From positions 8,604,501-8,668,500 of the forward strand of contig NZ_JAVDYC010000001.1 in assembly GCF_031458255.1 (NCBI RefSeq): a stretch of DNA of 64,000 nt. Reading direction: 5' to 3'. Shown piece by piece: positions 1 to 64,000 of the stretch (position 1 is the stretch's first letter; every line of letters begins with the position of its first letter). Source of the stretch: Catenuloplanes niger. GTDB taxonomy: Bacteria > Actinomycetota > Actinomycetes > Mycobacteriales > Micromonosporaceae. Both the position numbers and the translations under genes were made by a program. Under the pieces are notes generated by a model, which searched no databases, was not told the origin of the DNA, and saw nothing but the letters and a program-made list of their open reading frames with translations.

Positions 1-1980
1 ACCGAGCTGACCGAACGGCTCGCCCGGCCGGACCTCACGCCGTACTGTGTCGCCGCGGACCAGGCCGAACAGCTGCTCGGCCAGATCGGGCAGGTGCTGC
101 CGCCGGACGTGCCGCCGACCATCGCGGAGCCGGGGGAGGCCGCGGCCGAGACGGCGCTGCGCCGGACGGCCGCCGCAGCCGGGATGACGCTGCCGCTGGA
201 CGACCTGGCCGCCCGGTTCCGGCTCGGCCGCGCCGACCAGGACGCGCTGCTGCTGCTCGTCGCGCCGGAGCTGAACCCGGCCTACGAGCGGCTGTACGCG
301 TACGTCGTCGACAACGTGAACCGGGGCCTGCCCGGCCCGGAACTGCTGATCGCGCTGTTCGGGCCCGGCATCCGGCGCCGCCTCGGCCCGGCCGCGCCGC
401 TGCTGCGCTACGGGCTGGTGCGCCCGCTGCCCGGCGCGCCGAGCTGGGTCGCGCAGGAGCTGACGCCCGCGCCCGGCCTGGTCGACCTGCTGCTCGGGGA
501 GGCCGCCGACGCCGGACTGATCGGCCACGACCCGGCCGAGGTGGTGCCGCGCGACGCAGCGCCGCCCGGCACCTCGGCGCTGCGGCGGCTGGCGTCGGCG
601 CTGGAGGCGGGCCGGCTCGACGTGGCCGGCCTGTGGGGCGGCGCGCCCGGCGACGCCGCGCTCGCACTGGCCACGTACGCGGGCCGGCCGCTGCGCCGGC
701 TGCCGGCCGGCGCCGACCCGGACACCGTCGCCACCGGGCTGCGCACGGCCGCCGCGCTCGGCGCGATCGTCTGGGTGCGCACCGACGACCTGCCCGCGGA
801 CGCGCCGGTCGCCGGCCTGCTCGCCCGTTCCCGGGTGCCGGTCGTGCTGACCGGTGTGACCCCGTGGCGGCCGGTGTCGCTGCTGTCCGCCCGCGCGTAC
901 GGGGAACTCGACCTGGCCCCGGCCGGCTACCGGACGCGGCGCGAGGCGTGGGCCGCCGCGCTGCCCGGCCTGCCCGAACCGGTCCGCGACGACCTCGCGG
1001 TCCGGTACCGGATGAACGGCGAGGAACTGCGCGCGGTCGCCGCGGTCGCGGCCACCGGGGCCCGGCTGGCCGGGGACTCGCCGCTGGCCGACCACGTGGG
1101 CCCGGCGGTGGCCGCGGTGACGCGCGGCCGGGCCCGCGGCTACCTGCGTGCGATCGCGCCGCGCCGCTCGTTCGACGACCTGGTGCTGCCACCGGAACAG
1201 CTCGCGCACGTCCGGGAGATCTCGGCCGCGTTCCGCGCCTGGCCCCGGGTCGCGGAGGCGTGGGGATTCGGCGGGCGGTCCGGGGAGACCGGCGTGAAGG
1301 TGCTGTTCACCGGCGAGTCCGGCACCGGCAAGACGCTCACCGCCGAGGTGCTGGCCGGCGCCGCCGGCATGGAGCTGCTCGCGATCGACCTGTCCCAGGT
1401 CGTGTCGAAGTGGGTGGGCGAGACGGAGAAGAACCTGGAGGCGGCGTTCCGGCAGGCCGAGGAGAGCCAGGCGGTGCTGTTCTTCGACGAGGCCGACGCG
1501 CTGTTCGGCAAGCGCGGCGAGGTCAAGCACGGCACGGATCGCTACGCCAACCTCGAGGTGGGCTATCTGCTGCAGCGACTGGAGGGCAGCCCCGCGCTGG
1601 CGATCCTGGCCAGCAACCTGCGGGAGAACATCGACGCGGCGTTCACCCGCCGCTTCCACTTCGCCGTCAACTTCACCCGCCCCGGCCCGGCCGAACGACG
1701 CCGGCTGTGGCGCCTGGCGTTCCCACCCGCCGCGCCGCTCGCCCCGGACGTCGACCTCGACGCCCTGTCCCGCCTCGACCTCACCGGCGCCGCCATCGCG
1801 TCCGCCGCCCGCAGCGCCGCGCTGCTGGCCGCGGAGGCCGCCGAGGTCTCCGCGACCCCGGACCCGGCGATCTCGATGCGCCACGTGGTCGGCGGCGTCG
1901 CCCGCCAGTTCCAGCGCGAGGCCCGCCTGTTGCGCGCCACCGACCTGGGCCGCTACGCCGACCTGCTGCCCGCGGCCTGA
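1..1980 (+). CDS. AAA+ ATPase, contractile-injection-system type (5' end outside window)
   Basis: The frame is open from base 1, so the true start lies left of the window; 659 codons are visible. The N-terminal ~390 residues are Ala/Leu-rich without a motif I recognise. The C-terminal part is a complete AAA+ core: Walker A GESGTGKT at nt 1312-1335, Walker B LFFDEADALFGKR around nt 1477-1515, a sensor-1 Asn in LASNLRENID and an arginine-finger-like FTRRFH near nt 1642. This architecture, a long N-terminal region followed by one CDC48/FtsH-like AAA domain, is known from ATPases encoded beside extracellular contractile injection (Afp/PVC-like) clusters, where they probably act in particle assembly or disassembly. 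No other injection-system gene is visible, so that role rests on the family only. It could also be a stand-alone AAA unfoldase. The AAA call is very sure. Confidence 0.85.
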   Translation, partial: TELTERLARPDLTPYCVAADQAEQLLGQIGQVLPPDVPPTIAEPGEAAAETALRRTAAAAGMTLPLDDLAARFRLGRADQDALLLLVAPELNPAYERLYAYVVDNVNRGLPGPELLIALFGPGIRRRLGPAAPLLRYGLVRPLPGAPSWVAQELTPAPGLVDLLLGEAADAGLIGHDPAEVVPRDAAPPGTSALRRLASALEAGRLDVAGLWGGAPGDAALALATYAGRPLRRLPAGADPDTVATGLRTAAALGAIVWVRTDDLPADAPVAGLLARSRVPVVLTGVTPWRPVSLLSARAYGELDLAPAGYRTRREAWAAALPGLPEPVRDDLAVRYRMNGEELRAVAAVAATGARLAGDSPLADHVGPAVAAVTRGRARGYLRAIAPRRSFDDLVLPPEQLAHVREISAAFRAWPRVAEAWGFGGRSGETGVKVLFTGESGTGKTLTAEVLAGAAGMELLAIDLSQVVSKWVGETEKNLEAAFRQAEESQAVLFFDEADALFGKRGEVKHGTDRYANLEVGYLLQRLEGSPALAILASNLRENIDAAFTRRFHFAVNFTRPGPAERRRLWRLAFPPAAPLAPDVDLDALSRLDLTGAAIASAARSAALLAAEAAEVSATPDPAISMRHVVGGVARQFQREARLLRATDLGRYADLLPAA

Positions 1981-2145
1981 TCCCGGCACCCCACACCGCC
2001 GGCTGCGCGCGAAAGGTGCCGCAAGGACCGCGTCGGGGCCGATCGAGCCGGTTTCGATGGGCGAGTACCGGCCAACTACGGCCGCAACGGCCGCTGCCAG
2101 CCGGTTCCGCTGGACCAAGACCGCCGACCGGATGCTCACCGGGAC

Positions 2146-2361
2146 TCAGCGCAAGCCCTCGGCCGCCCAACGCGGCAGGTCGTCGCGGCCCTCGTACTTT
2201 TCACAGGCCACCCGCATCGAGCGCTCCAACCGGCTGAACGCCTCCCGATCCCAGACGAGATCGCATCGCAGTCCGAGCATGAAGCTTTCCTCGACGGACT
2301 CGAACTCCCGCTTCAACACCACCGACGCGTCGTCCACGCCCGCATCATGGCATCTGGCCAT
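2146..2361 (-). CDS. small hypothetical protein (71 aa)
   Basis: A short acidic/basic mixed ORF on the minus strand with codon bias typical of real genes here. The sequence contains VLKREFESVEESFMLGLRCD and ends WDREAFSRLE...RWAAEGLR. There is no signal peptide, membrane segment or known motif. I start it at the ATG at 2361; an in-frame GTG at 2400 would add 13 Arg-rich residues and looks less natural. No clear ribosome binding site is seen for either. It faces away from the AAA gene, with about 165 bp between their 3' ends. The function is not recognised; it resembles the small actinomycete hypotheticals often seen next to toxin, immunity or phage-like loci, but nothing here supports a specific role. 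Confidence 0.55.
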   Translation of the reverse strand: MARCHDAGVDDASVVLKREFESVEESFMLGLRCDLVWDREAFSRLERSMRVACEKYEGRDDLPRWAAEGLR

Positions 2362-2513
2362 GACAACCCGAACCGTCGAAGTACGTCGGACACGCAACAC
2401 CGGAGCCGCTGTCGAGGTCGAGTGGGGCTTGCGGCTGGTGGTCGCTGAGCGCGGACCGGATCGTGTGCCGTTCCGGCCGTCCGGTGCCCGGAGACGGTCG
2501 GTGGCGGCCGACG

Positions 2514-2539
2514 ACGAAGGGCCCGCGCGGGCCCTTCGT
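2514..2539 (-). terminator. strong hairpin terminator of the 2549-2998 gene
   Basis: A perfect 12-bp inverted repeat (ACGAAGGGCCCG and its complement) with a 2-nt centre lies 9 nt beyond the stop codon of the minus-strand secreted-protein gene. There is no T tract, as is usual for actinomycete terminators. Confidence 0.75.
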
Positions 2540-2548
2540 GACGGATGG

Positions 2549-2998
2549 TCAGCGTGCGGGGGCCTCGACCAGGTAGACCTTCGCGGTTCCCGGGCCGTGC
2601 GGCCCGACCGCCCGGACCCGGCGCTCGCCGGCCTCCAGGCGCACCGCCGGGGTGCGGTAGGTGCCCGCCACGCCGCCGACGTAGCCCAGCTCCAGGTCGT
2701 CGACGTAGGTGTTGAAGTAGGCGAGGCCCTGCACCTCGTACTCGAACACGTACGATCCGGCGTGCGGGACGTTCGCCGGGTAGCTCGTCGGCGTGGTCAC
2801 CTCGCCGAGGAACTGCCGGTAGGTCGTCCGCGCGGCCGGCGCGTGGCCGGTGGCGGCTGGCCCGACGATGGCCGACCCGGCGGTGGCCGAGCCGGTGGCC
2901 GCGACCGCCGCCCCGGGTCCGGCCACGATCATCGCCGCTACCGCGAGCCCGCACGTCGCCGCGGCCGTCGCGCTGCGGTAGAGCCTCTCGTGCCTCAT
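2549..2998 (-). CDS. secreted protein of unknown function (149 aa)
   Basis: Starts MRHERLYRSATAAATCGLAV: a basic n-region, a hydrophobic stretch and an AVAA-type Sec cleavage site near residue 35, followed by an Ala/Gly/Ser-rich spacer. The mature part (about 95 residues) has alternating hydrophobic/polar strands (TSYPANVPHAGSYVFEYEVQ; YFNTYVDDLELGYVGG) ending in VYLVEAPAR, which suggests a small beta-sandwich or adhesin-like fold; no named family is recognised. The ATG at 2998 is preferred over longer in-frame options because a GAAGGGAA ribosome site precedes it and the signal peptide starts there. Its upstream region (about 95 bp) contains a palindrome resembling a LacI-family operator, so expression may respond to a sugar. 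A strong hairpin follows the stop. Confidence 0.75.
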   Translation of the reverse strand: MRHERLYRSATAAATCGLAVAAMIVAGPGAAVAATGSATAGSAIVGPAATGHAPAARTTYRQFLGEVTTPTSYPANVPHAGSYVFEYEVQGLAYFNTYVDDLELGYVGGVAGTYRTPAVRLEAGERRVRAVGPHGPGTAKVYLVEAPAR

Positions 2999-3090
2999 CG
3001 GAAGGTTCCCTTCTCTCGATCGCCGGTGGAACTCGGCTCCGGCGACGACCACACCGGGTGGACCACCCGGGCCCCGATCACACACAGTGC

Positions 3091-3102
3091 GAGAGCGCTC
3101 TC
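3091..3102. promoter_or_regulatory. LacI-family-like operator palindrome
   Basis: GAGAGCGCTCTC is a perfect 12-bp palindrome about 95 bp upstream of the secreted-protein start at 2998. It has the central AGCGCT that actinomycete LacI-family sugar repressors (CebR type, GGGAGCGCTCCC) bind. Binding and target are inferred; no LacI gene is visible nearby. Confidence 0.45.
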
Positions 3103-3242
3103 TCAGTGCCGTCGAAGTCTGTCAATGAAGCATGCGGCTTGTCAACGGCCCGGAACGGGGCAGGGAACTCCACTGTGCTCCCGCTCGGGTCCGCGGCGGG
3201 CGCGGTGGGCGCGGCAGCATTCCCGGATGCGTGAGCCCGTAG

Positions 3243-3533
3243 CGGTCGCCGGTCCTCCTGACCGTCACGCGGACGGTCGGCCGGGACCACGGGCATACGG
3301 ACGTCAGCCTCTGGTGCGTCCTGGCCAGCACCGGCGACGAGGACCTGCGCCCGGACGCCGGCGAGTTCCACGCCGTCCGCTGGTGGACGCGTGCCGACCT
3401 GGCGGCGGCCGACCCGGACCGCTTCGACCCGCACTTCTTCCGCTTCCTGACCGCCCTCGACCGCGACGGGGACCGCGGCCGCGACGAGGTGCCGTCCGGT
3501 ACCCCGTCGACGTGTCCGTACCCGCCGTCCTGA
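3243..3533 (+). pseudogene. Nudix hydrolase remnant (C-terminal half only)
   Basis: The frame reads RSPVLLTVTRTVGRDHGHTD, then VSLWCVLA, GEFHAVRWWT and FDPHFFRFLTALD, ending at TGA 3533. The order TVTxTVG - GHTDVSLW - E(F)xxVRWW - FDPHFxRF is the C-terminal half of a common actinomycete Nudix family. The Nudix box itself (GX5EX7REUXEEXGU) and the usual N-terminal 70-80 residues are missing: an in-frame TAG stands at 3240, and I found no Nudix-box sequence in the other frames just upstream. There is no credible start codon in the remaining frame. This is therefore a decayed or recombined fragment, not a functional gene. Its last ~20 residues (after RDRGRD) look like read-through into former intergenic DNA. 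Confidence 0.7.
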
Positions 3534-3558
3534 ACCACGGCACCGGATCGCCGTGGGG

Positions 3559-3762
3559 TCAGCCGGAGCGCCGGACCTTGCGCACGAGCATCGCCCAGAC
3601 CCCGTACCCGGACCCGGCACCGCCGTTGACCGCGCCTGCGGCGGAGCCCAGGAACAGGGCGTTCGCGCAGTCCGGACACACCTCACGCCCGGTGATCGTC
3701 TTCTCGAACGGCTCGCGGACACGACGGCCGCAGTCGGGGCAGTCCCGGCCTGACAATCCCAT
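3559..3762 (-). CDS. small zinc-ribbon membrane-associated protein (67 aa)
   Basis: MGLSGRDCPDCGRRVREPFE begins with a CxxC knuckle and is followed by VCPDCANALF, the second CxxC, giving a four-Cys zinc ribbon in residues 8-34. Residues ~36-60 are Gly/Ala-rich and mildly hydrophobic (ALFLGSAAGAVNGGAGSGYG VWAML), consistent with a weak membrane segment, and the tail is basic (VRKVRRSG). The start at 3762 is well supported by AGGAGG seven bases upstream. It stands alone on the minus strand, its promoter region facing the epoxide hydrolase gene. No specific function is recognised; similar short zinc-ribbon proteins are widespread in actinomycetes and usually uncharacterised. Confidence 0.75.
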   Translation of the reverse strand: MGLSGRDCPDCGRRVREPFEKTITGREVCPDCANALFLGSAAGAVNGGAGSGYGVWAMLVRKVRRSG

Positions 3763-3932
3763 CCGCGCCTCCTGCGACCGGGTACCTGCGCGCACGACCG
3801 TGCCGCACGTTCGGACCGGCTCATCGGCTGTCCCGGCCCGGACCTGACCCGTAGGCGCATCTGCGGCTGCCCGTGCCCGACGGAGAAGCGCCGGCATGAA
3901 CCCGGAGCGGTCCGGGCCCCGACACTATCCAG

Positions 3933-3973
3933 AAGTGGAGGAAACTTTTCTAAGTTGATTTTCTCCTCCACTT
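3933..3973. promoter_or_regulatory. inverted repeat in AT-rich promoter region of the epoxide hydrolase gene
   Basis: AAGTGGAGGA (3933-3942) and its exact complement TCCTCCACTT (3964-3973) are spaced about 31 bp centre to centre, roughly three helical turns, in an unusually AT-rich stretch. A possible -35 TTGATT (3955-3960) and -10-like TATGGT (about 3979-3984) overlap the right arm. The layout suits a dimeric repressor bound across the promoter of the gene starting at 4019. The 3763-4018 gap holds nothing else that I can see. Confidence 0.45.
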
Positions 3974-4018
3974 TATGGGTATGGTGACGGCCCGCCCCGC
4001 ACGAACCTGGAGCAACCG

Positions 4019-5167
4019 ATGTCCGACGTCACCCCGTTCCCCATCGCGATCCCCGACGAAGACCTTCTCGACCTGCGGCGACGGCTCGCCGCCACCCGCT
4101 GGCCGGACCGGGAGACGGTCCCGGACGCCGGCCAGGGACCGCAGACCGACCGGATCCGCGCGCTCTGCGAGTACTGGGCCACCGAGTACGACTGGCGGCG
4201 CTGCGAGCGGGACCTCAACGGGCTCGGCTCCTCGCGTGCCGACATCGACGGGTTGGGAATTCACTTCCTGCACGTGCGCTCGCCCGAGCCCGGTGCGGTT
4301 CCGCTGCTGCTCTGCCACGGCTGGCCCGGGTCGGTGCTGGAGTTCCGGGAGCTGATCGGCCCGCTGACCGACCCGGTCGCGCACGGCGGTGACGCCGCCG
4401 ACGCGTTTCACGTGGTGATCCCGTCCATGCCCGGCTTCGGCTTCTCCGACAAGCCGGCCGAGCCCGGCTGGAACGTGGCGCGGATCGCCGACGCGTGGAT
4501 CACCCTGATGCGGCGCCTGGGCTACGACAGCTGGTTCGCTCAGGGCGGCGACTGGGGTTCCGCGGTCGTCGAGCGGATCAGCCGCGCGGCTCCCGACCGC
4601 TGCCTGGGCGTGCACTTCAACCTGCCGCTGGTGTTCCCGACCGCGCAGGAGATCGACGAGGCCACGCCGGAGGAGCAGCGGATGATCGAACGCGCCCGGC
4701 GCTACCGGGACGAGCTCGACGGGTATGCCCGGGAGCAGGCCACCCGCCCGCAGACGATCGGCCACGCGCTGTCCGACTCGCCGGCCGGACTCGCCGCCTG
4801 GATCTACACGCTGTTCCAGGACGTCGCCGAGCACGACGGCGACCCGGAGACGGCCGTCGGGCGGGACGAGATCCTCGACGACATCATGCTCTACTGGCTG
4901 CCCAACGCGGCCGCGTCCGCCGCGCGCCTCTACTGGGAGGAGCGGCGCAACCCCACGTTCGCCACCGAGCCGAACCCGGTGCCCGCCGGTTTCAGCGTCT
5001 TCCCCGGCGAGGCCGTGCAGGCGTCCCGCCGGTGGGTCGAGCGCCGCTACCCGACCGTGCTGCACTACGCCCGACTCGAGCGCGGCGGGCACTTCGCCGC
5101 GCTCGAGCAGCCCGGCCAACTCACCGACGAGATCCGCACGACGTTCCGCACCCGCCGGAACCGTTAG
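4019..5167 (+). CDS. epoxide hydrolase, microsomal (EHN) type
   Basis: A 382-residue alpha/beta hydrolase. Residues 1-110 form the epoxide hydrolase N-terminal (EHN) lid region (FPIAIPDEDLLDLRRRLAAT; LCEYWATEYDWRRCE). The core has the oxyanion motif HGWPGS at about residue 100, the nucleophile Asp178 in GGDWGS, and the catalytic His358 in GGHFAALEQP; the acid is probably in the preceding cap/core segment. The family hydrolyses epoxides to vicinal diols through an Asp-ester intermediate. The Asp nucleophile (GDWG) separates it from esterases. Length and motif order are normal. It is transcribed alone, with an inverted repeat over its likely promoter and a long hairpin 18 bp after its stop. The natural substrate is unknown; xenobiotic or fatty epoxides are plausible. 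Confidence 0.9.
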   Translation: MSDVTPFPIAIPDEDLLDLRRRLAATRWPDRETVPDAGQGPQTDRIRALCEYWATEYDWRRCERDLNGLGSSRADIDGLGIHFLHVRSPEPGAVPLLLCHGWPGSVLEFRELIGPLTDPVAHGGDAADAFHVVIPSMPGFGFSDKPAEPGWNVARIADAWITLMRRLGYDSWFAQGGDWGSAVVERISRAAPDRCLGVHFNLPLVFPTAQEIDEATPEEQRMIERARRYRDELDGYAREQATRPQTIGHALSDSPAGLAAWIYTLFQDVAEHDGDPETAVGRDEILDDIMLYWLPNAAASAARLYWEERRNPTFATEPNPVPAGFSVFPGEAVQASRRWVERRYPTVLHYARLERGGHFAALEQPGQLTDEIRTTFRTRRNR

Positions 5168-5184
5168 CCGCCCGGGACCGCGTG

Positions 5185-5218
5185 GTGGTGCCCCGGCTTT
5201 GCCGAGCCGGGGCACCAC
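5185..5218. terminator. bidirectional hairpin terminator
   Basis: GTGGTGCCCCGGCT (5185-5198) pairs perfectly with 5205-5218 across a 6-nt loop. It lies between the convergent epoxide hydrolase (stop 5167) and SH3-like gene (stop 5231) and can serve both. Confidence 0.8.
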
Positions 5219-5230
5219 GCCGCCGCAGCG

Positions 5231-5602
5231 TCAGCAGCGGCCGACCGACCGCTGTCCTTCGACCAGCGAGGAGTGCACGTAGCCGGTGCCGACCGGGGAG
5301 TTGACCAGGAACCAGCGGTTGGAGCTGTAATCGGAGTTCGGCGGGCTGACCCACTGGTTGTCGGTCCAGCAGAGCATGTCGACGCCCTGGCCGTTGTAGA
5401 GGTAGGCGCCCGACGATATGGGCGGGCAGCCGGTGCTCGCGCAGGTGCGCACGTTCGCGCCGCCGGAGTTGGAGCCGATGTAGCTGGTCCAGGCGAGCGC
5501 GGGGGCCGCGGTGGCGAGCACCGTGGCGAGGACGGCGGTCGTGGTGAGCGACGCGCCGCCGAGCAGCCGTCGTGCCGTGGTCGGTGGGTGCGACAGACGC
5601 AG
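5231..5602 (-). CDS. secreted SH3-like cell-wall-type protein (123 aa)
   Basis: A secreted protein: basic n-region, hydrophobic core TTTAVLATVLATAAPALAW with a signal peptidase I site after APALA, then a mature domain with paired cysteines (VRTCASTGCPP; MLCWTDNQW; GRC at the end). The pattern NVRTC...L...G..V.MLCW.DNQWV...W.LV....GYVHSSLV is that of bacterial SH3-like proteins, which typically bind the cell wall or stabilise secreted complexes. In the plausible start region there is no ATG, GTG or TTG. The best start is a CTG at 5602, 6 nt after an AAAGGA ribosome site, giving a normal 37-residue signal peptide. The nearest canonical in-frame start (a GTG 57 bases further upstream) would make an atypically long leader. 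Confidence 0.7.
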   Translation of the reverse strand: MRLSHPPTTARRLLGGASLTTTAVLATVLATAAPALAWTSYIGSNSGGANVRTCASTGCPPISSGAYLYNGQGVDMLCWTDNQWVSPPNSDYSSNRWFLVNSPVGTGYVHSSLVEGQRSVGRC

Positions 5603-5894
5603 GGGACGTCCTTTCGATCGAGGCCGGTGCGATGTCCGGATGGGCTGAGCCAAGCCCACGTGGTCGTCGCGGTGGAAGGTCGCGGCGCCGATCCGGACGC
5701 GGCCCGTACGGTCCCGGTCGCGCCCGTACAAGCCCGTACGGCCTGCTCAGCGGTGGGGCGGCCGGCCCGGTACGCCCGGTACGCCCGGTCCGCGGCCGGC
5801 CCGCCCGGTCTTCGGCGCCGGTGGGCTCGCGGGATCGTGTTTCGGCCGGGCGGTGACGGGCACTCCGCCATCAGGACGACTCTGGGAGGCGCAG

Positions 5895-6383
5895 GTGGCG
5901 GTCGCGTTAACGGTCGAGGTCAATGGGGAGCGGCGGGATCTCGTGGTGGATTCGCGGACCACGCTGCTGGACGCGCTGCGGGAGCATCTCGGGCTGACCG
6001 GGGCGAAGAAGGGGTGTGACCACGGGCAGTGCGGGGCGTGCACGGTGCTGCTGGACGGGCGGCGGGTGAACAGCTGCCTGATCCTCGCGGTCACCCAGCG
6101 CGACGCCTCCGTGGTGACCGTGGAGGGGCTGGGCGGCGATCACCCGGTGCAGCGCGGGTTCCTGGAGCACGACGGCTTCCAGTGCGGGTACTGCACGCCC
6201 GGGCAGATCTGCTCCGCGGTCGGCATGCTGGACGAGGCGCGGCAGGGGTGGCCGAGCGCGGTCACCGACGGCGACGAACCGCGGCTCGACGAGGATGAGA
6301 TCAAGGAGCGGATGAGCGGCAACCTGTGCCGCTGCGGCGCGTACGCGAACATCGTCCCGGCGATCGCGGAGGCGGCCCGATGA
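5895..6383 (+). CDS. molybdenum hydroxylase small subunit, [2Fe-2S] (PaoA/YagT-like)
   Basis: A 162-residue iron-sulfur subunit of a xanthine/aldehyde oxidase family enzyme. The first cluster ligands are in [15 protein letters not shown] with a further Cys in VNSC; the second cluster is held by QCGYCTPGQ and CRCG near the C terminus, the canonical plant-ferredoxin plus helical-bundle layout. It passes electrons from the molybdenum site to FAD. The start is the GTG at 5895, after GGGAGGCGCAG; a GTG 42 bp upstream lacks a ribosome site. No Tat signal is present, so the complex is probably cytoplasmic, unlike E. coli PaoA. The fifth codon is the rare leucine codon TTA (5907-5909), which could place the whole operon under bldA-type tRNA control. 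The stop overlaps the next start (ATGA). Confidence 0.92.
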
Positions 6384-7369
6384 GGGAGTTCACCTATCAC
6401 GAGGCGGCGGACGTGGCCGGCGCGGTCGCCACGCTCACGCGGGATCCCGAGGCGACGTTCATCGCCGGTGGGACGAACCTGGTCGACCTGATGAAGCTCG
6501 GCGTCGCGACGCCCGGTGCGCTGGTGGACGTGGCCCGGCTGCCGCTGCACGACGTGACCGAGCTGCCGGACGGCACGCTGCGGGTCGGCGCGACGGTGCG
6601 CAACAGCGAGCTGGCCGCGCACCCGGAGGTCCGCCGCCGCTACCCGGTGCTGTCCCAGGCGCTGCTGGCCGGCGCGTCCGGGCAGTTGCGGAACATGGCC
6701 ACGACCGGCGGGAACCTGTTGCAGCGCACCCGCTGCCGGTACTTCCAGGACACCGGCAAGGCCTGCAACAAGCGCGAGCCCGGCACCGGCTGCCCGGCCC
6801 GCGAGGGCGACCACCGCAATCTGGCGATCCTCGGTGCGTCCGAGGCGTGTGTCGCCACCCACCCGTCCGACATGGCGGTCGCGCTGGCCGCGCTCGGCGC
6901 CCGCGTCCGCGTCGTCGGCATCGACGGCGAGCGGGAGATCCCGGCGGACGAGCTGCACCGGCTGCCCGGCGACCGGCCGGAGCAGGACACGGTTCTGCGG
7001 CGCGGCGACCTGATCACCGCGGTCGACCTTCCGCCGCTGGACGCGGCGCGCCGGTCCGCCTACCGCAAGGCCCGGGACCGGGCGTCCTACGCGTTCGCCA
7101 CCGGCTCGGTCGCGGCCGCGATCCAGCTCGAGGACGACACCGTCGCGGACGTACGGCTGGCGTGGGGCGCGGTCGCGCACCGGCCGTGGCGTGCGCACCT
7201 GGCCGAGGAGGCGCTGCGCGGCGGGCCCGCCACCCGGGAGGCGTTCCTCGCGGCCGCGGACGCGGAGCTGGCCGCGGCCGAACCGCTGCGCGACAACGCG
7301 TACAAGATCCAGCTGATCCGGAACATGACCGCGGCCGTGCTCGGCGCGCTCACGGAGGGACGGCGATGA
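6380..7369 (+). CDS. molybdenum hydroxylase FAD subunit with extra [4Fe-4S] site (PaoB/YagS-like)
   Basis: A 329-residue FAD-binding subunit (CoxM/XdhB family). FAD contacts are expected in [13 protein letters not shown] (residues ~28-40) and [12 protein letters not shown] (~110-121). It contains the insertion typical of E. coli PaoB, with cysteines in TRCRYF, ACNKRE, TGCPAR and SEACVA, which in PaoB bind an additional [4Fe-4S] cluster; this separates it from plain XdhB subunits. The gene starts at ATG 6380, overlapping the small subunit stop, and ends overlapping the large subunit ATG, so all three are translationally coupled. It accepts electrons from the [2Fe-2S] subunit and reduces an external acceptor. 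The family call is very sure; the [4Fe-4S] call rests on the Cys pattern and PaoB knowledge. Confidence 0.92.
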
Positions 7370-9438
7370 CCGCCACCGTTCCCGGGCGTGCGCTCGGCAC
7401 GCCGCTGGCCCGCGTCGAGGGCCCGGACAAGGTCACCGGCGCGGCCCGGTACGCCGCGGAGTACCCGGTCGGGAACGCGGCCCACGCCTGGGTGGTCCGG
7501 TCGCCGGTCGCGCGCGGGCGGCTGCGGGACGTCGAGGTCGACCCGACGCTGGACGGCGTCCTCGCGGTGCTGTGGCACGGCAACGCGCCCGAGCTGGCGA
7601 AGCCCGCCGACCCGGAGCTGTGGGTGCTGCAGACGGACGCCATCTCGTACCGTGGGCAGGTCATCGCCCTGGTGGTCGCGGAGACGCTGGAGGCGGCGCG
7701 GCACGCGGCCCAGTCGGTGGTCCTGGACATCGAGGAGGAGCCGCACGACGTCGTGCTGCGCGCGGACCACCCGGAGCTGTACACCCCGGACAAGGTCAAC
7801 CCGGGCTTCCCGGCGGAGAGCGCACAGGGTGACGCGGAGGCCGCGCTCGCCGCCGCGGAGGTGACGGTCGACGTCACCTACACCACGCCGGCGCTGCACA
7901 ACAACCCGATGGAGCCGCACGCGACCATCGCGGTCTGGGACGGCGACGACGACCTCACGCTCTACGACTCCAACCAGGGCCCGCACATGGTCGCGCCGGA
8001 CGTGGCGAAGGCGCTCGGCCTCGACCCGGCGCGGGTGCGGGTGGTCGCGGAGCACGTCGGCGGCGGTTTCGGTTCCAAGGGCTCGGCCCGGCCGAACGCG
8101 GTGCTCGCCGCGATCGCCGCGAAGGTCACCGGCCGCCCGGTCAAGCTGGCGCTGCCCCGCCAGGCGCTGTTCACCATGGTCGGCTACCGGACACCCACCA
8201 TCCAGCGGGTACGGCTGGGCGCCGCGAAGGACGGCACGCTCACCGCGATCACGCACGACGCGGTCTCGCAGTCCTCGCGGCTGTTCGAGTTCGCCGAGCA
8301 GACCGCGGTGGTGACCCGGCACATGTACGCGGCCGCGCACCGCCGTACCGGTCACCGCCTGGTCCGGCTGGACATGCCCACGCCGCGCTGGATGCGGGCG
8401 CCCGGCGAGGCCCCCGGCATGGTGGCGCTGGAGTGCGCGATGGACGAGCTGGCGCACGCGCTCGGCATCGACCCGATCGAGCTGCGGGTGCGCAACGAGC
8501 CGGACGCCGAACCGGAGAGCGGCGAGCCGTTCACCAGCCGCCACTACGTGCGCTGCCTGCGCGAGGGCGCGGAACGGTTCGGCTGGGCCGGCCGTGACCC
8601 GCGCCCGGCCCGGCGCCGCGACGGCGAGTGGTGGGTCGGCACCGGCGTGGCCGGCGCGACGTACCCGGCGATGGCCCAGCCGTCCACCGCGGCCGCGACC
8701 GCGCTGCCGGACGGGCGGGTGGAGGTGCGAATCGCGGCGACCGACATCGGTACCGGCGCACGCACCGTCCTCACCCAGATCGCGGCGGACGCGCTCGGCC
8801 TGCCGGTCACGGACGTGACCGTGCGGATCGGCGACACCCGGCTGCCGCGCGCGTCCGTGGCCGGCGGCTCGTCCGGCACCGCCAGCTGGGGCTGGGCGAT
8901 CGACGGCGCGTGCCGGCAGCTGCGGGAGCGGGGGATGACCGGCGAGGTCGTCTTCGACAGCACCGAGCTGGTCAAGGCGCGCGGTAACGACGGCCGGCAC
9001 GCGTTCGGCGCGCACTTCGCGGAGGTGCGGGTCAACGCGGTCACCGGCGAGGTGCGCGTCCCGCGGCTGTTCGGCATGTACGCGGCCGGCCGGATCCTCA
9101 ACCCGCGCACCGCCCGCAGCCAGTTCATCGGCGGGATGACCATGGGCCTGGGGATGGCGCTGCACGAGGAGGGCGTGCTCGACCCGCACACCGGCGACTG
9201 GGTCAATCACGACCTGGCCGACTACCACATCCCGGCGCACGCGGACGTCCGTGACATCGACGCGGCCTGGATCGACGAGCAGGACGACCAGCTCAACCCG
9301 ATGGGCAGCAAGGGCATCGGCGAGATCGGCATCGTCGGCTCACCCGCCGCGATCCTGAACGCGGTCTGGCATGCCACGGGTGTCCGCATCCGTGACCTTC
9401 CGGCCCGGATGGACCGCATCCTGCCGCATCTGCCGTGA
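7366..9438 (+). CDS. molybdenum hydroxylase large subunit, Moco-binding (PaoC/YagR-like)
   Basis: A 690-residue molybdopterin-cytosine-dinucleotide subunit. N-terminal aldehyde oxidase 'hammerhead' domain ([20 protein letters not shown]), then the Moco domains with GGGFGSKG (around residue 230), the APGEAPG segment (~345) and the catalytic glutamate in [12 protein letters not shown] close to the C terminus. Size matches PaoC (about 730) rather than the longer XdhB/XDH chains. It likely oxidises aromatic or other aldehydes to acids, or hydroxylates N-heterocycles. Order small-FAD-Moco and ATGA junctions make one operon. The dedicated MoCo-insertion chaperone (PaoD/XdhC) that normally accompanies such operons is not in the window and must be encoded elsewhere. 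Confidence 0.92.
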
Positions 9439-9445
9439 CGAAACG

Positions 9446-9502
9446 GGCTTTGCCGCCATGCCGTCGGCTTTACCGCCATGCCACTGGCTTTGCCGCTATG
9501 CC
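9446..9502 (+). repeat. three 20-bp direct repeats after the hydroxylase operon
   Basis: GGCTTTRCCGCYATGCC occurs at 9446, 9466 and 9486, exactly 20 bp apart, with 3 variable bases between copies. The array starts 8 bp after the large subunit stop. It lies in a 176-bp gap before the secreted propeller gene and could be an iteron-like protein binding site; no other element is seen in that gap. Confidence 0.8.
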
Positions 9503-9614
9503 GTCGTCGTGGGCGAACACCTAATCGGCGCGAGCGGGGTCGAAGCGGCGCGACGGGACCCGGTGATCTTCGCGGGTGTGCGAGCGTGGGCCTCCCCGGC
9601 CCTCAGGAGCGCCC

Positions 9615-12602
9615 GTGTCCACGTACCGTCGCGTCGCCGTCGTCGTTGCCCTGTCCTGTTCTTCGGTGTTCCTCGCGGTGCCGGCGCGGGCCGCGGTGGT
9701 GCCGGTGGCGTCGGTCGACTTCCGGCCGGCCGGCGCGCCGGCGACGAGCGGCCACGCGGCGGACACCGGCGCGGCGTTCGACGCGGCGCGCGGCTACGGG
9801 TGGGTGCGCGAGGACGCGCCGGGCACACCGCTGGACCTGACCGCGAACACGCGTGACCGGGCCCGGTCCGGCGTCCCGGCGCTGCTCAACACGATCATCC
9901 ACCTGCAGTACGGTCAGGTGGGCGGCACGAACGGCGTGGCGACCGCCGGGGCCTGGGAGTATGCGCTCCCGCCGGGCACCTATCAGGTGACGGCCGGGGT
10001 CGGCGACCAGCCGGCCTACGACAGCCGGCACGTCGTGCGCGCGGAGGGCGTGACCGTGGTGCCGGGCTTCCGGGGCACCGCGACGGCCGAGTTCCTGACC
10101 GCCACGGCGACGGTGCCGGTGCTCGACGGGCGCCTGACGCTCGACGCGATCGGCGGGACGAACACCAAGCTCACCCACGTCTCGATCGCGCGGGACACCT
10201 CGGACACGGTGCCGCCCGGCGCGGTCGGCGGCGTGTCGGTCGTCCCGGGGGACCGGCAGGCGACCGTCGGCTGGACCGCGAGCACCGCGGCCGACCTCGG
10301 CGGCTACCGGGTCTACCGGGGCGGCACGCTGGTCTCCGGGCCCGGCCTGGTGCCGGCCACGAGCTTCACGGACATCGCGGTCACCAACGGGACCGCCGCC
10401 TCGTGGACCGTGCGGGCGGTGGACCGGCACGGCAACGAGTCCGCGGCCTCGGCGGCGGTCACGGCCACGCCCGCGGCCTTCGGCTTGAAGATCAACTTCT
10501 CCGACGCGGCGACCGTGCCGCCGACCGGTTACCGCCGCGACTTCGGCGAGGCGTTCACGACCACCAGAGGGTACGGGTGGGTGGCGCTCGGCACGGCCGT
10601 GCCGCTGTCGCTGGTCGGTAACGGCCGCAACCGGGGGAGCGGGCAGCCGGACCTGCGGCTCGCCACGCTGATCCACGCGCAGTTGCCGGCCGGGTCGGGC
10701 GGCGTGACCACGCCGGGCAGCTGGGAGGCGGCCGTGCCGAACGGCGCCTACACGGTCACGGTCGCGGCCGGCGACGCGGGCACGGCCGTCGACAGCGCGC
10801 ACTGGGTCTCCGTCGAGGACCAGAACGCGGTGGCGGCGTTCGTGCCGACCGCGTCCGGCAGGCACGCCGTGGTGACCCGGACCGTGACGGTCACGGACGG
10901 GCGGCTCACGGTCAGCCCGGCCGGCGGCACGAACACGAAACTCAACTATGTGGACGTGGCGAGCGTGCCGGCGTCCGCGGCGCTCCCGTCCGTGCGGGCC
11001 GGCACCCCGCCGAACCTCGCCGTCGACGTGCCGGTCACCGCGAGCGTGGTCGAGGACCTGCGGCTGCCCGGCGGCGGCGTCGACCCGGCCACGCTCACGT
11101 CCGCCACGGTCACGCTCACCCGGGTCACGGACGGCGCGGCCGTCCCGGCGAACCCGATCACCAGCGGTGGCGGGGACGTCATCAACCTCTCGCCGACGTC
11201 GCCGCTGCAACCGTCCACGCTGTACCGGTTCGCGGTCACCACCCAGGTGCGCGACGTCGCCGGGCGTGCGTTCCAGCCCTACTCGATCGTGTTCCGCACC
11301 GGCGTGGCGCCCGGTGGCGGCGGGCCGGTCGCGTTCACCAAGACCGTCGGCGTGGCCACCGGCGCGCCGTTCACCTCCGTGGTGACCGGGCCGGACGGGC
11401 GGCTCTACGCCGGCACGCTGGACGGGCGCATCTTCCGCTTCCCGATCGGCGCCGACGGCACGCTCGGCGCGGCCACCGTGATCGACACGGTACGGGACCA
11501 CGCGGTCGCGGCCGGGCTGGCGGGCGCTCCCGACCGTACCGTCATCGGCCTTGCCTTCGACCCCGCGTCCACGCCGGCCGCGCCGATCCTGTGGATCACG
11601 GACAACTACGAGTACTCCGGGCCGCTCAACGTGCCGGACTGGTCCAGCCACATCGCCCGGCTCAGCGGGCCGGACCTGAGCGTCTACACCGACGTGGTGA
11701 CGAACCTGCCGCGGTCGGTCAAGGACCACGAGACGAACTCGCTGGCGTTCGGGCCGGACGGCGCGCTCTACGTCTCGCAGGGCGCGAACAACGCGATGGG
11801 CGCGCCGGACTCGACCTGGGGCAACCGGCCGGAACGGCTGCTGTCCGCGGCCGTGCTCCGGCTGGACGTGGCGGACCTGCCGCCGGCGCTGCCGCTCGAC
11901 GCCAAGACCGCCGAGGGCGGCGCGTACGACCCGTACGCGGCCGGTGCGCCCCTGACGATCTTCGCCACCGGTGTGCGTAACGCCTACGACCTGGTGTGGC
12001 ACTCCAATGGGCACCTCTACACGCCGACGAACGGGTCCGCGGCCGGCGGGAACACGCCCGCGACGCCGTCACCGCTGCCCGCGTCCTGCGCGCGGCGCGG
12101 CTACACCGGCCCGGCCGTGCCCGGTCTGACGGGCGTGGGCTCGGCCGAGACCGACTACGTGTTCGACGTGCGGCCGGGCCGGTACTACGGGCACCCGAAC
12201 CCGGAACGGTGCGAGTGGGTCCTCGCGGGCGGCAACCCGACCGCCGGCACCGACCCGTTCCAGGTGCCGGGATACCCGGTGGGCACGTCGCCGGACCCGA
12301 ACCTGGACCTGGCCGGCATGTACGACGCGGGCCTGCACGCGTCCGCGAACGGCGTCGTCGAGTACACCGGTGCCGCGTTCGGCGGTGCGCTGCGCGGGAA
12401 ACTGCTCGTCGTGCGCTACTCGTCCGGGCAGGACGTCCAGACGTTCGACGTGGCCGCGAACGGCACGCTCAGCAACCGCACCACCGGGATCACCGGGCTC
12501 ACCGGGTTCAGCCAGCCGCTCGACGTCACGGAGCACGCCGGGAACCTGTACGTCACCGAGCTGGGCGCGAACCGGATCACCCTGCTGCGGCCGCAGACCT
12601 GA
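9615..12602 (+). CDS. secreted multidomain protein: malectin-like / Fn3 / Ig-like modules plus glucose-sorbosone dehydrogenase-like propeller
   Basis: 995 residues. Signal peptide 1-26 (VVVALSCSSVFLAVPARA). Two homologous malectin-like modules at about 30-175 and 290-445 (both contain GYGWV and GGTNTKL), a fibronectin III domain between them (~190-285; VGWTASTAADLGGYRVYRGG), an Ig-like domain (~455-555; STLYRFAVTTQVRDVAGRAF) and a C-terminal beta propeller (~565-990) with repeats such as VVTGPDGRLYAGTLDGRIFR and FGPDGALYVSQGANN, as in soluble PQQ-type glucose/sorbosone dehydrogenases. The start is a GTG with CAGGAG 5 nt upstream. It is probably an extracellular carbohydrate-binding oxidoreductase or lectin-like propeller. 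Catalytic residues cannot be confirmed by eye. It stands alone, not clearly part of the hydroxylase operon. Confidence 0.8.
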   Translation: MSTYRRVAVVVALSCSSVFLAVPARAAVVPVASVDFRPAGAPATSGHAADTGAAFDAARGYGWVREDAPGTPLDLTANTRDRARSGVPALLNTIIHLQYGQVGGTNGVATAGAWEYALPPGTYQVTAGVGDQPAYDSRHVVRAEGVTVVPGFRGTATAEFLTATATVPVLDGRLTLDAIGGTNTKLTHVSIARDTSDTVPPGAVGGVSVVPGDRQATVGWTASTAADLGGYRVYRGGTLVSGPGLVPATSFTDIAVTNGTAASWTVRAVDRHGNESAASAAVTATPAAFGLKINFSDAATVPPTGYRRDFGEAFTTTRGYGWVALGTAVPLSLVGNGRNRGSGQPDLRLATLIHAQLPAGSGGVTTPGSWEAAVPNGAYTVTVAAGDAGTAVDSAHWVSVEDQNAVAAFVPTASGRHAVVTRTVTVTDGRLTVSPAGGTNTKLNYVDVASVPASAALPSVRAGTPPNLAVDVPVTASVVEDLRLPGGGVDPATLTSATVTLTRVTDGAAVPANPITSGGGDVINLSPTSPLQPSTLYRFAVTTQVRDVAGRAFQPYSIVFRTGVAPGGGGPVAFTKTVGVATGAPFTSVVTGPDGRLYAGTLDGRIFRFPIGADGTLGAATVIDTVRDHAVAAGLAGAPDRTVIGLAFDPASTPAAPILWITDNYEYSGPLNVPDWSSHIARLSGPDLSVYTDVVTNLPRSVKDHETNSLAFGPDGALYVSQGANNAMGAPDSTWGNRPERLLSAAVLRLDVADLPPALPLDAKTAEGGAYDPYAAGAPLTIFATGVRNAYDLVWHSNGHLYTPTNGSAAGGNTPATPSPLPASCARRGYTGPAVPGLTGVGSAETDYVFDVRPGRYYGHPNPERCEWVLAGGNPTAGTDPFQVPGYPVGTSPDPNLDLAGMYDAGLHASANGVVEYTGAAFGGALRGKLLVVRYSSGQDVQTFDVAANGTLSNRTTGITGLTGFSQPLDVTEHAGNLYVTELGANRITLLRPQT

Positions 12603-13006
12603 TCAGCTCGCGGACCTCAGATCGCGCAGCAGTTCGCCTCCGGAGCTGTGGCCCGGCACCAGGAACCGGCCGCCGGCGTACCGCACCTCCCTGACCCAGC
12701 TGCCCGGGGTCGTCAACCTCTCGAAGCGGCCCGGGGGTCCAGGTCGGACAGCGGTATGCGCCGGGTGCCGAACGCGGTGGCCACGGTGACGGCGTCACCG
12801 GCGATCCGCACCTCCAGGGCCAGCGACCGCAGGAACGCGGTGAGGATGAACGCGAAGGCCGTCAACCCGATCACGAAGAACCACCAGTCGGGTCCTTCCG
12901 CGCCGGTCAGCGTGTAGACCAGCGCGGCGATCCAGCCGAGGCCGACGAGCACCACCGCGCCGATGTGGATCCGCCACGCCGTCGTCATGTCGTAGTGCCT
13001 CGTCAT
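12603..13006 (-). pseudogene. membrane PH-like protein gene with a single-base frameshift
   Basis: The first part (ATG 13006) reads MTRHYDMTTAWRIHIGAVVL... with two membrane segments, then the beta-rich LALEVRIAGDAVTVATAFGTRRIPLSDLD, and hits a stop at 12713. In the next frame coding continues as FERLTTPGSWVREVRYAGG, RFLVPGHSSG and GELLRDLRSAS to TGA 12603. That sequence completes the expected bPH-like domain of this family. One extra C in the C5 run (12733-12737, G on the + strand) would join the frames as LDPPGRFERL. So this is a one-base deletion in a homopolymer, either a real inactivating mutation or a sequencing error. Its start overlaps the stop of the upstream 40-residue membrane peptide (ATGA). 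Function unknown. Confidence 0.75.
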
Positions 13007-13125
13007 CTGAGCACCAGGTTCGCGCCGACCGTGCACAGCACCGACAGCAGGATCGACACCAGGATCATCCCGAGACAGCCCACGCCGCCGCCCAGCGGCC
13101 GGATCTCCACATTTCCGATACGCAT
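13003..13125 (-). CDS. 40-residue membrane peptide coupled to the PH-like gene
   Basis: The product begins MRIGNVEIRPLGGGVGCLGM and continues with a clear single transmembrane helix (ILVSILLSVLCTV) ending GANLVLR. The N-terminal soluble part is strand-like with a Gly-rich turn. Its TGA overlaps the ATG of the downstream PH-like membrane protein, a typical translational coupling, so both may act together at the membrane. I recognise the general form as a small conserved actinomycete membrane protein but cannot assign a function. Codon usage fits the genome. It is divergent from the gene at 13206, with 80 bp between. Confidence 0.7.
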   Translation of the reverse strand: MRIGNVEIRPLGGGVGCLGMILVSILLSVLCTVGANLVLR

Positions 13126-13205
13126 GACGCCGCGTCTACCCACCGGGCGCACCGCGCAATCGTCCGATGCCGTTTCGCGGCGAAAGGTCCGGGTATCCGA
13201 CCGGA

Positions 13206-13637
13206 ATGCCTCTCCTGCGCTCGTTCCTGCTCGGCGTGGTCTCCGGCGGCCGCAGCATGACCGGCCTGGCCGCGGTCGCGCTCACCTCCCGGTCCGGTCC
13301 GCTCGGCGGGCCGTGGACCCGCGCGCTCACCACCGCGGGCGCGCTCGGCGAACTCGCCGGCGACAAACTCCCGAACGCCCCCAGCCGCCTCACGCCGCCC
13401 GCGCTCACGGTCCGCGCGGCCACCGGCGCCGCCGCGGCCGCCGCGCTGGCCGCCCGCTCCGGCACCGGCCCCGCGCTGCACGCGCTCCCGGCCGTGGCGG
13501 GCGCGCTCGCGGGCAGCGTCGCCGGAGCCCGCTGGCGCGCGTTCGCCACCCGGCGCGGCTGGCCGCCGCTCGCCGCCGCGCTGCTCGAGGACGCGGTCGT
13601 GCTCGGCCTCGCCGCCGCGGTCGCCCGCCGCCGCTGA
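13206..13637 (+). CDS. DUF4126-like small membrane protein (143 aa)
   Basis: A highly Ala/Leu-rich protein with a starting hydrophobic segment (MPLLRSFLLGVVSGGRSMTG), a conserved-looking GELAGDKLPNAPSRLTPPAL and three further hydrophobic stretches, ending AVARRR. The pattern 'GxxxGxRSMTxxA ... GExxxDKxPxxPxRtxPpal' is that of DUF4126-type membrane proteins of unknown function. The start at ATG 13206 is chosen because the membrane segment begins there; the longer in-frame ATG at 13167 would add a charged tail. No ribosome site is obvious. It is divergent from the PH-like/membrane peptide pair. Confidence 0.65.
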   Translation: MPLLRSFLLGVVSGGRSMTGLAAVALTSRSGPLGGPWTRALTTAGALGELAGDKLPNAPSRLTPPALTVRAATGAAAAAALAARSGTGPALHALPAVAGALAGSVAGARWRAFATRRGWPPLAAALLEDAVVLGLAAAVARRR

Positions 13638-13692
13638 CCCGGCGGCACACCCCGCACCGGCCGCCCGCTGATCGATCCTTCCGGTCCGGCGT

Positions 13693-14190
13693 TCAATCCG
13701 CCCGTTCCAGCGTGACGGCGCTGCGCACCGGAGCGCTCCGCCACAGGGCCCGCAGCACCGGATAGTGCCGTACCTCCCACTCGGCCTCCGCGAGGGCGCG
13801 CTCCCGGCCGGGCCCGCACGGGCTGAGGTCGAAGCCGGTGTCCTGCACGGGGAGCCGGTCGAGATCGGCCAGCGCGGGCGCGTCCGCGAACACCATGTCC
13901 AGACGGACGTGCCAGTACTCCGGCTGACAACCGCCGTCGCCGCGCACGTCCACCGCGAGCTGCCGGGTGAAATTGAGACCCGGGAGGTCGTCATGCCAGT
14001 CGTGCCGCCCCCACTGCACGATGAACCCGTCGGCGTCCGCCCCCGGCTCCAGCCCGTCGACGGCGACGGCCAGAAAAGCCCGAAAACCTTTCCAGGCCGC
14101 CGGTACGTCGTGCACCCGCCCCGGATCGACGCCGTGCCACCGTAGCCGTCCCGCCAGCTCCGCGGGCGTCTCTCGCCACGGCATCCCCAT
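13693..14190 (-). CDS. hypothetical cytosolic protein (165 aa)
   Basis: Begins MGMPWRETPAELAGRLRWHG and continues VPAAWKGFRAFLAVAVDGLE; a second part has FIVQWGRHDWHDDLPGLNFT, RQLAVDVR, YWHVRLDMVFAD, ending with an amphipathic helix (EWEVRHYPVLRALWRS). It is rich in Trp and Asp, without signal peptide or membrane segments. I do not recognise a named domain; the spacing resembles short actinomycete hypotheticals. Of two nearby ATGs the one at 14190 is preferred because GGGAGG lies 6 nt upstream, whereas the ATG at 14196 directly abuts that site. A perfect palindrome (14205-14227) sits 15 bp upstream, so the gene is likely under a dedicated repressor or autoregulation. Confidence 0.65.
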   Translation of the reverse strand: MGMPWRETPAELAGRLRWHGVDPGRVHDVPAAWKGFRAFLAVAVDGLEPGADADGFIVQWGRHDWHDDLPGLNFTRQLAVDVRGDGGCQPEYWHVRLDMVFADAPALADLDRLPVQDTGFDLSPCGPGRERALAEAEWEVRHYPVLRALWRSAPVRSAVTLERAD

Positions 14191-14204
14191 GTTCATCCTC
14201 CCGC

Positions 14205-14227
14205 CCGGTACGGTGGCACCGTACCGG
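14205..14227. promoter_or_regulatory. 23-bp palindrome upstream of the 13693-14190 gene
   Basis: CCGGTACGGTG, one G, then CACCGTACCGG: 11-bp perfect arms. It lies 15 bp upstream of the start at 14190, overlapping the expected transcription start/ribosome site zone. This is operator-like rather than terminator-like because it stands upstream of a gene. The rest of the 14191-14450 gap shows nothing I can support. Confidence 0.5.
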
Positions 14228-14450
14228 CCGATTCGGCGCCGCCGGGGTTCGCCCGGCAGGATCTCGCGCAAGACCAGTGATGTCTGCGCCCCGCCCGGTA
14301 CGAGGTGCTCGGGCATCGGGCGGGAGGACGTCCTCGCCGTCATGCGGGCACTGGCCGGTCGCTTCGGCGCGGAGGGCGTACGGCTCGTCGCCCGGCGCGA
14401 CCGACCGTTAATGCGGCGACGGACGGGAGCGGGGGCTCTACTGTGTCCGG

Positions 14451-14882
14451 ATGGCGTCGGTCAGGGAGTTTCAGGTGACGTTCGACTGCGCGGAGCCGGA
14501 GCGCGTCGGCCGGTTCTGGTGCGAGGTGCTCGGTTACGTCGCGCGGCCGCCGAAGGGGTTCGGGTACTGGGCGGACTACGAGCGGTCGCTGCCGGCCGAG
14601 CGGCGCGGTGAGTGGTTCGCCTGCGTCGACCCGGCCGGGACGGGGCCGCGGCTGTTCTTCCAGCGCGTGCCGGAGGGCCGGGTCGTCAAGAACCGGGTGC
14701 ACCTGGACGTGCGGGTCGGCACCGGGCTGGTCGGGGCGGAGCGGCTGGCCGCGCTGACGGCGGAGAGCGAACGCCTGGTCGCGCTCGGCGCGACCGTCGT
14801 GCAGGTGCTGGTCGCGGACGGTGAGAACGAGTCGTGCATCCCGATGCAGGACGTCGAGGGCAACGAGTTCTGCCTGGACTGA
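14451..14882 (+). CDS. VOC/glyoxalase-like protein (143 aa)
   Basis: A single vicinal-oxygen-chelate unit: FQVTFDCAEPERVGRFWCEVLGY at the N terminus (beta-alpha with the FW.xVLG signature), LFFQRVPE, then NRVHLDVRVG and a second half RLVALGATVVQ, ending MQDVEGNEFCLD, the typical DPEGNEFCL close of the family. It is similar to VOC proteins annotated as glyoxalase or bleomycin-resistance-like, most of unknown substrate. The His of HLDV and Glu of NEFC are the usual metal positions. The start at ATG 14451 follows the usual N-terminal length. It is convergent with the YCII gene, with a shared hairpin terminator. Confidence 0.85.
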   Translation: MASVREFQVTFDCAEPERVGRFWCEVLGYVARPPKGFGYWADYERSLPAERRGEWFACVDPAGTGPRLFFQRVPEGRVVKNRVHLDVRVGTGLVGAERLAALTAESERLVALGATVVQVLVADGENESCIPMQDVEGNEFCLD

Positions 14883-14885
14883 ACC

Positions 14886-14911
14886 CCGCCGGGCGGGAAC
14901 CCGCCCGGCGG
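14886..14911. terminator. bidirectional hairpin terminator
   Basis: CCGCCGGGCGGG (14886-14897), AA loop, exact complement (14900-14911). It sits 4 bp after the VOC stop and 8 bp from the convergent YCII stop. Confidence 0.8.
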
Positions 14912-14918
14912 TGGCCGC

Positions 14919-15293
14919 TCAGTCCCGGCCCGGGCGCCGGGGCGCGCCGGGGCCGCCGAAGCGGTGCACCTCCTGCGGCCACTCCAGCACGGCCGCGAGC
15001 CGGCCGGCCCAGTACCGCGCGGTCTCGTCGTCCGGCACGTCGATCACGGCGAAGCCGCCGAGGTACTCCTTCGTCTCCGTGTACGGCCCGTCGGAGAAGA
15101 CCGGCTTGCCGTCGACCGCCTCGACGCTGCAGATCGCGGTGGACCGGTCCAGCCCGCCGTTACTGAAGATCAGGATGCCCTTCGCCACCATCTCCGCGAT
15201 CACCGCGCGGGAGGCCGCCCCCTTCACCTCGATCTGCTCCGGCGTGTGCGGCTCCACCCAGTCGTCGTTGAAGGCGATCAGATACTCCGTCAC
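14919..15293 (-). CDS. YCII-related protein (124 aa)
   Basis: VTEYLIAFNDDWVEPHTPEQ begins a DGPF/YCII ferredoxin-like fold; DGKPVFSDGPYTETKEYLGGFAVIDV is the signature of this family (the D-G-P-Y/F-x-E-x-K-E motif), and the helix EWPQEVHRFG follows the final strand. The family forms dimers and is common beside ECF sigma factors, where its role is unknown; no sigma factor gene is adjacent here. The start is a GTG at 15293 after CAGGAGGGGA, a strong ribosome site; an in-frame extension upstream has no such site. Confidence in the family is high, in any function low. Confidence 0.88.
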   Translation of the reverse strand: MTEYLIAFNDDWVEPHTPEQIEVKGAASRAVIAEMVAKGILIFSNGGLDRSTAICSVEAVDGKPVFSDGPYTETKEYLGGFAVIDVPDDETARYWAGRLAAVLEWPQEVHRFGGPGAPRRPGRD

Positions 15294-15562
15294 GGTCTTC
15301 CCCTCCTGATCTGCGGAACGCGACGTCCCCGCGGACGCCACCCACACGCCCTACGAACGGGCACCCCCCGATACGACACCACCCCGGCCACATTTTTTCC
15401 GGAGAACCCGCGGGCGAGGACGGCGATTCAGCGCAGGCCGATCTCGACCTCCTGCACCGCGAGAAGATCCAGCAGATACCGCAGGGAGACCGCGGGGGCC
15501 CACCGGCGCCGGCACCGCCCGGGTACGGTACGCCGTGACCGTCCCCGGGCGGGGGAGCCGGG

Positions 15563-16726
15563 TCAGCGGACTCGGATGATCATGCCGCTGCGGGGGAGGG
15601 CCGGGATGCGGCGCAGGGAGATCTCCAGGTCCTGGGCCGGCACCCGGTGATCCAGGGCGGCCAGGCGCTGGGCGATCCGGGACATCAGCGTGACCGTGAT
15701 GTCCTCGCCGGGGCACCGGTGCAGTTCCGGGTCGCCGCCGCCCTGCGGGATCAGGTCGTCGCGGCCCGGTTCGCGCTCCAGGAAGCGCTGGGGAGCGAAC
15801 CGGTACGGTTCCGGCCACAGCAGGTGGTCGTGGAGGTGCCCGAAGATGTCGAGCAGCACCATCGAGCCCCGCGGGATCCGCACGCCGCCGTAGGACAGGT
15901 CGCGGACCGCCCTGCCGCCGACGAACGGCGCGAACGGGTAGAACCGCCGGACCTCGTGCGCGAACGCGCGTGCGTAGTCGTCGCCGCCGTCGCGCAGCGC
16001 GGCCCGCTGCTCCGGGTGCCGCCACAGCGCGTGGCCCATGAACGCCACGAACCAGGAGACGGCCACGGTCGGCCGGATGATGTTCAGCAGTTCCACCGCG
16101 GCGGTACGGGGCGACAGGTCCGGCTGCCGGGCCACCACCTCGCACGCCGAGCCCGGCGGCACGGTCACGCTCCCGTCCCGTACCCCCGTGATCAGCTTTT
16201 CGAAGTGCCGTTCCTGCCGGCCGCGCGCCCGCCGGGCCCGCCAGTGCCGCGGGCCGCCGGTGGCGAAGCCGTCCACCATCGCCTGCAGGTCGGCCGCCAC
16301 CGCGGGCAGCGTGCCGGGGACGAGCGGGACGCCGGCCCACCGGCACACCGCGTCGGTGAGGATCCGGCCGGACTCCTCGAACAGGATCACGCGGTGGCCG
16401 GGCCAGCGGGCCGAGGCGGCGTCCCAGGCCGCGTCCAGCTCGTCGGCCAGCCGTTTGACCTGCGCGGGCTCCTTGAGCAGCGCGAGGAACATCGCCTTGC
16501 GGGCGTGGTGCGCGTCGCCGTCCAGCGTGTGCACCGCGCCCTTGCCGGTCAGCGTGCCACGCACCGGTTCGGGTAGCGCGCCGTGCCGCTTGACGTGCCG
16601 TTCGTCGTAGAAGAACCGGACCGCGTCCGGCCCGCGCACCGCGGTGGCGCGCAGGCCGAACAGCCGGGTGGGCGCGGGGGTGCGCCCGAGGCCGGGGAGC
16701 CAGGAGTAACCCTCGAGGAGCATCAT
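15563..16726 (-). CDS. cytochrome P450, CYP152-type fatty-acid peroxygenase
   Basis: 387 residues. The heme-binding segment reads QGGGDPELHRCPGEDITVTLM with the Cys at about residue 338, the CYP152 form of the heme loop (a QGGG start instead of FxxGxRxC). The I helix reads IIRPTVAVSWFVAFMGHAL: Arg-Pro replaces the usual acid-alcohol pair, a hallmark of the H2O2-using fatty acid hydroxylases/decarboxylases (BSbeta, SPalpha, OleT). EVRRFYP contains the ExxR of the K helix. Such enzymes hydroxylate long-chain fatty acids at alpha or beta positions, or decarboxylate them to alkenes. The start at 16726 overlaps the upstream SDR stop (ATGA), so the two form an operon. OleT-like and hydroxylase activities cannot be told apart by eye. 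Confidence 0.88.
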   Translation of the reverse strand: MMLLEGYSWLPGLGRTPAPTRLFGLRATAVRGPDAVRFFYDERHVKRHGALPEPVRGTLTGKGAVHTLDGDAHHARKAMFLALLKEPAQVKRLADELDAAWDAASARWPGHRVILFEESGRILTDAVCRWAGVPLVPGTLPAVAADLQAMVDGFATGGPRHWRARRARGRQERHFEKLITGVRDGSVTVPPGSACEVVARQPDLSPRTAAVELLNIIRPTVAVSWFVAFMGHALWRHPEQRAALRDGGDDYARAFAHEVRRFYPFAPFVGGRAVRDLSYGGVRIPRGSMVLLDIFGHLHDHLLWPEPYRFAPQRFLEREPGRDDLIPQGGGDPELHRCPGEDITVTLMSRIAQRLAALDHRVPAQDLEISLRRIPALPRSGMIIRVR

Positions 16727-17505
16727 GCCGAGCCCGGCTCCGCCATCTTGGCGTGCATCTTCGCCTTCGCGCTGTCCGGCATGACCTTGCTGGCCGCGCC
16801 CTGGACCTTCGTCATGACCGAGCCGGCCACGACCTTCTCCTTGCCCTTGAGCAGCGCCTCGATGCCCTGCTCCGCGACCACGGCCGGGTCGTCCTTCGAG
16901 GAGGCGCCGACCCGGGTGTCGTCCATGTCCGCGCGGTGGAAGAAGTTCGTGTCGGTCGGGCCGGGCATCAGCGCGGTGACGGTCACGCCGGTGTCCTTCA
17001 GCTCCTCGCGCAGCGCCTCCGCGAACGACTGCACGAACGACTTCGACGCGTTGTAGACCGCCTGGTACGTACCCGGCATGGTGGACGCGATCGACGAGGT
17101 GAACAGCACGCCGCCGGCGTCGCGCGCGACCATCGCGGGCAGCGCCAGCTTGGCCAGGTGCACGGTCGAGGTGACGTTGACGTCGATGACGTTGAACTCG
17201 TCGCGCAGGTCGGTGCCGCCGACGAACTCGCCACCGATGCCCCGGCCCGCGTTGAGCGCGAGCACGTCGACGTCGCGGGTGATCGCGGCCCACACCTTCT
17301 CCACGCCCTCCGGGGTGGCCAGGTCCGCGCGGACCTCGGTCACCTCGACGCCGGAGCCGTCCCGCCGGAGATTCGCCGCCGCCTGCGAGATGTCCTCGCT
17401 CGACGCCGTGATCAACAGGTCGTAGCCGCGCGAGGCCAGCTGCCGGGCGAGTTCGTACCCGATGCCGCTGGACGCGCCGGTGACCACTGCAAACTGATTA
17501 GCCAT
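16723..17505 (-). CDS. short-chain dehydrogenase/reductase (260 aa)
   Basis: Classical SDR: TGASSGIG nucleotide motif at residues ~10-17, LALNAG (NAG motif), a Ser in FTSSIAS and the catalytic YNASK, then MPGPTDTNF. The tail is a distinctive KGKEKVVAGSVMTKVQGAAS segment, found in SDRs of the family that act on fatty or membrane-associated substrates. It oxidises or reduces an alcohol/ketone with NAD(P)H. It is first gene of a two-gene operon; its TGA overlaps the P450 start, so it probably processes the hydroxylated product of that P450 or shares its substrate. Start at ATG 17505, with GGCAGG upstream. It is divergent from the zinc alcohol dehydrogenase gene (62 bp apart). Confidence 0.88.
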   Translation of the reverse strand: MANQFAVVTGASSGIGYELARQLASRGYDLLITASSEDISQAAANLRRDGSGVEVTEVRADLATPEGVEKVWAAITRDVDVLALNAGRGIGGEFVGGTDLRDEFNVIDVNVTSTVHLAKLALPAMVARDAGGVLFTSSIASTMPGTYQAVYNASKSFVQSFAEALREELKDTGVTVTALMPGPTDTNFFHRADMDDTRVGASSKDDPAVVAEQGIEALLKGKEKVVAGSVMTKVQGAASKVMPDSAKAKMHAKMAEPGSA

Positions 17506-17567
17506 ACCTGCCGGATGCCCCGGGAAAGCGTGGTTAATCCCGCCTGGTCCGGGGCACACCGTCACCC

Positions 17568-18752
17568 ATGCGAGCACTGACCTGGCAGGGCACGAGCAAG
17601 GTGTCCGTCGAGACCGTCCCCGACCCGACTATCCAGGAGCCGACGGATGCGATCATCCGGGTGACCTCGACCGCGATCTGCGGCTCCGACCTGCACCTCT
17701 ACGACGTGCTCGGCATGTACCTCGACAAGGGCGACGTCCTGGGCCACGAGCCGATGGGCATCGTCGAGGAGGTCGGCGCGGACGTCACCCACATCAAGCC
17801 GGGTGACCGCGTGGTGATCCCGTTCAACATCTCCTGCGGCTCGTGCTGGATGTGCAGCCGCGGCTACTACGCCCAGTGCGAGACCACGCAGGTCAAGGAG
17901 CACGGCAAGGGCGCGTCGCTGTTCGGCTACACGAAGCTGTACGGCCAGGTCCCCGGCGGCCAGGCCGAGTACCTGCGCGTCCCGCAGGCCCACTTCGGCC
18001 CGATCAAGGTGCCGGCGGATCACCCGGACGAGCGATACCTGTTCCTGTCGGACGTGCTCACCACGTCGTGGCAGGCCGCGAAGTGGGCGGACATCGAGCC
18101 GGGCAGCACCGTGCTGGTCACCGGCCTCGGCCCGATCGGGCAGATGTCCGCGCGGATCGCCCGCCACCTCGGCGCCGAGCGCGTGATCGCGGTCGACAGC
18201 GTGCCGGAGCGGCTGGCGATGGCGGAGCGCCACGGCATCGAGGTGCTGGACACCAACAAGATCGACGACATCCCCGCGGCCGTGATCGAGCTGACCCACG
18301 GGCGCGGCGCGGACGGCGTGATCGAGGCGGTCGGCATGGAGGCGCACGGCACGCCGTTCCAGGCCGCCGCGATGACCGCGGCCGGCATGCTCCCGGACGC
18401 GCTGGCCCGCAAGGCGATCGACACGATGGGCGTGGACCGGATGGGCGCGCTGCGCACCGCGTTCGCCTCGGTCCGGCGGGCCGGCACCATCTCGATCGTG
18501 GGCGTCTACGGCGGGCAGGCCGACCCGATCCCGATGTTCGACCTGTTCGACAAGGGCGTCACGATGCGGATGGGCCAGGCGCACGTGCGCCGCTGGTCCG
18601 ACGACGTGCTGCCGCTGCTCACCGGCGCCGGCGACCCGCTGGGCGTCGACGACCTCGTCACCCACCGGCTCCCGCTGGAATCCGCCCCGCAGGCATATGA
18701 GATCTTCAAGAAGAAGGAGGACGGCTGCATCAAGGTCGTCCTGAAGCCGTAG
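17568..18752 (+). CDS. zinc-dependent alcohol dehydrogenase, formaldehyde-dehydrogenase-like
   Basis: 394-residue medium-chain dehydrogenase. Catalytic zinc ligands in AICGSDLHLY and LGHEPMG; structural zinc site in CGSCWMCSRGYYAQC (four Cys); Rossmann motif GLGPIGQM. The insertion around EHGKGASLFGYTKLYGQVPGGQAEY is characteristic of the glutathione-independent formaldehyde dehydrogenase / threonine dehydrogenase-like branch. It is probably a cytosolic NAD(P)-dependent aldehyde or alcohol oxidoreductase. It is divergent from the SDR-P450 pair, so these three genes may share a promoter region and a pathway for alcohol/aldehyde turnover. It is followed at once by a complex hairpin that separates it from the sensor kinase gene. 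Confidence 0.9.
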   Translation: MRALTWQGTSKVSVETVPDPTIQEPTDAIIRVTSTAICGSDLHLYDVLGMYLDKGDVLGHEPMGIVEEVGADVTHIKPGDRVVIPFNISCGSCWMCSRGYYAQCETTQVKEHGKGASLFGYTKLYGQVPGGQAEYLRVPQAHFGPIKVPADHPDERYLFLSDVLTTSWQAAKWADIEPGSTVLVTGLGPIGQMSARIARHLGAERVIAVDSVPERLAMAERHGIEVLDTNKIDDIPAAVIELTHGRGADGVIEAVGMEAHGTPFQAAAMTAAGMLPDALARKAIDTMGVDRMGALRTAFASVRRAGTISIVGVYGGQADPIPMFDLFDKGVTMRMGQAHVRRWSDDVLPLLTGAGDPLGVDDLVTHRLPLESAPQAYEIFKKKEDGCIKVVLKP

Positions 18753-18777
18753 CGTGGCCGACCGTTCGGCGAACGAA

Positions 18778-18831
18778 CTCTCCCGGTCCGGCCCGACTGC
18801 GTATCCTTTTGAGGATTCCGGACCGGGAGAG
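18778..18831 (+). terminator. nested hairpin between alcohol dehydrogenase and sensor kinase genes
   Basis: CTCTCCCGGTCCGG (18778-18791) pairs perfectly with 18818-18831, enclosing a second stem ATCCT-TTTG-AGGAT (18803-18816). The structure ends 9 nt before the kinase ATG. It can terminate transcription from the dehydrogenase or act as an attenuator / translational leader for the kinase. Confidence 0.65.
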
Positions 18832-18840
18832 CTGTCAAGG

Positions 18841-21800
18841 ATGACTGGACGTGTGTTCGTCGGCCCCGTCGGCCGCGACCTCGCCGCGGTGCGGTGGCGT
18901 GAGACGCCGCTCGGCCCCGCGGAGGAGTGGCCGCAGAGCCTGCGGACCGCGGTCAGCCTGATGCTGTCCTCCCGCTTCCCGATGTGGATGGCCTGGGGCC
19001 CGGCGCTCACGTTCTTCTGCAACGACGCGTACCGGCGGGACACGCTCGGCCGGAAGTACCCGTGGGCGCTCGGCCGGCCGGCCAGCGAGGTGTGGGCGGA
19101 GATCTGGGGCGACATCGGCCCGCGGATCGAGACCGTCCTCTCCACCGGCGAGGCGACCTGGGACGAGGGCCTGCTGCTGTTCCTGGAGCGGTCCGGCTAC
19201 CCGGAGGAGACCTACCACACGTTCTCCTACAGCCCGCTGCGCGACGACGCCGGCGCGGTCGTCGGCATGCTGTGCGTGGTCAGCGAGGACACCGATCGGG
19301 TGATCGGCGAGCGGCGGATGGCCACGCTGCGCGACCTCGGCTCCGACCCGAGCGCGATCCGCTCGGAGGAGCAGGTGCTCGCGTTCGCGTGCGCCCAGCT
19401 CGGCCGGAACCTGCGCGACCTGCCGTTCACGCTGACCTACCTGTTCGACGACGACACGGCGCGGCTGGCCGGGTCCACCGGCATCGCCGGCGAGGTGCCC
19501 GCCGGGCTCGACACGCACACCGAGGGGCTCGTCCCGCTGGACGGCGTCGACGGGCTCCCGCACGGCGACTGGGACCAGCCGCCGACCGAGGCGCTGGTCG
19601 TGCCGCTGCTGCAACAGGGCGGTACGCCGTACGGGTTCATGGTCGCCGGCCTGAACCGGTTCCGGCCGCTGGACGAGGGCTACCGCGGCTTCGTGGAACT
19701 GGCCGCCGGGCACGTCGCGTCCGGCGTCGCCAGCGCGCGCAGCTACCAGGCCCAGCAGCGCCGGGCCGAGGAACTGGCCGAACTGGACCGGGCGAAGACC
19801 GCGTTCTTCTCCAACATCAGCCACGAGTTCCGTACCCCGCTGACCTTGATCATGGGTCCGGTCGAGGATCTTCGCGCCCGGATCGGCGCGGCCGACCCGG
19901 ACCTGGAGGTCATCCACCGCAACGCGCTGCGGCTCGGCAAGCTGGTCAACACGCTGCTCGACTTCTCCCGGATCGAGGCCGGGCGCATGCAGGCCCGGTA
20001 CGAGCCGGTCGACCTGGCCGCCGCGACCGCGGAGCTGGCCAGCGTGTTCCGGTCCGCGTTCGAGCGCGCCGGGCTGCGCCTGGACGTCGACTGCCCGCCG
20101 CTGCCGCACCCGGTCCACGTCGACCGGAGCATGTGGGAGAAGGTCGTCCTCAACCTGCTCAGCAACGCGCTCAAGTTCACGTTCGGCGGCGGCGTGCGCG
20201 TCACGGTCCGCCCGGACGGCGACCGCGCGACCGTGACCGTGGCCGACACCGGCGTGGGCGTGCCACCGGACGAGATCCCCCGGCTGTTCGAGCGGTTCCA
20301 CCGGATCGAGCGCGCCCGGTCGCGGTCCAACGAGGGCAGCGGTATCGGACTCGCGCTGGTCAAGGAACTGGTCGAGCTGCACGGCGGCACCATCACCGCG
20401 GACAGCGTGCTCGGCGAGGGCACCGAGTTCACCATCCGGCTGCCGTTCGGCACCGCGCACCTGCCCGCGGACGCGCTGATCCCGGCCGGCTCCACGGTGC
20501 CCTCCGCCGCCGCGCCGTACGTGGAGGAGGTGTCCCGCTGGGTGCCCGCCGCACCGTCGGCGGATGCCGGCGCGCAGCCCACCGTGCTGGTCGCGGACGA
20601 CAACGCGGACATGCGCGACTACCTGGTCCGGCTGCTCCGCTCGGCCGGGCACCGGGTCGAGTCCGTCGCGGACGGGCAGGCCGCGCTGGACGCGGCCCGG
20701 CTCCGCCACCCCGACCTGATCGTCAGCGACGTGATGATGCCGCTGCTGGACGGCCTGCAACTGGTCGCGGCGCTGCGCGCGGACCCACGCACGGCCGGCA
20801 CGCCGGTGCTGCTGCTCTCCGCCCGCGCCGGTCAGGAGGCGTCGATCGAGGGCCTGGAGGCCGGCGCCGACGACTACCTGGTCAAGCCGTTCTCCTCGGC
20901 GGAGCTGCTGGCCCGGGTCCGCGCCAACCTGGAGCTGTCCCGGCTGCGCAACCACCACGCCCGGTGGCGCACCGCGCTGATCGACTCGCTGCAGGAGGCG
21001 TTCTTCGTCTGCGACGAGGACGGCGCGGTCATCGAGATCAATTCCACGTTCCAGACCATCCTGGGGTACGGGCCGGAGGGCCTGCCGTACCCGCCGGTGC
21101 ACCCGTGGTGGCCGGACGCGGAGCGCGACCCGGACGGCCACCGCCTGGTCCAGGACGCGTTCGGGCTGCTGATGGACCGTACCCGCGGCGCGTACACCAT
21201 CCCGGTCAACCACCGCGACGGCCACCGGATCTGGGTCGCCGCCGCGTTCAACCGGGTCCAGGACCCGGACACCGGCCGGCGCGTCATCGTCGGCACGTTC
21301 CGCGACGTCACCGCGGAGCACTACGCGGTGCAGCGGGACAGCGCGCTCGCCGCGCTCGGCCTGCGCCTGACCCAGGCGGACACGGTCGGCGGCGCGCTCG
21401 CCGGCGTGCTGCCGGTCCTCGCCGGCCTGTGGCGGGCCGTCGCGGTGCACGCGGTCGTCTTCGGCGCCGGCACCACCCCGGACGTGGTCTCCACCGAACC
21501 GGACCGGCGCTGGGACACGCTGCCGGAGTCGCTGCGCGCCACGCTCACCGTGCTGCGCGACACGCCGCTGCTCACCCCGGTCGCGGACCCGCTGACCGGC
21601 GCCGGGATCACGCTGGAGCACCCGGACGGGACCATGGTGCTCTGGGTCGAACCGGCGGAGAAGCGCTCGTTCACCCCGGAGGACCAGACCCTGCTCGCGC
21701 TGCTCGCCGGCCACCTCGGCCAGGGCCTGCACCGCATCCACCAGATCGACCAGCAGCGGGAGACCGCGCTCGCGCTGCAACGCGCGATCCTCGGCCCGGC

Positions 21801-22875
21801 CCAGCTCCCGGCCGGTTTCGAGGTCCGGTACGCGCCCGCCACCCGCCCGCTCAAGGTCGGCGGCGACTGGTACGACACGGTCCGGCTCCCCGACGACCGG
21901 ATCGGCATCGTGGTCGGCGACTGCGTCGGCCACGGCCTGCAGGCCGCGACCGTGATGGGCCAGCTGCGCAGCGCCTGCCGCGCGCTGCTGCTGCAGAACC
22001 TGAGCCCGGCCGCCACGCTGATGGCGCTCGACCGGTTCGCCGCCCAGCTCCCCGGCGCGATGTGCGCCACCGTCTTCTGCGGCACGCTGGACACCGGCAC
22101 CGGCGAGCTGCGCTACTCCAGCGCCGGTCACCCGCCCGCGATCATCACGCACGCGGACGGCACCACCGACCTGCTCGACAAGGGACGCTCCCGGCCGCTC
22201 GGCGTCCGCGGCGCCGCCGAACGGCCCGAGGCGGAGTACACCGTGCCGGCCCGCGCCACGCTGCTGCTCTACACGGACGGCCTGATAGAACGCCGCCGCA
22301 CCCCGCTCACCTCGGGCATCGGCCGGGTCAGCACGGTCGTCCAGCGCGGCCGCTCCGCCCCGCTCGACGACCTCGCCACGGAGGTGATGACCAGCATGGC
22401 ACCCGACGCCGGCTACGACGACGACGTCGCGTTGCTGCTCTACCGCCATCCGGGGCCGCTCGAGCTGGAGTTCCCGGCCGAGGCCAACCGGCTCGCCCCG
22501 GTCCGCTCCACGCTGCGCACCTGGCTGGAACGGTGCGGCGTCGACACCGGCACCGCGCAGAACGTGCTGGTGGCGGCCGGCGAGGCGTGCGCCAACGCGA
22601 TCGAGCACGGCCACCGCCAGCTCACCGGCGGACTGATCCACCTGTCCGCCGCCGCCACCGCCGAGGACCTGCACCTGGTCATCACGGACACCGGCAGCTG
22701 GCGCGCCCCCCGCCCCGAGGCGAACCCGCATCGCGGCCGCGGCCTGCTCCTGATCCGCGCCCTGATGCACGAGGTCACCATCACCACCGGCTTGAACGGC
22801 ACCGTCGTCGGCATGCGAGCGAGGATCCCCGCAATGACGTCTTCCCGGCTCGGCGCGAAGGGCGCCCCGGCATGA
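18841..22875 (+). CDS. hybrid sensor kinase - response regulator - SpoIIE phosphatase - RsbW-like kinase
   Basis: 1344 residues, in order: a PAS-like sensor at 1-150 (MWMAWGPALTFFCNDAYR), a GAF-like region to ~300, HisKA with phospho-acceptor His328 (FFSNISHEFRTPLTLI), HATPase (DTGVGVPPDE; GSGIGLALVKELVELHGG), a receiver domain with Asp630 (LIVSDVMMPLLDG), a second PAS (~700-820), GAF (~830-975), a PP2C/SpoIIE phosphatase (~990-1200; GGDWYDTV, GDCVGHG, LLYTDGLIERR) and a terminal RsbW-type HATPase (~1205-1335; AGEACANAIEHGH). It thus combines phosphorelay with the phosphatase and kinase arms of a sigma-B-type partner switch. A GTG at 18754 would place the hairpin inside the coding region, so ATG 18841 is preferred, though its ribosome site (AAGG) is very close. 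The ATGA overlap with the STAS gene supports joint function. Confidence 0.85.
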   Translation: MTGRVFVGPVGRDLAAVRWRETPLGPAEEWPQSLRTAVSLMLSSRFPMWMAWGPALTFFCNDAYRRDTLGRKYPWALGRPASEVWAEIWGDIGPRIETVLSTGEATWDEGLLLFLERSGYPEETYHTFSYSPLRDDAGAVVGMLCVVSEDTDRVIGERRMATLRDLGSDPSAIRSEEQVLAFACAQLGRNLRDLPFTLTYLFDDDTARLAGSTGIAGEVPAGLDTHTEGLVPLDGVDGLPHGDWDQPPTEALVVPLLQQGGTPYGFMVAGLNRFRPLDEGYRGFVELAAGHVASGVASARSYQAQQRRAEELAELDRAKTAFFSNISHEFRTPLTLIMGPVEDLRARIGAADPDLEVIHRNALRLGKLVNTLLDFSRIEAGRMQARYEPVDLAAATAELASVFRSAFERAGLRLDVDCPPLPHPVHVDRSMWEKVVLNLLSNALKFTFGGGVRVTVRPDGDRATVTVADTGVGVPPDEIPRLFERFHRIERARSRSNEGSGIGLALVKELVELHGGTITADSVLGEGTEFTIRLPFGTAHLPADALIPAGSTVPSAAAPYVEEVSRWVPAAPSADAGAQPTVLVADDNADMRDYLVRLLRSAGHRVESVADGQAALDAARLRHPDLIVSDVMMPLLDGLQLVAALRADPRTAGTPVLLLSARAGQEASIEGLEAGADDYLVKPFSSAELLARVRANLELSRLRNHHARWRTALIDSLQEAFFVCDEDGAVIEINSTFQTILGYGPEGLPYPPVHPWWPDAERDPDGHRLVQDAFGLLMDRTRGAYTIPVNHRDGHRIWVAAAFNRVQDPDTGRRVIVGTFRDVTAEHYAVQRDSALAALGLRLTQADTVGGALAGVLPVLAGLWRAVAVHAVVFGAGTTPDVVSTEPDRRWDTLPESLRATLTVLRDTPLLTPVADPLTGAGITLEHPDGTMVLWVEPAEKRSFTPEDQTLLALLAGHLGQGLHRIHQIDQQRETALALQRAILGPAQLPAGFEVRYAPATRPLKVGGDWYDTVRLPDDRIGIVVGDCVGHGLQAATVMGQLRSACRALLLQNLSPAATLMALDRFAAQLPGAMCATVFCGTLDTGTGELRYSSAGHPPAIITHADGTTDLLDKGRSRPLGVRGAAERPEAEYTVPARATLLLYTDGLIERRRTPLTSGIGRVSTVVQRGRSAPLDDLATEVMTSMAPDAGYDDDVALLLYRHPGPLELEFPAEANRLAPVRSTLRTWLERCGVDTGTAQNVLVAAGEACANAIEHGHRQLTGGLIHLSAAATAEDLHLVITDTGSWRAPRPEANPHRGRGLLLIRALMHEVTITTGLNGTVVGMRARIPAMTSSRLGAKGAPA

Positions 22876-23171
22876 GTACCGACCTGAGCTTCGCCACCAT
22901 CGAACGCCCGGACGGCGCCCTCGTCCTGGCCGTCGCCGGGGAGATCGACATGAGCAACGCGGCGTCGTTCGCGACCGCGCTCACCGCGGCCCGCACCGAG
23001 GCCGGCACCGACTCGTTCGTCGTCGACCTGACCGCGGTCGAATACCTCGACAGCGCCGGCCTCGCCGTCCTCTTCCAGCACGTCGACCACGCGACCCTGG
23101 TCGCCGCCCCGCTGCTGGCCCCGGTCCTCGCCATCGCCGGCCTCGACGACGTAACCACGATCAAGAGCTGA
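22872..23171 (+). CDS. STAS anti-anti-sigma factor (RsbV-like)
   Basis: 99 residues, single STAS domain: LVLAVAGEIDMSNAASFATA, then FVVDLTAVEYLDSAGLAVLF with the phosphorylatable Ser in DSAGL. In partner switching the unphosphorylated STAS protein captures the anti-sigma kinase and frees a sigma factor. Its ATG overlaps the stop of the large kinase/phosphatase, which carries both a SpoIIE phosphatase (could activate it) and an RsbW-like kinase domain (could inactivate it), so the two genes look like a self-contained switch. No sigma factor gene is adjacent. It ends with a short hairpin terminator. Confidence 0.88.
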   Translation: MSTDLSFATIERPDGALVLAVAGEIDMSNAASFATALTAARTEAGTDSFVVDLTAVEYLDSAGLAVLFQHVDHATLVAAPLLAPVLAIAGLDDVTTIKS

Positions 23172-23239
23172 CCGCGCACACTCGCGGAACTTCCGCCGCT
23201 GCCGGTCACGGCGAGCGCCGCCGAGGGCGAGTGCCCGGC

Positions 23240-23258
23240 TCGGGCGCTTCGCGCCCGA
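23240..23258 (+). terminator. TTC-loop hairpin terminator of the STAS gene
   Basis: TCGGGCGC-TTC-GCGCCCGA followed by AATTT, 69 bp after the STAS stop: a compact 8-bp stem with a stable UUCG-type loop. Confidence 0.65.
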
Positions 23259-23324
23259 AATTTCGCCATTTACCACCCAGCTGATGCTGGCGTCCCGCGC
23301 CGCGTCGCGCACCTCCGGTGCCGC

Positions 23325-23393
23325 GATCATTGACCGATGCGAAAACGAGGTCAACCGGGCCTGCCGGCGTCAGTTTCGCATCGGTCAATGATC
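23325..23393. repeat. perfect 20-bp inverted repeat between convergent genes
   Basis: GATCATTGACCGATGCGAAA (23325-23344) and its exact complement (23374-23393) are separated by 29 bp. It starts 19 bp beyond the stop of the minus-strand gene ending at 23412. It can form a long stem, and each arm contains TTGACC. It could be a terminator, an operator or the ends of a small mobile relic. Confidence 0.75.
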
Positions 23394-23411
23394 CACTTCG
23401 GCGCGGTACGG

Positions 23412-23909
23412 TCAGCGGGGCGCGGCCTTCGGCATGATGCTGCGTTCGCCGGTGTCCGCCATGGCGTGCAGGATGCCGCTGGGCAGCGGTATAAGCCGGG
23501 CGAGGCCGGCGCGTCCCTGGCGGCGGGCAAGCTCCGGCCCGAGTTTCTTCATCAGCAGCGTCAGCGCCGGCAGCGGCCGCACGAAGAGCGTGATCTCGGT
23601 GATCAGCCCGTCCGCGTCCAGTCGCAGTCGCTGCGCCTCGTGGAGCCGCGTCGCACCGATCCGCGCCTCGTAGAAGAGCGCCACGGTCCGCCCCTCGGCC
23701 ACCTGATCGGTGTAGGTGAGATCCTCGATCACCGACAGCGCCACCTCGAGCAGCGTCCGCACCTGTCCGTGCCCGCGGAACGTGAACTGCTCGGTGATCG
23801 GCGACACCAGCGTGACGTCCGGGTGCAGCGCCGTGACCGCCCTCGCGGCGTCATGCGTCTCCCCGGCCGCCCGCCACACGGCCACGGCCTCGTACGACGG
23901 TCGTTCCAC
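23412..23909 (-). CDS. SnoaL/NTF2-like protein (165 aa)
   Basis: Starts MERPSYEAVAVWRAAGETHD and contains ALHPDVTLVSPITEQFTFRG, the typical NTF2-like 'LHPDV.l.sP...f.f.G' opening, then HGQVRTLLEVALSVIED, a strand pair TVALFYEARIG and EAQRLRLDADGLITEITLFVRPLPAL. The fold is a cone-shaped alpha+beta barrel used for binding or isomerising small hydrophobic compounds, e.g. polyketide cyclases, or as a sensor domain. The C-terminal extension (ARRQGRAGLARLIP) is not part of the fold. GTG start with GGGAG 6 nt upstream. No pathway neighbour indicates its substrate. Confidence 0.75.
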   Translation of the reverse strand: MERPSYEAVAVWRAAGETHDAARAVTALHPDVTLVSPITEQFTFRGHGQVRTLLEVALSVIEDLTYTDQVAEGRTVALFYEARIGATRLHEAQRLRLDADGLITEITLFVRPLPALTLLMKKLGPELARRQGRAGLARLIPLPSGILHAMADTGERSIMPKAAPR

Positions 23910-24007
23910 GATCAGCTCCCGAGGGTCGGCGGCACGGTTCCACCACGATCATCCGCGCACATCGCGCCGTCCGCCGCCCCGGTGCCCTCCGGTGCCGCCG
24001 CCGGTGG

Positions 24008-24220
24008 TCAGGATCGGGTGGCCAGCCACTCGCGCAGACCTCGGGGGCGCAGGTCGGTCCAGACCTCGTCGATGTGGGCCAGGCAGGTCGTCTCGTCGCC
24101 GCTGAAGCCGGTGCTGCGCCAGCCGGCCGGCACGGGTGTCCCGTGCGGCCACACCGAGTATTGCTCCTCGTCGTTCATCACTACGTCATAAATGCGGCTG
24201 TCAATGGCGTCCGTCTCCAT
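24008..24220 (-). CDS. mbtH: MbtH-family protein (70 aa)
   Basis: The MbtH signature is clear: NDEEQYSVWPHGTPVPAGW, then CLAHIDEVWTDLRP, with the conserved Trp residues and the WTDxRP close. MbtH-like proteins bind and activate or stabilise adenylation domains of NRPSs. The gene is divergent from the NRPS operon, an unusual position since most mbtH genes are co-directional within the cluster. ATG 24220 is preferred because a -10 TATAAC (minus strand, 24236-24231) lies 10 nt upstream, so the mRNA would be almost leaderless; GTG 24241 is the alternative. One or more of the four A domains in this cluster probably depend on it. Confidence 0.9.
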   Translation of the reverse strand: METDAIDSRIYDVVMNDEEQYSVWPHGTPVPAGWRSTGFSGDETTCLAHIDEVWTDLRPRGLREWLATRS

Positions 24221-24230
24221 GGCGAATGAG

Positions 24231-24236
24231 GTTATA
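24231..24236 (-). promoter_or_regulatory. -10 element of the mbtH promoter
   Basis: TATAAC on the minus strand, ending 10 nt before ATG 24220; expected transcription start about 24224. A weak -35 (CTCGAC or TCGACC) lies 16-17 nt upstream. This implies a nearly leaderless mRNA. Confidence 0.45.
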
Positions 24237-24286
24237 CGCACGCCGGGTTCCGGGTCGAGGGTGACTTTTCTGCGCTGCTAATAAAA

Positions 24287-24384
24287 CCTCAACACTCACT
24301 ATTGAGGCGAAGGCCGGACTAACCGCTGCTGCTACGTCAAAGCCCTTTTCCGGACACCGTCCACTTTGGCCACCAGATTTGACG
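24287..24384. promoter_or_regulatory. operator-like inverted repeats in the mbtH / NRPS divergent promoter region
   Basis: The 24242-24531 gap is AT-richer than its surroundings. It holds CCTCAA(9 nt)TTGAGG at 24287-24307, CGTCAAA/TTTGACG at 24335-24341 and 24378-24384, and an 11-bp direct repeat CCTTTTCCGGA at 24344 and 24459. These flank both promoters and are candidates for a pathway regulator's binding sites. Confidence 0.45.
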
Positions 24385-24420
24385 ACAAATCGCCCGCATC
24401 CTACTTTCGGTGACGGCCGG

Positions 24421-24449
24421 TTGACACAGCGCAGGCGCTTACGTAGCTT
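24421..24449 (+). promoter_or_regulatory. main promoter of the NRPS operon
   Basis: TTGACA (24421-24426), 17-bp spacer, TAGCTT (24444-24449), predicted start near 24456: a near-consensus housekeeping sigma promoter. The ~110-nt leader includes a hairpin CCACCGT...ACGGTGG (24478-24499). Confidence 0.75.
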
Positions 24450-24564
24450 CTGTGCAATCCTTTTCCGGATCACAAAACCACCGTTAATGCCGACGGTGGT
24501 CATTCCGCTGTGTGCGTAGCCGGAACGGCAATTGACGGGAATCCCTGACGGGATGAAGGAGCAA

Positions 24565-27500
24565 ATGGTGCATGCCCGGCCGTCGGAGAATGCAAGTCAC
24601 GAACGATACGAAGCGGTCACGCTGCAGCCCGGAATGCTGTTCGGGCGGCACCGGCGGCATTCCGGCGTCGACCTGCTGCAGGTCGTCGTGGACTGGCCGG
24701 TTCTGCTCGACCCCGCCGCGATGCGCACGGCCTGGCGGCACGCCGCCGCCCGGCACCCGGTGTTGCGCACCGGCTTCGACTGGCCGCTCGGCGACCCGCC
24801 CACCCAGGCGGTCCGGCCGTCCGCCGAGGTGCCGGTCGAGCTGCACGACTGGACCGGCACGCCGGACCGGGACCTGGCCGCGTTCCTGGCGGCGGACCGG
24901 GGCACCGGCTTCGACCACGCACACCCGCCGCTGGTGCGCGTCACACTGATCACGCACCGGCCCGGCCGGCACACCGTCGCGATCACGCTGCACCACGCCA
25001 TCCTGGACGGCCGGTCCGTCCGGCACCTGCTGGCCGAGGTCTTCACCGAGCACGACGCGCTCGCGGCCGGCCGGGCGTTCACCGCGCCGGACCGGCCGGC
25101 GTACCGCGACTTCGCCCTGTGGGTGGCGTCCCGGCCGGAGAACGGCGACCGCCCGTTCTGGCGGGCGCACCTGGCCGGCGCGACGCTGCCGACCCCGCTG
25201 CCGGTGCTCGCGCCCGCGGACGGCGCGCCGGACCGGACACCCGGCTCGGTCCGGGAGACCGCGCTGGAGCTGACCGCGGCGCAGACCGACGCGCTGCGGG
25301 CGACCGGCGTCCCGATGGACACGCTGGTCACCGCGGCCTGGGCGGCCACGCTGCGGCAGCACACCGACGGCGACGACGTGGTCTTCGGCTCCGTGCGCTC
25401 CTGCCGGCGGGACACCGTCGACGGCGCGGACCGGATGATCGGCCTGCTGATCAACACGCTGCCGCTGCGCGTGCCGGTCGCGGCCGGCCGGCCGGTCCGC
25501 GACTGGCTGGCCGAGACCGGGCGGCGCGTCACCGGCCTGCACGACCATCGGCTCACACCGCTCGACCGGATCCAGCGGTGGAGCGGCGTGCCGGCCGACC
25601 GGCCGCTGTTCGACACGCTGCTGATGTACGACCACCGGAACCTGCAGAGCTCGCTGGCCGCCACCGTGCCCGGCTGGGGCGGGCGGCGGGCCCGCGTCCA
25701 CCGGCACCCGGGCCCGCCCGTCACACTGTGCGTCTTCGGCGAACCGGGCGTGCACGCGCTGCTCTACCACGACCGGCACCGGCTCGCCCCGGCCGCGGCC
25801 GACGCGCTTCTCCACCTGTTCGGCGCGATCCTCACCGCCCTGCCGGCCCACCTCGACGGGTACGTCCGCGACCTGCCCGGCGCCGGCCGCCTCGCCGATC
25901 CGCCGGCTCCGGCCCGGCCGGCCTGCGAGTCGCCGGACACGGACAACCACGACGCACCGGGTACGGCCCGCGCCGCTGACCCGCCCGGCGATGCCGGGGG
26001 CCGCGGCCGCGCGGTGCTGTTCGGACCGGACCGGCCGGCCGCGCTCGCCGGCCGTACCGTGGTGGATCTGGTCGTGGCCCGGGTCGAGGCACGGCCGGAC
26101 GCGGTCGCGGTCGTCGCGCCGGACGCCACGCTCACCTACCGGGAGCTGCTGGAACGCGCGGACCGGGTGGCCGGCGGGCTCCTGGACGCGGGCGTCCGGC
26201 CGGACACGCCGGTCGCGGTCGCGCTGCCCCGCTCGGCCGCGCTGATCGTCGCGCTGCTCGGCGTGCTCCGCGCCGGCGCCGGCTATCTGCCGCTCGACCC
26301 GGCCGACCCGCCGGACCGCACCGCCGCGATCCTGGACCAGGCGGGCGACCCGATCACGATCACCGCGGAGTCGATCCCGGACGCGGCGCCGCGCACCCGC
26401 GCCGCGCACCCGGCCGGGCTCGCCTACGTCTGCCACACCAGCGGCTCCACCGGCGTGCCGAAGGCGGTCGGCGTGCCGCACGCGGCCGTGGTCCGGCTCG
26501 TCCACGAACCCGGCTACCTGCGGCTCGGGCCCGGCGAACGGGTGCTGCACCTGGCGCCGGTCGCGTTCGACGCGGCCACACTGGAGATCTGGGGCAGCCT
26601 CGCGTCCGGCGCCACGCTCGTGGCCGCGCCGCCCGGCCCGCTCGGCGCGGCCGAGGTCGCGGACGTGGTGCGCCGCGAGCGGATCAGCGTGCTGTGGCTG
26701 ACCGCCGGCCTGTTCCACCAGGTCGTCGAGCTGGCCCCGGACGGTCTGGCCGGCGTCGGGCAACTGCTCGCCGGCGGTGACGTGCTCGACCCGGCCGCGG
26801 TCCGCCGCGCGCTGCGCGCCCGCAACGGCCAACCCCTGATCAACGGGTACGGCCCGACGGAGAACACCACGTTCACCACCGTGCACGTGCTGACCGGCGC
26901 GGACGAGGTGCCCGAGCCGGTGCCGATCGGCCGCCCGGTGCCCGGTACGGCCGTGTACCTGCTCGACGCGGCGCTGCGCCCGGTCCCGGCCGGGACGCCC
27001 GGCGACCTCTACACGGGCGGGACCGGCCTGGCCCGCGGCTACCTCGGGCGGCCGGCCGCGACCGCGCGGGTGTTCCTGCCGGATCCGTTCCGTGGCGTGC
27101 CGGGCGCGCGGATGTACCGCACCGGCGACCGGGCCCGCCTCCGCGCGGACGGCACGCTGGAGTTCCTCGGCCGCGCGGACGACCAGGTGAAGATCCGCGG
27201 GTTCCGGGTCGAGCCGGGGGAGGCCGCGGCGGTGCTGCGCCGCCATCCCGCGGTGACCGACGCGGCCGTGGTCGCGGACGGCACCGGCGAACGGCGGCGG
27301 CTGATCGGCTACTACTGCGTCCGCGACGGCGTACCGGTGGACGACCTCGCCGGCTTCCTGAGCCGGCACCTGCCCGCCTACCTGCGGCCGGCCGCGCTGG
27401 TGCCGCTGCCCGCGCTGCCGCTGACCCCGGCCGGGAAGCTCGACCGCCGGGCGCTGCCCGCCCCGCCCGCGTCCGCGTCCGGTGCCGCGCCGCGCGGTGA

Positions 27501-30500
27501 CGTCGAGACCCGGCTGGCGGCGATCTGGTGCGAGCTGCTGGGCGTGCCGGCGGCCGGCCGGGACGACGACTTCTTCGCGCGGGGCGGCAATTCGCTGCTG
27601 GCCACCCGGCTCACGTTCGCGGTCGCGGACGCGTTCCACGTCGACCTGCCGGTCCGCACCGTCTTCGACACGCCGGCACTGCGCGACATCGCGGCCGCGA
27701 TCGCGGCCCGGCCGCCGTCCGATGTGGACGGCCCGGTGGCCCGGGACCGCTCGGCGTATCGGCTCACCCCGCCCGGCGCCGCCCCGTCCGCCGCACCGGG
27801 GTCCCCGGTGCGGGACCGGTCCGTGCCGGCCGGCGAGGCCGGGCCGGTCGCGCCGGATACCGCGACGGGGAATCGGGACGATGCCGGGCCCGCGGCGCCC
27901 GGTGTCGCGGAAGGCGCGGCGATCCGGGGTGCGGCGAGCGGTGTCGGCGCGCATCTCGTGCGGCCGGGTGGGGACTGGGCGCTGTGGCGGTGGGTCGGGC
28001 TGCGGGCCGCAGGCTTCCCCATCGACACGCTGACCGCGCTCGGCGACCCGGCGCTCGGCGACGCCGCCGACGCGCTGGACGACGCCGGGCAGCGGTGTGA
28101 CGACGCCCGGCGCGCGCTCGGCCACCTGCTGCACCTCGCGCGGGCGGCCGCCCCGCCCGGCGAGCGTGGGCCGTGGAACCGGGCCGCCCGCCACGCCCGC
28201 CGGGACACCGCACCCGCCCCGCTCCCACCCAGGGTCTCCGCCGCGCACTCCACTCCCCACGACGCCACCGCCTCCCTGACACGGAAGCCCGCAGCGCCGG
28301 AAACGCGGGAGCCCGCAGCGCCGGGAGTGCGGGAGCCCGTAGCGCCGGGAGCGCGGGAGCCCGCAGCGCCGGGAGCGCGGAAGTCCGTGGCGCCGGGAGT
28401 GCGGGAGCCCGTGGCGCCGGAAACACCGGAACCCGCAGCGCCGGAGGCGCGGCAGTCCGCGGCGCCGGAAGCGAGCGAGCCCGCGCCGCACCGCGTGTCC
28501 GAAGTGGAGTACGACGCGCTCGTGGCCGCGCACACGGCCGCGGTGGCCGCGCACGCCGCCCACGAGGAGGCGCGGGAGCGGTTCGCCGTGGCGTACGAGC
28601 GGGCGTCCGCGCACCGCACGGACGGGCTGCGGCGGGCCGCCGCCGACCCGCGCTTCCGGGAGGCCGTCGCCTGGCAGAACCGGGCCGCGCTGCACACCGG
28701 CGTCGCGGACGTGGCGAGGCCGGGTGGTGCGGGTTCGCAGTACCGGCAGCATCAGGCGCTGGTCGCCACGTACCTGCAGCGGTACTGCGGGAAGAACGAC
28801 ACGATCGGGTTCTTCGGGCCGGTCGGCTGGGCGGAGGTCACCGATGCCGGCCCGGCGCTGGGGCTGCGCCCGGCCGGCCTGGCCGCCCGGACCGTGTACT
28901 TCGAGAACTGGGCCGTGTCCGCGCTGGCCGACCGGCTCGCCGGCGACGACCGGCTGCAGCCGTGGCTGGTCCCGCGCCGCATGCCGTTCCTGCGGGTCGA
29001 CGGCGACGCCCTGTTGCTGCCGCTGACCCCGCCGGCGCCGCTCGACCCGGACACGGCACGGCTGCTGCGCGCCGCGGACGGGACCCGGACCGCGGGCGAG
29101 ATCGCCGCCGCGCTCGGCGCGGACCCGGACGACGTGTTCCGGCGGCTGGCCGGGCTGCGCGACGCACGCCGGATCTCGTGGTCGTTCGAGGTGCCCAAGG
29201 AGGACGTGTTCCCGGAGCGCGCGCTCCGGGCCCGGCTCGCCGCGGTCGGTGACCCGGCCGCACGCGCGCGGGCGCTCGCCGCGCTGGACCGGCTGGAGGC
29301 GGCCCGGGACGCGGTCGCGGCGGCGGCCGGTGACCCGGACCGGCTCGACGCGGCCATCACCGGCCTGGAGCGAACCTTCACCGACCTCACGGGTACGGCC
29401 GCCACCCGCCGCGCCGGGAAGGCGTACGCCGGCCGGACCGTGGTCTACGAGGACTGCCGTTCCGGTACCGGCGTGACGCTCTCGACGGAGCTGGTCGGCA
29501 CGCTCTGGCCGTCGCTGAGCCTGCTGCTGGCCAGCGCGCGCTGGTTCACGTTCGCCGGTGCGGCGCTGTTCCACCGGGCCTGCGCGGACCGCTACCGGGA
29601 GCTGGCCGCGCGGTCCGGCTCGCCGGACGTACCGTTCGCGGATTTCTGGCTCTGGGCCGGTGACGTGCTGTTCGACGCGCCGGAGCGGCTGACCGGCCCG
29701 GTCGTGCGGGGCCTGCGGGAGCGCTGGTCGAGGATCCTGCCGGCCGCGGACCGGGGCCGGATCACCGCGGACTCGGCCGCGCTCGCCGACGAGGTCCGGC
29801 GGCGTTTCGCGGCGCCCCGGCCCGGCTGGTCCGGCGCGCACCAGCACAGCCCGGACGTGATGCTGGCCGCGGACGGGCCGGACGCGATCGGCCGCGGCGA
29901 CTTCCACTGGGTGGTCGGCGAGGTGCATCCGGGCGTGAACACGCTGCGCTCCGCGCTGTTCGTCGCCCAGCACCCGGACCCGGACCGGCTGCGTGCCGCG
30001 ATGCTCGCCGACCTGCCGCGCCGCCGGATCGTGCTGGCCGCGACCGGGGAGGAGGGCGGCGCCCCGGCCCGGATCACCGACGGTCTGGTGACCGGCCGCG
30101 ACCTGCGGATCGTGTTCGGGCACGACAGCGGCGGCCTGGACCCGGCGACCGCGCTGCCGGTCGCGGACTGCGTGCTGCGCGACGACGGCGGTGTGCTCAC
30201 CGTGGCGAGCCGGGACGGGCGGCACCGCATGCCGCTGGCCGAGGTGATCGGCGAACCGGTGATGCTGCAACTGCTGCAGCGCTTCGACGTGCTGCCGCCG
30301 GCGGACCACCGGCCCCGGGTCACGGTCGACCGGGTGGTCTGGTCGCGGGAGTCGTGGACGTTCCCGGCCGCGGGCCTGGACTTCGCGCACGTGGCGGACG
30401 AGGCCGACCGGTTCCGGCGGGCCCGGGCGTGGCAACGCGCCCATCGGCTGCCCCGGCACGTGTTCGTCGTGTCGCCGGCCGAGAAGAAGCCGTTCCACCT

Positions 30501-30690
30501 GGACCTGGCCAGCCTCGCGTCGGTGGACGTGTTCGCCCGCGCGGTCCGCCGCGCCGGGCCGGACGCGCGCCTGAAGCTCAGCGAGATGCTGCCCGGCCCG
30601 GACCAGACCTGGCTGACCGGCACCGACGGCCGCCGGCACACCGCCGAGTTGCGCCTGGTCGCCGTCGACACCCGAAGGGACCACCCATGA
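24565..30690 (+). CDS. NRPS 1: C - A - PCP fused to lantibiotic-dehydratase-N / PEARL-like domain
   Basis: 2041 residues. The condensation domain (1-450) opens with LQPGMLFG, a form seen in DCL, dual or starter C domains, and has an intact HHAILDG at ~143-149. The A domain (~498-960) carries CHTSGSTGVPK, NGYGPTENTT and GKLDRRALP; its deduced pocket D-A-L-W-L-G-G-T-F-K resembles Val-like codes. The PCP has Ser1010 in GGNSLL. After a linker of eight 24-bp repeats (AAPGxREP units, ~1243-1306) residues ~1312-2041 read like the glutamylation half of class I lanthipeptide dehydratases: YRQHQALVATYLQRYCGKND, TIGFFGPVGW, VVYEDCRSGTG, WSGAHQHSPD. The SpaB-like elimination domain is absent. LanB-N/PEARL enzymes use aminoacyl-tRNA, so a tRNA-dependent step on the tethered peptide is inferred. 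Start: AAGGAG just before ATG 24565 (GTG 24568 is possible). Confidence 0.85.
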   Translation: MVHARPSENASHERYEAVTLQPGMLFGRHRRHSGVDLLQVVVDWPVLLDPAAMRTAWRHAAARHPVLRTGFDWPLGDPPTQAVRPSAEVPVELHDWTGTPDRDLAAFLAADRGTGFDHAHPPLVRVTLITHRPGRHTVAITLHHAILDGRSVRHLLAEVFTEHDALAAGRAFTAPDRPAYRDFALWVASRPENGDRPFWRAHLAGATLPTPLPVLAPADGAPDRTPGSVRETALELTAAQTDALRATGVPMDTLVTAAWAATLRQHTDGDDVVFGSVRSCRRDTVDGADRMIGLLINTLPLRVPVAAGRPVRDWLAETGRRVTGLHDHRLTPLDRIQRWSGVPADRPLFDTLLMYDHRNLQSSLAATVPGWGGRRARVHRHPGPPVTLCVFGEPGVHALLYHDRHRLAPAAADALLHLFGAILTALPAHLDGYVRDLPGAGRLADPPAPARPACESPDTDNHDAPGTARAADPPGDAGGRGRAVLFGPDRPAALAGRTVVDLVVARVEARPDAVAVVAPDATLTYRELLERADRVAGGLLDAGVRPDTPVAVALPRSAALIVALLGVLRAGAGYLPLDPADPPDRTAAILDQAGDPITITAESIPDAAPRTRAAHPAGLAYVCHTSGSTGVPKAVGVPHAAVVRLVHEPGYLRLGPGERVLHLAPVAFDAATLEIWGSLASGATLVAAPPGPLGAAEVADVVRRERISVLWLTAGLFHQVVELAPDGLAGVGQLLAGGDVLDPAAVRRALRARNGQPLINGYGPTENTTFTTVHVLTGADEVPEPVPIGRPVPGTAVYLLDAALRPVPAGTPGDLYTGGTGLARGYLGRPAATARVFLPDPFRGVPGARMYRTGDRARLRADGTLEFLGRADDQVKIRGFRVEPGEAAAVLRRHPAVTDAAVVADGTGERRRLIGYYCVRDGVPVDDLAGFLSRHLPAYLRPAALVPLPALPLTPAGKLDRRALPAPPASASGAAPRGDVETRLAAIWCELLGVPAAGRDDDFFARGGNSLLATRLTFAVADAFHVDLPVRTVFDTPALRDIAAAIAARPPSDVDGPVARDRSAYRLTPPGAAPSAAPGSPVRDRSVPAGEAGPVAPDTATGNRDDAGPAAPGVAEGAAIRGAASGVGAHLVRPGGDWALWRWVGLRAAGFPIDTLTALGDPALGDAADALDDAGQRCDDARRALGHLLHLARAAAPPGERGPWNRAARHARRDTAPAPLPPRVSAAHSTPHDATASLTRKPAAPETREPAAPGVREPVAPGAREPAAPGARKSVAPGVREPVAPETPEPAAPEARQSAAPEASEPAPHRVSEVEYDALVAAHTAAVAAHAAHEEARERFAVAYERASAHRTDGLRRAAADPRFREAVAWQNRAALHTGVADVARPGGAGSQYRQHQALVATYLQRYCGKNDTIGFFGPVGWAEVTDAGPALGLRPAGLAARTVYFENWAVSALADRLAGDDRLQPWLVPRRMPFLRVDGDALLLPLTPPAPLDPDTARLLRAADGTRTAGEIAAALGADPDDVFRRLAGLRDARRISWSFEVPKEDVFPERALRARLAAVGDPAARARALAALDRLEAARDAVAAAAGDPDRLDAAITGLERTFTDLTGTAATRRAGKAYAGRTVVYEDCRSGTGVTLSTELVGTLWPSLSLLLASARWFTFAGAALFHRACADRYRELAARSGSPDVPFADFWLWAGDVLFDAPERLTGPVVRGLRERWSRILPAADRGRITADSAALADEVRRRFAAPRPGWSGAHQHSPDVMLAADGPDAIGRGDFHWVVGEVHPGVNTLRSALFVAQHPDPDRLRAAMLADLPRRRIVLAATGEEGGAPARITDGLVTGRDLRIVFGHDSGGLDPATALPVADCVLRDDGGVLTVASRDGRHRMPLAEVIGEPVMLQLLQRFDVLPPADHRPRVTVDRVVWSRESWTFPAAGLDFAHVADEADRFRRARAWQRAHRLPRHVFVVSPAEKKPFHLDLASLASVDVFARAVRRAGPDARLKLSEMLPGPDQTWLTGTDGRRHTAELRLVAVDTRRDHP
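28291..28482 (+). repeat. 24-bp tandem repeat, eight copies, in the NRPS1 linker
   Basis: Eight in-frame, imperfect 24-bp units (consensus GCAGCGCCGGGAGYGCGGGA plus GCCC) encode AAPG(V/A)REP-type octapeptides that join the PCP to the LanB-like domain. A flexible Pro-rich hinge, probably length-variable between strains. Confidence 0.9.
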
Positions 30691-30752
30691 ACGAGTTCGC
30701 GAGCCGACCATCGGCGCGGCGTGGCCGCGGCGGCGCGGGCGGCCCGGCATGA
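30687..30752 (+). CDS. 21-residue bridging ORF between NRPS1 and NRPS2
   Basis: MNEFASRPSARRGRGGAGGP A: its ATG overlaps the NRPS1 stop and its TGA overlaps the NRPS2 ATG, both as ATGA, so ribosomes can pass through it. NRPS2 has no ribosome site of its own, so this ORF may pass on coupled ribosomes. The DNA resembles the spacer at 33889-33925; both look like one dispersed Micromonosporaceae-type repeat. It may not yield a functional peptide. Confidence 0.5.
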   Translation: MNEFASRPSARRGRGGAGGPA

Positions 30753-33700
30753 GCGACACCTACCTGCTGCCGGCCTCGCTCACCCAGCGGCGGCTGTGGC
30801 TGCTCGACCAGCTCGGTCCGGGCGCCGCCACGTACAACATCGCCTGGCTCGTGTCGTTGGACGGGCCGCTGGACGTGGCGGCGCTGGAGGCCGCGCTGAC
30901 CCGGCTGGTCGCCCGGCACGAGAGCCTGCGCACGCACTTCACGGCCGTGGACGGCGAACCGGCCCAGGTGGTCGAGCCGGCCGGCCCGGTCCGCCTGCAC
31001 CCGGTGGACGCCGGCGAGGACTGGCGGCGGCACGTCGACGAGGCCGCCCGCCGCCCGTTCGATCTGGCGGCCGGGCCGCTGACCCGGTTCACGTTGCTGC
31101 GCCGGCCGGACGGCTCGCACGCGCTGGTCTGGGTGGTGCATCACGCGGTCGCGGACGGCTGGTCGTTCGGCGTGCTCTTCGGCGAGCTGACCGCGGCCTA
31201 CGCGGGTGAGGCGCTGCCGGACGCGCCGATGCAGTACGGCGACTTCGCGATCTGGCAGCGGGAGCAGGCCCGGCTCGGCGCGTTCGACGACGACCTCACG
31301 TACTGGCACCGTGCGCTGACCGGTGCGCCGGTGCTGCTGGACCTGCCCGCCGACCGGCCCCGTCCGGCCGAGCAGGACGACGCCGGTGGCACGGTGACGC
31401 GCGAGGTGCCGCCGGAGCTGACCGCGCGGCTGCGGCAGGGGACCGGCACCGTGCTCACCCCGCTGCTGGCCGGCTTCCAGGCGCTGCTGCACCGGCTCAC
31501 CGGCCAGGACGACCTGCTCGTCGCGCTGCCGGTCGCGGCGCGGACCCGGCCGCGGACCCGCGATGTCGTCGGTTTCTTCGCCAACACGCTGGCGCTGCGC
31601 GCGGTGTTCCCGGCGGGCGTGACGTTCGGGCAACTGCTGGCCGCGGCGCGGGACTCGGTCGCGGCCGCGCAGACCCGGCAGGAGGCCCCGTTCGAGCAGG
31701 TAGTGGAGCGGCTCGCGGTGCCGCGCAGCCTCGCCCACCCGCCGCTGGTGCAGGTGATGTTCGCGCTGGAGGAGGCGCCGCCGTCCCGGACCGCGGCCGG
31801 CCTGCGGGTCACGCCGCGGCTGTGGGAGAACGGCACCGTCAAGTTCGACCTCACGCTCACCGTGGAGGACCGGCCGGCCGGGCTGCGGCTGCGTGTCACC
31901 TACCGGTCCGGGCTGTTCGACGAGGCCCGGATCCGCGCGCTGACCGAGCAGTACCTGGCGCTGCTGGCCGCGGGCCTGGACCGGCCGGAGACGCCGGTCG
32001 CCACGGTGCCGTTGCTGGGCGAGGGGGACCGGGCGCGGCTGCGGGCGTACGGCACCGGCGACGCGGTGCCGGCGGTCGCGGACCTGTCCCGGCTCACCGG
32101 GGACGCGATCGCGGTGTCCGGGCCGGACGGCGAGCTCAGCTACCGGGAGCTGGACGCGCGGGCGAACCGGCTCGCGCACCTGCTGCGCGCGCACGGCGCC
32201 GGGCCGGACACCCCGGTCGGGCTGGCGCTGGGCCGCGGTACGTGGCTGGTCGCGGCGATCCTCGCGGTGTGGCGGGCCGGCGCCGGATACCTGCCGCTCG
32301 ACCCGAGCCTGCCACCGGCCCGGATCGCCACCATGCTGGCCGACGCCCGGCCGCCGGTGGTGCTCACCGACGGCCCGTTCGACGATCCACACACGAGGGT
32401 GGTACGGGTGGACACCGTCGATGCGGACCGGTTCCCCGCGTCCGGGCCGCCGCGGGTCGAGGTGCACCCGGACGCGCTGGCCTACCTGCTCTACACGTCC
32501 GGGTCGACCGGCCGGCCGAAGGGCGTCGCGGTGTCGCACGCGGCCGTCACCGACCTGCTCGCCGGGTTCCGTACCGTGCTCGGGCTGACCGCGGCGGACC
32601 GGGTCGCGGCCGTGACCACGCACGCGTTCGACATCTCCGTCGTCGAGCTGGTGCTGCCGCTGCTGGCCGGCGCGCGGATCGAGATGATCGACGCGGACAC
32701 CGCGCGGGACGCGGCGCTGCTGCGGGCCGCGCTCGCCGACCGGCGCGTCACGGTCGCCCAGGGCACGCCGGCGACCTGGCGGATGCTGGTGACCGCCGGT
32801 GGCGTACCGCCGGGTGTGCGGTTGCGGATCAGCGGCGGCGAGGCGCTCTCCCGGGACCTGGCCGACCGGCTCCGGGACGGCGGGACGGTGATCAACGGTT
32901 ACGGGCCGTCGGAGACCACGGTCTACTCCACCGCCGGTCCGGTCGGCCCGGACGGGCCGGTCAGCCTGGGGCGGCCGACGCCGAACACGACCGTGCACCT
33001 GCTCGACCCGGCCGGGCAGCCGGTGCCGGAGGGCGTGGTCGGCGAACTGCACATCGGCGGGCCGGGCGTCGCGCGCGGCTACCTCGGGCAGGCCGGTGCG
33101 ACCGCGGCCCGGTTCCGGCCGGACCCGTACCGTCCGGGTGGCCGTCTCTACGCCACCGGGGACCTCGGGCGGTGGCGGTCCGACGGCACGCTCGACTTCC
33201 TCGGCCGCGCCGACGCCCAGCTGAAGGTGCGCGGCTTCCGGATCGAGCCGGGTGAGATCGAGACGCTGCTGCGCGAGCACCCGGCCGTCACCGAGGCGGT
33301 GGTGACCGCGCGCGGCGGTGGCCGGCTCGCCGCCTACGTCGTCACCACCGGCGGGTGGACCGCGGCGGAGCTGTGGCCGCAGCTGCGCGCCGGTATCACC
33401 GCGCGGCTGCCGGACTACATGATCCCGGCCGCGCTGGTGGTGCTGGACGCGCTGCCGCGCACCGCGAGCGGCAAGGCGGACCGGGCGGCGCTGCCCGAGC
33501 CGTCCTGGCGGGAGACGACCGGCGCGCCGGCCGTTCTCGCCCGCACACCGGTGGAGGAACGGCTGTCCGCGCTCTGGCGTGAGGTGCTGAACCTGCCGGA
33601 GGTCGGTGTGCACGACAACTTCTTCGCGCTCGGCGGGCACTCGCTCAACGCCGCCCGGCTGATCGCCCGGATCCGCACCGCGTTCGGCGCGGACGTCACG

Positions 33701-33892
33701 CTGCGCGACCTGTTCGCGGCCCCGACCGTCGCCGAACTCGCACCGCTGCTCGACCGGGCCACCCGCCCGGCGTCACCGCTCACCGGCCCGGCACGACCGG
33801 CGCCGGACCGGCTTCCGGACTCGCTCGACTCGCTCTCCGACGACGAGATCGACGCGCTGCTGGACGCACTGACCTCGGAGGAGGAATCGTGA
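30749..33892 (+). CDS. NRPS 2: C - A - PCP
   Basis: 1047 residues. LCL-type condensation domain at 1-430: SLTQRRLWLLDQL, HHAVADG with catalytic His at about 131-132, and RHESLRTHF. A domain ~450-910: YTSGSTGRPKG, FDISVVELVLPLL, NGYGPSETTVY, GKADRAALP. Pocket residues by alignment to GrsA are D-I-V-Q-I-G-G-V-Y-K; with Gln at position 278 and the 'GTPATWRML' context this belongs to the group around the Gly code DILQLGLIWK, so Gly or another small residue is a guess. PCP has Ser965 in GGHSLNAARL. It ends in an acidic DSLSDDEIDALLDALTSEEE, a typical C-terminal docking helix. It starts coupled to the 21-residue bridging ORF. Confidence 0.92.
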   Translation: MSDTYLLPASLTQRRLWLLDQLGPGAATYNIAWLVSLDGPLDVAALEAALTRLVARHESLRTHFTAVDGEPAQVVEPAGPVRLHPVDAGEDWRRHVDEAARRPFDLAAGPLTRFTLLRRPDGSHALVWVVHHAVADGWSFGVLFGELTAAYAGEALPDAPMQYGDFAIWQREQARLGAFDDDLTYWHRALTGAPVLLDLPADRPRPAEQDDAGGTVTREVPPELTARLRQGTGTVLTPLLAGFQALLHRLTGQDDLLVALPVAARTRPRTRDVVGFFANTLALRAVFPAGVTFGQLLAAARDSVAAAQTRQEAPFEQVVERLAVPRSLAHPPLVQVMFALEEAPPSRTAAGLRVTPRLWENGTVKFDLTLTVEDRPAGLRLRVTYRSGLFDEARIRALTEQYLALLAAGLDRPETPVATVPLLGEGDRARLRAYGTGDAVPAVADLSRLTGDAIAVSGPDGELSYRELDARANRLAHLLRAHGAGPDTPVGLALGRGTWLVAAILAVWRAGAGYLPLDPSLPPARIATMLADARPPVVLTDGPFDDPHTRVVRVDTVDADRFPASGPPRVEVHPDALAYLLYTSGSTGRPKGVAVSHAAVTDLLAGFRTVLGLTAADRVAAVTTHAFDISVVELVLPLLAGARIEMIDADTARDAALLRAALADRRVTVAQGTPATWRMLVTAGGVPPGVRLRISGGEALSRDLADRLRDGGTVINGYGPSETTVYSTAGPVGPDGPVSLGRPTPNTTVHLLDPAGQPVPEGVVGELHIGGPGVARGYLGQAGATAARFRPDPYRPGGRLYATGDLGRWRSDGTLDFLGRADAQLKVRGFRIEPGEIETLLREHPAVTEAVVTARGGGRLAAYVVTTGGWTAAELWPQLRAGITARLPDYMIPAALVVLDALPRTASGKADRAALPEPSWRETTGAPAVLARTPVEERLSALWREVLNLPEVGVHDNFFALGGHSLNAARLIARIRTAFGADVTLRDLFAAPTVAELAPLLDRATRPASPLTGPARPAPDRLPDSLDSLSDDEIDALLDALTSEEES

Positions 33893-33966
33893 GGGAGCTT
33901 GCGACCGGATCATCGGCTCGGCGCCGGCCACCGCGCGCCCGCCGCGTGCACGGGAGCCGGGCATGA
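33889..33966 (+). CDS. 25-residue bridging ORF between NRPS2 and the monooxygenase
   Basis: GTG start overlaps the NRPS2 stop (GTGA) and its TGA overlaps the next ATG (ATGA). The translated start is MRELATGSSARRRPPRARR. The first ~35 bases match the 30687 spacer at about three quarters of positions. Same interpretation: a dispersed repeat turned into a coupled mini-ORF. Confidence 0.45.
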   Translation: MRELATGSSARRRPPRARRVHGSRA

Positions 33967-35312
33967 CCGCGCCCCGCGAGCACGCGGTCATCGTCGGCGC
34001 CGGGCTGGCCGGCTCGCTGACCGCGGTGTTCCTCGCCCGCCGCGGGTTCCGGGTGTCCGTCTACGAACGGCGGCCGGACCCGCGGGCCGCCGGCACCGCG
34101 GCCACCGGCCGGTCGATCAACCTCGGGCTGTCCGCGCGCGGGATGGCCGCGCTCGACGAGGCCGGGCTGCTCGGCGCCGTGCTGGACCGCAGCGTGCCGA
34201 TGCGCGGCCGGGTGGTGCACCGGCCCGACGGCACGACCCGGTTCCAGCCGTACGGCGTGCGCGAGCACGAGATCCTGCACTCGGTGCTCCGCGACGACCT
34301 GCTCCGGCTGCTCGTCGACACCGCGGCCGCGCACCCGGACGTGCGGTTCCACTTCGGACGGTCGCTGACCGGGCTGGACCGGGACAAGGGCACGGTGGAG
34401 GTCGCGGACCCGGCCGAGACCGTCGAGGCCGACCTGATCGTCGGCGCGGACGGCGTGTTCTCGGCCGCGCGCCGGCACCTGCAGCACGGGCTGCGCGCCG
34501 ACTACGCGCAGGAGTTCCTGCCGTGGGGCTACACCGAGCTGACCATCCCGGCCGGGCCCGGCGGCGTGCCCCGGGTGCGCCTGGAGGCGCTGCACGTCTG
34601 GCCGGGCGAGGACGCGCTGATGGTCGCGCACCCGAACCGGGACGGCTCGCTGACCTGCTCGCTGTTCATGGCGCACGAGGGGCCGGTCAGCTTCGCGGCG
34701 CTGCGCGACCGGGCCGCGATCCACGCGTTCACCGACGCCGCGTTCCCGGACGCGCGCGAGCTGATGCCGGACCTGGCGGAGGAACTGCTGGCCCATCCGG
34801 TCGGGCGGCTCGTCACGGTCCGGACCGCGCCGTGGCGGCACGAGGACCGGGTGGTGCTGGTCGGCGACGCGGCGCACGCGGTCTACCCGTTCTTCGGGCA
34901 GGGGATGAACGCCGCGTTCGAGGACTGCCTGGTCCTGGACGCGTGCCTGGGCCGGCACGCGGACCGGGGCACCGCGCTGGCCGCGTACGAGGCCGCGCGC
35001 CGGCCGCACACCGACGTGCTCGCCGACCTGTCCGCCGCGAACTTCACCGAGCTGCGGGCGCGCGTGCACCGGCCCGGCTACGTGCTGGCCGCGGCCGCGG
35101 ACCGGGCGCTGTCCCGGCTGCTGCCGCACCGCTGGGTGCCGCTCTACACGCTGGTCGCGCACACCACCACGCCGTACGCGGACGCGCTCGCCCGGGTGCG
35201 TCACCAGCGCCGCACGCTCGCCGGCGCCGCCGCGCTGGTGACCGGCGTCGCGCTGGCCACCGGCGCGGCGCTGCTGGCCGCCCGCCGCCCGGGACGGGAC
35301 CGGGCATGCTGA
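33963..35312 (+). CDS. kynurenine 3-monooxygenase homologue
   Basis: 449-residue flavoprotein hydroxylase. FAD motif VIVGAGLAGSLTAVFLARRG; the segment GRSINLGLSARGMAALDEAGL is the kynurenine 3-monooxygenase signature (GRSINLALS.RG..AL), followed by RGRVVH, HSVLRDDLLRLL, the DG motif VGADGVFSAAR and GDAAHAVYPFFGQGMNAAFED. The C terminus carries a hydrophobic helix (AALVTGVALATGAALLA), matching the membrane anchor of typical KMOs. The reaction would be ortho-hydroxylation of kynurenine, or of a related anthranilate-like aryl amino acid, using NADPH and O2. In sibiromycin-type pathways the same enzyme makes 3-hydroxykynurenine for an NRPS product. Here it is embedded between NRPS genes, so a hydroxylated aryl building block is likely. 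Confidence 0.88.
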   Translation: MTAPREHAVIVGAGLAGSLTAVFLARRGFRVSVYERRPDPRAAGTAATGRSINLGLSARGMAALDEAGLLGAVLDRSVPMRGRVVHRPDGTTRFQPYGVREHEILHSVLRDDLLRLLVDTAAAHPDVRFHFGRSLTGLDRDKGTVEVADPAETVEADLIVGADGVFSAARRHLQHGLRADYAQEFLPWGYTELTIPAGPGGVPRVRLEALHVWPGEDALMVAHPNRDGSLTCSLFMAHEGPVSFAALRDRAAIHAFTDAAFPDARELMPDLAEELLAHPVGRLVTVRTAPWRHEDRVVLVGDAAHAVYPFFGQGMNAAFEDCLVLDACLGRHADRGTALAAYEAARRPHTDVLADLSAANFTELRARVHRPGYVLAAAADRALSRLLPHRWVPLYTLVAHTTTPYADALARVRHQRRTLAGAAALVTGVALATGAALLAARRPGRDRAC

Positions 35313-36004
35313 CCCGGCACGGTTTCCCCGAGCACGTGCTGTTCGACGCGGCCGACCTGCACGCCGACCTGCCGCACCCGCTCGTCGCCGGCGTCACCGG
35401 CCGGCTCCTCGAGGTGCTCGCCTGGGCCCGGCAGTACCTCTGCGGGCCGCACCCGGACCTGGGCCGCAAGGGCCCGGTGTGCCCGTTCGTGCAGGGCTCG
35501 CTGGACCGCGGCGTGTTCTACCTCGCGGTGCACCGCGGCGACACGCTCGACCCGGACGACCTGGACGCGCTGCTGGCCGGGTACCGGGACTGGTTCACCG
35601 CGCTGGAACCCGCGCACGGCCCGGCCGCCCAGTTCAAGACGATCCTGCTCACGCTGCCCGACCTGCCCGACGAGGTGGCCCGGGTGCAGGTGGACCGCGC
35701 GCAGGCCCGGCTCAAGGCCGCGTACACCGAGCGCGGCCTGATGATCGGCGAGTTCCACGACGGGCCACCGGCCAAGGGCGGCCTGTGGAACCCGGACTTC
35801 CGGCCGCTGCACAGCCCGGTGCCGCTGCTGGCGATCCGGCACATGGTGCCCAGCGACTTCCCGTTCCTCGCCGACGACCCGGTGACGCTCGGCGCGTACC
35901 TGCACCGCTTCTCCGGCAGCGGCCCGGTGGCGCTGCGCCGGCAGGTCGCGGCCGCCGCCACCCGCTTCGGGCTCGAACTGCCCGCCCAGACCCAGGAGGC
36001 CTGA
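35306..36004 (+). CDS. conserved NRPS-cluster protein, DUF6875-like (232 aa)
   Basis: No signal peptide or membrane segment. Motifs: VCPFVQGSLDRGVFYLAVH, FKTILLTLPDLPDE, ERGLMIGEFHDG, GGLWNPDFRPLHSPVPLLAIRHMV, DFPFLADD. I believe this pattern is a family listed as DUF6875 but cannot confirm the number. The invariant-looking Cys, His and Asp residues (CPF, GEFHD, RHMV) could bind metal or heme. It starts inside the monooxygenase gene (overlap of seven bases) and ends sharing one base with the NRPS3 start, so it belongs to the same operon and most likely acts with the monooxygenase on precursor supply, or on a carrier-bound residue. Its biochemical role is not known to me. Confidence 0.65.
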   Translation: MLTRHGFPEHVLFDAADLHADLPHPLVAGVTGRLLEVLAWARQYLCGPHPDLGRKGPVCPFVQGSLDRGVFYLAVHRGDTLDPDDLDALLAGYRDWFTALEPAHGPAAQFKTILLTLPDLPDEVARVQVDRAQARLKAAYTERGLMIGEFHDGPPAKGGLWNPDFRPLHSPVPLLAIRHMVPSDFPFLADDPVTLGAYLHRFSGSGPVALRRQVAAAATRFGLELPAQTQEA

Positions 36005-39000
36005 TGAGCACCGATTCCACCGCGCCGGGCGAGGGCAAGCGGGCGCTGCTGGCCCGCCTGCTGACCGAGCGGGCGCGGGCCCCGCGCACCCACCCGGCCT
36101 CGTTCGGGCAGCAGCGGCTGTGGTTCCTGGACCGGTTCGCCGGCGGCACCGCCGTCTACCACATCCCGGTCGCGTTCCACCTGCGCGGGACGGTCGACGA
36201 GGCCGCGCTGCGCACCGCGCTGGCCGCGGTCGTGGCCCGGCACGACGTGCTGCGCACCACGTTCGCGGAGTCGGGCGGCGAGGTCGTGCAGGTCGTGCAT
36301 CCGTCGTCCGCGGTGCGGCTGGAGATCGTCGACGCGGCCGGCGGCACCCGGGCCGAGGGCCGGCGGCTCGCGGCCGAGTTCGGGCGGCGGCCGTTCGACC
36401 TGGCGGCCGGGCCGCTGCTGCGCGCCGCGCTGATCCGGCTCGGGCCGGACGAGCACGTGCTCACGCTGGTGCTGCACCACATCGTCTCGGACGCCTGGTC
36501 GCTCGGCGTGCTCTTCACCGACCTGAACGCCGCGTACACGGCCGCCCGCGACGGCCGCGACCCGCGGCTGCCACCGCTGCCGGTGCAGTACGCCGACTTC
36601 GCCCGCTGGCAGCGCGAGCAGCTCGGCGGTGACCTGCTCACCGGGCAGCTCGACTTCTGGCTCGACCACCTGCGCGGCGCGCCCGCGCTGCTCACGCTGC
36701 CCACCGACCGGCACCGGCCGGCGGTCCGCGAGCACCGCGGCGCGGTCCACTACCTGACGCTGGCGCCCGCGCTGGTCGACCGGGTCACCGCGTTCAACCG
36801 GGCCGCCGGCGTCACCATGTTCATGACGCTGCTCGCCGTGTTCCAGACCGTCCTCGCCCGGCACGCCGGCCAGGACGACGTGGTGATCGGCACGCCGGTC
36901 GCCGGCCGTGGCCACCCCGACCTGGAGGGCCTGGCCGGGTTCTTCGTCAACACGGTCGCGCTGCGGCTGTCGTCGGCCGGCCGGCCGTCACTGCGCGAGC
37001 TGGCCGCCCGCGCCCGCGAGGTCACGCTGAACGGGCTCGGCAACGCGGACCTGCCGTTCGAACGGCTCGTCGAGGAGCTGCAGCCGGAGCGCAGCCTCGC
37101 GCACACGCCGGTGTTCCAGGCCCAGCTGATCCTGCAGAACGCGCCGCAGGCACCGTTCCGGCTCGGCGACACGGCCGCCACGTCACTGGAGCTGGACACC
37201 GGCACCGCGAAGTTCGACCTGACCCTGGTCGGCGAGGCCACCGGCTCCGGCGGGCTGCGGCTGGCCGTGGAGTACGACACCGACCTGTTCGACGCGTCCA
37301 CGATCGACCGGCTCACCCGGCACCTGAGCACGCTGCTCACCGCGGGTGTCGCCGCGCCGGACCGCCCGCTGCACCTGATCCCGCTGCTCAGCGGCGCGGA
37401 ACGGTGGGAGGTGCTGACCGGCTGGAACGACACCGACCGCGGTACGCCACCGGACGGCTCGGTGCTCGACCTGGTCGACCCGGCCGCCGGCGCCACGATC
37501 ACCGGCCCGGACGGCACGCTGGACACCGCCGCGCTGCTGGACCGCGCCGGCCGGATCGCGGCCCGGCTGCGCGACGCCGGCGTCACCGCGGACAGCCCGG
37601 TCGGGCTGTGCCTGTCACGCGGCACCGGCATGCTCGCGGCCGTGCTCGGCGTCTGGTGGGCCGGCGCGGGATACCTGCCGCTCGACCCGGACCTGCCCGC
37701 GGACCGGCTGCGTTACATGCTCACCGACTCCGGCGCCCGCGTCGTGCTCACCGACGCGGCCGTCGCGGCCCGGCTCGGCCCGGTGCTGGCGACCGCGCCG
37801 ACCGTGCTGGTCGACCGGGACGACCCGGCGGCCGTGCCGGAGCGGCAGCCGGTGCACCCGGACGGGCTCGCCTACCTGATCTACACGTCCGGGTCGACCG
37901 GCCGGCCGAAGGGCGTGGCCGTGCCGCACCGCGCCGTGGTCAACCTGGTCGCGTCGTTCCATGACGACCTCGACCTCGGCGCCGGCGACGTGTTCGCGGC
38001 CGTCACCACGCTGTCGTTCGACATCTCCGTGCTGGAGCTGCTCGTCCCGCTGGTCCGCGGCATCCCGCTGGAGATCGTCGGCGCGGCCGAGGCCGGTGAC
38101 GGCGCCGCGCTGCGCGCCCGGCTGGAGTCGTCCGGCGCGACCGCGATGCAGGCGACGCCCGCCACCTGGCGGCTGCTGCTCGCGGCCGGCGGTGTACCGG
38201 ACCGGGTGCGCCTGCGGCTCTGCGGCGGTGAGGCGTTGCCCCGCGACCTGGCCGACCGGCTGCTCACCGCCGACGCCCGGCTGTGGAACTGCTACGGCCC
38301 GACCGAGACCACGGTGTGGTCCGCGGCCGGTCCCGTGCCGCCGTCCCCGGCTCCGATCGGCCTGGGCGCGCCGATCGCGAACACCCGCGTCTACGTGCTG
38401 GACGAGGCGTTGCAGCCGGTCCCGGCCGGGGTGGTCGGCGAGATCTACATCGGCGGTACGGGCGTGGTCCGCGGCTACCACGGCCGGGCCGGCCTGACCG
38501 CGCGCCGGTTCCTGCCCGACCCGTACGCGGACACGCCCGGCGCCCGCCTCTACGCCACCGGCGACCTGGGCCGCCGCCGCGCCGACGGGCGGCTGGAGTT
38601 CCTCGGCCGCGGCGACCACCAGATCAAGGTGCGCGGATTCCGGATCGAGCCCGGCGAGATCGAGGCCGTGCTGCGCGCCGACCCGCGGGTCGCGGACGCG
38701 GTCGTCGGCGCCTGGACCGGCGGCGACGGCGACACCCGGCTGGCCGGGCACGTCGTGGCCGCGGACGGCACCGACCCGGCCACGCTTCCGGAGCTGCTGC
38801 GCCCGGTGCTGGCCGCGCGGCTGCCCGGCTACATGGTCCCGTCCCACCTGGACGTGCTGCCCGCGCTGCCGCTCAACGCGAACGGCAAGGTCGACCGCGG
38901 CGCGCTGCCCGCACCGCGCTGGGGCGATCGACGCGCGCCGGCGGTCGCCCCGCGTACCCCGGTGGAACAGGTGCTGGCCGGGATCTGGCGGGACGTGCTG

Positions 39001-39273
39001 CGCGGCGGCCCGGTCGGCGCGCACGACGACTTCTTCCGGCTCGGCGGCCACTCGCTGCTCGGCGCGCAGGTGGTGGCGCGCACGTCCGACACGTTCGGGA
39101 TCACCGTGCCGATCCGGGTGCTGTTCGAGGCGCCGACCGTGGCCGCCATGGCGTCCGCGCTGACCGCGTTCGAACCGCAGCCCGGCCACCTGCACGCGGT
39201 CGCGGCGGTCCGCCTCGAGGTCGCCGGCCTGTCCGACGAGGAACTGCACCGGATGCTGGAGGAACGGGCATGA
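36004..39273 (+). CDS. NRPS 3: C - A - PCP
   Basis: 1089 residues. The C domain (~35-470) has SFGQQRLWFLDRF and HHIVSDAW at about 158, i.e. HHxxxDA rather than HHxxxDG; the catalytic His and Asp are kept. The A domain (~490-970) has YTSGSTGRPKG, FDISVLELLVPL, NCYGPTETTVW and GKVDRGALP; the pocket D-I-L-Q-L-G-C-V-W-K is close to the Gly code DILQLGLIWK, so glycine is the best guess. The PCP has Ser1017 in GGHSLLGAQV. A C-terminal acidic helix (SDEELHRMLEERA) looks like a docking element. The TGA overlaps the NRPS4 ATG. Start ATG 36004 shares a base with the upstream stop. No tailoring domain is present. Confidence 0.92.
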   Translation: MSTDSTAPGEGKRALLARLLTERARAPRTHPASFGQQRLWFLDRFAGGTAVYHIPVAFHLRGTVDEAALRTALAAVVARHDVLRTTFAESGGEVVQVVHPSSAVRLEIVDAAGGTRAEGRRLAAEFGRRPFDLAAGPLLRAALIRLGPDEHVLTLVLHHIVSDAWSLGVLFTDLNAAYTAARDGRDPRLPPLPVQYADFARWQREQLGGDLLTGQLDFWLDHLRGAPALLTLPTDRHRPAVREHRGAVHYLTLAPALVDRVTAFNRAAGVTMFMTLLAVFQTVLARHAGQDDVVIGTPVAGRGHPDLEGLAGFFVNTVALRLSSAGRPSLRELAARAREVTLNGLGNADLPFERLVEELQPERSLAHTPVFQAQLILQNAPQAPFRLGDTAATSLELDTGTAKFDLTLVGEATGSGGLRLAVEYDTDLFDASTIDRLTRHLSTLLTAGVAAPDRPLHLIPLLSGAERWEVLTGWNDTDRGTPPDGSVLDLVDPAAGATITGPDGTLDTAALLDRAGRIAARLRDAGVTADSPVGLCLSRGTGMLAAVLGVWWAGAGYLPLDPDLPADRLRYMLTDSGARVVLTDAAVAARLGPVLATAPTVLVDRDDPAAVPERQPVHPDGLAYLIYTSGSTGRPKGVAVPHRAVVNLVASFHDDLDLGAGDVFAAVTTLSFDISVLELLVPLVRGIPLEIVGAAEAGDGAALRARLESSGATAMQATPATWRLLLAAGGVPDRVRLRLCGGEALPRDLADRLLTADARLWNCYGPTETTVWSAAGPVPPSPAPIGLGAPIANTRVYVLDEALQPVPAGVVGEIYIGGTGVVRGYHGRAGLTARRFLPDPYADTPGARLYATGDLGRRRADGRLEFLGRGDHQIKVRGFRIEPGEIEAVLRADPRVADAVVGAWTGGDGDTRLAGHVVAADGTDPATLPELLRPVLAARLPGYMVPSHLDVLPALPLNANGKVDRGALPAPRWGDRRAPAVAPRTPVEQVLAGIWRDVLRGGPVGAHDDFFRLGGHSLLGAQVVARTSDTFGITVPIRVLFEAPTVAAMASALTAFEPQPGHLHAVAAVRLEVAGLSDEELHRMLEERA

Positions 39274-42200
39274 GCGAGTCGCCCCGCGGCACGTCCGACC
39301 GTGAACAACTGATCCGCCGGCTGCTGGCCCGGCGCGGGCTCGCCGGGAGCGCACCGGCCGCGGGGATCCCCCGCCGGCCGGCCGGCGCGCCGGTGCCGCT
39401 GTCGCCGGCGCAGGAGGGCATGTGGTTCCTCGACCGGCTGCTGCCCGGCAACCCCGCCTACGTGCTGGCGCAGGGCGTGCGGCTGAGCGGGCCGGTCGAG
39501 GCGGCCGCGATGCGCGCGTCCGCGATCGCGCTGACCGCCCGGCACGAGGCCCTGCGCACCCGGATCCGCGCCGGCACGCAGGACGTGCTCCCGGACGCGC
39601 CGGACCCGTTCACCTACGAGGACCGGCCCGGCGCGGACCCGGCCGAGATCGTGCGCCGCGACGGCGAGACCGCGTTCGACCTGGCCGAGGCGCCGCTGCT
39701 GCGGGTCCGGCTGGTCCGGCTCGGCCCGGACGACCACCTGCTCACCGTCGCGGTGCACCACATCGTGGCCGACGAGGTCTCGGTCGGCGTCATCCTCGAC
39801 GAGCTGCTCGACGGCCATCGCCGGCACCGGGCCGGCGAGCCGGCCGCGCCACCGCCGGACGTGCAGTTCGGCGACTGGGTGCGGTGGCAGCGCGACCGGC
39901 CGGCCGGCGACGCGGAGTCGTTCTGGGCCGCGCGGATGGCCGGCACCGCGGTGCTCGACCTGCCCACCGACCGCCCCCGGCCCGCGGCGCCGTCGACGGC
40001 CGGCGCGACCCGGGCGTTCACGGTCGCACCGGAGCTGGCGGCCGGCGTGGACGCGCTCGCCCGGCGTACCGGCGCCACGCGTTTCATGATTTTCCTGACC
40101 GCATTGCAGGTGGTGCTGGCCCGGCTCAGCGGCCAGGACGACGTCTGCGTCGGATCGCCGGTGTCGCTGCGCGGCGGCGGTGACCGCCTGGACCGCACGG
40201 TCGGGCTGTTCGTCAACAGCCTGCCGCTGCGCACGGACCTGTCCGGCGACCCCACGCTCGACGAGGCGCTGGCGCGGGTGCGCCGCACCACGGTGGACTC
40301 GCTGACGCACGCCGCGCTGCCGTTCGACCGGATCGTCGAGCTGGCCGCGCCGCCGCGCGACCCGAGCCGGAACCCGCTGTTCCAGACGATGCTGGTGCTC
40401 AACCGCGGCGGCGGGGTCCGCGAACGGGACGGCCTGACCGTGCGCCCGGTGCCGGTCCGCCGCGACACGTCCCGGCTGGACCTGACGGTCGCGATCCAGG
40501 AGTTCGACGACGGGCTCGGCGGACTGGCCGACTACAACACGGACCTGTTCGACGAGGTCACCGTGGACCGGCTGATCGACCGGCTGCGGGAGACGGTGCG
40601 CACGATGGTGACCCGCGGCGACACCCGGCTGTCCGCGCTGGACCCGCTCACCGCCGGCGAGCGCCGCGACCTGACCGCCTGGAACGACACGGCTCTCGCG
40701 CTCGGCCCCGCCACCACGCTGCACGCGCTGGTGGGTGCGCGGGCCGCGGCCACGCCGGACGCGCTCGCGGTGCTGGAGCTCGGCCGGGAGCCGCTGACCT
40801 ACGGCGACCTGGACCGGCGGTCGGCGGTGCTGGCCGGCCGGCTGCGCGCGCTCGGCGTGCGCCGGGACACGCCGGTCGGGCTGCTGCTGCCGTCCGGCGC
40901 GGACGCGATCGTGGCGCTCCTCGCGATCCTGCGCGCGGGCGCCGGCTACCTGCCGCTCGACCCGGCCGCGCCACCGGCACGTTCCGCGGCGCTGCTGACC
41001 GCGGCCGGCGCCGCGATCACGATCGCGGCCGGACCGGTCAACGGCTTCCACGGTACGGTCGTGGGGCTCGACGACCCGGCCACCGACGACGACCCGGTCC
41101 GGGAACTCGCCGGTGACCACCCCGACCAGCTGGCGTACGTGGTCTACACGTCCGGGTCGACCGGGGCGCCCAAGGGCGTCATGGTCGCGCACCGGACCGC
41201 GGTCACGTTCGCGCGCGGCTTCGCCGGCCTGCACGGCATCACGGCCGGCGACCGGTTGCTGATGATCCCGCCGCTGAGCTTCGACGCGTCCGTCGGCGAC
41301 CTGTTCCCGGCGCTGATCACCGGCGCCGCGCTGGTGGTGCACCCGGACCCGGCCACGATCAACGGCCCGGAGCTGCTGCGGTTGTGCCGCGACCACGGCA
41401 TCACCATGGTCGACACGGCCGCGCCGCTGTGGTCCTCGTGGACCTCGGACCTGCCCGGCGGCGCCGGGGTGGACGCCGGGCCGCTGCGGGCCGTGCTGGT
41501 CGGCGGCGAACCGGTCCCGATCGCGCAGGTCCGCCGCTGGGCCGCGCTGACCGGCGGCGCGGTGCCGCTGTACAACCACTACGGCCCGACCGAGGCGACC
41601 GTCTGCGCCACCACGTACACCACCGTGGACGGCGGCGAGCTGCCCGGCCACACGCACCTGCCGATCGGCCGCCCGGTGCCGAACGTCCGCGTGCACCTGC
41701 TCGACGACGCGATGCGGCCGGTCCCGATCGGCCGGCCCGGCGAGGTCTACATCGGCGGCGACGCGCCCACCCGCGGCTATCTCGGCGCGCCCGGTGCGAC
41801 CGCGGCCCGGTTCGTCCCGGACCCGTTCGGCGGCGAGCCCGGCGCGCGGCTCTACCGGACCGGGGACCTGGCCCGGCACCGCTCCGACGGCACGCTGCAG
41901 TTCCTCGGCCGCACCGACCGGCAGATCAAGATCCGCGGCTACCGGATCGAGCCGGGGGAGGTGGAGGCGGCCTGCGCGTCGCTGCCCGGCATCCGCCGTG
42001 CCGCGGTCGTCGCCGCCGACCATCACACCGGCCGTCGCCTGGTCGCCTACCTGGTCCCCGAGACCACCGCACCGGACCCGGCCGTGCCCGGCCCGGCCGC
42101 GTCCGGTGCCGGCCCTGATCCGCGTGCGGCCGGTGACGGCCCCGACCTGGCCGCGATCCGGGCGCGGCTGCGTGAGCTGCTTCCGGACCACCTGGTGCCG

Positions 42201-43679
42201 GCCGCGTTCGTCGTGGTGCCGGAGCTGCCCACGACCCGGCACGGGAAGCTCGACACGGCCGCGCTGCCCGCACCCGTGGACGCGCCGGACCGGCCCGCGC
42301 ACGTGCCACCGCGCACCCCGGCCGAGCGCGCGCTCGCGGACGTCTGGTCGGCGCTGCTCGACGTCACACCGGTCGGGCGGCACGACAACTTCTTCGACCT
42401 GGGCGGGCACTCGCTGCTCGCGGCCCGGTTCACGGCCCGCGCCGAGGCGGTGCTCGGCCGGCCCGTACCGCTGCCGCTGGTCTTCGGCACCGCGGACCTG
42501 GCCGCGCTCGCCGCCGCCCTCGACACCGGCGACCAGCCCGGCACGCCGGCCGAGGACGTGCTCCGGTCGGACGCGCGCCTGCCCGCGGACCTGCGGATCG
42601 CACCGGCCGGCCCGCCGGCGCCGGTCACCGACGTGCTGTTCACCGGCGCGACCGGATTCCTCGGCGCCCACCTGCTCGCCGACTGGCTGCGGCACACCAC
42701 CGCGACCGTGCACTGCCTGGTCCGGGCCGCCGGGCCGGCCGCGGCGACCGCGCGCGTCGAGGACAACCTGCGACGGTACGGGCTGTGGCACCCGTCGTTC
42801 GCCGCCCGGCTCACCGGCGTGCCGGGCGACCTGGCGGCGCCCGGGTTCGGCCTGCCCGCGGACGACTTCGCCGCACTCGGCGAGCGCGTCCAATCGATCG
42901 TCCACAACGGAGGCGTCGTGGACTTCCTCCGGCCGTACGCGGCGCTGAGACCGGCCAACGTGGACGGCACGGTGACCGTGCTGCGGCTCGCCGCGCTCGG
43001 CGCGCCGAGCGACGTCCACCTCGTCTCCACGCTCGGGGTCTTCCTCACCCCGGCCCGGCGCCGCGGGCTGGTCCGCGAGGGCGACTCGCCGGACGACTGC
43101 GCCGGGCTCGGCGGTGGCTACAACGCGACCAAGTGGGCCGCGGACGCGCTGGCCCGCGCGGCCCGCGACCGGGGACTGCGGGTCAGCGTGCACCGGCCGG
43201 CCCGGGTCAGCGGGCACTCGGTGACCGGCGCCGGGAACACCGGCGACTACCTCAGCCGGCTGCTGACCACCTGCGCCCAGCTCGGCGCCGTGCCGGACCT
43301 CGACGACCGGATCGACCTGGCGCCGGTCGACTACGTCGCGGCCGGGATCGGGCTGCTGACCCGCGAGCGCAGCACGGCCGACCACCACTACTACAACAAC
43401 CGGACGATGAGCTTCGGCGCGCTCGCCGAGGGACTCACCTCGTTCGGGCACCGGGCCGACCTGGTGCCGTACCCGCGCTGGCGGGCCGCGCTGCTCGACC
43501 GGCCGGACGCGGCGCTGGCCGCGTTCGCGCCGCTGTTCGGGCCGGACACGCCGGTGCGCACCCAGCCGGACTTCGACTGCACCGGCACCGAGACCCGGCT
43601 GGCCGCGGCCGGGATCGTCTGCCCGGCCGCGGACGAACGACTCCTGCACACCTACCTGAAGGTGCTCGCCGATGACTGA
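39270..43679 (+). CDS. NRPS 4: C - A - PCP - thioester reductase (termination module)
   Basis: 1469 residues. The C domain (~30-480) has HHIVADEVS at ~163: Glu replaces the Gly of HHxxxDG, so its activity needs checking. The A domain (~490-1000) has YTSGSTGAPKG, FDASVGDLFPAL, NHYGPTEATVC and GKLDTAALP; the pocket D-A-G-D-L-G-H-V-C-K matches no code I know. The PCP has Ser1048 in GGHSLLAARF. Residues ~1120-1469 are an NAD(P)H thioester reductase of the Lys2/MxaA type: FTGATGFLGAHLL, VHNGGVVDFLRPYAALRPAN and the catalytic YNATK (Tyr1284, Lys1288). It therefore releases the peptide as an aldehyde, or an alcohol after two reductions. There is no thioesterase in the cluster, consistent with this. 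It ends overlapping the exporter gene by eight bases. Confidence 0.92.
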   Translation: MSESPRGTSDREQLIRRLLARRGLAGSAPAAGIPRRPAGAPVPLSPAQEGMWFLDRLLPGNPAYVLAQGVRLSGPVEAAAMRASAIALTARHEALRTRIRAGTQDVLPDAPDPFTYEDRPGADPAEIVRRDGETAFDLAEAPLLRVRLVRLGPDDHLLTVAVHHIVADEVSVGVILDELLDGHRRHRAGEPAAPPPDVQFGDWVRWQRDRPAGDAESFWAARMAGTAVLDLPTDRPRPAAPSTAGATRAFTVAPELAAGVDALARRTGATRFMIFLTALQVVLARLSGQDDVCVGSPVSLRGGGDRLDRTVGLFVNSLPLRTDLSGDPTLDEALARVRRTTVDSLTHAALPFDRIVELAAPPRDPSRNPLFQTMLVLNRGGGVRERDGLTVRPVPVRRDTSRLDLTVAIQEFDDGLGGLADYNTDLFDEVTVDRLIDRLRETVRTMVTRGDTRLSALDPLTAGERRDLTAWNDTALALGPATTLHALVGARAAATPDALAVLELGREPLTYGDLDRRSAVLAGRLRALGVRRDTPVGLLLPSGADAIVALLAILRAGAGYLPLDPAAPPARSAALLTAAGAAITIAAGPVNGFHGTVVGLDDPATDDDPVRELAGDHPDQLAYVVYTSGSTGAPKGVMVAHRTAVTFARGFAGLHGITAGDRLLMIPPLSFDASVGDLFPALITGAALVVHPDPATINGPELLRLCRDHGITMVDTAAPLWSSWTSDLPGGAGVDAGPLRAVLVGGEPVPIAQVRRWAALTGGAVPLYNHYGPTEATVCATTYTTVDGGELPGHTHLPIGRPVPNVRVHLLDDAMRPVPIGRPGEVYIGGDAPTRGYLGAPGATAARFVPDPFGGEPGARLYRTGDLARHRSDGTLQFLGRTDRQIKIRGYRIEPGEVEAACASLPGIRRAAVVAADHHTGRRLVAYLVPETTAPDPAVPGPAASGAGPDPRAAGDGPDLAAIRARLRELLPDHLVPAAFVVVPELPTTRHGKLDTAALPAPVDAPDRPAHVPPRTPAERALADVWSALLDVTPVGRHDNFFDLGGHSLLAARFTARAEAVLGRPVPLPLVFGTADLAALAAALDTGDQPGTPAEDVLRSDARLPADLRIAPAGPPAPVTDVLFTGATGFLGAHLLADWLRHTTATVHCLVRAAGPAAATARVEDNLRRYGLWHPSFAARLTGVPGDLAAPGFGLPADDFAALGERVQSIVHNGGVVDFLRPYAALRPANVDGTVTVLRLAALGAPSDVHLVSTLGVFLTPARRRGLVREGDSPDDCAGLGGGYNATKWAADALARAARDRGLRVSVHRPARVSGHSVTGAGNTGDYLSRLLTTCAQLGAVPDLDDRIDLAPVDYVAAGIGLLTRERSTADHHYYNNRTMSFGALAEGLTSFGHRADLVPYPRWRAALLDRPDAALAAFAPLFGPDTPVRTQPDFDCTGTETRLAAAGIVCPAADERLLHTYLKVLADD

Positions 43680-44982
43680 GCGTCCCGTCGCCGCCCGGCT
43701 GCTCGTCGCGATCTGGCTCGGCCAGCTCGCGTCGCTGATCGGCTCCAGCCTCACCGCGTTCGTGCTCGGTGTCTGGGTCTACCAGCGCACCGGCTCCGTG
43801 CTGCAGTTCTCGCTGATCTTCCTGGCCGCGACCGTACCGGCACTGCTGGTGGCCCCGCCGGCCGGCACGGCCGCGGACTCCGGGGACCGGCGGGTGCTGA
43901 TGCTGCGCGCGGACACCGCGGCCGCGGCCGGGACGCTCGCGCTGGCCCTGCTGGTCGCTGCGGACGCGCTGGCGGTGTGGCACATCTACCTGGCGACCGC
44001 GCTGACCGCGGGCGCGTCCACCGTGCACCAGGTCGCCTACCAGTCGATGACTCCGGCGCTGGTCGGCACCCGGCACCTGGCCCGGTTCAACGGGTTCATG
44101 CAGATCTCCCGGGCCGTGCAGATCGCGGCCCCGCTGGTCGCGGGTGCGCTGGTCGTCACGATCGGGATCGGCGGCGTCCTCGCGATCGACCTGCTCACGT
44201 TCGCGATCGCGGCCGGCACGCTCCTGCTGGTGCGGTTGCCGGCCGCGATCACGCGCCCACCCGGCGACAGCACGGCGGCGAGGCCGCGCGGCGGCGCCGC
44301 GGAGGGCTGGCGGCACCTGCGGGCCCGGCCCGGCCTGCTGCACCTCGTGGTCGTCTTCGGTGTCTTCAACTTCCTGTTCGGCATCGCGGGCGTGCTGATC
44401 CAGCCGCTGATCCTGTCGTTCTCCGACCCGGCCACGCTCGGCGTACTGATGTTCGCCGGCGGCGCGGGCCTGTTCGCCGGCAGTCTCGTCATGGGCGCCT
44501 GGGGCGGGCCGCGACGCCGCAGCCGGGCCGTGCTCGGCGGGCTGGCCGGCGGTGGCGTCGCGCTCGCGTTGCACGCGCTCGCACCGTCACCGTGGCTGAT
44601 CGGCGTGGTCGCGCCGCTGTTCCTGTTCACGCTGCCGATCGTGAACAGCTCCACGATGACGCTGCTGCAACTCAAGACCGCGCCCGAGCTGCTCGGCCGG
44701 GTGACGGCCGCCGCCCGGGTGATCGGCGACGCCGCCGTGCCGCTCGCCTACCTGCTGGCCGGCCCGCTCGCGGACGCGGTCGCGGAACCGCTGATGGCAC
44801 CGGGCGGCGCGCTCGCGGACACGGCCGGCGCGGTGATCGGCACCGGGCCGGGCCGCGGGATCGCGCTGCTGTTCGTGGTCAGCGGCCTCGCGATGGTGCT
44901 GCTCGCCGCGATCACCGCGGCCACCCGGACCCTGCGCCGCGCCGACGACCTGCCGGACGCCGTGCCCGCCACCGCGGTCTGA
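43672..44982 (+). CDS. MFS exporter of the NRPS cluster
   Basis: 436 residues with about 12 hydrophobic segments; N-terminal LLVAIWLGQLASLIGSSLTAF and VWVYQRTGSVLQFSLIFLAA are typical of the MFS branch 'enterobactin exporter / EntS-like' with a GWRHL cytoplasmic loop (AEGWRHLRARPGLL). There is no ATPase. It overlaps NRPS4 by eight bases and hence is cotranslated. It probably exports the product of the cluster and gives self-resistance. Confidence 0.9.
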   Translation: MTERPVAARLLVAIWLGQLASLIGSSLTAFVLGVWVYQRTGSVLQFSLIFLAATVPALLVAPPAGTAADSGDRRVLMLRADTAAAAGTLALALLVAADALAVWHIYLATALTAGASTVHQVAYQSMTPALVGTRHLARFNGFMQISRAVQIAAPLVAGALVVTIGIGGVLAIDLLTFAIAAGTLLLVRLPAAITRPPGDSTAARPRGGAAEGWRHLRARPGLLHLVVVFGVFNFLFGIAGVLIQPLILSFSDPATLGVLMFAGGAGLFAGSLVMGAWGGPRRRSRAVLGGLAGGGVALALHALAPSPWLIGVVAPLFLFTLPIVNSSTMTLLQLKTAPELLGRVTAAARVIGDAAVPLAYLLAGPLADAVAEPLMAPGGALADTAGAVIGTGPGRGIALLFVVSGLAMVLLAAITAATRTLRRADDLPDAVPATAV

Positions 44983-45021
44983 CTCCCTACCCCCGAAGCG
45001 CAGTCCTGGAGGAGCACGCAC

Positions 45022-46059
45022 ATGCCCGTACCGTTGCACGGTCTCGATCCGGAAGCGTTTCCGGCGGCATATCTCGATCTGCTGGACGCGGTGTCGTTCC
45101 GCGCCGCGGCCGCGGGCGCGCGGCTGGGTGTCTTCGACGCGCTGGCCGGCGAGCCGCTGACCGCGGAGCAGGCCGCCGCCCGCACCGGCACCGACCCGGC
45201 GGGACTGCGGATCCTGCTCGACGCGCTGGCCGGCTACGGCTACCTGGACCGGGACCGGGACCGCTACGCCGACACGCCGCACACCGCCCGCTGGCTGCGC
45301 ACGGACGCGCCGGACAGCTTCGTGCCGGTGCTCCGGTTCTGGGCCGCGGTGCTCGACCACCGGTGGGGTGACCTGGAGGAGTCGGTCCGGCGCGGCGAGC
45401 CGTCCGGTGACTTCTACGCCTGGCTGGAGCGGCACCCGGACACGCTGGCCGACTTCCAGACCATGCTGCGCCGGCTGGCCGCGCACCTCGGCGACGAGAT
45501 CGTGGCACTGACCCCGGCCGGCGCGGACCGCAGTCTGCTCGACCTCGGCGGTGGGCACGCCGGCTACACGGTCGCGTTCCTGCGGGCCCGGCCCGGGCTG
45601 CGGGCCACCGTGGTCGACCTGCCGGGCGCGCTCGAGCGGGGCGCCCGGACCGTGGCCGAGGCCGGCCTGGCGGACCGGGTGACGCTGCGCCCCGGCGACC
45701 TGTTCACCACGGACCTCGGCCACGGCCACGATCTGGTGCTGCTGTGCAACATCGTGCACGGTTACCGGCCCGCCGACGTGCGCACGCTGCTGCGCCGGGC
45801 CGCGACCGCGCTGCGGCCCGGCGGCCGGCTGACGCTGCTGGAGCCGCTGGCGGACGTGCCGTCCCGCGGTCCCGGACCGGCCGAGGCGTTCGTCCGGATG
45901 TTCAGCCTGAACCTGTTCCACACCCAGGGCGGCCGTGCCTACGGCATGCCGGAACTGGCCGCGCTGCTGACCGAGGCCGGCTTCACGGACGTCCGGGAGG
46001 CACCGCTGGCCGGCTCCGACACCGACCACGTCGTCACCGCGCTCCGCGCCCCGGCCTGA
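45022..46059 (+). CDS. SAM-dependent O-methyltransferase
   Basis: 345 residues, class I methyltransferase of the acetylserotonin/CrtF-like family: an N-terminal dimerisation winged helix (AAAAGARLGVFDALAGEPLT; YADTPHTARWL), motif I LLDLGGGHAGYTVAFL, acidic ATVVDLPGALERG, GDLFTTDL, and LCNIVHGYRPADVRTLLRR near the active site (His in IVHGY takes the catalytic-base place). The C terminus has FHTQGGRAYGMPELAALL. It would O-methylate a phenol/enol, e.g. the hydroxyl that the kynurenine monooxygenase homologue introduces. AGGAG lies upstream of ATG 45022, 39 bp after the exporter, so the same operon is likely. It is the last gene of the operon; a long hairpin follows. Confidence 0.92.
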   Translation: MPVPLHGLDPEAFPAAYLDLLDAVSFRAAAAGARLGVFDALAGEPLTAEQAAARTGTDPAGLRILLDALAGYGYLDRDRDRYADTPHTARWLRTDAPDSFVPVLRFWAAVLDHRWGDLEESVRRGEPSGDFYAWLERHPDTLADFQTMLRRLAAHLGDEIVALTPAGADRSLLDLGGGHAGYTVAFLRARPGLRATVVDLPGALERGARTVAEAGLADRVTLRPGDLFTTDLGHGHDLVLLCNIVHGYRPADVRTLLRRAATALRPGGRLTLLEPLADVPSRGPGPAEAFVRMFSLNLFHTQGGRAYGMPELAALLTEAGFTDVREAPLAGSDTDHVVTALRAPA

Positions 46060-46095
46060 GCGGGAAGCGGCGTGGCGCGAGTCCGGCCGGCCCGA

Positions 46096-46137
46096 GATCG
46101 GGGTGTCCCGTGGTGCCGCACCGGGGACGCCCCGATC
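46096..46137. terminator. bidirectional hairpin terminator at the cluster's right end
   Basis: GATCGGGG-T-GTCCC pairs with GGGAC-G-CCCCGATC over a 14-nt loop, with one mismatch. It overlaps the LuxR stop codon and closes both convergent units. Confidence 0.75.
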
Positions 46138-47209
46138 AGGGCCGTTGACCCGGCGTACGGTCGGGGACGGCCCGCTGCCGGGTGTGCACGTCGCCGACGA
46201 CCCGGCCGACCAGCTGGCCGCGGCTGCCGACGCCGAACTTGGCGAACAGCGACTTCAGGTGACCGTCCACGGTGTGCGCGGAGACGCGCAGGCCGGTGGC
46301 GATCGCCGCGGACGGGACCCCGGCGACGACCGACCGCAGGACCTCCTGCTCGCGCGGGCTGAGCGCGTACGCGAGCGCGAGCATGCGGGCGATGTCGGAG
46401 GTCGGCGCCGGCTGGACGACGATCGACACCGTGCCGGCCGCGTCACCGTCCATCGTGGATCCCGACAGTGACAGCCACCGGCCGGTCCGGGTGCGGACCC
46501 GCAGATACGACTCCGCACCCGCGCGGGAGGCCGCCGCCACCTCGTGCAGGCCCATCCGCAGCGGCGACAGCTCCTCGAGCCAGCGGCGGGCGGACTCGTT
46601 GCTCGCCACGGTCCGGCCGCGCGGATCCAGCAGCAGCACGCCGGGTCCGGACGGCGTGTCGGCCGGCGCGGGCGTGCCGGTGCGGCCGGCCGCGCGGCGC
46701 AGCGCCGTCGCGATGCTGCGTGCCACGGCGCGGACCAGCGTGCCCTCGTGCGGCGTGAACGGGGGCCGGCGCCAGCCGCGGAACAGCGATATCGCGCCCC
46801 AGCAGTGGCCGTCGGCGAGGAAGACGACGCGCATCTCGTCGCGGGCGTCGATCATCGGCAGCAGCGTGCGGAACCGGTGGCTGCGGTCCGGCTCGCCGCC
46901 GGTGCTGTGGCCGAGGATGCCGACCGTGCGGCGGGTCCGGGCCAGCTCGGCGAACTTGTCCACGTCGTCGACCAGGTACTCGTTGTGGGTGGCGGCCGCG
47001 CCCCCGTCCGGCGGCATGCCCGCGGAGACCTCGTCGGCGAGCAGCAGCGTCCACGGGTCGACGGCGGCGAAGCAGTACGCGTCGTAGCCGACCACCCGGG
47101 ACAGCCGCGCGGCCAGCTCCCGCCGCAGCGATCGGGAGTCCAGATCGAGCGCGCAGGCACGCTCCACACCGTGCAGCGCGTCGCGCTCCCGGACCGACAT
47201 GCGTGTCAT
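46136..47209 (-). CDS. LuxR-family transcriptional regulator with GAF/PAS-like sensor
   Basis: 357 residues. The C-terminal LuxR HTH (~290-345) is clear: LSPREQEVLRSVVAGVPSAA and VSAHTVDGHLKSLFAKFGV. The N-terminal ~180 residues resemble a GAF domain (LSRVVGYDAYCFAAVDPWTL, GHCWGAISLFRG), followed by a PAS-like segment (VLLLDPRGRTVASNESARRW). No receiver aspartate is seen, so it likely senses a small ligand. It lies convergent to the NRPS operon and divergent from the tandem-cupin gene, which could be its target. ATG 47209 is used; 47200 is an alternative, and neither has a good ribosome site. It could be a cluster regulator, but the divergent partner suggests otherwise. Confidence 0.82.
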   Translation of the reverse strand: MTRMSVRERDALHGVERACALDLDSRSLRRELAARLSRVVGYDAYCFAAVDPWTLLLADEVSAGMPPDGGAAATHNEYLVDDVDKFAELARTRRTVGILGHSTGGEPDRSHRFRTLLPMIDARDEMRVVFLADGHCWGAISLFRGWRRPPFTPHEGTLVRAVARSIATALRRAAGRTGTPAPADTPSGPGVLLLDPRGRTVASNESARRWLEELSPLRMGLHEVAAASRAGAESYLRVRTRTGRWLSLSGSTMDGDAAGTVSIVVQPAPTSDIARMLALAYALSPREQEVLRSVVAGVPSAAIATGLRVSAHTVDGHLKSLFAKFGVGSRGQLVGRVVGDVHTRQRAVPDRTPGQRP

Positions 47210-47230
47210 GAAAACCACCAAGGATAGACG

Positions 47231-47288
47231 GTCGCCGGTACGCGCACCACCCCCGGTTTCCGGCGGGCCGTAGCGGCGGGCCGGCGAC
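47231..47288. promoter_or_regulatory. repeats in the LuxR / cupin divergent promoter
   Basis: Direct repeats CGGCGGGCC at 47261 and 47274 (13 bp apart) lie within a larger inverted pair GTCGCCGG (47231-47238) and CCGGCGAC (47281-47288). They are plausible LuxR-regulator or RNA polymerase contact sites in the 123-bp divergent region. Confidence 0.4.
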
Positions 47289-47332
47289 CTAGGTTCTCGT
47301 CGACGGCCACGATCCGAGGAGACGGAAGCACC

Positions 47333-48325
47333 ATGACACACCCCTACGCGGCATCGGCCGAGGAGCACCAGGAGCTGGAGTGGCTCGGCGGCGGCGTCAT
47401 GCGGGTCCTCCTGGACGGGGAACGGACCGGTGGGCGGCTGGCGATGTTCCGGTCACAGGCACCGGCCGGTGCGGCATCGCCGGCGCACGTGCACTCCCGC
47501 GAGGACGAGATCTTCGTGCTGCTGCGCGGCAGTGCCGTGTTCTGGATCGGTGCCCGGCGGTTCGAGGCCGGCGAGGGGAGCGTGGCGTTCCTGCCGCGGG
47601 GCGTCCCGCACGCGTACCGGATCACCGAGGACGCGGACCTGTTCGCGGTCAGCACACCGGCCGGCCTGGAGAACTTCTTCCGCGGCGCCGGGCGCGACCT
47701 GCGCACGCCCCGGCCGGCGGCGTTCGAGATCACGCCGGCCACGATGGCCGCGGCCGCGGCGGCGAACGGGCAGACCGTCCTCGGCCCGCCGCTGCCGCTG
47801 GACGGTGTGCTGCCGCGCACCGGCTCCGACGCGACCGGCGTGCCGTACGTGGCGCGGGCCGAGGCGCACGAGACGCTGGAGTGGATCGGCGGCGGCCTGC
47901 TGCGGATCCTGCTCACCGCGGAGCACACCGGCGGGCAGCTGGCGATGTTCCGGTCCAGCGCGCCGGCCGGTGCGGCGTCGCCGGTGTACGCGCACGCCCA
48001 CGAGCACGAGATCATCCTGATGCTGAGCGGCAGTGGCGTCTACTGGGTCGGCGAGCACCGTCACGAGCTGCGGCCGGGCGGTCTGGTGCTCGTGCCGCCC
48101 GGCGTGCCGATGGCGCACCGGATCACCGAGGACGCGGAGACGCTCGCGCTGACCACGCCGGGCGGCCTGGAGGCGTTCTTCCGGACCGTGGGCCGGGACG
48201 TGCGCGCGCCCCGGCCGCACGGCTGGGAGATCGACCGTGCGCTGCTGGGCAGGGCGGCCGGGGCGACCGGGCAGACCGTCCTCGGCCCGCCGCCGGACGT
48301 CGACGACCTGATCGCGCTGCCCTGA
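47333..48325 (+). CDS. tandem-cupin (quercetin 2,3-dioxygenase-like) protein
   Basis: 330 residues made of two homologous cupin halves (1-~160 and ~175-330). Each has LEW(L/I)GGG, AMFRS.APAGAASP and the first metal motif: HVHSREDEIFVLL in half one, HAHEHEIILMLSG in half two, then GVPHAYRIT and GVPMAHRIT for the second His. Tandem bicupins of this layout include bacterial quercetinase-like dioxygenases (YxaG) that cleave flavonols or related enols with a metal; both halves keep the metal ligands. The substrate here is unknown. Strong GAGGAG ribosome site before ATG 47333. It is divergent from the LuxR gene. Its last codons are part of a 23-bp tandem repeat. Confidence 0.82.
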   Translation: MTHPYAASAEEHQELEWLGGGVMRVLLDGERTGGRLAMFRSQAPAGAASPAHVHSREDEIFVLLRGSAVFWIGARRFEAGEGSVAFLPRGVPHAYRITEDADLFAVSTPAGLENFFRGAGRDLRTPRPAAFEITPATMAAAAAANGQTVLGPPLPLDGVLPRTGSDATGVPYVARAEAHETLEWIGGGLLRILLTAEHTGGQLAMFRSSAPAGAASPVYAHAHEHEIILMLSGSGVYWVGEHRHELRPGGLVLVPPGVPMAHRITEDAETLALTTPGGLEAFFRTVGRDVRAPRPHGWEIDRALLGRAAGATGQTVLGPPPDVDDLIALP

Positions 48326-48382
48326 CCGGCTCGCGTGCGCTGCACTGACCGGCTCGCGGGCGCTGCCCTGACCGGCTCGCGG
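48314..48382 (+). repeat. 23-bp tandem repeat, three copies, spanning the cupin stop codon
   Basis: Units at 48314, 48337 and 48360 of GCGCTGCCCTGACCGGCTCG plus CGG, differing at two positions. The first includes the codons for ALP and the TGA, so duplication after the gene end copied the stop region twice. Confidence 0.9.
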
Positions 48383-48387
48383 GCGGT

Positions 48388-48415
48388 GCCGGGGCCCCGC
48401 TCGCGGTGCCCCGGC
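48388..48415. terminator. hairpin terminator between cupin and Gfo/Idh genes
   Basis: GCCGGGGC (48388-48395) and GCCCCGGC (48408-48415) form an 8-bp stem over a 12-nt loop, between two convergent genes. Confidence 0.6.
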
Positions 48416-48434
48416 CGTCGACGCGGCCCGCGGT

Positions 48435-49499
48435 TCAGCCCTTCAGTGCCTCGCGGACCGAGGTCCACGAGTGCAGCGCCTCGCGGACCTCGGGCCGTGG
48501 CTCCGCCGCGATCGCCCGCTCGTAGGCGTGTTCCAGCACGTCGTCGACGCGCACCCGGGCGCCGGTCGACGCGGACCGCACCGCGGCCTCGACCATGACC
48601 AGGCTCATCACGTTGCCGTGCACCTCGCCCATGGGCACGTCGCCGGTGCGCAGCGCGTGGGTGAACGCGCGCAGCGCACCGGCGATCTCGACGCCCGGAT
48701 CGTCCGCGACGCCGTCGGTGACCGGAACCGACGAGACCGGCGGGTCGTCGCCGTTCCAGACCGCGGAGCCGTGCTCGGCCGACAGCCGCCACGACCCGTT
48801 CCAGGACGTCTCCAGGCCGGGGGAGCACCAGCTGCCGGTGTAGACGTACCGGACGCCGCCGGTCATCTCGAACGTGGCGGTCGCGGCCGCGTCACCGGCG
48901 TACCAGCTCCACGGCGGGTTGTGCTCCTCGCAGTAGACCGAGACCGGCTCCGCGTCGAGCACGAACCGCGCGGTGTCGAACGGGTGGATCGCCATGTCCA
49001 GCAGCAGCGGGTGGTCCATCGCGTCGCGGAAACCACCGAACCGCGGCGCCCGGAAGAACTCCGTGGTGAGCAGGCCGGGCCGGCCGAGCGCGCGGGCCTG
49101 CGCGCGCAGCGCCCACAGGTGCGCGTTGTAGCGCCGGGACTGGCTGACCATGAACAGCTCGCCGGTCACCTCCGCGGTCGCGACCAGCGACAGCGCCTGC
49201 GCGACCGTCTCCGCGACCGGCTTCTCACCGAGCACCGGCAGGCCGGCGAAGAGCGCCTCCGTGGTGACCGGGTGGTGCGCGGCCGGCACGGTCACGTTGA
49301 TGATCGCGTCCGCGTGCGTCCGCATCGCGAGCGCGACACCGTCCCGCGCGGTCGGCACCCGTCCCGCCACGGCCTCGTCCGCGGCGTCGAGGTCCAGGTC
49401 GGCCACGCCGGCCAGCTCCACCTCGGGATCCGATTCGACGGTACGGATCCAGGCGCGGCCCATCGCCCCCGCGCCGATCACGACGACTCGCAACGTCAC
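48435..49499 (-). CDS. Gfo/Idh/MocA-family oxidoreductase
   Basis: 354 residues. N-terminal Rossmann fold: [25 protein letters not shown]; then [20 protein letters not shown] and [14 protein letters not shown] with the EKP motif (Lys in contact with NAD). The C-terminal alpha/beta domain carries [28 protein letters not shown] with the catalytic His/Asp of this family. Likely an NAD(P)-dependent sugar or inositol dehydrogenase. The GTG start overlaps the stop of the upstream ThuA gene (GTGA), so they are coupled. Together they recall sugar (trehalose/glucoside 3-keto) utilisation pairs, though a transporter gene is absent here. Confidence 0.9.
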
Positions 49500-50260
49500 A
49501 GCGGCCCACCGTACCCGTGGCCGTTGAAGAAGTCCTCGGTGTCGTAGCGCAGCAGCGTCGGCTCGGCCCGCTCCGGGCGCACCGTCACCGCCCACTCGAC
49601 CGCGTTCGCGATGACCTTCCGCACCCCGTCGTGGTGGTACGTCGGGTAGTCCTGGTCACCGGGCCGGAAGTAGAAGATCTTGCCGTGGCCGCGCTTGAAC
49701 GTGCACCCGGACCGGAACACCTCGCCGCCGGAGAACGAGGAGATGAAGACCAGCTCGTCCGGCGCGGGGATGTCGAAGAACTCCCCGTACATCTCGTCCT
49801 CTTCGATGATCATCGGGTGCGGGACGCCGCGCGCGATCGGGTGCGTCGGGTCCACGGTCCAGACCAGCTCCCGGTCGTGCGCGGACCGCCAGCGCAGCGT
49901 GCACGACGTACCCATCAGCTTGGTGAAGATCTTCGACCAGTGGCCGGAGTGCAGCACGATCAGGCCCATCCCGGCCAGCACGTGCCGGTGCACGCGCTCG
50001 ACGACGTCGTCGGCCACGTCCGCGTGCGCGGCGTGCCCCCACCAGGTCAGCACGTCCGTCTCGCGGAGAACGTCCTCGGTCAGGCCGTGCTCCGGGTCCT
50101 GCAGCGTGGCCGTGCGCACGGTCACCCGGTCGCCGAGATGCTGCGTCACACCCTGCGCGATCGCACCGTGCATGCCGTCCGGATAACGGGCCGCGACCTC
50201 CGGTTCATGCTGCTCATGGACGTTCTCGCCCCAGACGGTGACCCGGATCGGTGTGCTCAC
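49496..50260 (-). CDS. ThuA-domain protein (254 aa)
   Basis: ThuA-like class I amidotransferase-like fold: [20 protein letters not shown] at the start, [41 protein letters not shown], then the [22 protein letters not shown] region and [30 protein letters not shown]. Members are linked to trehalose, 3-keto-glucoside and other sugar metabolism (ThuA/ThuB pairs), with ThuB itself a Gfo/Idh oxidoreductase, which exactly matches the coupled downstream gene. The start is GTG 50260 with AGGAGCGCAC upstream. It is divergent from the M23 peptidase-like gene (73 bp apart). The catalytic role is uncertain; a hydratase/isomerase role on 3-keto sugars has been proposed for relatives. Confidence 0.9.
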
Positions 50261-50333
50261 GTGCGCTCCTTCGCTCGGTCCACCCAGCTTTCCACGTTCG
50301 CCGCTCGCGGTCTCGGCCTGGCACCATCGGACG

Positions 50334-50933
50334 GTGACTGCCACTCGTGTCCGCACCGTCGTCTCCGTCGTCGTGGTCCTGATACTGGCCGGGGTGGCGG
50401 TGTGGTTCGTCGAGCGGACCGTGCGCCCACCGGGCCCGCGACCCGCGTTCCAGCTGCCGGTGGCGTGCGGCGAGACGTGGCGGCTCAGCACGTACCCCGG
50501 GCACGGGGACTTCGACGTCGACCTCTACCCGACCAGCGGCGAGACGTGGGGCCGGCCGGTCCTCGCCGCGTACGCCGGCACCGTGGTCCGGGCCGGCATC
50601 AACGGCCGGCTCGGCGAACGCACCCCGGACAACCCGCGCGGCCCGATGGGGCGCGGCGGCGGCTACTGGGTCCGCATCGACCACGGCGGCAAATGGTCCA
50701 CGCTCTACCTGCACCTGCTCGAGCCGCCGGCGGTCAGCGAGGGCCAGCGCGTCGAGATGGGCGACCAGATCGGCAAGGTCGGCAGCACCGGCGAGTCCAG
50801 CGCCCCCCACCTGCACTTCGAGCAGCTCCGCGACGGCGAGAAGGTCGAGTCGTACTTCGCGGGCGAACGCTCCGGCATCACCCACGACGACGAGGAGTAC
50901 GCCGTCAACCACACCAGCGCGAACTGCCCGTAG
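50334..50933 (+). CDS. membrane-anchored M23 (LytM-type) peptidase-like protein
   Basis: 199 residues. A single N-terminal membrane anchor ([20 protein letters not shown]), then a LytM domain: [12 protein letters not shown] holds the first His/Asp of the zinc site, [28 protein letters not shown] and the HxH in SAPHLHFEQ. Spacing is normal for zinc peptidases that cut peptidoglycan cross-links, and the four usual ligands (H, D, H, H) appear present. Being anchored, it acts in the periplasm-like space outside the membrane. GTG start at 50334. It is divergent from the ThuA gene and codirectional with the small membrane protein at 51029. Confidence 0.85.
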
Positions 50934-51028
50934 CCGGCGCTCCGGGAACCGGACGACGCCGGGGCCGGGGCACGCCACGGCACGATCCCGGGACTCGGCG
51001 GGCGGTCCGGATTTGTACGGTGTGCGAC

Positions 51029-51397
51029 ATGGAATCCTCGTCGCGGAAGTCGCGGGCCGGGCGGGTCGCGCTTGCTGTCGTTCTCGGGCTGCTGGCCCTG
51101 GGCGTGCTGGCCGGCCGCGTGCTGTCGCCGAATCTGCTGTTCGCCACGAAGGCCGACCGGCTCGGTTGCCAGGACGGGCTCTGCGTGGAGCGGGTGCATC
51201 GCGGTGAGCGGCTGTTCCTCGCGCCGTACGACGAGATCCGGGTGGGCGCGCGCGACGGCGGCCGGTTCTACTCCGCGAAGAACCCGTTCGACCACGGTGA
51301 CCCGCTGACCGTCGACTGGACCGGCGGCGTCCGGGTCACCGACGGTACGGTCACGCTGTCCTGGGACGCGGCCACGCTGGACCGGCTCGGCGACTGA
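51029..51397 (+). CDS. small membrane-anchored protein (122 aa)
   Basis: MESSSRKSRAGRVALAVVLG starts an N-in membrane helix (to about residue 32, ...LLALGVLAGRVL), followed by an extracellular ~90-residue domain with two cysteines (GCQDGLCVERVHRG), then FLAPYDEIRVGARDGGRFYS and DPLTVDWTGGVRVTDGTVTL. It is beta-rich; I do not recognise a named family. Start ATG 51029 is chosen because the basic tail and helix start there; no ribosome site is obvious. It is convergent with the NB-ARC regulator gene (17 bp apart) with no obvious terminator between. Confidence 0.65.
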   Translation: MESSSRKSRAGRVALAVVLGLLALGVLAGRVLSPNLLFATKADRLGCQDGLCVERVHRGERLFLAPYDEIRVGARDGGRFYSAKNPFDHGDPLTVDWTGGVRVTDGTVTLSWDAATLDRLGD

Positions 51398-51414
51398 CGC
51401 GGCGCCGGCGTCGA

Positions 51415-53853
51415 TCAGCGCCGCACCTCGGCGAGGCCGGCGCGGGCGCGGGCCTGTTCGTCGCCGGAGCCGATGCCGTCCGCGATCGCCAGCGCCTCCT
51501 CGTGGTGGGCGCGCGCGTCCGCCGGGCGGCCCGCGGCCCGGGCCGCCTCGGCGAGGCCGTTGTGCGCGCGGGCCTCGCTGTGCCGGTCGCCGATCGCGCG
51601 GTACATGGTCAGCGCCAGCCGGTGCAGGTCGGTGGCCTGGTCCGGCCGGCCGAGCCGGGTGTGCAGCATGCCGAGGCTGTCCAGGATGTTCGCCTCACCG
51701 GCCCGGCTGCCGATCTGCCGGTAGAGCGTGAGCGCCCGCTGGAACCGCCCGGCCGCGGACTCGAACCGGCCGGCCTGCACCTCGAGGTCGCCGAGCCCGT
51801 TCAGCGCGTTCGCCTCCCCGGCCCGGTCGCCGGCCTGGTGGAACAGGCGCATGGCCCGCTCCCACCGCTCGGCCGCGGCCTCGGCGTGGCCGCGCCGCGC
51901 CTCCACGTTCGCCATGTTGTTGAGCGTGCGCGCCTCGCCGGTCCGGTTGCCGGCCCCGGCGAAGAGCGTGAGCGCGCGCTCGAACAGGCCGATCGCCTCG
52001 GCCGGCCGGCCGCCGCGGTCCGCGACGATGCCGAGGCTGGTCAGCGCGCGGGCCTCGCCGTCCACGTCACCGGCGCGGGCGAACAGGGCGAGCGACTCCG
52101 TGAAGTGCCGGGCCGCGTCCTCGGGCCGGCCGAGCCGCCAGTGGACGCCGCCGAGGTCGGTGAGCGCGTGCGCCTGGCCGAGCGTGTCGCCGGCGCGCCG
52201 GGCCGCCTCGACCGCGTGGCCGTGCACGGTCAGCGCGTCCGTGAGGTGCCCGCCGGTCAGGTAGCGGAACAGCGTGCGGGACAGCCGTACCGTGTGCGGG
52301 TCCGGGCCGCGGGCGGCGATCGCGACCAGCGTCGGCCGCTCCGAGTTCAGCCAGTCCAGCGCCGCGTCCGGGTCGGACAGGTCCGGCACCGGGCCGGCGG
52401 CCGGCGCGACCCGCGGCCGCAGGTGCGCCTCGGCCGGGTGCAGCGTGTCCATCGCCGCGGCCGTGGCGGCCAGGTAGTAGTCGGCCAGCCGGGTCAGCGC
52501 CGCGCGGCGGTCCGGCGGCCGGTCCTCGTCCTGCGCGCGGGTGGTCGCGTGCGCGCGGACCAGGTCGTGGAACGCGTACCGGCCGGGTGCGGGCTGCTGC
52601 AGCAGGTGATCGTCGTGCAGCCGGTCCAGCCCGGCCCGCGCGGTGTCCAGGTCCGTGCCGGTCAGCGCGGCCGCGGCGTACGCGTCCAGGTCCTGGCCCG
52701 GGTGCAGCGCCGCCATCCGCAGCAGAAGCCGCAGATCGACGGACAGCTCCTGGTACGACAGCGCGAGCGCGAGCTCGACGCCGGAGTCCAGCCGCCGTTC
52801 CCGGTGCCGCTGGTCGAGCCGGTCCGCGTGATCGGTCAGCGTCCAGCCCGGCGTGCCCCGGATGTGCCCCGCGACCAGGCTCAGCGCCAGCGGCAGGTGG
52901 CCGCAGCGCCGCGCGATCCGGGCCGCCGCGCGCGGGTCCGCGCCGACCGGCGTGCCCGGCGCCGCGTCCCGCAGGTACGCGACCGCCTCGCCGGGCGTGA
53001 ACACGTCCACGGTCAGCCGCGCGGCCGGCCGCAGCGCGCCGAGCCGCCGCCGGCTGGTGATCAGCGCGAGGCAGCCGGGCGTGGCCGGCAGCAGCGGGCG
53101 CACCTGCGCCGTGGTCGCCACGTCGTCCAGCACCACCAGCGTGCGCGTGCCGGCCAGCCGCTCCCGGTACGCCGCGGTCCGCGCGGCCAGCCCGTGCGGC
53201 AGCCGCCGGCCCGGCACGCCGAGGAGCCGCAGGAACCCGTCGAGCACCGCGGCCGGGTCGGCCGGCGGCTGGGCCGGGTCCGGGTGGAAGCCGCGCAGGT
53301 TGACGAACAGCACCCGGTCGAACGGCTCCTCGCGCAGCAGCACGTGCCCCGCGTGCAGCGCCAGCTGGGTCTTGCCGACACCCGGCATCCCCTCGATCGC
53401 GGAGATCACCACGCTGTCGCCGTCCCGCGCGGCCCGGCGCAACCGGTCCAGCTCCGCGACCCGGCCGGTGAACCCGGCCGGGTCCGGTGGCAGCCGGTCC
53501 TGCACCCGCACCTGCGACGCCGCCTCCGACTCGCCGCCGAGGACGCGAAGCGCCTGCCGCCACTGCGCGACGTACCCGGTGTCCGGATGCAGCGCGCGGA
53601 CCACCTCGATCACCAGGTCGGTGTTGAAGCGGCGGCGACCGGGCCGGAAACAGTCCGCTACGGTGGAGCGGCGGGCCAGCTCACCGGCGGGGCGGCCGGC
53701 CGCGGTCCAGGTCGCGTTCACCCGGTCCTTGATCGTCTCGTACGACGGGTCGCCGGCCCAGATCTTCAGCAGCCGCAGCTGCTCGACCAGCTCGTCCAGC
53801 CCCGCGGCGCGAGCCGGATCGGGCAGCTCCCTGAACGCGGCCGCCGGATCCAC
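51415..53853 (-). CDS. NB-ARC / TPR signalling ATPase (AfsR-like regulator without SARP DNA-binding domain)
   Basis: 812 residues. N-terminal ~110 residues resemble the small helical domain seen before NB-ARC in such proteins (LDELVEQLRLLKIWAGDPSY, RVNATWTAAGRPAGELARRS). NB-ARC: P-loop EGMPGVGKTQLALHAGHVL, LVVLDDVATTAQV, and GHLPLALSL (GLPLA motif). From ~540 on come tetratricopeptide-type repeats (ALTDLGGVHWRLGRPEDAAR, TLNNMANVEARRGHAEAAAE, ALNGLGDLEVQAGRFESAAG). STAND ATPases of this form act as signalling hubs; with no effector domain the partner must be separate. The GTG at 53853 is preferred since -10 TAGCCT (minus strand, 53866-53861) leaves a leaderless mRNA; GTG 53904 is an alternative. 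Confidence 0.85.
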   Translation of the reverse strand: MDPAAAFRELPDPARAAGLDELVEQLRLLKIWAGDPSYETIKDRVNATWTAAGRPAGELARRSTVADCFRPGRRRFNTDLVIEVVRALHPDTGYVAQWRQALRVLGGESEAASQVRVQDRLPPDPAGFTGRVAELDRLRRAARDGDSVVISAIEGMPGVGKTQLALHAGHVLLREEPFDRVLFVNLRGFHPDPAQPPADPAAVLDGFLRLLGVPGRRLPHGLAARTAAYRERLAGTRTLVVLDDVATTAQVRPLLPATPGCLALITSRRRLGALRPAARLTVDVFTPGEAVAYLRDAAPGTPVGADPRAAARIARRCGHLPLALSLVAGHIRGTPGWTLTDHADRLDQRHRERRLDSGVELALALSYQELSVDLRLLLRMAALHPGQDLDAYAAAALTGTDLDTARAGLDRLHDDHLLQQPAPGRYAFHDLVRAHATTRAQDEDRPPDRRAALTRLADYYLAATAAAMDTLHPAEAHLRPRVAPAAGPVPDLSDPDAALDWLNSERPTLVAIAARGPDPHTVRLSRTLFRYLTGGHLTDALTVHGHAVEAARRAGDTLGQAHALTDLGGVHWRLGRPEDAARHFTESLALFARAGDVDGEARALTSLGIVADRGGRPAEAIGLFERALTLFAGAGNRTGEARTLNNMANVEARRGHAEAAAERWERAMRLFHQAGDRAGEANALNGLGDLEVQAGRFESAAGRFQRALTLYRQIGSRAGEANILDSLGMLHTRLGRPDQATDLHRLALTMYRAIGDRHSEARAHNGLAEAARAAGRPADARAHHEEALAIADGIGSGDEQARARAGLAEVRR

Positions 53854-53860
53854 GCCTGTG

Positions 53861-53866
53861 AGGCTA
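53861..53866 (-). promoter_or_regulatory. -10 element implying a leaderless NB-ARC/TPR mRNA
   Basis: TAGCCT on the minus strand, 7 nt before the GTG at 53853, fits the TANNNT-(7 nt)-start pattern of leaderless actinomycete transcripts. GCCTcacAGGC lies across the region. Confidence 0.5.
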
Positions 53867-54004
53867 GTGGAGGACGCCGCCGTCCGGAATCGTCCGGACT
53901 TCACCCGTCACCCGATACGGTCGTCGATGCTGTCAATGAGCCGGTCACCGGACGATGCCGATACGGGGGTGGTAGCGTCGGGTGACCGGTTTATGGTGTT
54001 CCCG

Positions 54005-54472
54005 ATGCGTACCGTGGAGCTGTTGCTCGACCCGGAGCTCGACCGCCGGGTGCGCGCGCTCTGGGCCCGTCTGCACGCCGCGGGCGTCCGCAGCCTCGCC
54101 ACCCACCCGCACCCGACCAACCGGCCGCACGTGACGCTCGTGGTCGTACCGTCGCTGGACGCGCTGCCACCGCTCGACCTGCCGGTCCCGGTGAGCCTCG
54201 GCGCGCCACGCATGCTCGGCCGCGCGCTGGTGCTGCCGGCCGCCGGCCTCCACGACCTGCAGGCCCGGGTGTGGTCCGCGGTCGGCTCCGACAACCCGCT
54301 GCACGCGCCGGACCGGTGGGTCCCGCACGTCAGCCTCGCACTGAACGCGACCCCCGGCTCCGACACCCTGCTGTCCGGCCTGCCTCCGCTGACCGGTGCG
54401 GCGGTCGCGGCCCGCAGCTACGACCGGGAGACCCGGACCGTGACCGGCATTCCCCACCGGCCGGCCGGGTGA
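54005..54472 (+). CDS. 2'-5' RNA ligase-like 2H phosphoesterase
   Basis: 155 residues. Two HxT/S motifs, RPHVTLVVVP and VPHVSLALN, define the 2H phosphoesterase fold (two mirrored lobes). MRTVELLLDPELDRRVRALW is the standard opening of actinomycete 2'-5' RNA ligase-like proteins. They act on cyclic phosphodiesters of RNA or nucleotide derivatives. Start ATG 54005 chosen for family length; an ATG at 53993 is possible. It is convergent with the GGDEF gene; their stop codons lie in one 12-bp palindrome. Confidence 0.8.
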   Translation: MRTVELLLDPELDRRVRALWARLHAAGVRSLATHPHPTNRPHVTLVVVPSLDALPPLDLPVPVSLGAPRMLGRALVLPAAGLHDLQARVWSAVGSDNPLHAPDRWVPHVSLALNATPGSDTLLSGLPPLTGAAVAARSYDRETRTVTGIPHRPAG

Positions 54473-54480
54473 CCGGTCAC
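54469..54480. terminator. 12-bp palindrome covering both stop codons
   Basis: GTGACCGGTCAC contains the TGA of the 2H phosphoesterase gene and, on the opposite strand, the TGA of the GGDEF gene. A weak terminator at best. Confidence 0.35.
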
Positions 54481-55901
54481 GTGATGGCGCGCATGTTCAC
54501 GGCGACGCGGCCCTTACCGGCGGCCTTCGCCTTGTAGAGCGCCGCGTCCGCGTCGCTGAGCAGCATGCCGAGCGTGGTGCGGCCGGTCGGTTCGTAGGCG
54601 AGGCCGAGGCTCGCACCGACCCGGCCCTTGGCGGTGATCGCGGCGATCAGGCGCTCGCCGAACTTCGCGGCCTCGACCGGCGGCGGCGACGGCTCCAGGA
54701 TCACGGCGAACTCGTCGCCGCCGAGCCGGGCGACGGTGTGGTGCGGCGGGACCAGCGCGGTGAGCACGCCGGCCACCTCGACCATCACCTCGTCGCCGGT
54801 GGCGTGGCCGTACCGGTCGTTGATCTCCTTGAAGCCGTCCAGGTCCAGCAGCAGCAACGAGACCGGGGCGCGCCCCCAGCCGGCCGCGCGCTCGTAGAGG
54901 TAGGAGCGGTTCCTCAGACCGGTGAGGTCGTCGTGCGTGGCCCGGTGCTGCAGCTCGGCGCGCTTCTGCTCCACCTCGGCCAGCAGCACCGTGATGCTGT
55001 GCAGCGCCACCGCCTGACGCAGCAGCACCAGCCCGAACACCACGCACATCGCCCCGAAGATCGTGTCGTCGAAGCCGCCGCTGCGGCGCAGCAGCACGGT
55101 CACCGCGACCGCGGACAGCACCGGCAGGTACGGCAACGTCGCGGACAGGCCGCTCGGTGCGCCGCTCCACGGCGCGGTCTCCGGCATCGGATACCAGGTC
55201 ATCGCGATCAGCATGAACGCGGCCAGCGTGCTCAGCGCGCCCACCGCGGCCAGCTCGGTCGCACGGTCGTGAACGATCAGCGCGCAGTACGTGACCGAGG
55301 CCGCGGCGGACACCGCCGACGCGGCCGCGAGCATCGTGAACGCGTTCGTGCCACGGTGCCGGGACAGCAGGACCAGCGCGAACGCGAGCGCGGCGAGCTG
55401 CGTGCAGACGACGACCGCGATCAGCGTGGTCAGCGACCGGCCGGCGCTCTCGTACGCGGGGCGCAACAGGTACGCCCACGCCGGCACGAACAGCGCGGCC
55501 GCGGCCATCGCGCCGTCCAGCGTCAACCGCAACCGGTCCCGCCAGGGCAGCGACGCACTCGGCCCGACCAGCAGGCAGAGCAGCACCAGGCCGGCCCCGC
55601 CGGTGCCGAGCAGCAACTGCGGCAGGTGCGGCTCCCCGGCCATGCCGGCCAGCGCGACCCGCAGGTTCAGGACGGTGGCCGGCAGCCACAGCAGCATCGC
55701 GACCGCGACCGTGCCCCAGGCCACACGCTCCCGCCCGCGTGCCCGCACGGCACGCCGGCCGAGCAGCCACAGCGCGGCCGTGGCCACCACGACCGCCAGC
55801 GCGTTCACCGTGATCAGCAGCGGCTGGGCGAAGCGGGTGACGATCAGCGCCGCCTGCAGCCCCACGCCCAGCCCGGCCGCGCTCAGCAGGCGTGCCCTCA
55901 T
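54477..55901 (-). CDS. membrane diguanylate cyclase (GGDEF)
   Basis: 474 residues: about eight hydrophobic segments in residues 1-305 (MASE-like sensor), then a short coiled region (VLLAEVEQKRAELQHRATHDDLTGLRNR) and a GGDEF domain with intact VARLGGDEFAVIL. It should make cyclic di-GMP. The product-inhibition RxxD upstream of GGDEF is absent (PPHHTVARLGGDEF), so feedback may be weak. Asp/Asn residues for metal and GTP (LLLDLDGFKEINDRYGH) are present. It lies 36 bp downstream of the transglutaminase-like gene and in the same direction, so it may belong to that operon. Hydrophobic region spans much of the chain; no EAL domain. Confidence 0.9.
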   Translation of the reverse strand: MRARLLSAAGLGVGLQAALIVTRFAQPLLITVNALAVVVATAALWLLGRRAVRARGRERVAWGTVAVAMLLWLPATVLNLRVALAGMAGEPHLPQLLLGTGGAGLVLLCLLVGPSASLPWRDRLRLTLDGAMAAAALFVPAWAYLLRPAYESAGRSLTTLIAVVVCTQLAALAFALVLLSRHRGTNAFTMLAAASAVSAAASVTYCALIVHDRATELAAVGALSTLAAFMLIAMTWYPMPETAPWSGAPSGLSATLPYLPVLSAVAVTVLLRRSGGFDDTIFGAMCVVFGLVLLRQAVALHSITVLLAEVEQKRAELQHRATHDDLTGLRNRSYLYERAAGWGRAPVSLLLLDLDGFKEINDRYGHATGDEVMVEVAGVLTALVPPHHTVARLGGDEFAVILEPSPPPVEAAKFGERLIAAITAKGRVGASLGLAYEPTGRTTLGMLLSDADAALYKAKAAGKGRVAVNMRAIT

Positions 55902-55937
55902 GCCGACCTGTTCGGCCGGTACGCCCCGGATGTGAGC

Positions 55938-58508
55938 TCAACGCCGCCGGAGCGCGACCCGCACCCGCGCCGCGTCCCGGAACGCCGGCCGCACGTCGGC
56001 CCGGACGACCCCGGCGTGCGGCGAGTAGAGCACCCGATCGGCCAGCCGGGCGAGCACGGCACCCGGCGGTTCCGCGACGGCCGCGTTCCCGCTGGGCGCG
56101 CCGCCACCGTCGTCGTCCGCGACGGGCGCCCCGTCGATCCCGGCGCCCGACAACCCAAGGCCGCGCTCGTCACGCTGCGGGCCGGGTCCGGCGCGGTGCG
56201 GCCCGCCGGTGCCGCCCGCGGAGTCGCGGGTGAGGGCGGCCAGCACGTCCGCCGGGGTCAGCGTGCCGGCCGCCCGGGACGGGTCGGCGGCGGCGACGGC
56301 GTCGCGGGCCTCGTGCCACGCGCGGAGCACGCGGGTGGCCGGGTCGCCGAACGGCCGGCGACGCCACGCACGGAGGAGAAACCGGCGGCCGAGGAACGCG
56401 GTGCCGACCACGGCGAGGAGCGCGAGCAACCAGCGGAGCGCCGGACCGGCCGGCGCCGGACCGGGCGGGGGAGTGGTCTCGACGATCGTGGGCGGCGGCG
56501 CGGGTGCCTCGTCGACGGCGGCGTCCGGCGGCGGCGCGGGCGGCCGCTGCCCGGCGGGGACGGGCGGCGGTGCGGGGTCGTGGCGCACCCAACCGGCCCG
56601 CGCGAATTTGAGCTCGACCCACACCCGCACGTCACCGGCCCGCACGACGGCCCGCCCGGCACCCGGCTCGAACCCCACGACCAGCCGCGCGGGTACGCCG
56701 AGGTACCGCATCGCCAGCGCGAACGCGGCCGCGAACTGCACGCCGGTGCCGGTGCCACCGGGCGCGAGCAACGTCCGCAGCGCGGGAATCCCGGCCGAGA
56801 CGGGCGCGCCGGTGACGTTGCGCCGACCGGCCCGCAGCGCCCGCACGACGTCGGCCGCACCGTCCGCCCCGGCGGTCACCGCACGCAGGTCCGCGACAAG
56901 CTCCCCCGGCACCGCCAGGTCCCCGGCCTCGCCACCCCCGGCGACATCAGCCGGCGGTACGGCCGCGGGCACGCCGGCCGGCCGTGTTCCGGCACCGCCG
57001 GGCCGCCCGGCCTCGCCGCCCCGGCCGCCGTTGACGTCCTCGCCGGGCGCGCCGCCGACCGGCGGATCGGCGGATGCGGCGGCCCGCAGCCTGCCGGGTG
57101 CCCGGTTGGCGTCGCCGGGCCGGCCCTGTGCGGTGTCGCCGCCCTGGCCGCCGGTCGCGTCGCCTGGCCGGCCGGTGGTGGTGGCGCCGGGTGTGCGGGC
57201 GGTGGGAGTGCCGGGCCGGCCGGCCACGGGCGCGCCCGGCGATCCGGCCGCGGGGTCGCCGGGCTGGCCGGCGGCCGTCGGTGTTCCGGCGGCTGCCGGG
57301 CGGGGGACCGAGGTCACCCGGTAGGTCGTGCCCGGTGCCGGGGGTGCGGCCGCGATGAGGACGCCGTCGACGGAGTCGACCGCGTCGACCGGCGGAGCGA
57401 TCCGGATCGGACGGTCCACGGCCGGCAGGTAGGGCACGTCCAGGTCGGTGATCCGCACCTGGGTCTCGGCCGCGCCGGGCGGAACCGGGCCGGTGTGCGG
57501 CGGCACGCCGAGCCCGGCCGGGGTGAAACGGGCGTCCGAGGACCAGGTGTCGCCGTCGTATCGATCCAAGACCGCCAGCCGCCAGGTGACGTCGGACGGG
57601 CCGCGCTCGACCACGAACAGTTCCCGGGACGGTTCGGCGAGCCAGCCGGCGACGTGATCGATCAGGTCGAAACCGGTCAGTGACCGTTCCGGTGCGACGA
57701 CGCGGGTCCGCAGGTCTACCGCGTGCGCCGGCACGGCACCGGGCAACCGGGCCAGCGGCACGCCGGCGACCGCCACCGCGACCAGCCCGGCGGCGACGGC
57801 GCGCGCCCGCTCCCGGCCGGTTCGCCCGCCCACCCGTCCCGGTTGCCGGTCCATGTCTCCCGGACGCGCCTCCGCGTGTCCGTGCCGTTCCTCCGCGGAT
57901 GCCGCCTGCCGAGACGTGTTCGTGTGTGACCGGCGCACGGCGCCGTGCACGACGAGCAGGCCGGTCGCGATGAACCCGAGCGCCACGGGGAGGCGCTGGT
58001 CCGCGCCGGGTCCGGCCGCGACCGTCCCGTATCCGCCGACCGCCGCCGCCGGCAGGAGCGCGGCCAGCTGGGCCGGGTGCGTTCGGGCGATCAGCACGCC
58101 GATGACGGCCGCGAGCCCGGTCAGCAGCGCCGGCACGCTCAGCAGCTCCGGCGGCAGTGGCAGCGTGAGCCGCAGCACCGCGCCCGGGCCGTGCGGCAGC
58201 GCCCCGGCGGCGGTCCACGGCCCGGCGGCGGTCCACGGCCCGGCGGCCGCCCACTGTCCGGCCGCCGCCCAGTGCTCGGTGACGGCGAGCGGCACGAGGC
58301 CCGCGAGCGGGCCGGCCAGGATCAGCAGCGGGACGCGTGCCCGGCGCGGCCAGGCGCGGGGCGGCACCAGCAGGACGCCGAGCGCGGCGGCGACGAGCGG
58401 CACGAGGAGGACCCGGCCGCCGGGGTCGAACGCGGCCGCGAACGTCAGCCCGCCCGCCGCCGCGCCCAGTCCCACGGCACACCGACCCGCGATCACCGGG
58501 CCGCCCAT
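55938..58508 (-). CDS. transglutaminase-like membrane protein lacking Cys and His of the triad
   Basis: 856 residues. N-terminal ~230 residues hold 6-7 membrane helices; then an extracellular region (LDRYDGDTWSSDARFTPAGL), a 120-residue Gly/Pro/Thr/Ala-rich linker, the transglutaminase-like domain (~560-690), a final helix (ALRWLLALLAVVGTAFLG) and a cytoplasmic tail. In TgpA/DUF3488-type proteins the core reads GYCQQFASAF...HAW.E...WVxFEPT; here it reads GTGVQFAAAFALAMRYLGVP, then VRVWVEL and GWVRHDPA. Cys is thus replaced by Gly and His by Arg, so no transglutaminase/protease activity is expected. Operon MoxR-DUF58-this is conserved in actinomycetes. Start ATG 58508, inside the DUF58 gene; GTG 58496 possible. 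Confidence 0.85.
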   Translation of the reverse strand: MGGPVIAGRCAVGLGAAAGGLTFAAAFDPGGRVLLVPLVAAALGVLLVPPRAWPRRARVPLLILAGPLAGLVPLAVTEHWAAAGQWAAAGPWTAAGPWTAAGALPHGPGAVLRLTLPLPPELLSVPALLTGLAAVIGVLIARTHPAQLAALLPAAAVGGYGTVAAGPGADQRLPVALGFIATGLLVVHGAVRRSHTNTSRQAASAEERHGHAEARPGDMDRQPGRVGGRTGRERARAVAAGLVAVAVAGVPLARLPGAVPAHAVDLRTRVVAPERSLTGFDLIDHVAGWLAEPSRELFVVERGPSDVTWRLAVLDRYDGDTWSSDARFTPAGLGVPPHTGPVPPGAAETQVRITDLDVPYLPAVDRPIRIAPPVDAVDSVDGVLIAAAPPAPGTTYRVTSVPRPAAAGTPTAAGQPGDPAAGSPGAPVAGRPGTPTARTPGATTTGRPGDATGGQGGDTAQGRPGDANRAPGRLRAAASADPPVGGAPGEDVNGGRGGEAGRPGGAGTRPAGVPAAVPPADVAGGGEAGDLAVPGELVADLRAVTAGADGAADVVRALRAGRRNVTGAPVSAGIPALRTLLAPGGTGTGVQFAAAFALAMRYLGVPARLVVGFEPGAGRAVVRAGDVRVWVELKFARAGWVRHDPAPPPVPAGQRPPAPPPDAAVDEAPAPPPTIVETTPPPGPAPAGPALRWLLALLAVVGTAFLGRRFLLRAWRRRPFGDPATRVLRAWHEARDAVAAADPSRAAGTLTPADVLAALTRDSAGGTGGPHRAGPGPQRDERGLGLSGAGIDGAPVADDDGGGAPSGNAAVAEPPGAVLARLADRVLYSPHAGVVRADVRPAFRDAARVRVALRRR
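58203..58274 (-). repeat. 18-bp tandem repeat, four copies, in the transglutaminase-like gene
   Basis: CCCGGCGGCGGTCCACGG-type units at 58203, 58221, 58239 and 58257; the first two are identical, the last two diverged. On the minus strand they encode repeated AAG(P/Q)W(A/T) hexapeptides in an extracellular loop. Confidence 0.85.
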
Positions 58509-59656
58509 CGATCCCAGACCACGCGCGCCTCGTCCAGGTCCGCCACCGGCACGACCGGCCCACCGGCCGCACGGACACCGGGCCGGTCCGGCACGACCGG
58601 CCCACCGGCCGCACGGAAGCCGGGCCGGTCCGCTACGACCGGTCCACCGGTCGTACGGACGCCGGGCCAAGACACCGCCGGCTGCCCGGCGCCCGCCGGG
58701 ACACCGGGCCGTTCCGTCGCCGGCTCGCCGGAGCCGACCGCGAGGACCAGCCGGGCCGTCCCGCGCAGCGGCGCGGCCCGGGTGACGTCCGCGGTGACCA
58801 CCACCGGCGCTCCGGGCAGCCCGGCGGCCAGCGGTGGGGCCGGGTCCGGGCGCAGGACGATCAGCAGTTCCTCCGCGTCGCCGGGACCGTGCCGGACGCC
58901 GGCCCGGCCGAGGACCGCCAGGTGCCCGCCCGCGGCGGCCAGCGAGTACGCCAGGTCGACCGCGGTCTCGAAGGCGGGCCCGGCCGCCGGGTCCAGCACG
59001 ATCAGCAGGCCGTCCGCGAGTGACGGCCCGAACTGGCGGACGTACAGCACGTCGTCGTCCGCGGCCCGGGCGGACGCGGCCCAGTCGATGTGCCGGATGT
59101 CGTCGCCCGCCTCGTACTCGCGGAGCCCGGCGAAGACCGCGCCGGTGCCCGCGCCGATCGGTGCCGGCCGCCCGTCGTCGGTGTCGCTGACGGACTCCGG
59201 TGGCGGCCGCAGCGCCACGCGCCGGGGCCGGACCCGCACGGTCAGCGTGGTCGCCTCGTACGGCAGCCGCCACCGCCACAGCGCCAGCGCCCCCACGTCC
59301 GCGACCGACTCGACCGTGACGGTGACGAGGCCGCGGGGCAGCGGCGGTGACTCCCACACGTCGCCGGCGCGCACGGTGACCGCGGGCAGCCCGGTGACGC
59401 GCAGCCGGATCTCGGCCCGTCCGGTCGACGCCACCCGGACCGGGACGGTCTCGCCGCGGGTGACCGTGTGCCGTGGGCAGGTGAGCGTCACCAGCAGCGG
59501 CCGGCGCGCGCCCCGCAGCGCCCGGACCGGTAGCCCGGTGACCAGCAGTGCCGCGAGGACCGTGGCGGCCGCGAGCGCGGACGGGTACCCGTACCGTGCG
59601 AAGATCATGAATGAGATCGTGGCGGTGGTCGCGGTGAGCACGCCGTTGCCGGTCAC
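58493..59656 (-). CDS. DUF58 protein of the MoxR operon
   Basis: 387 residues. N-terminal hydrophobic pair (TATTATISFMIFARYG; SALAAATVLAALLVTGLPV), a beta-sandwich (RPLLVTLTCPRHTVTRGETV), the DUF58 hallmark YEAGDDIRHIDWAASARA, then a vWA-like half (LADGLLIVLDPAAGPAFETA) with no strict MIDAS. DUF58 proteins are the partners of MoxR ATPases, proposed as chaperone substrates or adaptors for cell-envelope assembly. The C terminus is a run of 14-residue repeats (near-identical 42-bp units). GTG start overlaps the MoxR stop. Confidence 0.9.
   Translation of the reverse strand: MTGNGVLTATTATISFMIFARYGYPSALAAATVLAALLVTGLPVRALRGARRPLLVTLTCPRHTVTRGETVPVRVASTGRAEIRLRVTGLPAVTVRAGDVWESPPLPRGLVTVTVESVADVGALALWRWRLPYEATTLTVRVRPRRVALRPPPESVSDTDDGRPAPIGAGTGAVFAGLREYEAGDDIRHIDWAASARAADDDVLYVRQFGPSLADGLLIVLDPAAGPAFETAVDLAYSLAAAGGHLAVLGRAGVRHGPGDAEELLIVLRPDPAPPLAAGLPGAPVVVTADVTRAAPLRGTARLVLAVGSGEPATERPGVPAGAGQPAVSWPGVRTTGGPVVADRPGFRAAGGPVVPDRPGVRAAGGPVVPVADLDEARVVWDRWAAR
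58548..58673 (-). repeat. 42-bp tandem repeat, three copies, at the DUF58 C terminus
   Basis: Units of 42 bp beginning 58548, 58590 and 58632 encode (A/T)GGPVV(P/A)DRPGxR repeats on the minus strand. The third is more diverged. Confidence 0.85.
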
Positions 59657-60645
59657 GGCCGCACCGAGGCCGGTACCGAGGCGGGTACGGGCAGCGTGCG
59701 CAGCAGTGCGGTGACCGCGTCCCGCTGCGCCGCCGCGACCGGGTGCCCGTCCCGGCCGGCGAGCACGAGCCGGTGCGCGAGCACGTCGGCCGCGACCGCG
59801 CGCACGTCGTCCGGCCGCAGGTAGACCTGCTCCGCCTCGGTCTCCGGGCAGCGCGCCAGCGCGTGCACCTTCGCCGCGGCCAGCAGGTCCAGGCTCGCCC
59901 GCGGGCTGGCGCCGAGCGCGATGCCGGTCTCCGGCGCCCGGGTCGCCTCGACCACGTCGGACACGTAGTCGTAGACCGCCTCCGCGACCGGCACGGCCCG
60001 CGCGACGTCGATCATCACGCGGAACTCCTCCGGTCGCAGCCCGGCGGACGGCCCCGGTACGGCGGACCGCCGTCCGTGCCGGCGCAGCAGCTCACGGCCC
60101 GCGTCCCGGGCGGGGTAGCCGAGCGTGATCCGCATCAGGAACCGGTCCAGCTGGGCCTCCGGCAGCGGGTACGTGCCGAGCGTCTCCTGCGGGTTCTGGG
60201 TGCCGATGACCATGAACGGGTCGGGCAGCGGCGCGTCGTGCCGGTACGTGCTGACCCGCCGTTCCTGCATCGCCTGCAGCAGCGCGGACTGGGTGCGCGG
60301 CGCACAGCGGTTGATCTCGTCGAAGAGCACCACGTTCGCCACGATCGGCCCGTCGTGGAACGTGAACCCGCCCCGGTCCCGCTCGAACACGGACACGCCG
60401 AGGATGTCACCGGGCAGCAGGTCCGGCGTGCCCTGGATGCGGGTGCTCCGGCCGCCGTGGACCAGCCCGGCCAGCGCGGACGCGAGCGTGGTCTTGCCGA
60501 CGCCGGGCACGTCGTCGAGCAGCAGGTGACCGCCGGCGAGCAGGCAGGTCACCGCGCGGCGCACCTGCTCCGGCTTGCCCAGCAGCGAGCGTCCGACCTG
60601 TCCGGTCAGGGCGTGGAAGTGCCGCACGAACTCGGTGAAGTACAT
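59653..60645 (-). CDS. MoxR-type AAA+ ATPase
   Basis: 330 residues: Walker A DDVPGVGKTTLASAL, Walker B VVLFDEINRCAPRTQSALLQAM, sensor-1 GTQNPQETLGTYPLPEAQLD and R finger (LDRFLMRI). Matches the APE2220/MoxR subfamily. It acts as chaperone for the neighbouring DUF58 and membrane proteins. First gene of a minus-strand run MoxR-DUF58-transglutaminase-like(-GGDEF), all but the last coupled by GTGA/overlap. Start ATG 60645. Confidence 0.93.
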   Translation of the reverse strand: MYFTEFVRHFHALTGQVGRSLLGKPEQVRRAVTCLLAGGHLLLDDVPGVGKTTLASALAGLVHGGRSTRIQGTPDLLPGDILGVSVFERDRGGFTFHDGPIVANVVLFDEINRCAPRTQSALLQAMQERRVSTYRHDAPLPDPFMVIGTQNPQETLGTYPLPEAQLDRFLMRITLGYPARDAGRELLRRHGRRSAVPGPSAGLRPEEFRVMIDVARAVPVAEAVYDYVSDVVEATRAPETGIALGASPRASLDLLAAAKVHALARCPETEAEQVYLRPDDVRAVAADVLAHRLVLAGRDGHPVAAAQRDAVTALLRTLPVPASVPASVRP

Positions 60646-60841
60646 CCTGCCTCCGTCACGGTGCGTGGATGGGTGCCGACGTTAACGGCTCGACAGCGCC
60701 GCGTGGTGGTCTGATCACGACCGGTCAGCCGATCGGCGTCCAATCAGGTCGCATCGACCGTCACCCGGGCACCTGATCCGCGTGCACCCTCGTCCGCTCG
60801 GGCCTCGGAGTCCGGGTGGCCCGTCCGTACAGTTCGGGGCC

Positions 60842-62593
60842 ATGACCAGCGGGATCCTGCGGTGGGGCCGGGTGCACGGCCGGGTCGGTGCGCTCGCGCT
60901 CGCGGTGCCCGCCGCGCTGACCGTCACGACCGCGGTGCTGCTGCCCGGTGACCGCCCGGAGCCCGCGTTCGGCAGCGCCAGCACCTGGCTGCCGTCCGCG
61001 GACGGCCGGCTCGTGCACGCGAACGGCCTGGTCCCGGAGACGGGGCCGCAGATCGTCGACGCGATCGCGTACCCGGCGGCCGGCGCGGGCGTGCGCGTGC
61101 ACCCGTTCCCGGGCACGCTGGTCGTCGACGACGGGTCGGCGCTGACCGCGGTCGGCCCGCGTGACCACCGGGTGCGGCCGGAGCGGGTGCCGACCGAGGG
61201 CGCGGCGGTCCACGCCGACCGGTCCCGGGTCTACCTGGTCCGCGACGGCCTGGTCGCCGCGTTCGACGGCCTCCGGCCCCTGACGACCCACCGCACGGGT
61301 ACGGTCCGGAGCGCCGCCACGTCGGACGACGCGCTCTACCTGGCGGACCCGGACGGCGTGGTCGACCGCGTCGACGGCGCGGGCGGCGCGCGGGTCCGCG
61401 ACGGCGGCGGTCCGCTGCTGCTGGCGGGCCTGCGGGACGGCGTCGCCGGGTACGAACCGGGCGCGGGCGCGGTGACCACTCTGGACGGTCCGGCGGCCGG
61501 GACCCGGATCGACGGTGCGCCGGGCGACGGGCGCGCGTTCGCGGCGGGGCCGGACGGGCGCGCGTTCGCCCTGCTGGCCGGCGGCGACCTGGTGGTGCTG
61601 AGCCGGGGCGCGGCGCTGCGGCGGGCACTGACCTTCGACGCCGGTGCACCGGTGGTGACGGCCGGTCACATCTGGGTGCCGGAGGCGGCGGGCGCGCGGG
61701 TGCACGGCTTCCGGCTCGCGGACGGGCTGCCGCCGCACGAGACGCTGACGTTGACCGAGGGCGGCGGCGCGGAGCTCCAGGTGCGGCGGTCGGGCGAGCT
61801 GGTCTGGTTCGACGACGTGACCGGCCCGTACGCGTACGCGGTGCACGGCGACGACGCCGAGAGAGTCACGAAGTACCGCCCGGCACCGTCGTCCCCGCCG
61901 CCCGGCACCGCGCCGCCACCGTCGCCACCGTCCCCGCCACCTCCGTCCCCGCCACTTCCGTCCCCGCCACCGACGCCACCGACGCCACCGACGCCGCCGA
62001 CGGTGACGACGCCGGACCCGCCGACCGAACAGCCGCCGACCGCGCGGCCCGCCAGGTCGCGGCCGCCGGTTACGTCCGGGCCGCCGAGCACGCCGCCGGT
62101 GCCGGACGGTCCGACCGGCGATCCGAGCCCGGCCACGCCCGGCCCGACCGGGACCACGCCGGGCCCGACCGGTTCGCCGACCGGCCGGCCGACGCCGACC
62201 ACGGATCCCCGCGAGACCTGCGACGGCGACGACGCCCAGCTCGGCGTGGCCAGCCCGACCGGCGAGACACCACAGGTCCTGGTGGAGGTGTGCGTGGCCG
62301 CCGCGCCCCCGGTCGAGTACTGGATCATGACGTTGAACTCCGCCGGTGACTGGTTCGCGAAGCGGCCGGTCGACACCGAGGTGCACGCGGCCACGTACGG
62401 CGTCGTGCTGCGGCACGGCTCCGGGCTGCCCGGCAACCGGCGCGCGTTCGTCCTGGTCGCCGCGACGACCGCCGACGCGCGGACCTGGCTCGCGGCGAAC
62501 CGGGACGCCGACGTGGACGGCGACCCGTTCCCCCGCCGCGGCCTGCCCGGTGGCGTCATCGAGATCTCCGCGCGCGTGGCCACCACGTCCTGA
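60842..62593 (+). CDS. secreted propeller-like protein with proline-rich stalk
   Basis: 583 residues. Signal/anchor at 12-35 (GRVGALALAVPAALTVTTAV). Residues ~40-350 form repeats such as LVHANGLVPETG, LYLADPDGVVDRVDG, VVLSRGAALRRAL and HIWVPEAAGARVHGFRLADG, suggesting a beta propeller (WD40/NHL-like). A ~110-residue Pro/Ser/Thr stalk follows (PPSPPPPSPPLPSPPPTPPT then TPGPTGTTPGP), then a compact C-terminal domain with two Cys (ETCDGDDAQLGV; VEVCVAAAPP). No enzyme motif is recognised. Divergent from MoxR, 196 bp apart. The partner lipoprotein follows 24 bp downstream. Likely a surface protein. Confidence 0.7.
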   Translation: MTSGILRWGRVHGRVGALALAVPAALTVTTAVLLPGDRPEPAFGSASTWLPSADGRLVHANGLVPETGPQIVDAIAYPAAGAGVRVHPFPGTLVVDDGSALTAVGPRDHRVRPERVPTEGAAVHADRSRVYLVRDGLVAAFDGLRPLTTHRTGTVRSAATSDDALYLADPDGVVDRVDGAGGARVRDGGGPLLLAGLRDGVAGYEPGAGAVTTLDGPAAGTRIDGAPGDGRAFAAGPDGRAFALLAGGDLVVLSRGAALRRALTFDAGAPVVTAGHIWVPEAAGARVHGFRLADGLPPHETLTLTEGGGAELQVRRSGELVWFDDVTGPYAYAVHGDDAERVTKYRPAPSSPPPGTAPPPSPPSPPPPSPPLPSPPPTPPTPPTPPTVTTPDPPTEQPPTARPARSRPPVTSGPPSTPPVPDGPTGDPSPATPGPTGTTPGPTGSPTGRPTPTTDPRETCDGDDAQLGVASPTGETPQVLVEVCVAAAPPVEYWIMTLNSAGDWFAKRPVDTEVHAATYGVVLRHGSGLPGNRRAFVLVAATTADARTWLAANRDADVDGDPFPRRGLPGGVIEISARVATTS

Positions 62594-62617
62594 CCCGACA
62601 CCCGACATGGAGCAGTC

Positions 62618-63130
62618 ATGATCCGACCGACCCGGGCCGCCGCGGCCACGCTGCTGACCGCCCTCGCCCTCACCGGATGCGCCGACGACCGGACCACCGC
62701 CGACCCGGTGGCGTCGCCGGTGCCCGAGATCGGCGCCCAGCTGATCCACCCGGTGGACGACGGCGAGGTGCACCAGTGCGAGGTGTTCCGCGGCACCGCG
62801 CGCCTGCCCGAGGACAAGACCCTGGTGCTGGGCGTACGCAACGTGGACAACGGCAGCCCGGAACGCTACTTCGAGGTCGTCGACGACTGGGAGTACCCCG
62901 GCGACCTGGCCGAGTGGTCCGGCAGCCAGTGGTTCGGGTCCGGCGACAGCTCGGTCGGCCAGCGGTTCCGGGCCGAGGTGCTGATCATGGACCTGGCCGA
63001 GGTGCGGACGGCGGTCCGGGCGGCGGCCGAGAAGGGCTGGCACGCGCCGGACAACCCGGCGGGCGCCACGGTCGCCGCGCACATCACGCTGAAGCGGGTG
63101 CCCGGCCGCGGCCCGTCCGAGTGCGCCTGA
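62618..63130 (+). CDS. lipoprotein of unknown function (170 aa)
   Basis: Lipobox LALTGC with Cys21 after a hydrophobic signal; mature part acidic, with QLIHPVDDGEVHQCEVFRG, DKTLVLGVRNVDNGSPERYF and GWHAPDNPAGATVAAHITLK. A Cys in the mature chain pairs with the Cys near the C terminus (SECA). No named family recognised. It follows the propeller-like gene with a 24-bp gap and probably shares its promoter. A hairpin follows its stop. Confidence 0.75.
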   Translation: MIRPTRAAAATLLTALALTGCADDRTTADPVASPVPEIGAQLIHPVDDGEVHQCEVFRGTARLPEDKTLVLGVRNVDNGSPERYFEVVDDWEYPGDLAEWSGSQWFGSGDSSVGQRFRAEVLIMDLAEVRTAVRAAAEKGWHAPDNPAGATVAAHITLKRVPGRGPSECA

Positions 63131-63158
63131 CCGCCGGCCGAGTGCGCCCGGCCGGCGG
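63131..63158. terminator. hairpin terminator between convergent genes
   Basis: CCGCCGGCC (63131-63139) and GGCCGGCGG (63150-63158) directly after the lipoprotein stop, 6 bp from the convergent stop at 63164. Confidence 0.65.
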
Positions 63159-63163
63159 CCGGT

Positions 63164-64000
63164 TCAGCAGCCGGACGAGGACCCGGTCTGCTCCACCCGG
63201 ATCGCCGCGCCACGGCGCAGCCCTTCGATCTCGGTCGCGCTGGTCATGTTCCGGCTGGCCGGCCAGGCCGCCCGGATCCGCTCCCGGTCACCGACCAGCG
63301 CGATCACGTCGAACTCCTGCCAGATCGCGTTACCGGTCGACACCCGCGCCGTCCACGTCGCCGGCGGAACCGGCTCGTCCCAGCCGACGACCCGGTGGAG
63401 GAAGAACGGCTCGCCGGTGAAGCGGTCCGCCCGCCGGATCGCCACGACGATCGTCTCGTTCGGCGCGAGCCCGTCCGCGGTGCCGCTGACCTGCATGCAG
63501 GCCTCCACGCCCGCGCCCGGCGACGGCGCGGTGATCCGCACCCCGGGCGCCTGCACGGCACCGTCCGCCCACTGCGGGTCCACGGTCACGGCCGGCCGCG
63601 CCGGCTCACCGCTGGCGCCCCCGGCCGAGCCGGTGGGAGTGCTCCAGGCCGAGCCGGTGGGAGTGATCCCGGCCGGCCCGGTGGTGGGGAGCCCGGCCGG
63701 GCCGGCGGAACCGCGCGGGTCCACCAGGTTCGCGAGCAGACCGGTGCCCGCGAGCAGCAGGACGAGCGCGCCGCCGGCCAGCGCGGCCCGGACGCGCCGG
63801 TGCGGCCGGGCCGCCGTGCCGGACGGGGCGCCCGCGGCGGCCACCGGCGGGCTCACCCGGTAGCGGGCCACCGTGGGCGTGGGCAGCCACGGCTCGTCCG
63901 AACGGGAGCCGATCAGCACCAGCGTGCGACCGCCGCGCAGCCGGGTCAGCACCGCGCGGTACGTCTCCTCGCCGTCGTCGTCGAGGTCGCGCAGCGAGTA
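63164..64000 (-). CDS. membrane-anchored protein, N terminus beyond window
   Basis: Open in frame to the right edge (first visible residues YSLRDLDDDGEETYRAVLTR), so the start is outside; 278 residues are visible. A soluble N-terminal part (RGGRTLVLIGSRSDEPWLPT) precedes one membrane helix (ALAGGALVLLLAGTGLLANL), then a Pro/Gly/Thr repeat stalk and a beta-rich domain with two cysteines (EACMQVSGTADGLAPNETIV; SSSGC at the end). The last domain resembles Ig-like or bacterial 'GRAM/CARDB' adhesion-type folds only vaguely; no function assigned. It is convergent with the lipoprotein gene. Confidence 0.6.
   Translation of the reverse strand, partial: YSLRDLDDDGEETYRAVLTRLRGGRTLVLIGSRSDEPWLPTPTVARYRVSPPVAAAGAPSGTAARPHRRVRAALAGGALVLLLAGTGLLANLVDPRGSAGPAGLPTTGPAGITPTGSAWSTPTGSAGGASGEPARPAVTVDPQWADGAVQAPGVRITAPSPGAGVEACMQVSGTADGLAPNETIVVAIRRADRFTGEPFFLHRVVGWDEPVPPATWTARVSTGNAIWQEFDVIALVGDRERIRAAWPASRNMTSATEIEGLRRGAAIRVEQTGSSSGC
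63623..63670 (-). repeat. 24-bp tandem repeat, two copies
   Basis: GGCCGAGCCGGTGGGAGTG at 63623 and 63647, 24 bp apart, in the stalk region of the minus-strand gene; a third, degenerate copy follows. Confidence 0.8.

What the first reader, a model, noticed from the sequence alone, without database searches (positions are those of the whole stretch)
27592..30690. LanB-N/PEARL-like domain fused to an NRPS module
NRPS1 carries, after its PCP, ~730 residues with the YCGKNDTIGFFGP, VVYEDC and GAHQHSPD segments of class I lanthipeptide dehydratase N domains, but no SpaB-like elimination domain. LanB-N and PEARL enzymes take aminoacyl-tRNA. A direct fusion to C-A-PCP suggests a hybrid in which a tRNA-bound amino acid is added to, or glutamylates, the PCP-bound intermediate. 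I know of no characterised NRPS with this architecture.
Basis: partly seen in the sequence, partly recalled or inferred. Interest (0 to 1): 0.93.

Follow-up and report, generated by a model that had tools for sequence, protein, structure and literature searches.

The report
tRNA-using ligase fused to peptide synthetase
A bacterial enzyme that builds peptides without the ribosome carries, in the same protein, a second peptide-bond maker of a type that borrows amino acids from transfer RNA, so one assembly line may draw on both of the cell's ways of making peptides.

Summary
One frame (24532-30690) reads C-A-T followed by a LanB-N fold (model pLDDT 86.5; all 11 PDB matches with E<=0.001 are LanB-type). 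The domain starts near residue 1143, earlier than stated, and is split by a repeat-bearing insertion. It is no chimera: 28 loci carry the fusion, in one set of 30 on the tree. Glutamylation is disfavoured: no elimination domain was found, and 12 published PEARL sites (aa-tRNA CCA, ATP-grasp) are identical in 28 of 28 fused rows; 10 of the 12 are kept in at least 90 of 92 stand-alone rows. It is best read as a PEARL (peptide aminoacyl-tRNA ligase) working in cis on a carrier-bound substrate. Two loci (L051, L121) keep the same A-T-PEARL unit but have A-T-Curea (ureido signature EHHXXHDG) in place of the first C domain: SnaA plus SnaE of threopeptin biosynthesis in one chain. I infer that the PEARL lengthens the initiation end at a free carboxylate, opposite to NRPS direction. 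The window's own C domain is not Curea; its donor is unknown. A stand-alone NRPS PEARL is characterised (2024), and that paper notes fusions to thiolation domains in one sentence. My searches listed no characterised fusion.

The parts
24532..30690 (+). NRPS1: C-A-T-PEARL, one open frame of 2052 aa (true start may be an ATG slightly downstream)
   Evidence: same fusion in 27 other loci
24604..25911 (+). C1 domain, active-site motif LHHAILDG (not Curea EHHXXHDG); member of a C clade seen with this PEARL
26050..27456 (+). A1 domain, signature read from anchor motifs and alignment as DALWLGGTF
27511..27702 (+). T (PCP) domain, FFARGGNSL
27958..28251 (+). N-terminal segment of the PEARL domain (WALWRWVGLRAAGFP; Arg1158 is the likely counterpart of TglB Arg10 / BhaB7 Arg34)
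28249..28497 (+). Low-confidence (probably disordered) stretch inside the PEARL domain; holds the 24-base tandem repeat (28282-28484)
28498..30684 (+). Main body of the PEARL (LanB-N fold) domain with the aa-tRNA and ATP-grasp sites (Y1414, R1417, Y1632, R1635, D1775, E1797, H1799, R1939, F1978, K1986, E2039, R2041); Y1632 lies in a short low-confidence stretch of the model
28969..29184 (+). PqqD/RRE-like winged helix inside the PEARL domain (limits inferred from the model's strand and helix order)
30749..33892 (+). NRPS2: C-A-T
33963..35312 (+). FAD monooxygenase, nearest NCBIfam model VioC (below its cut-off)
35306..36004 (+). DUF6875 protein, a family reported to be heme-binding tryptophan oxidases
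36004..39273 (+). NRPS3: C-A-T
39270..43679 (+). NRPS4: C-A-T-R (thioester reductase release)
43672..44982 (+). MFS transporter, conserved in the cluster
45022..46059 (+). Methyltransferase (matches below family cut-offs), conserved in the cluster

Best explanation
The C-terminal domain of NRPS1 is a PEARL fused to the first module of a four-module NRPS line that ends in a reductase. Shown: the C-A-T-LanB-N architecture, its conservation, the intact PEARL sites, and no elimination partner found. Inferred: (1) A1 loads an amino acid on T; (2) C1 caps its amine with an acyl group that leaves a free carboxylate, or makes an equivalent intermediate; (3) the fused PEARL phosphorylates that carboxylate with ATP, joins the amine of an aminoacyl-tRNA to it, and hydrolyses off the tRNA. 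This lengthens the initiation end opposite to NRPS direction while the other end stays on T and passes to NRPS2, NRPS3 and NRPS4-R. The fusion keeps the ligase beside its carrier-bound substrate. My confidence is about 0.8 for PEARL-type chemistry and about 0.5 for step 2 and the site of addition.
For: Fold: AlphaFold2 model pLDDT 86.5, pTM 0.84; 11 of 11 PDB matches with E<=0.001 are LanB-type (TbtB 7.6e-24, MibB, GodF, MadB, NisB). Sites: 12 of 12 have the BhaB7 residue in 28 of 28 fused rows; in 92 stand-alone rows R208, R429, D558, E575, H577, R715 and F755 are 92/92, E813 and R815 91/92 (one gap each), Y205 90/92, Y426 only 24/92, K763 26/92 with Arg in the other 66. Published TglB spacing D542-E564 (22) and E801-x-R803 equals the window's D1775-E1797 and E2039-x-R2041 (passages of PMC11117183 and PMC11962472, section 9 of PMC12945691). 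No elimination domain found. Direction: L051 and L121 are A-T-Curea-A-T-PEARL with EHHFVHDG and EHHFIHDG; their fused A and PEARL domains nest beside L049 (C-A-T-PEARL) and L050 (cut before its C) inside the fused group, so C1 and A-T-Curea stand in for each other before one conserved A-T-PEARL unit. Curea leaves a free carboxylate, and stand-alone SnaE is needed to add Thr there (PMC11212132). Carrier link beyond fusion: 22 of 60 stand-alone loci have a free T domain within 2.5 kb on the same strand (no chance control was run).
Against: C1 is not Curea (LHHAILDG), and none of the genes from 24532 to 46059 looks like an acyl-CoA ligase or a free carrier, so the source of a free carboxylate is not seen. 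Only 1 of 16 fused and 2 of 60 stand-alone loci hold a Curea motif in the DNA held (L121 adds one), so ureido chemistry is not the general partner. I had no TglB, BhaB7 or SnaE sequence; sites were matched by published numbering and spacing, one spacing differs (BhaB7 D558-E575 is 17, here 22), and the papers print TglB residue 542 as Asp in one and Glu in two. Y1632 is in a low-confidence stretch (model 494-499). The contrast with the genome's own LanBs rests on weak alignments (hhalign E 0.022 and 0.076), and one of them has His at the H577 position. PEARL Glu801 is also present in TbtB, so it does not discriminate. ATP and tRNA use by SnaE is itself inferred in its paper.
Confidence: 0.55

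Rival explanations
1. The domain is a LanB-type glutamylation domain that esterifies a Ser or Thr of the T-bound chain with Glu-tRNA, giving a dehydro residue after elimination.
For: Best structural match is the glutamylation domain TbtB; Pfam names it Lant_dehydr_N.
Against: The counterparts of D542 and R803 (TglB numbering), reported as conserved only in PEARLs, are invariant here (PMC11117183 passages). No elimination domain found in the window or in 92 fetched loci. None of the four A signatures looks like Ser or Thr (by recall).
Confidence: 0.07
2. The PEARL adds an amino acid to an oxidised tryptophan (vinylogous carboxylate), as AmmB3 and BhaB5 do; the VioC-like FAD enzyme and DUF6875 protein make that substrate.
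For: 19 of 28 fused loci carry both oxidase genes; DUF6875 proteins are reported heme tryptophan oxidases (PMC13307353 passages); AmmB3/BhaB5 precedent (PMC11117183 passages).
Against: 7 fused loci (L047, L048, L050, L051, L118, L119, L121) have neither gene after NRPS2 or elsewhere in the DNA held (two more, L046 and L049, end too soon to tell). Fusion is to module 1, while an oxidised Trp could sit at any module.
Confidence: 0.12
3. The domain acts in trans on a free, released or small carboxylic acid and is tethered only for convenience or co-expression.
For: The SnaE paper could not tell on-line from off-line addition. Stand-alone relatives are common (60 of 76 loci) and two (L120, L124) nest inside the fused clade, so tethering can be lost.
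Against: One conserved fusion, and a free T near stand-alone PEARLs in 22 of 60 loci.
Confidence: 0.2
4. The domain is inactive and serves as a structural or docking part.
For: Non-catalytic C-like domains (X domains) are known in NRPSs (introduction of PMC11212132); repeat expansion in the window's copy.
Against: All 12 sites kept in 28 of 28 fused rows, which a dead domain would not be expected to do.
Confidence: 0.05
5. Two neighbouring genes were joined by a frame or assembly error.
For: None for the window; one relative, L038, has C and A in another frame than T-PEARL.
Against: Same fusion in 28 loci; A-domain and PEARL-domain trees agree in the part compared (L051, L121, L050, L049); steady GC3.
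Confidence: 0.01

Closest known systems
SnaE (stand-alone PEARL-like enzyme of threopeptin biosynthesis, Stackebrandtia nassauensis) with SnaA (A-T-Curea-A-T)
   Same: PEARL in an NRPS gene cluster without elimination domain; L051 and L121 have the same A-T-Curea-A-T order with the PEARL attached
   Different: In the window the PEARL is part of the NRPS chain, and its first C domain is not Curea; product and added amino acid unknown
Peptide PEARLs: TglB, BhaB7 (BhaBC-Trp), AmmB1-3
   Same: LanB-N fold; tRNA-CCA and ATP-grasp residues at matching positions and mostly matching spacing
   Different: Those act on ribosomal scaffold peptides; this one is tied to a carrier domain
Split LanB glutamylation domain TbtB (PDB 6ec7, 6ec8)
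   Same: Closest solved fold (E 7.6e-24, TM 0.59 by query and 0.67 by target, rmsd 8.2)
   Different: Uses Glu-tRNA without ATP and needs an elimination enzyme; reported to have Tyr and Leu in place of PEARL Asp542 and Arg803
PacB of pacidamycin biosynthesis (recalled, not looked up)
   Same: tRNA-dependent aminoacylation of a PCP-bound NRPS intermediate
   Different: Different fold, no ATP; adds to the amine, not to a carboxylate

Membership tests
PEARL (peptide aminoacyl-tRNA ligase) | LanB-N fold without SpaB_C/PF14028 elimination domain in protein or neighbourhood | tested here: met
   fold; no elimination domain found
PEARL (peptide aminoacyl-tRNA ligase) | ATP-grasp residues (TglB D542, E801, R803; D542 and R803 are the discriminating ones) and tRNA 3'-end residues (BhaB7 Y205, R208, R429) | tested here: met
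   identical in 28 of 28 fused rows; matched by published numbering and spacing, without an alignment to TglB or BhaB7 themselves
PEARL (peptide aminoacyl-tRNA ligase) | ATP- and aa-tRNA-dependent amide formation at a carboxylate | not testable with these tools
   needs biochemistry
PEARL (peptide aminoacyl-tRNA ligase) | ribosomal scaffold peptide encoded nearby (classical PEARLs; none identified for the NRPS PEARLs by Yu and van der Donk) | not tested
   no search for small precursor genes was made
Class I lanthipeptide dehydratase (LanB) | glutamate elimination domain, fused or encoded alongside | tested here: not met
NRPS-associated PEARL of SnaE type | partner NRPS in the same cluster | tested here: met
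   same polypeptide plus NRPS2-4
NRPS-associated PEARL of SnaE type | ureido-forming C domain (EHHXXHDG) that exposes a free carboxylate | tested here: not met
   window motif LHHAILDG; among the 28 fused loci found only in L051 and L121
NRPS elongation/initiation module | C with HHxxxDG, A with core motifs, T with attachment Ser | tested here: met

The most novel reading that the evidence does not exclude
The fused PEARL starts the chain: it joins an acid to an aminoacyl-tRNA and, instead of letting the tRNA be hydrolysed, hands the acyl-aminoacyl-tRNA ester to C1, which uses it as its donor in place of an upstream carrier and condenses it with the amino acid on T. The NRPS line would then be primed from charged tRNA, which would explain a first module with a C domain intact by motif but no donor carrier, and why C1 and PEARL travel together.
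Probability: 0.1. Interest if true: 0.92.

Novelty: new variant of a known kind. Interest (0 to 1): 0.63.

Why it matters
NRPS lines and PEARLs are two different ways to make amide bonds. A conserved single protein holding both makes direct tests possible: whether a tRNA-dependent ligase works on a carrier-bound NRPS intermediate, at which end, and what the odd first C domain does. It also gives a way to read the many 'lantibiotic dehydratase' genes in NRPS clusters, and A-T-PEARL is a natural cassette (C1 or A-T-Curea in front) for building peptides outward from both ends.

Tried and rejected
Rejected: frame or assembly artefact (28 loci); LanB glutamylation; long stop-free frames as proof of fusion: several relatives have frames near or above 2000 aa, but the two that I read (L120, L124) are noise before a stand-alone PEARL, so I counted fusions only where a T domain is in the same frame. 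A dedicated tRNA in the cluster: ARAGORN calls tRNA-Arg at 32866-32962 inside NRPS2, but Rfam finds nothing in the window at gathering scores, so I take it as false.

Led nowhere: A-domain signatures are not in the paper library (0 papers), so substrate guesses are recall only. C1's nearest solved sequence is a PvdL C domain, which hints at a starter C but does not settle it. Pfam did not list PF04738 for L051 at E<=0.001, although BLAST gives 47% identity to the window domain. A repeat of the PF04738 search added nothing. Biffamycin (PMC13285481, passages) has a heme Trp hydroxylase but no lantibiotic dehydratase or PEARL in its text.

Choices behind counts: A1 used the window and 13 of the 30 loci that one search gave; A2 used the window and 29 of the 76 loci. 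I left out loci whose N-terminal motif my pattern missed, and some near-duplicates. The search for related loci kept the best 80 of 327. The PEARL tree dropped matches under 600 aa; it is a quick tree, midpoint-rooted, SH-aLRT support only. The C-domain count needed 250 model positions, so L036 (cut), L047 and L050 (no C held) are not in it. L038 is counted as fused by its T domain only. The motif-to-motif distance came out for 25 of 43 proteins.

Errors, not refusals: my coordinates gave stops; machine gave no answer; 17 was asked again with a shorter query and fewer genomes as, 79 was not repeated; bad search word, repeated without it; pdb_via library not available; went on with Foldseek only; report did not fit its schema. 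misread minus-strand loci and was replaced; one search failed on a file format and was replaced; my pattern hit the wrong place in L036 and L037, so I set those starts.
Full report
1. What is there. The + strand ORF 24532-30690 (2052 aa) reads through without a break; third-position GC is high along its length. Pfam finds Condensation, AMP-binding, PP-binding and Lant_dehydr_N. NCBIfam finds nothing at E<=0.01 for the LanB-like part alone, and sequence search of PDB chains finds no LanB, so the fold had to be tested. An AlphaFold2 model from 30 aligned sequences (A2) has pLDDT 86.5 and pTM 0.84; the stretches below 50 are model residues 105-187 (protein 1240-1322), 289-291 and 494-499. The long one holds a 24-base tandem repeat and varies in length: the distance from the N-terminal motif to the WQN motif is 227 residues in the window, 153 in the same-genus relative L112, and 60-141 in the other 23 proteins for which the script gave a value (25 of 43). 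Foldseek against the PDB gives 11 matches with E<=0.001, all LanB-type (that GodF belongs there is recall); the best is the TbtB glutamylation domain (E 7.6e-24, rmsd 8.2). Next, far below significance, come Cp1B ligase (0.23) and others.

2. It is conserved. In 76 distinct loci from a scan of one genome for each of 84,980 species (the best 80 of 327 confirmed stretches were kept), 16 have a T domain in the same frame before the PEARL: 12 C-A-T-PEARL (one with C cut by the contig edge), two A-T-PEARL cut by the contig edge, one A-T-C-A-T-PEARL (L051), and one with T only (L038, where C and A lie in another frame). In a sample of 150 genomes of the window's family (69 of 150 with a match), at least 11 genomes carry fusions, counting only loci that I opened. 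The family is Micromonosporaceae: one same-family contig has the length, 10,148,719 bases, of the Phytohabitans suffuscus chromosome. On a quick tree of 120 domains the 28 fused rows sit in one set of 30 with SH-aLRT 99; the two stand-alone rows inside are L120 and L124, and the label needs two changes. The A domains of the fused modules form one clade (27 plus L038, support 1.0), and the non-urea C1 domains another (22 plus L038, support 0.974). This fits one fusion inherited as a unit and lost once; a second gain in place of the loss is not excluded.

3. PEARL, not dehydratase. Two features are reported to tell the two apart: no elimination partner, and extra residues for ATP (PMC11212132 text parts 1-3 of 6, PMC11117183 passages, PMC11962472 passages, PMC12945691 section 9). 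The genome has two ordinary LanBs, each with its own elimination domain, and the four PF14028 matches are all in or close beside them. tblastn with those elimination domains found none in the window or in 92 other loci, both controls positive. Twelve published PEARL sites are identical in 28 of 28 fused rows; ten of them are kept in 90-92 of 92 stand-alone rows, the exceptions being Y426 (24 of 92) and K763 (Lys in 26, Arg in 66). The thirteenth, Arg34/Arg10, fits an Arg invariant in the 30 rows of A2. Limits: I matched by published numbers and spacing, not by alignment to TglB or BhaB7; one spacing differs (17 against 22); and the papers print TglB 542 as Asp in one and Glu in two. Alignments to the genome's own LanBs are weak; they show G and R at the D542 position and A and S at the E564 position, but one has His at the next site.

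4. Which end, and on what. A PEARL joins the amine of aa-tRNA to a carboxylate. On a T domain the alpha-carboxylate is a thioester, so the target must be another carboxylate. L051 (Micromonospora wenchangensis) and L121 (unnamed) are A-T-C-A-T-PEARL, and their C domain reads EHHFVHDG and EHHFIHDG, the signature EHHXXHDG of ureido-forming C domains (PMC11212132). That reaction leaves a free carboxylate at the initiation end, and in threopeptin biosynthesis the stand-alone SnaE is needed to add Thr there. So these two proteins look like SnaA and SnaE in one chain. Their A and PEARL domains group with those of L049 (C-A-T-PEARL) and L050 (contig cut before C) within the fused set, so in this lineage the first C domain seems to have been exchanged for A-T-Curea in front of the same A-T-PEARL unit. 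I infer that C1 and Curea hand the PEARL an equivalent intermediate. In the window C1 reads LHHAILDG, intact by motif but not Curea; its nearest solved sequence is a PvdL C domain. None of the window genes from 24532 to 46059 looks like an acyl donor enzyme or free carrier; the flanks of relatives were searched only with window genes, not annotated in full. The donor is unknown, and this is the weakest step.

5. Carrier partnership. Of 60 stand-alone loci, 22 have a freestanding T domain (no A or C in its frame) within 2.5 kb on the same strand, usually just upstream (no chance control). 53 of 60 have an A domain and 34 of 60 a C domain in the DNA held, which is short for some loci. The fusion may then be the covalent form of a wider T-PEARL pairing.

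6. The cluster. Searching L112/L125, L113/L126 and L115/L127 with window genes gives a conserved set: NRPS1, NRPS2, FAD monooxygenase, DUF6875, NRPS3, NRPS4 with terminal reductase, MFS, methyltransferase. Of the genes beyond, four gene queries (cupin, oxidoreductase, ThuA-like, ORF 51502) matched well, and only in the same-genus L112/L125. DUF6875 proteins are described as heme-binding tryptophan oxidases (passages of PMC13307353), and the FAD enzyme is nearest to VioC (below cut-off), so a hydroxylated, perhaps O-methylated tryptophan in a reductively released peptide is a fair guess. Both oxidase genes are in 19 of 28 fused loci, not found in seven, and undecided in two short contigs, so the PEARL does not seem to depend on them.

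7. Known or new. I searched the paper library five times for PEARLs or lantibiotic dehydratases in NRPS settings (listed were 20 of 22, 14 of 16, 15 of 86, 15 of 63 and 12 of 89 papers). Among those listed, the threopeptin paper and its preprint are the only ones whose title or abstract is about a PEARL in an NRPS pathway. I read the first three of six parts of the 2024 paper (to the start of its references), not its supplement. [quoted passage not shown] The fusion as a fact is therefore in print. I saw no characterised example and, in the listings and passages seen, no description of the C-A-T-PEARL clade, of the A-T-Curea-A-T-PEARL form, or of T-PEARL gene pairs; the unread supplement or unlisted papers may hold some. 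I call it a new variant of a known kind.

Noticed in passing
L055, L059, L072, L073, L075-L078, L081, L086, L093, L097, L099-L102, L111 and five others: A freestanding carrier (T) domain near stand-alone PEARLs, usually just upstream: 22 of 60 loci. In L079 the order is PEARL, A, T, PEARL, with no C domain found in the 22 kb held.
   Followed up: partly
L120, L124: Stand-alone PEARLs nested inside the fused clade, with no NRPS A or C domain found in 19.5 kb: probable loss of the fusion and of the NRPS context.
   Followed up: partly
28969-29184: PqqD/RRE-like winged helix inside an NRPS protein; with no leader peptide known here it might have been turned to carrier binding.
   Followed up: no
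28249-28497: 24-base tandem repeat (8.5 copies) inside the PEARL domain; the stretch is longer here than in the same-genus relative L112 (227 against 153 residues between flanking motifs).
   Followed up: partly
33963-36004: VioC-like FAD monooxygenase next to DUF6875, a family reported as heme tryptophan oxidases, with a methyltransferase at 45022: a likely tryptophan-tailoring set.
   Followed up: partly
L038: C and A lie in another frame than T-PEARL, unlike the seven other Saccharothrix loci; a frame break in that contig or gene. Left as it is.
   Followed up: no
G000:C1 near 3.335 Mb and 1.242 Mb (L132, L133): Two ordinary LanBs with elimination domains, each with a further PF14028 match close by, in the same genome.
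   Followed up: partly
32866-32962: ARAGORN calls a tRNA-Arg inside NRPS2; Rfam does not support it, so probably false.
   Followed up: yes
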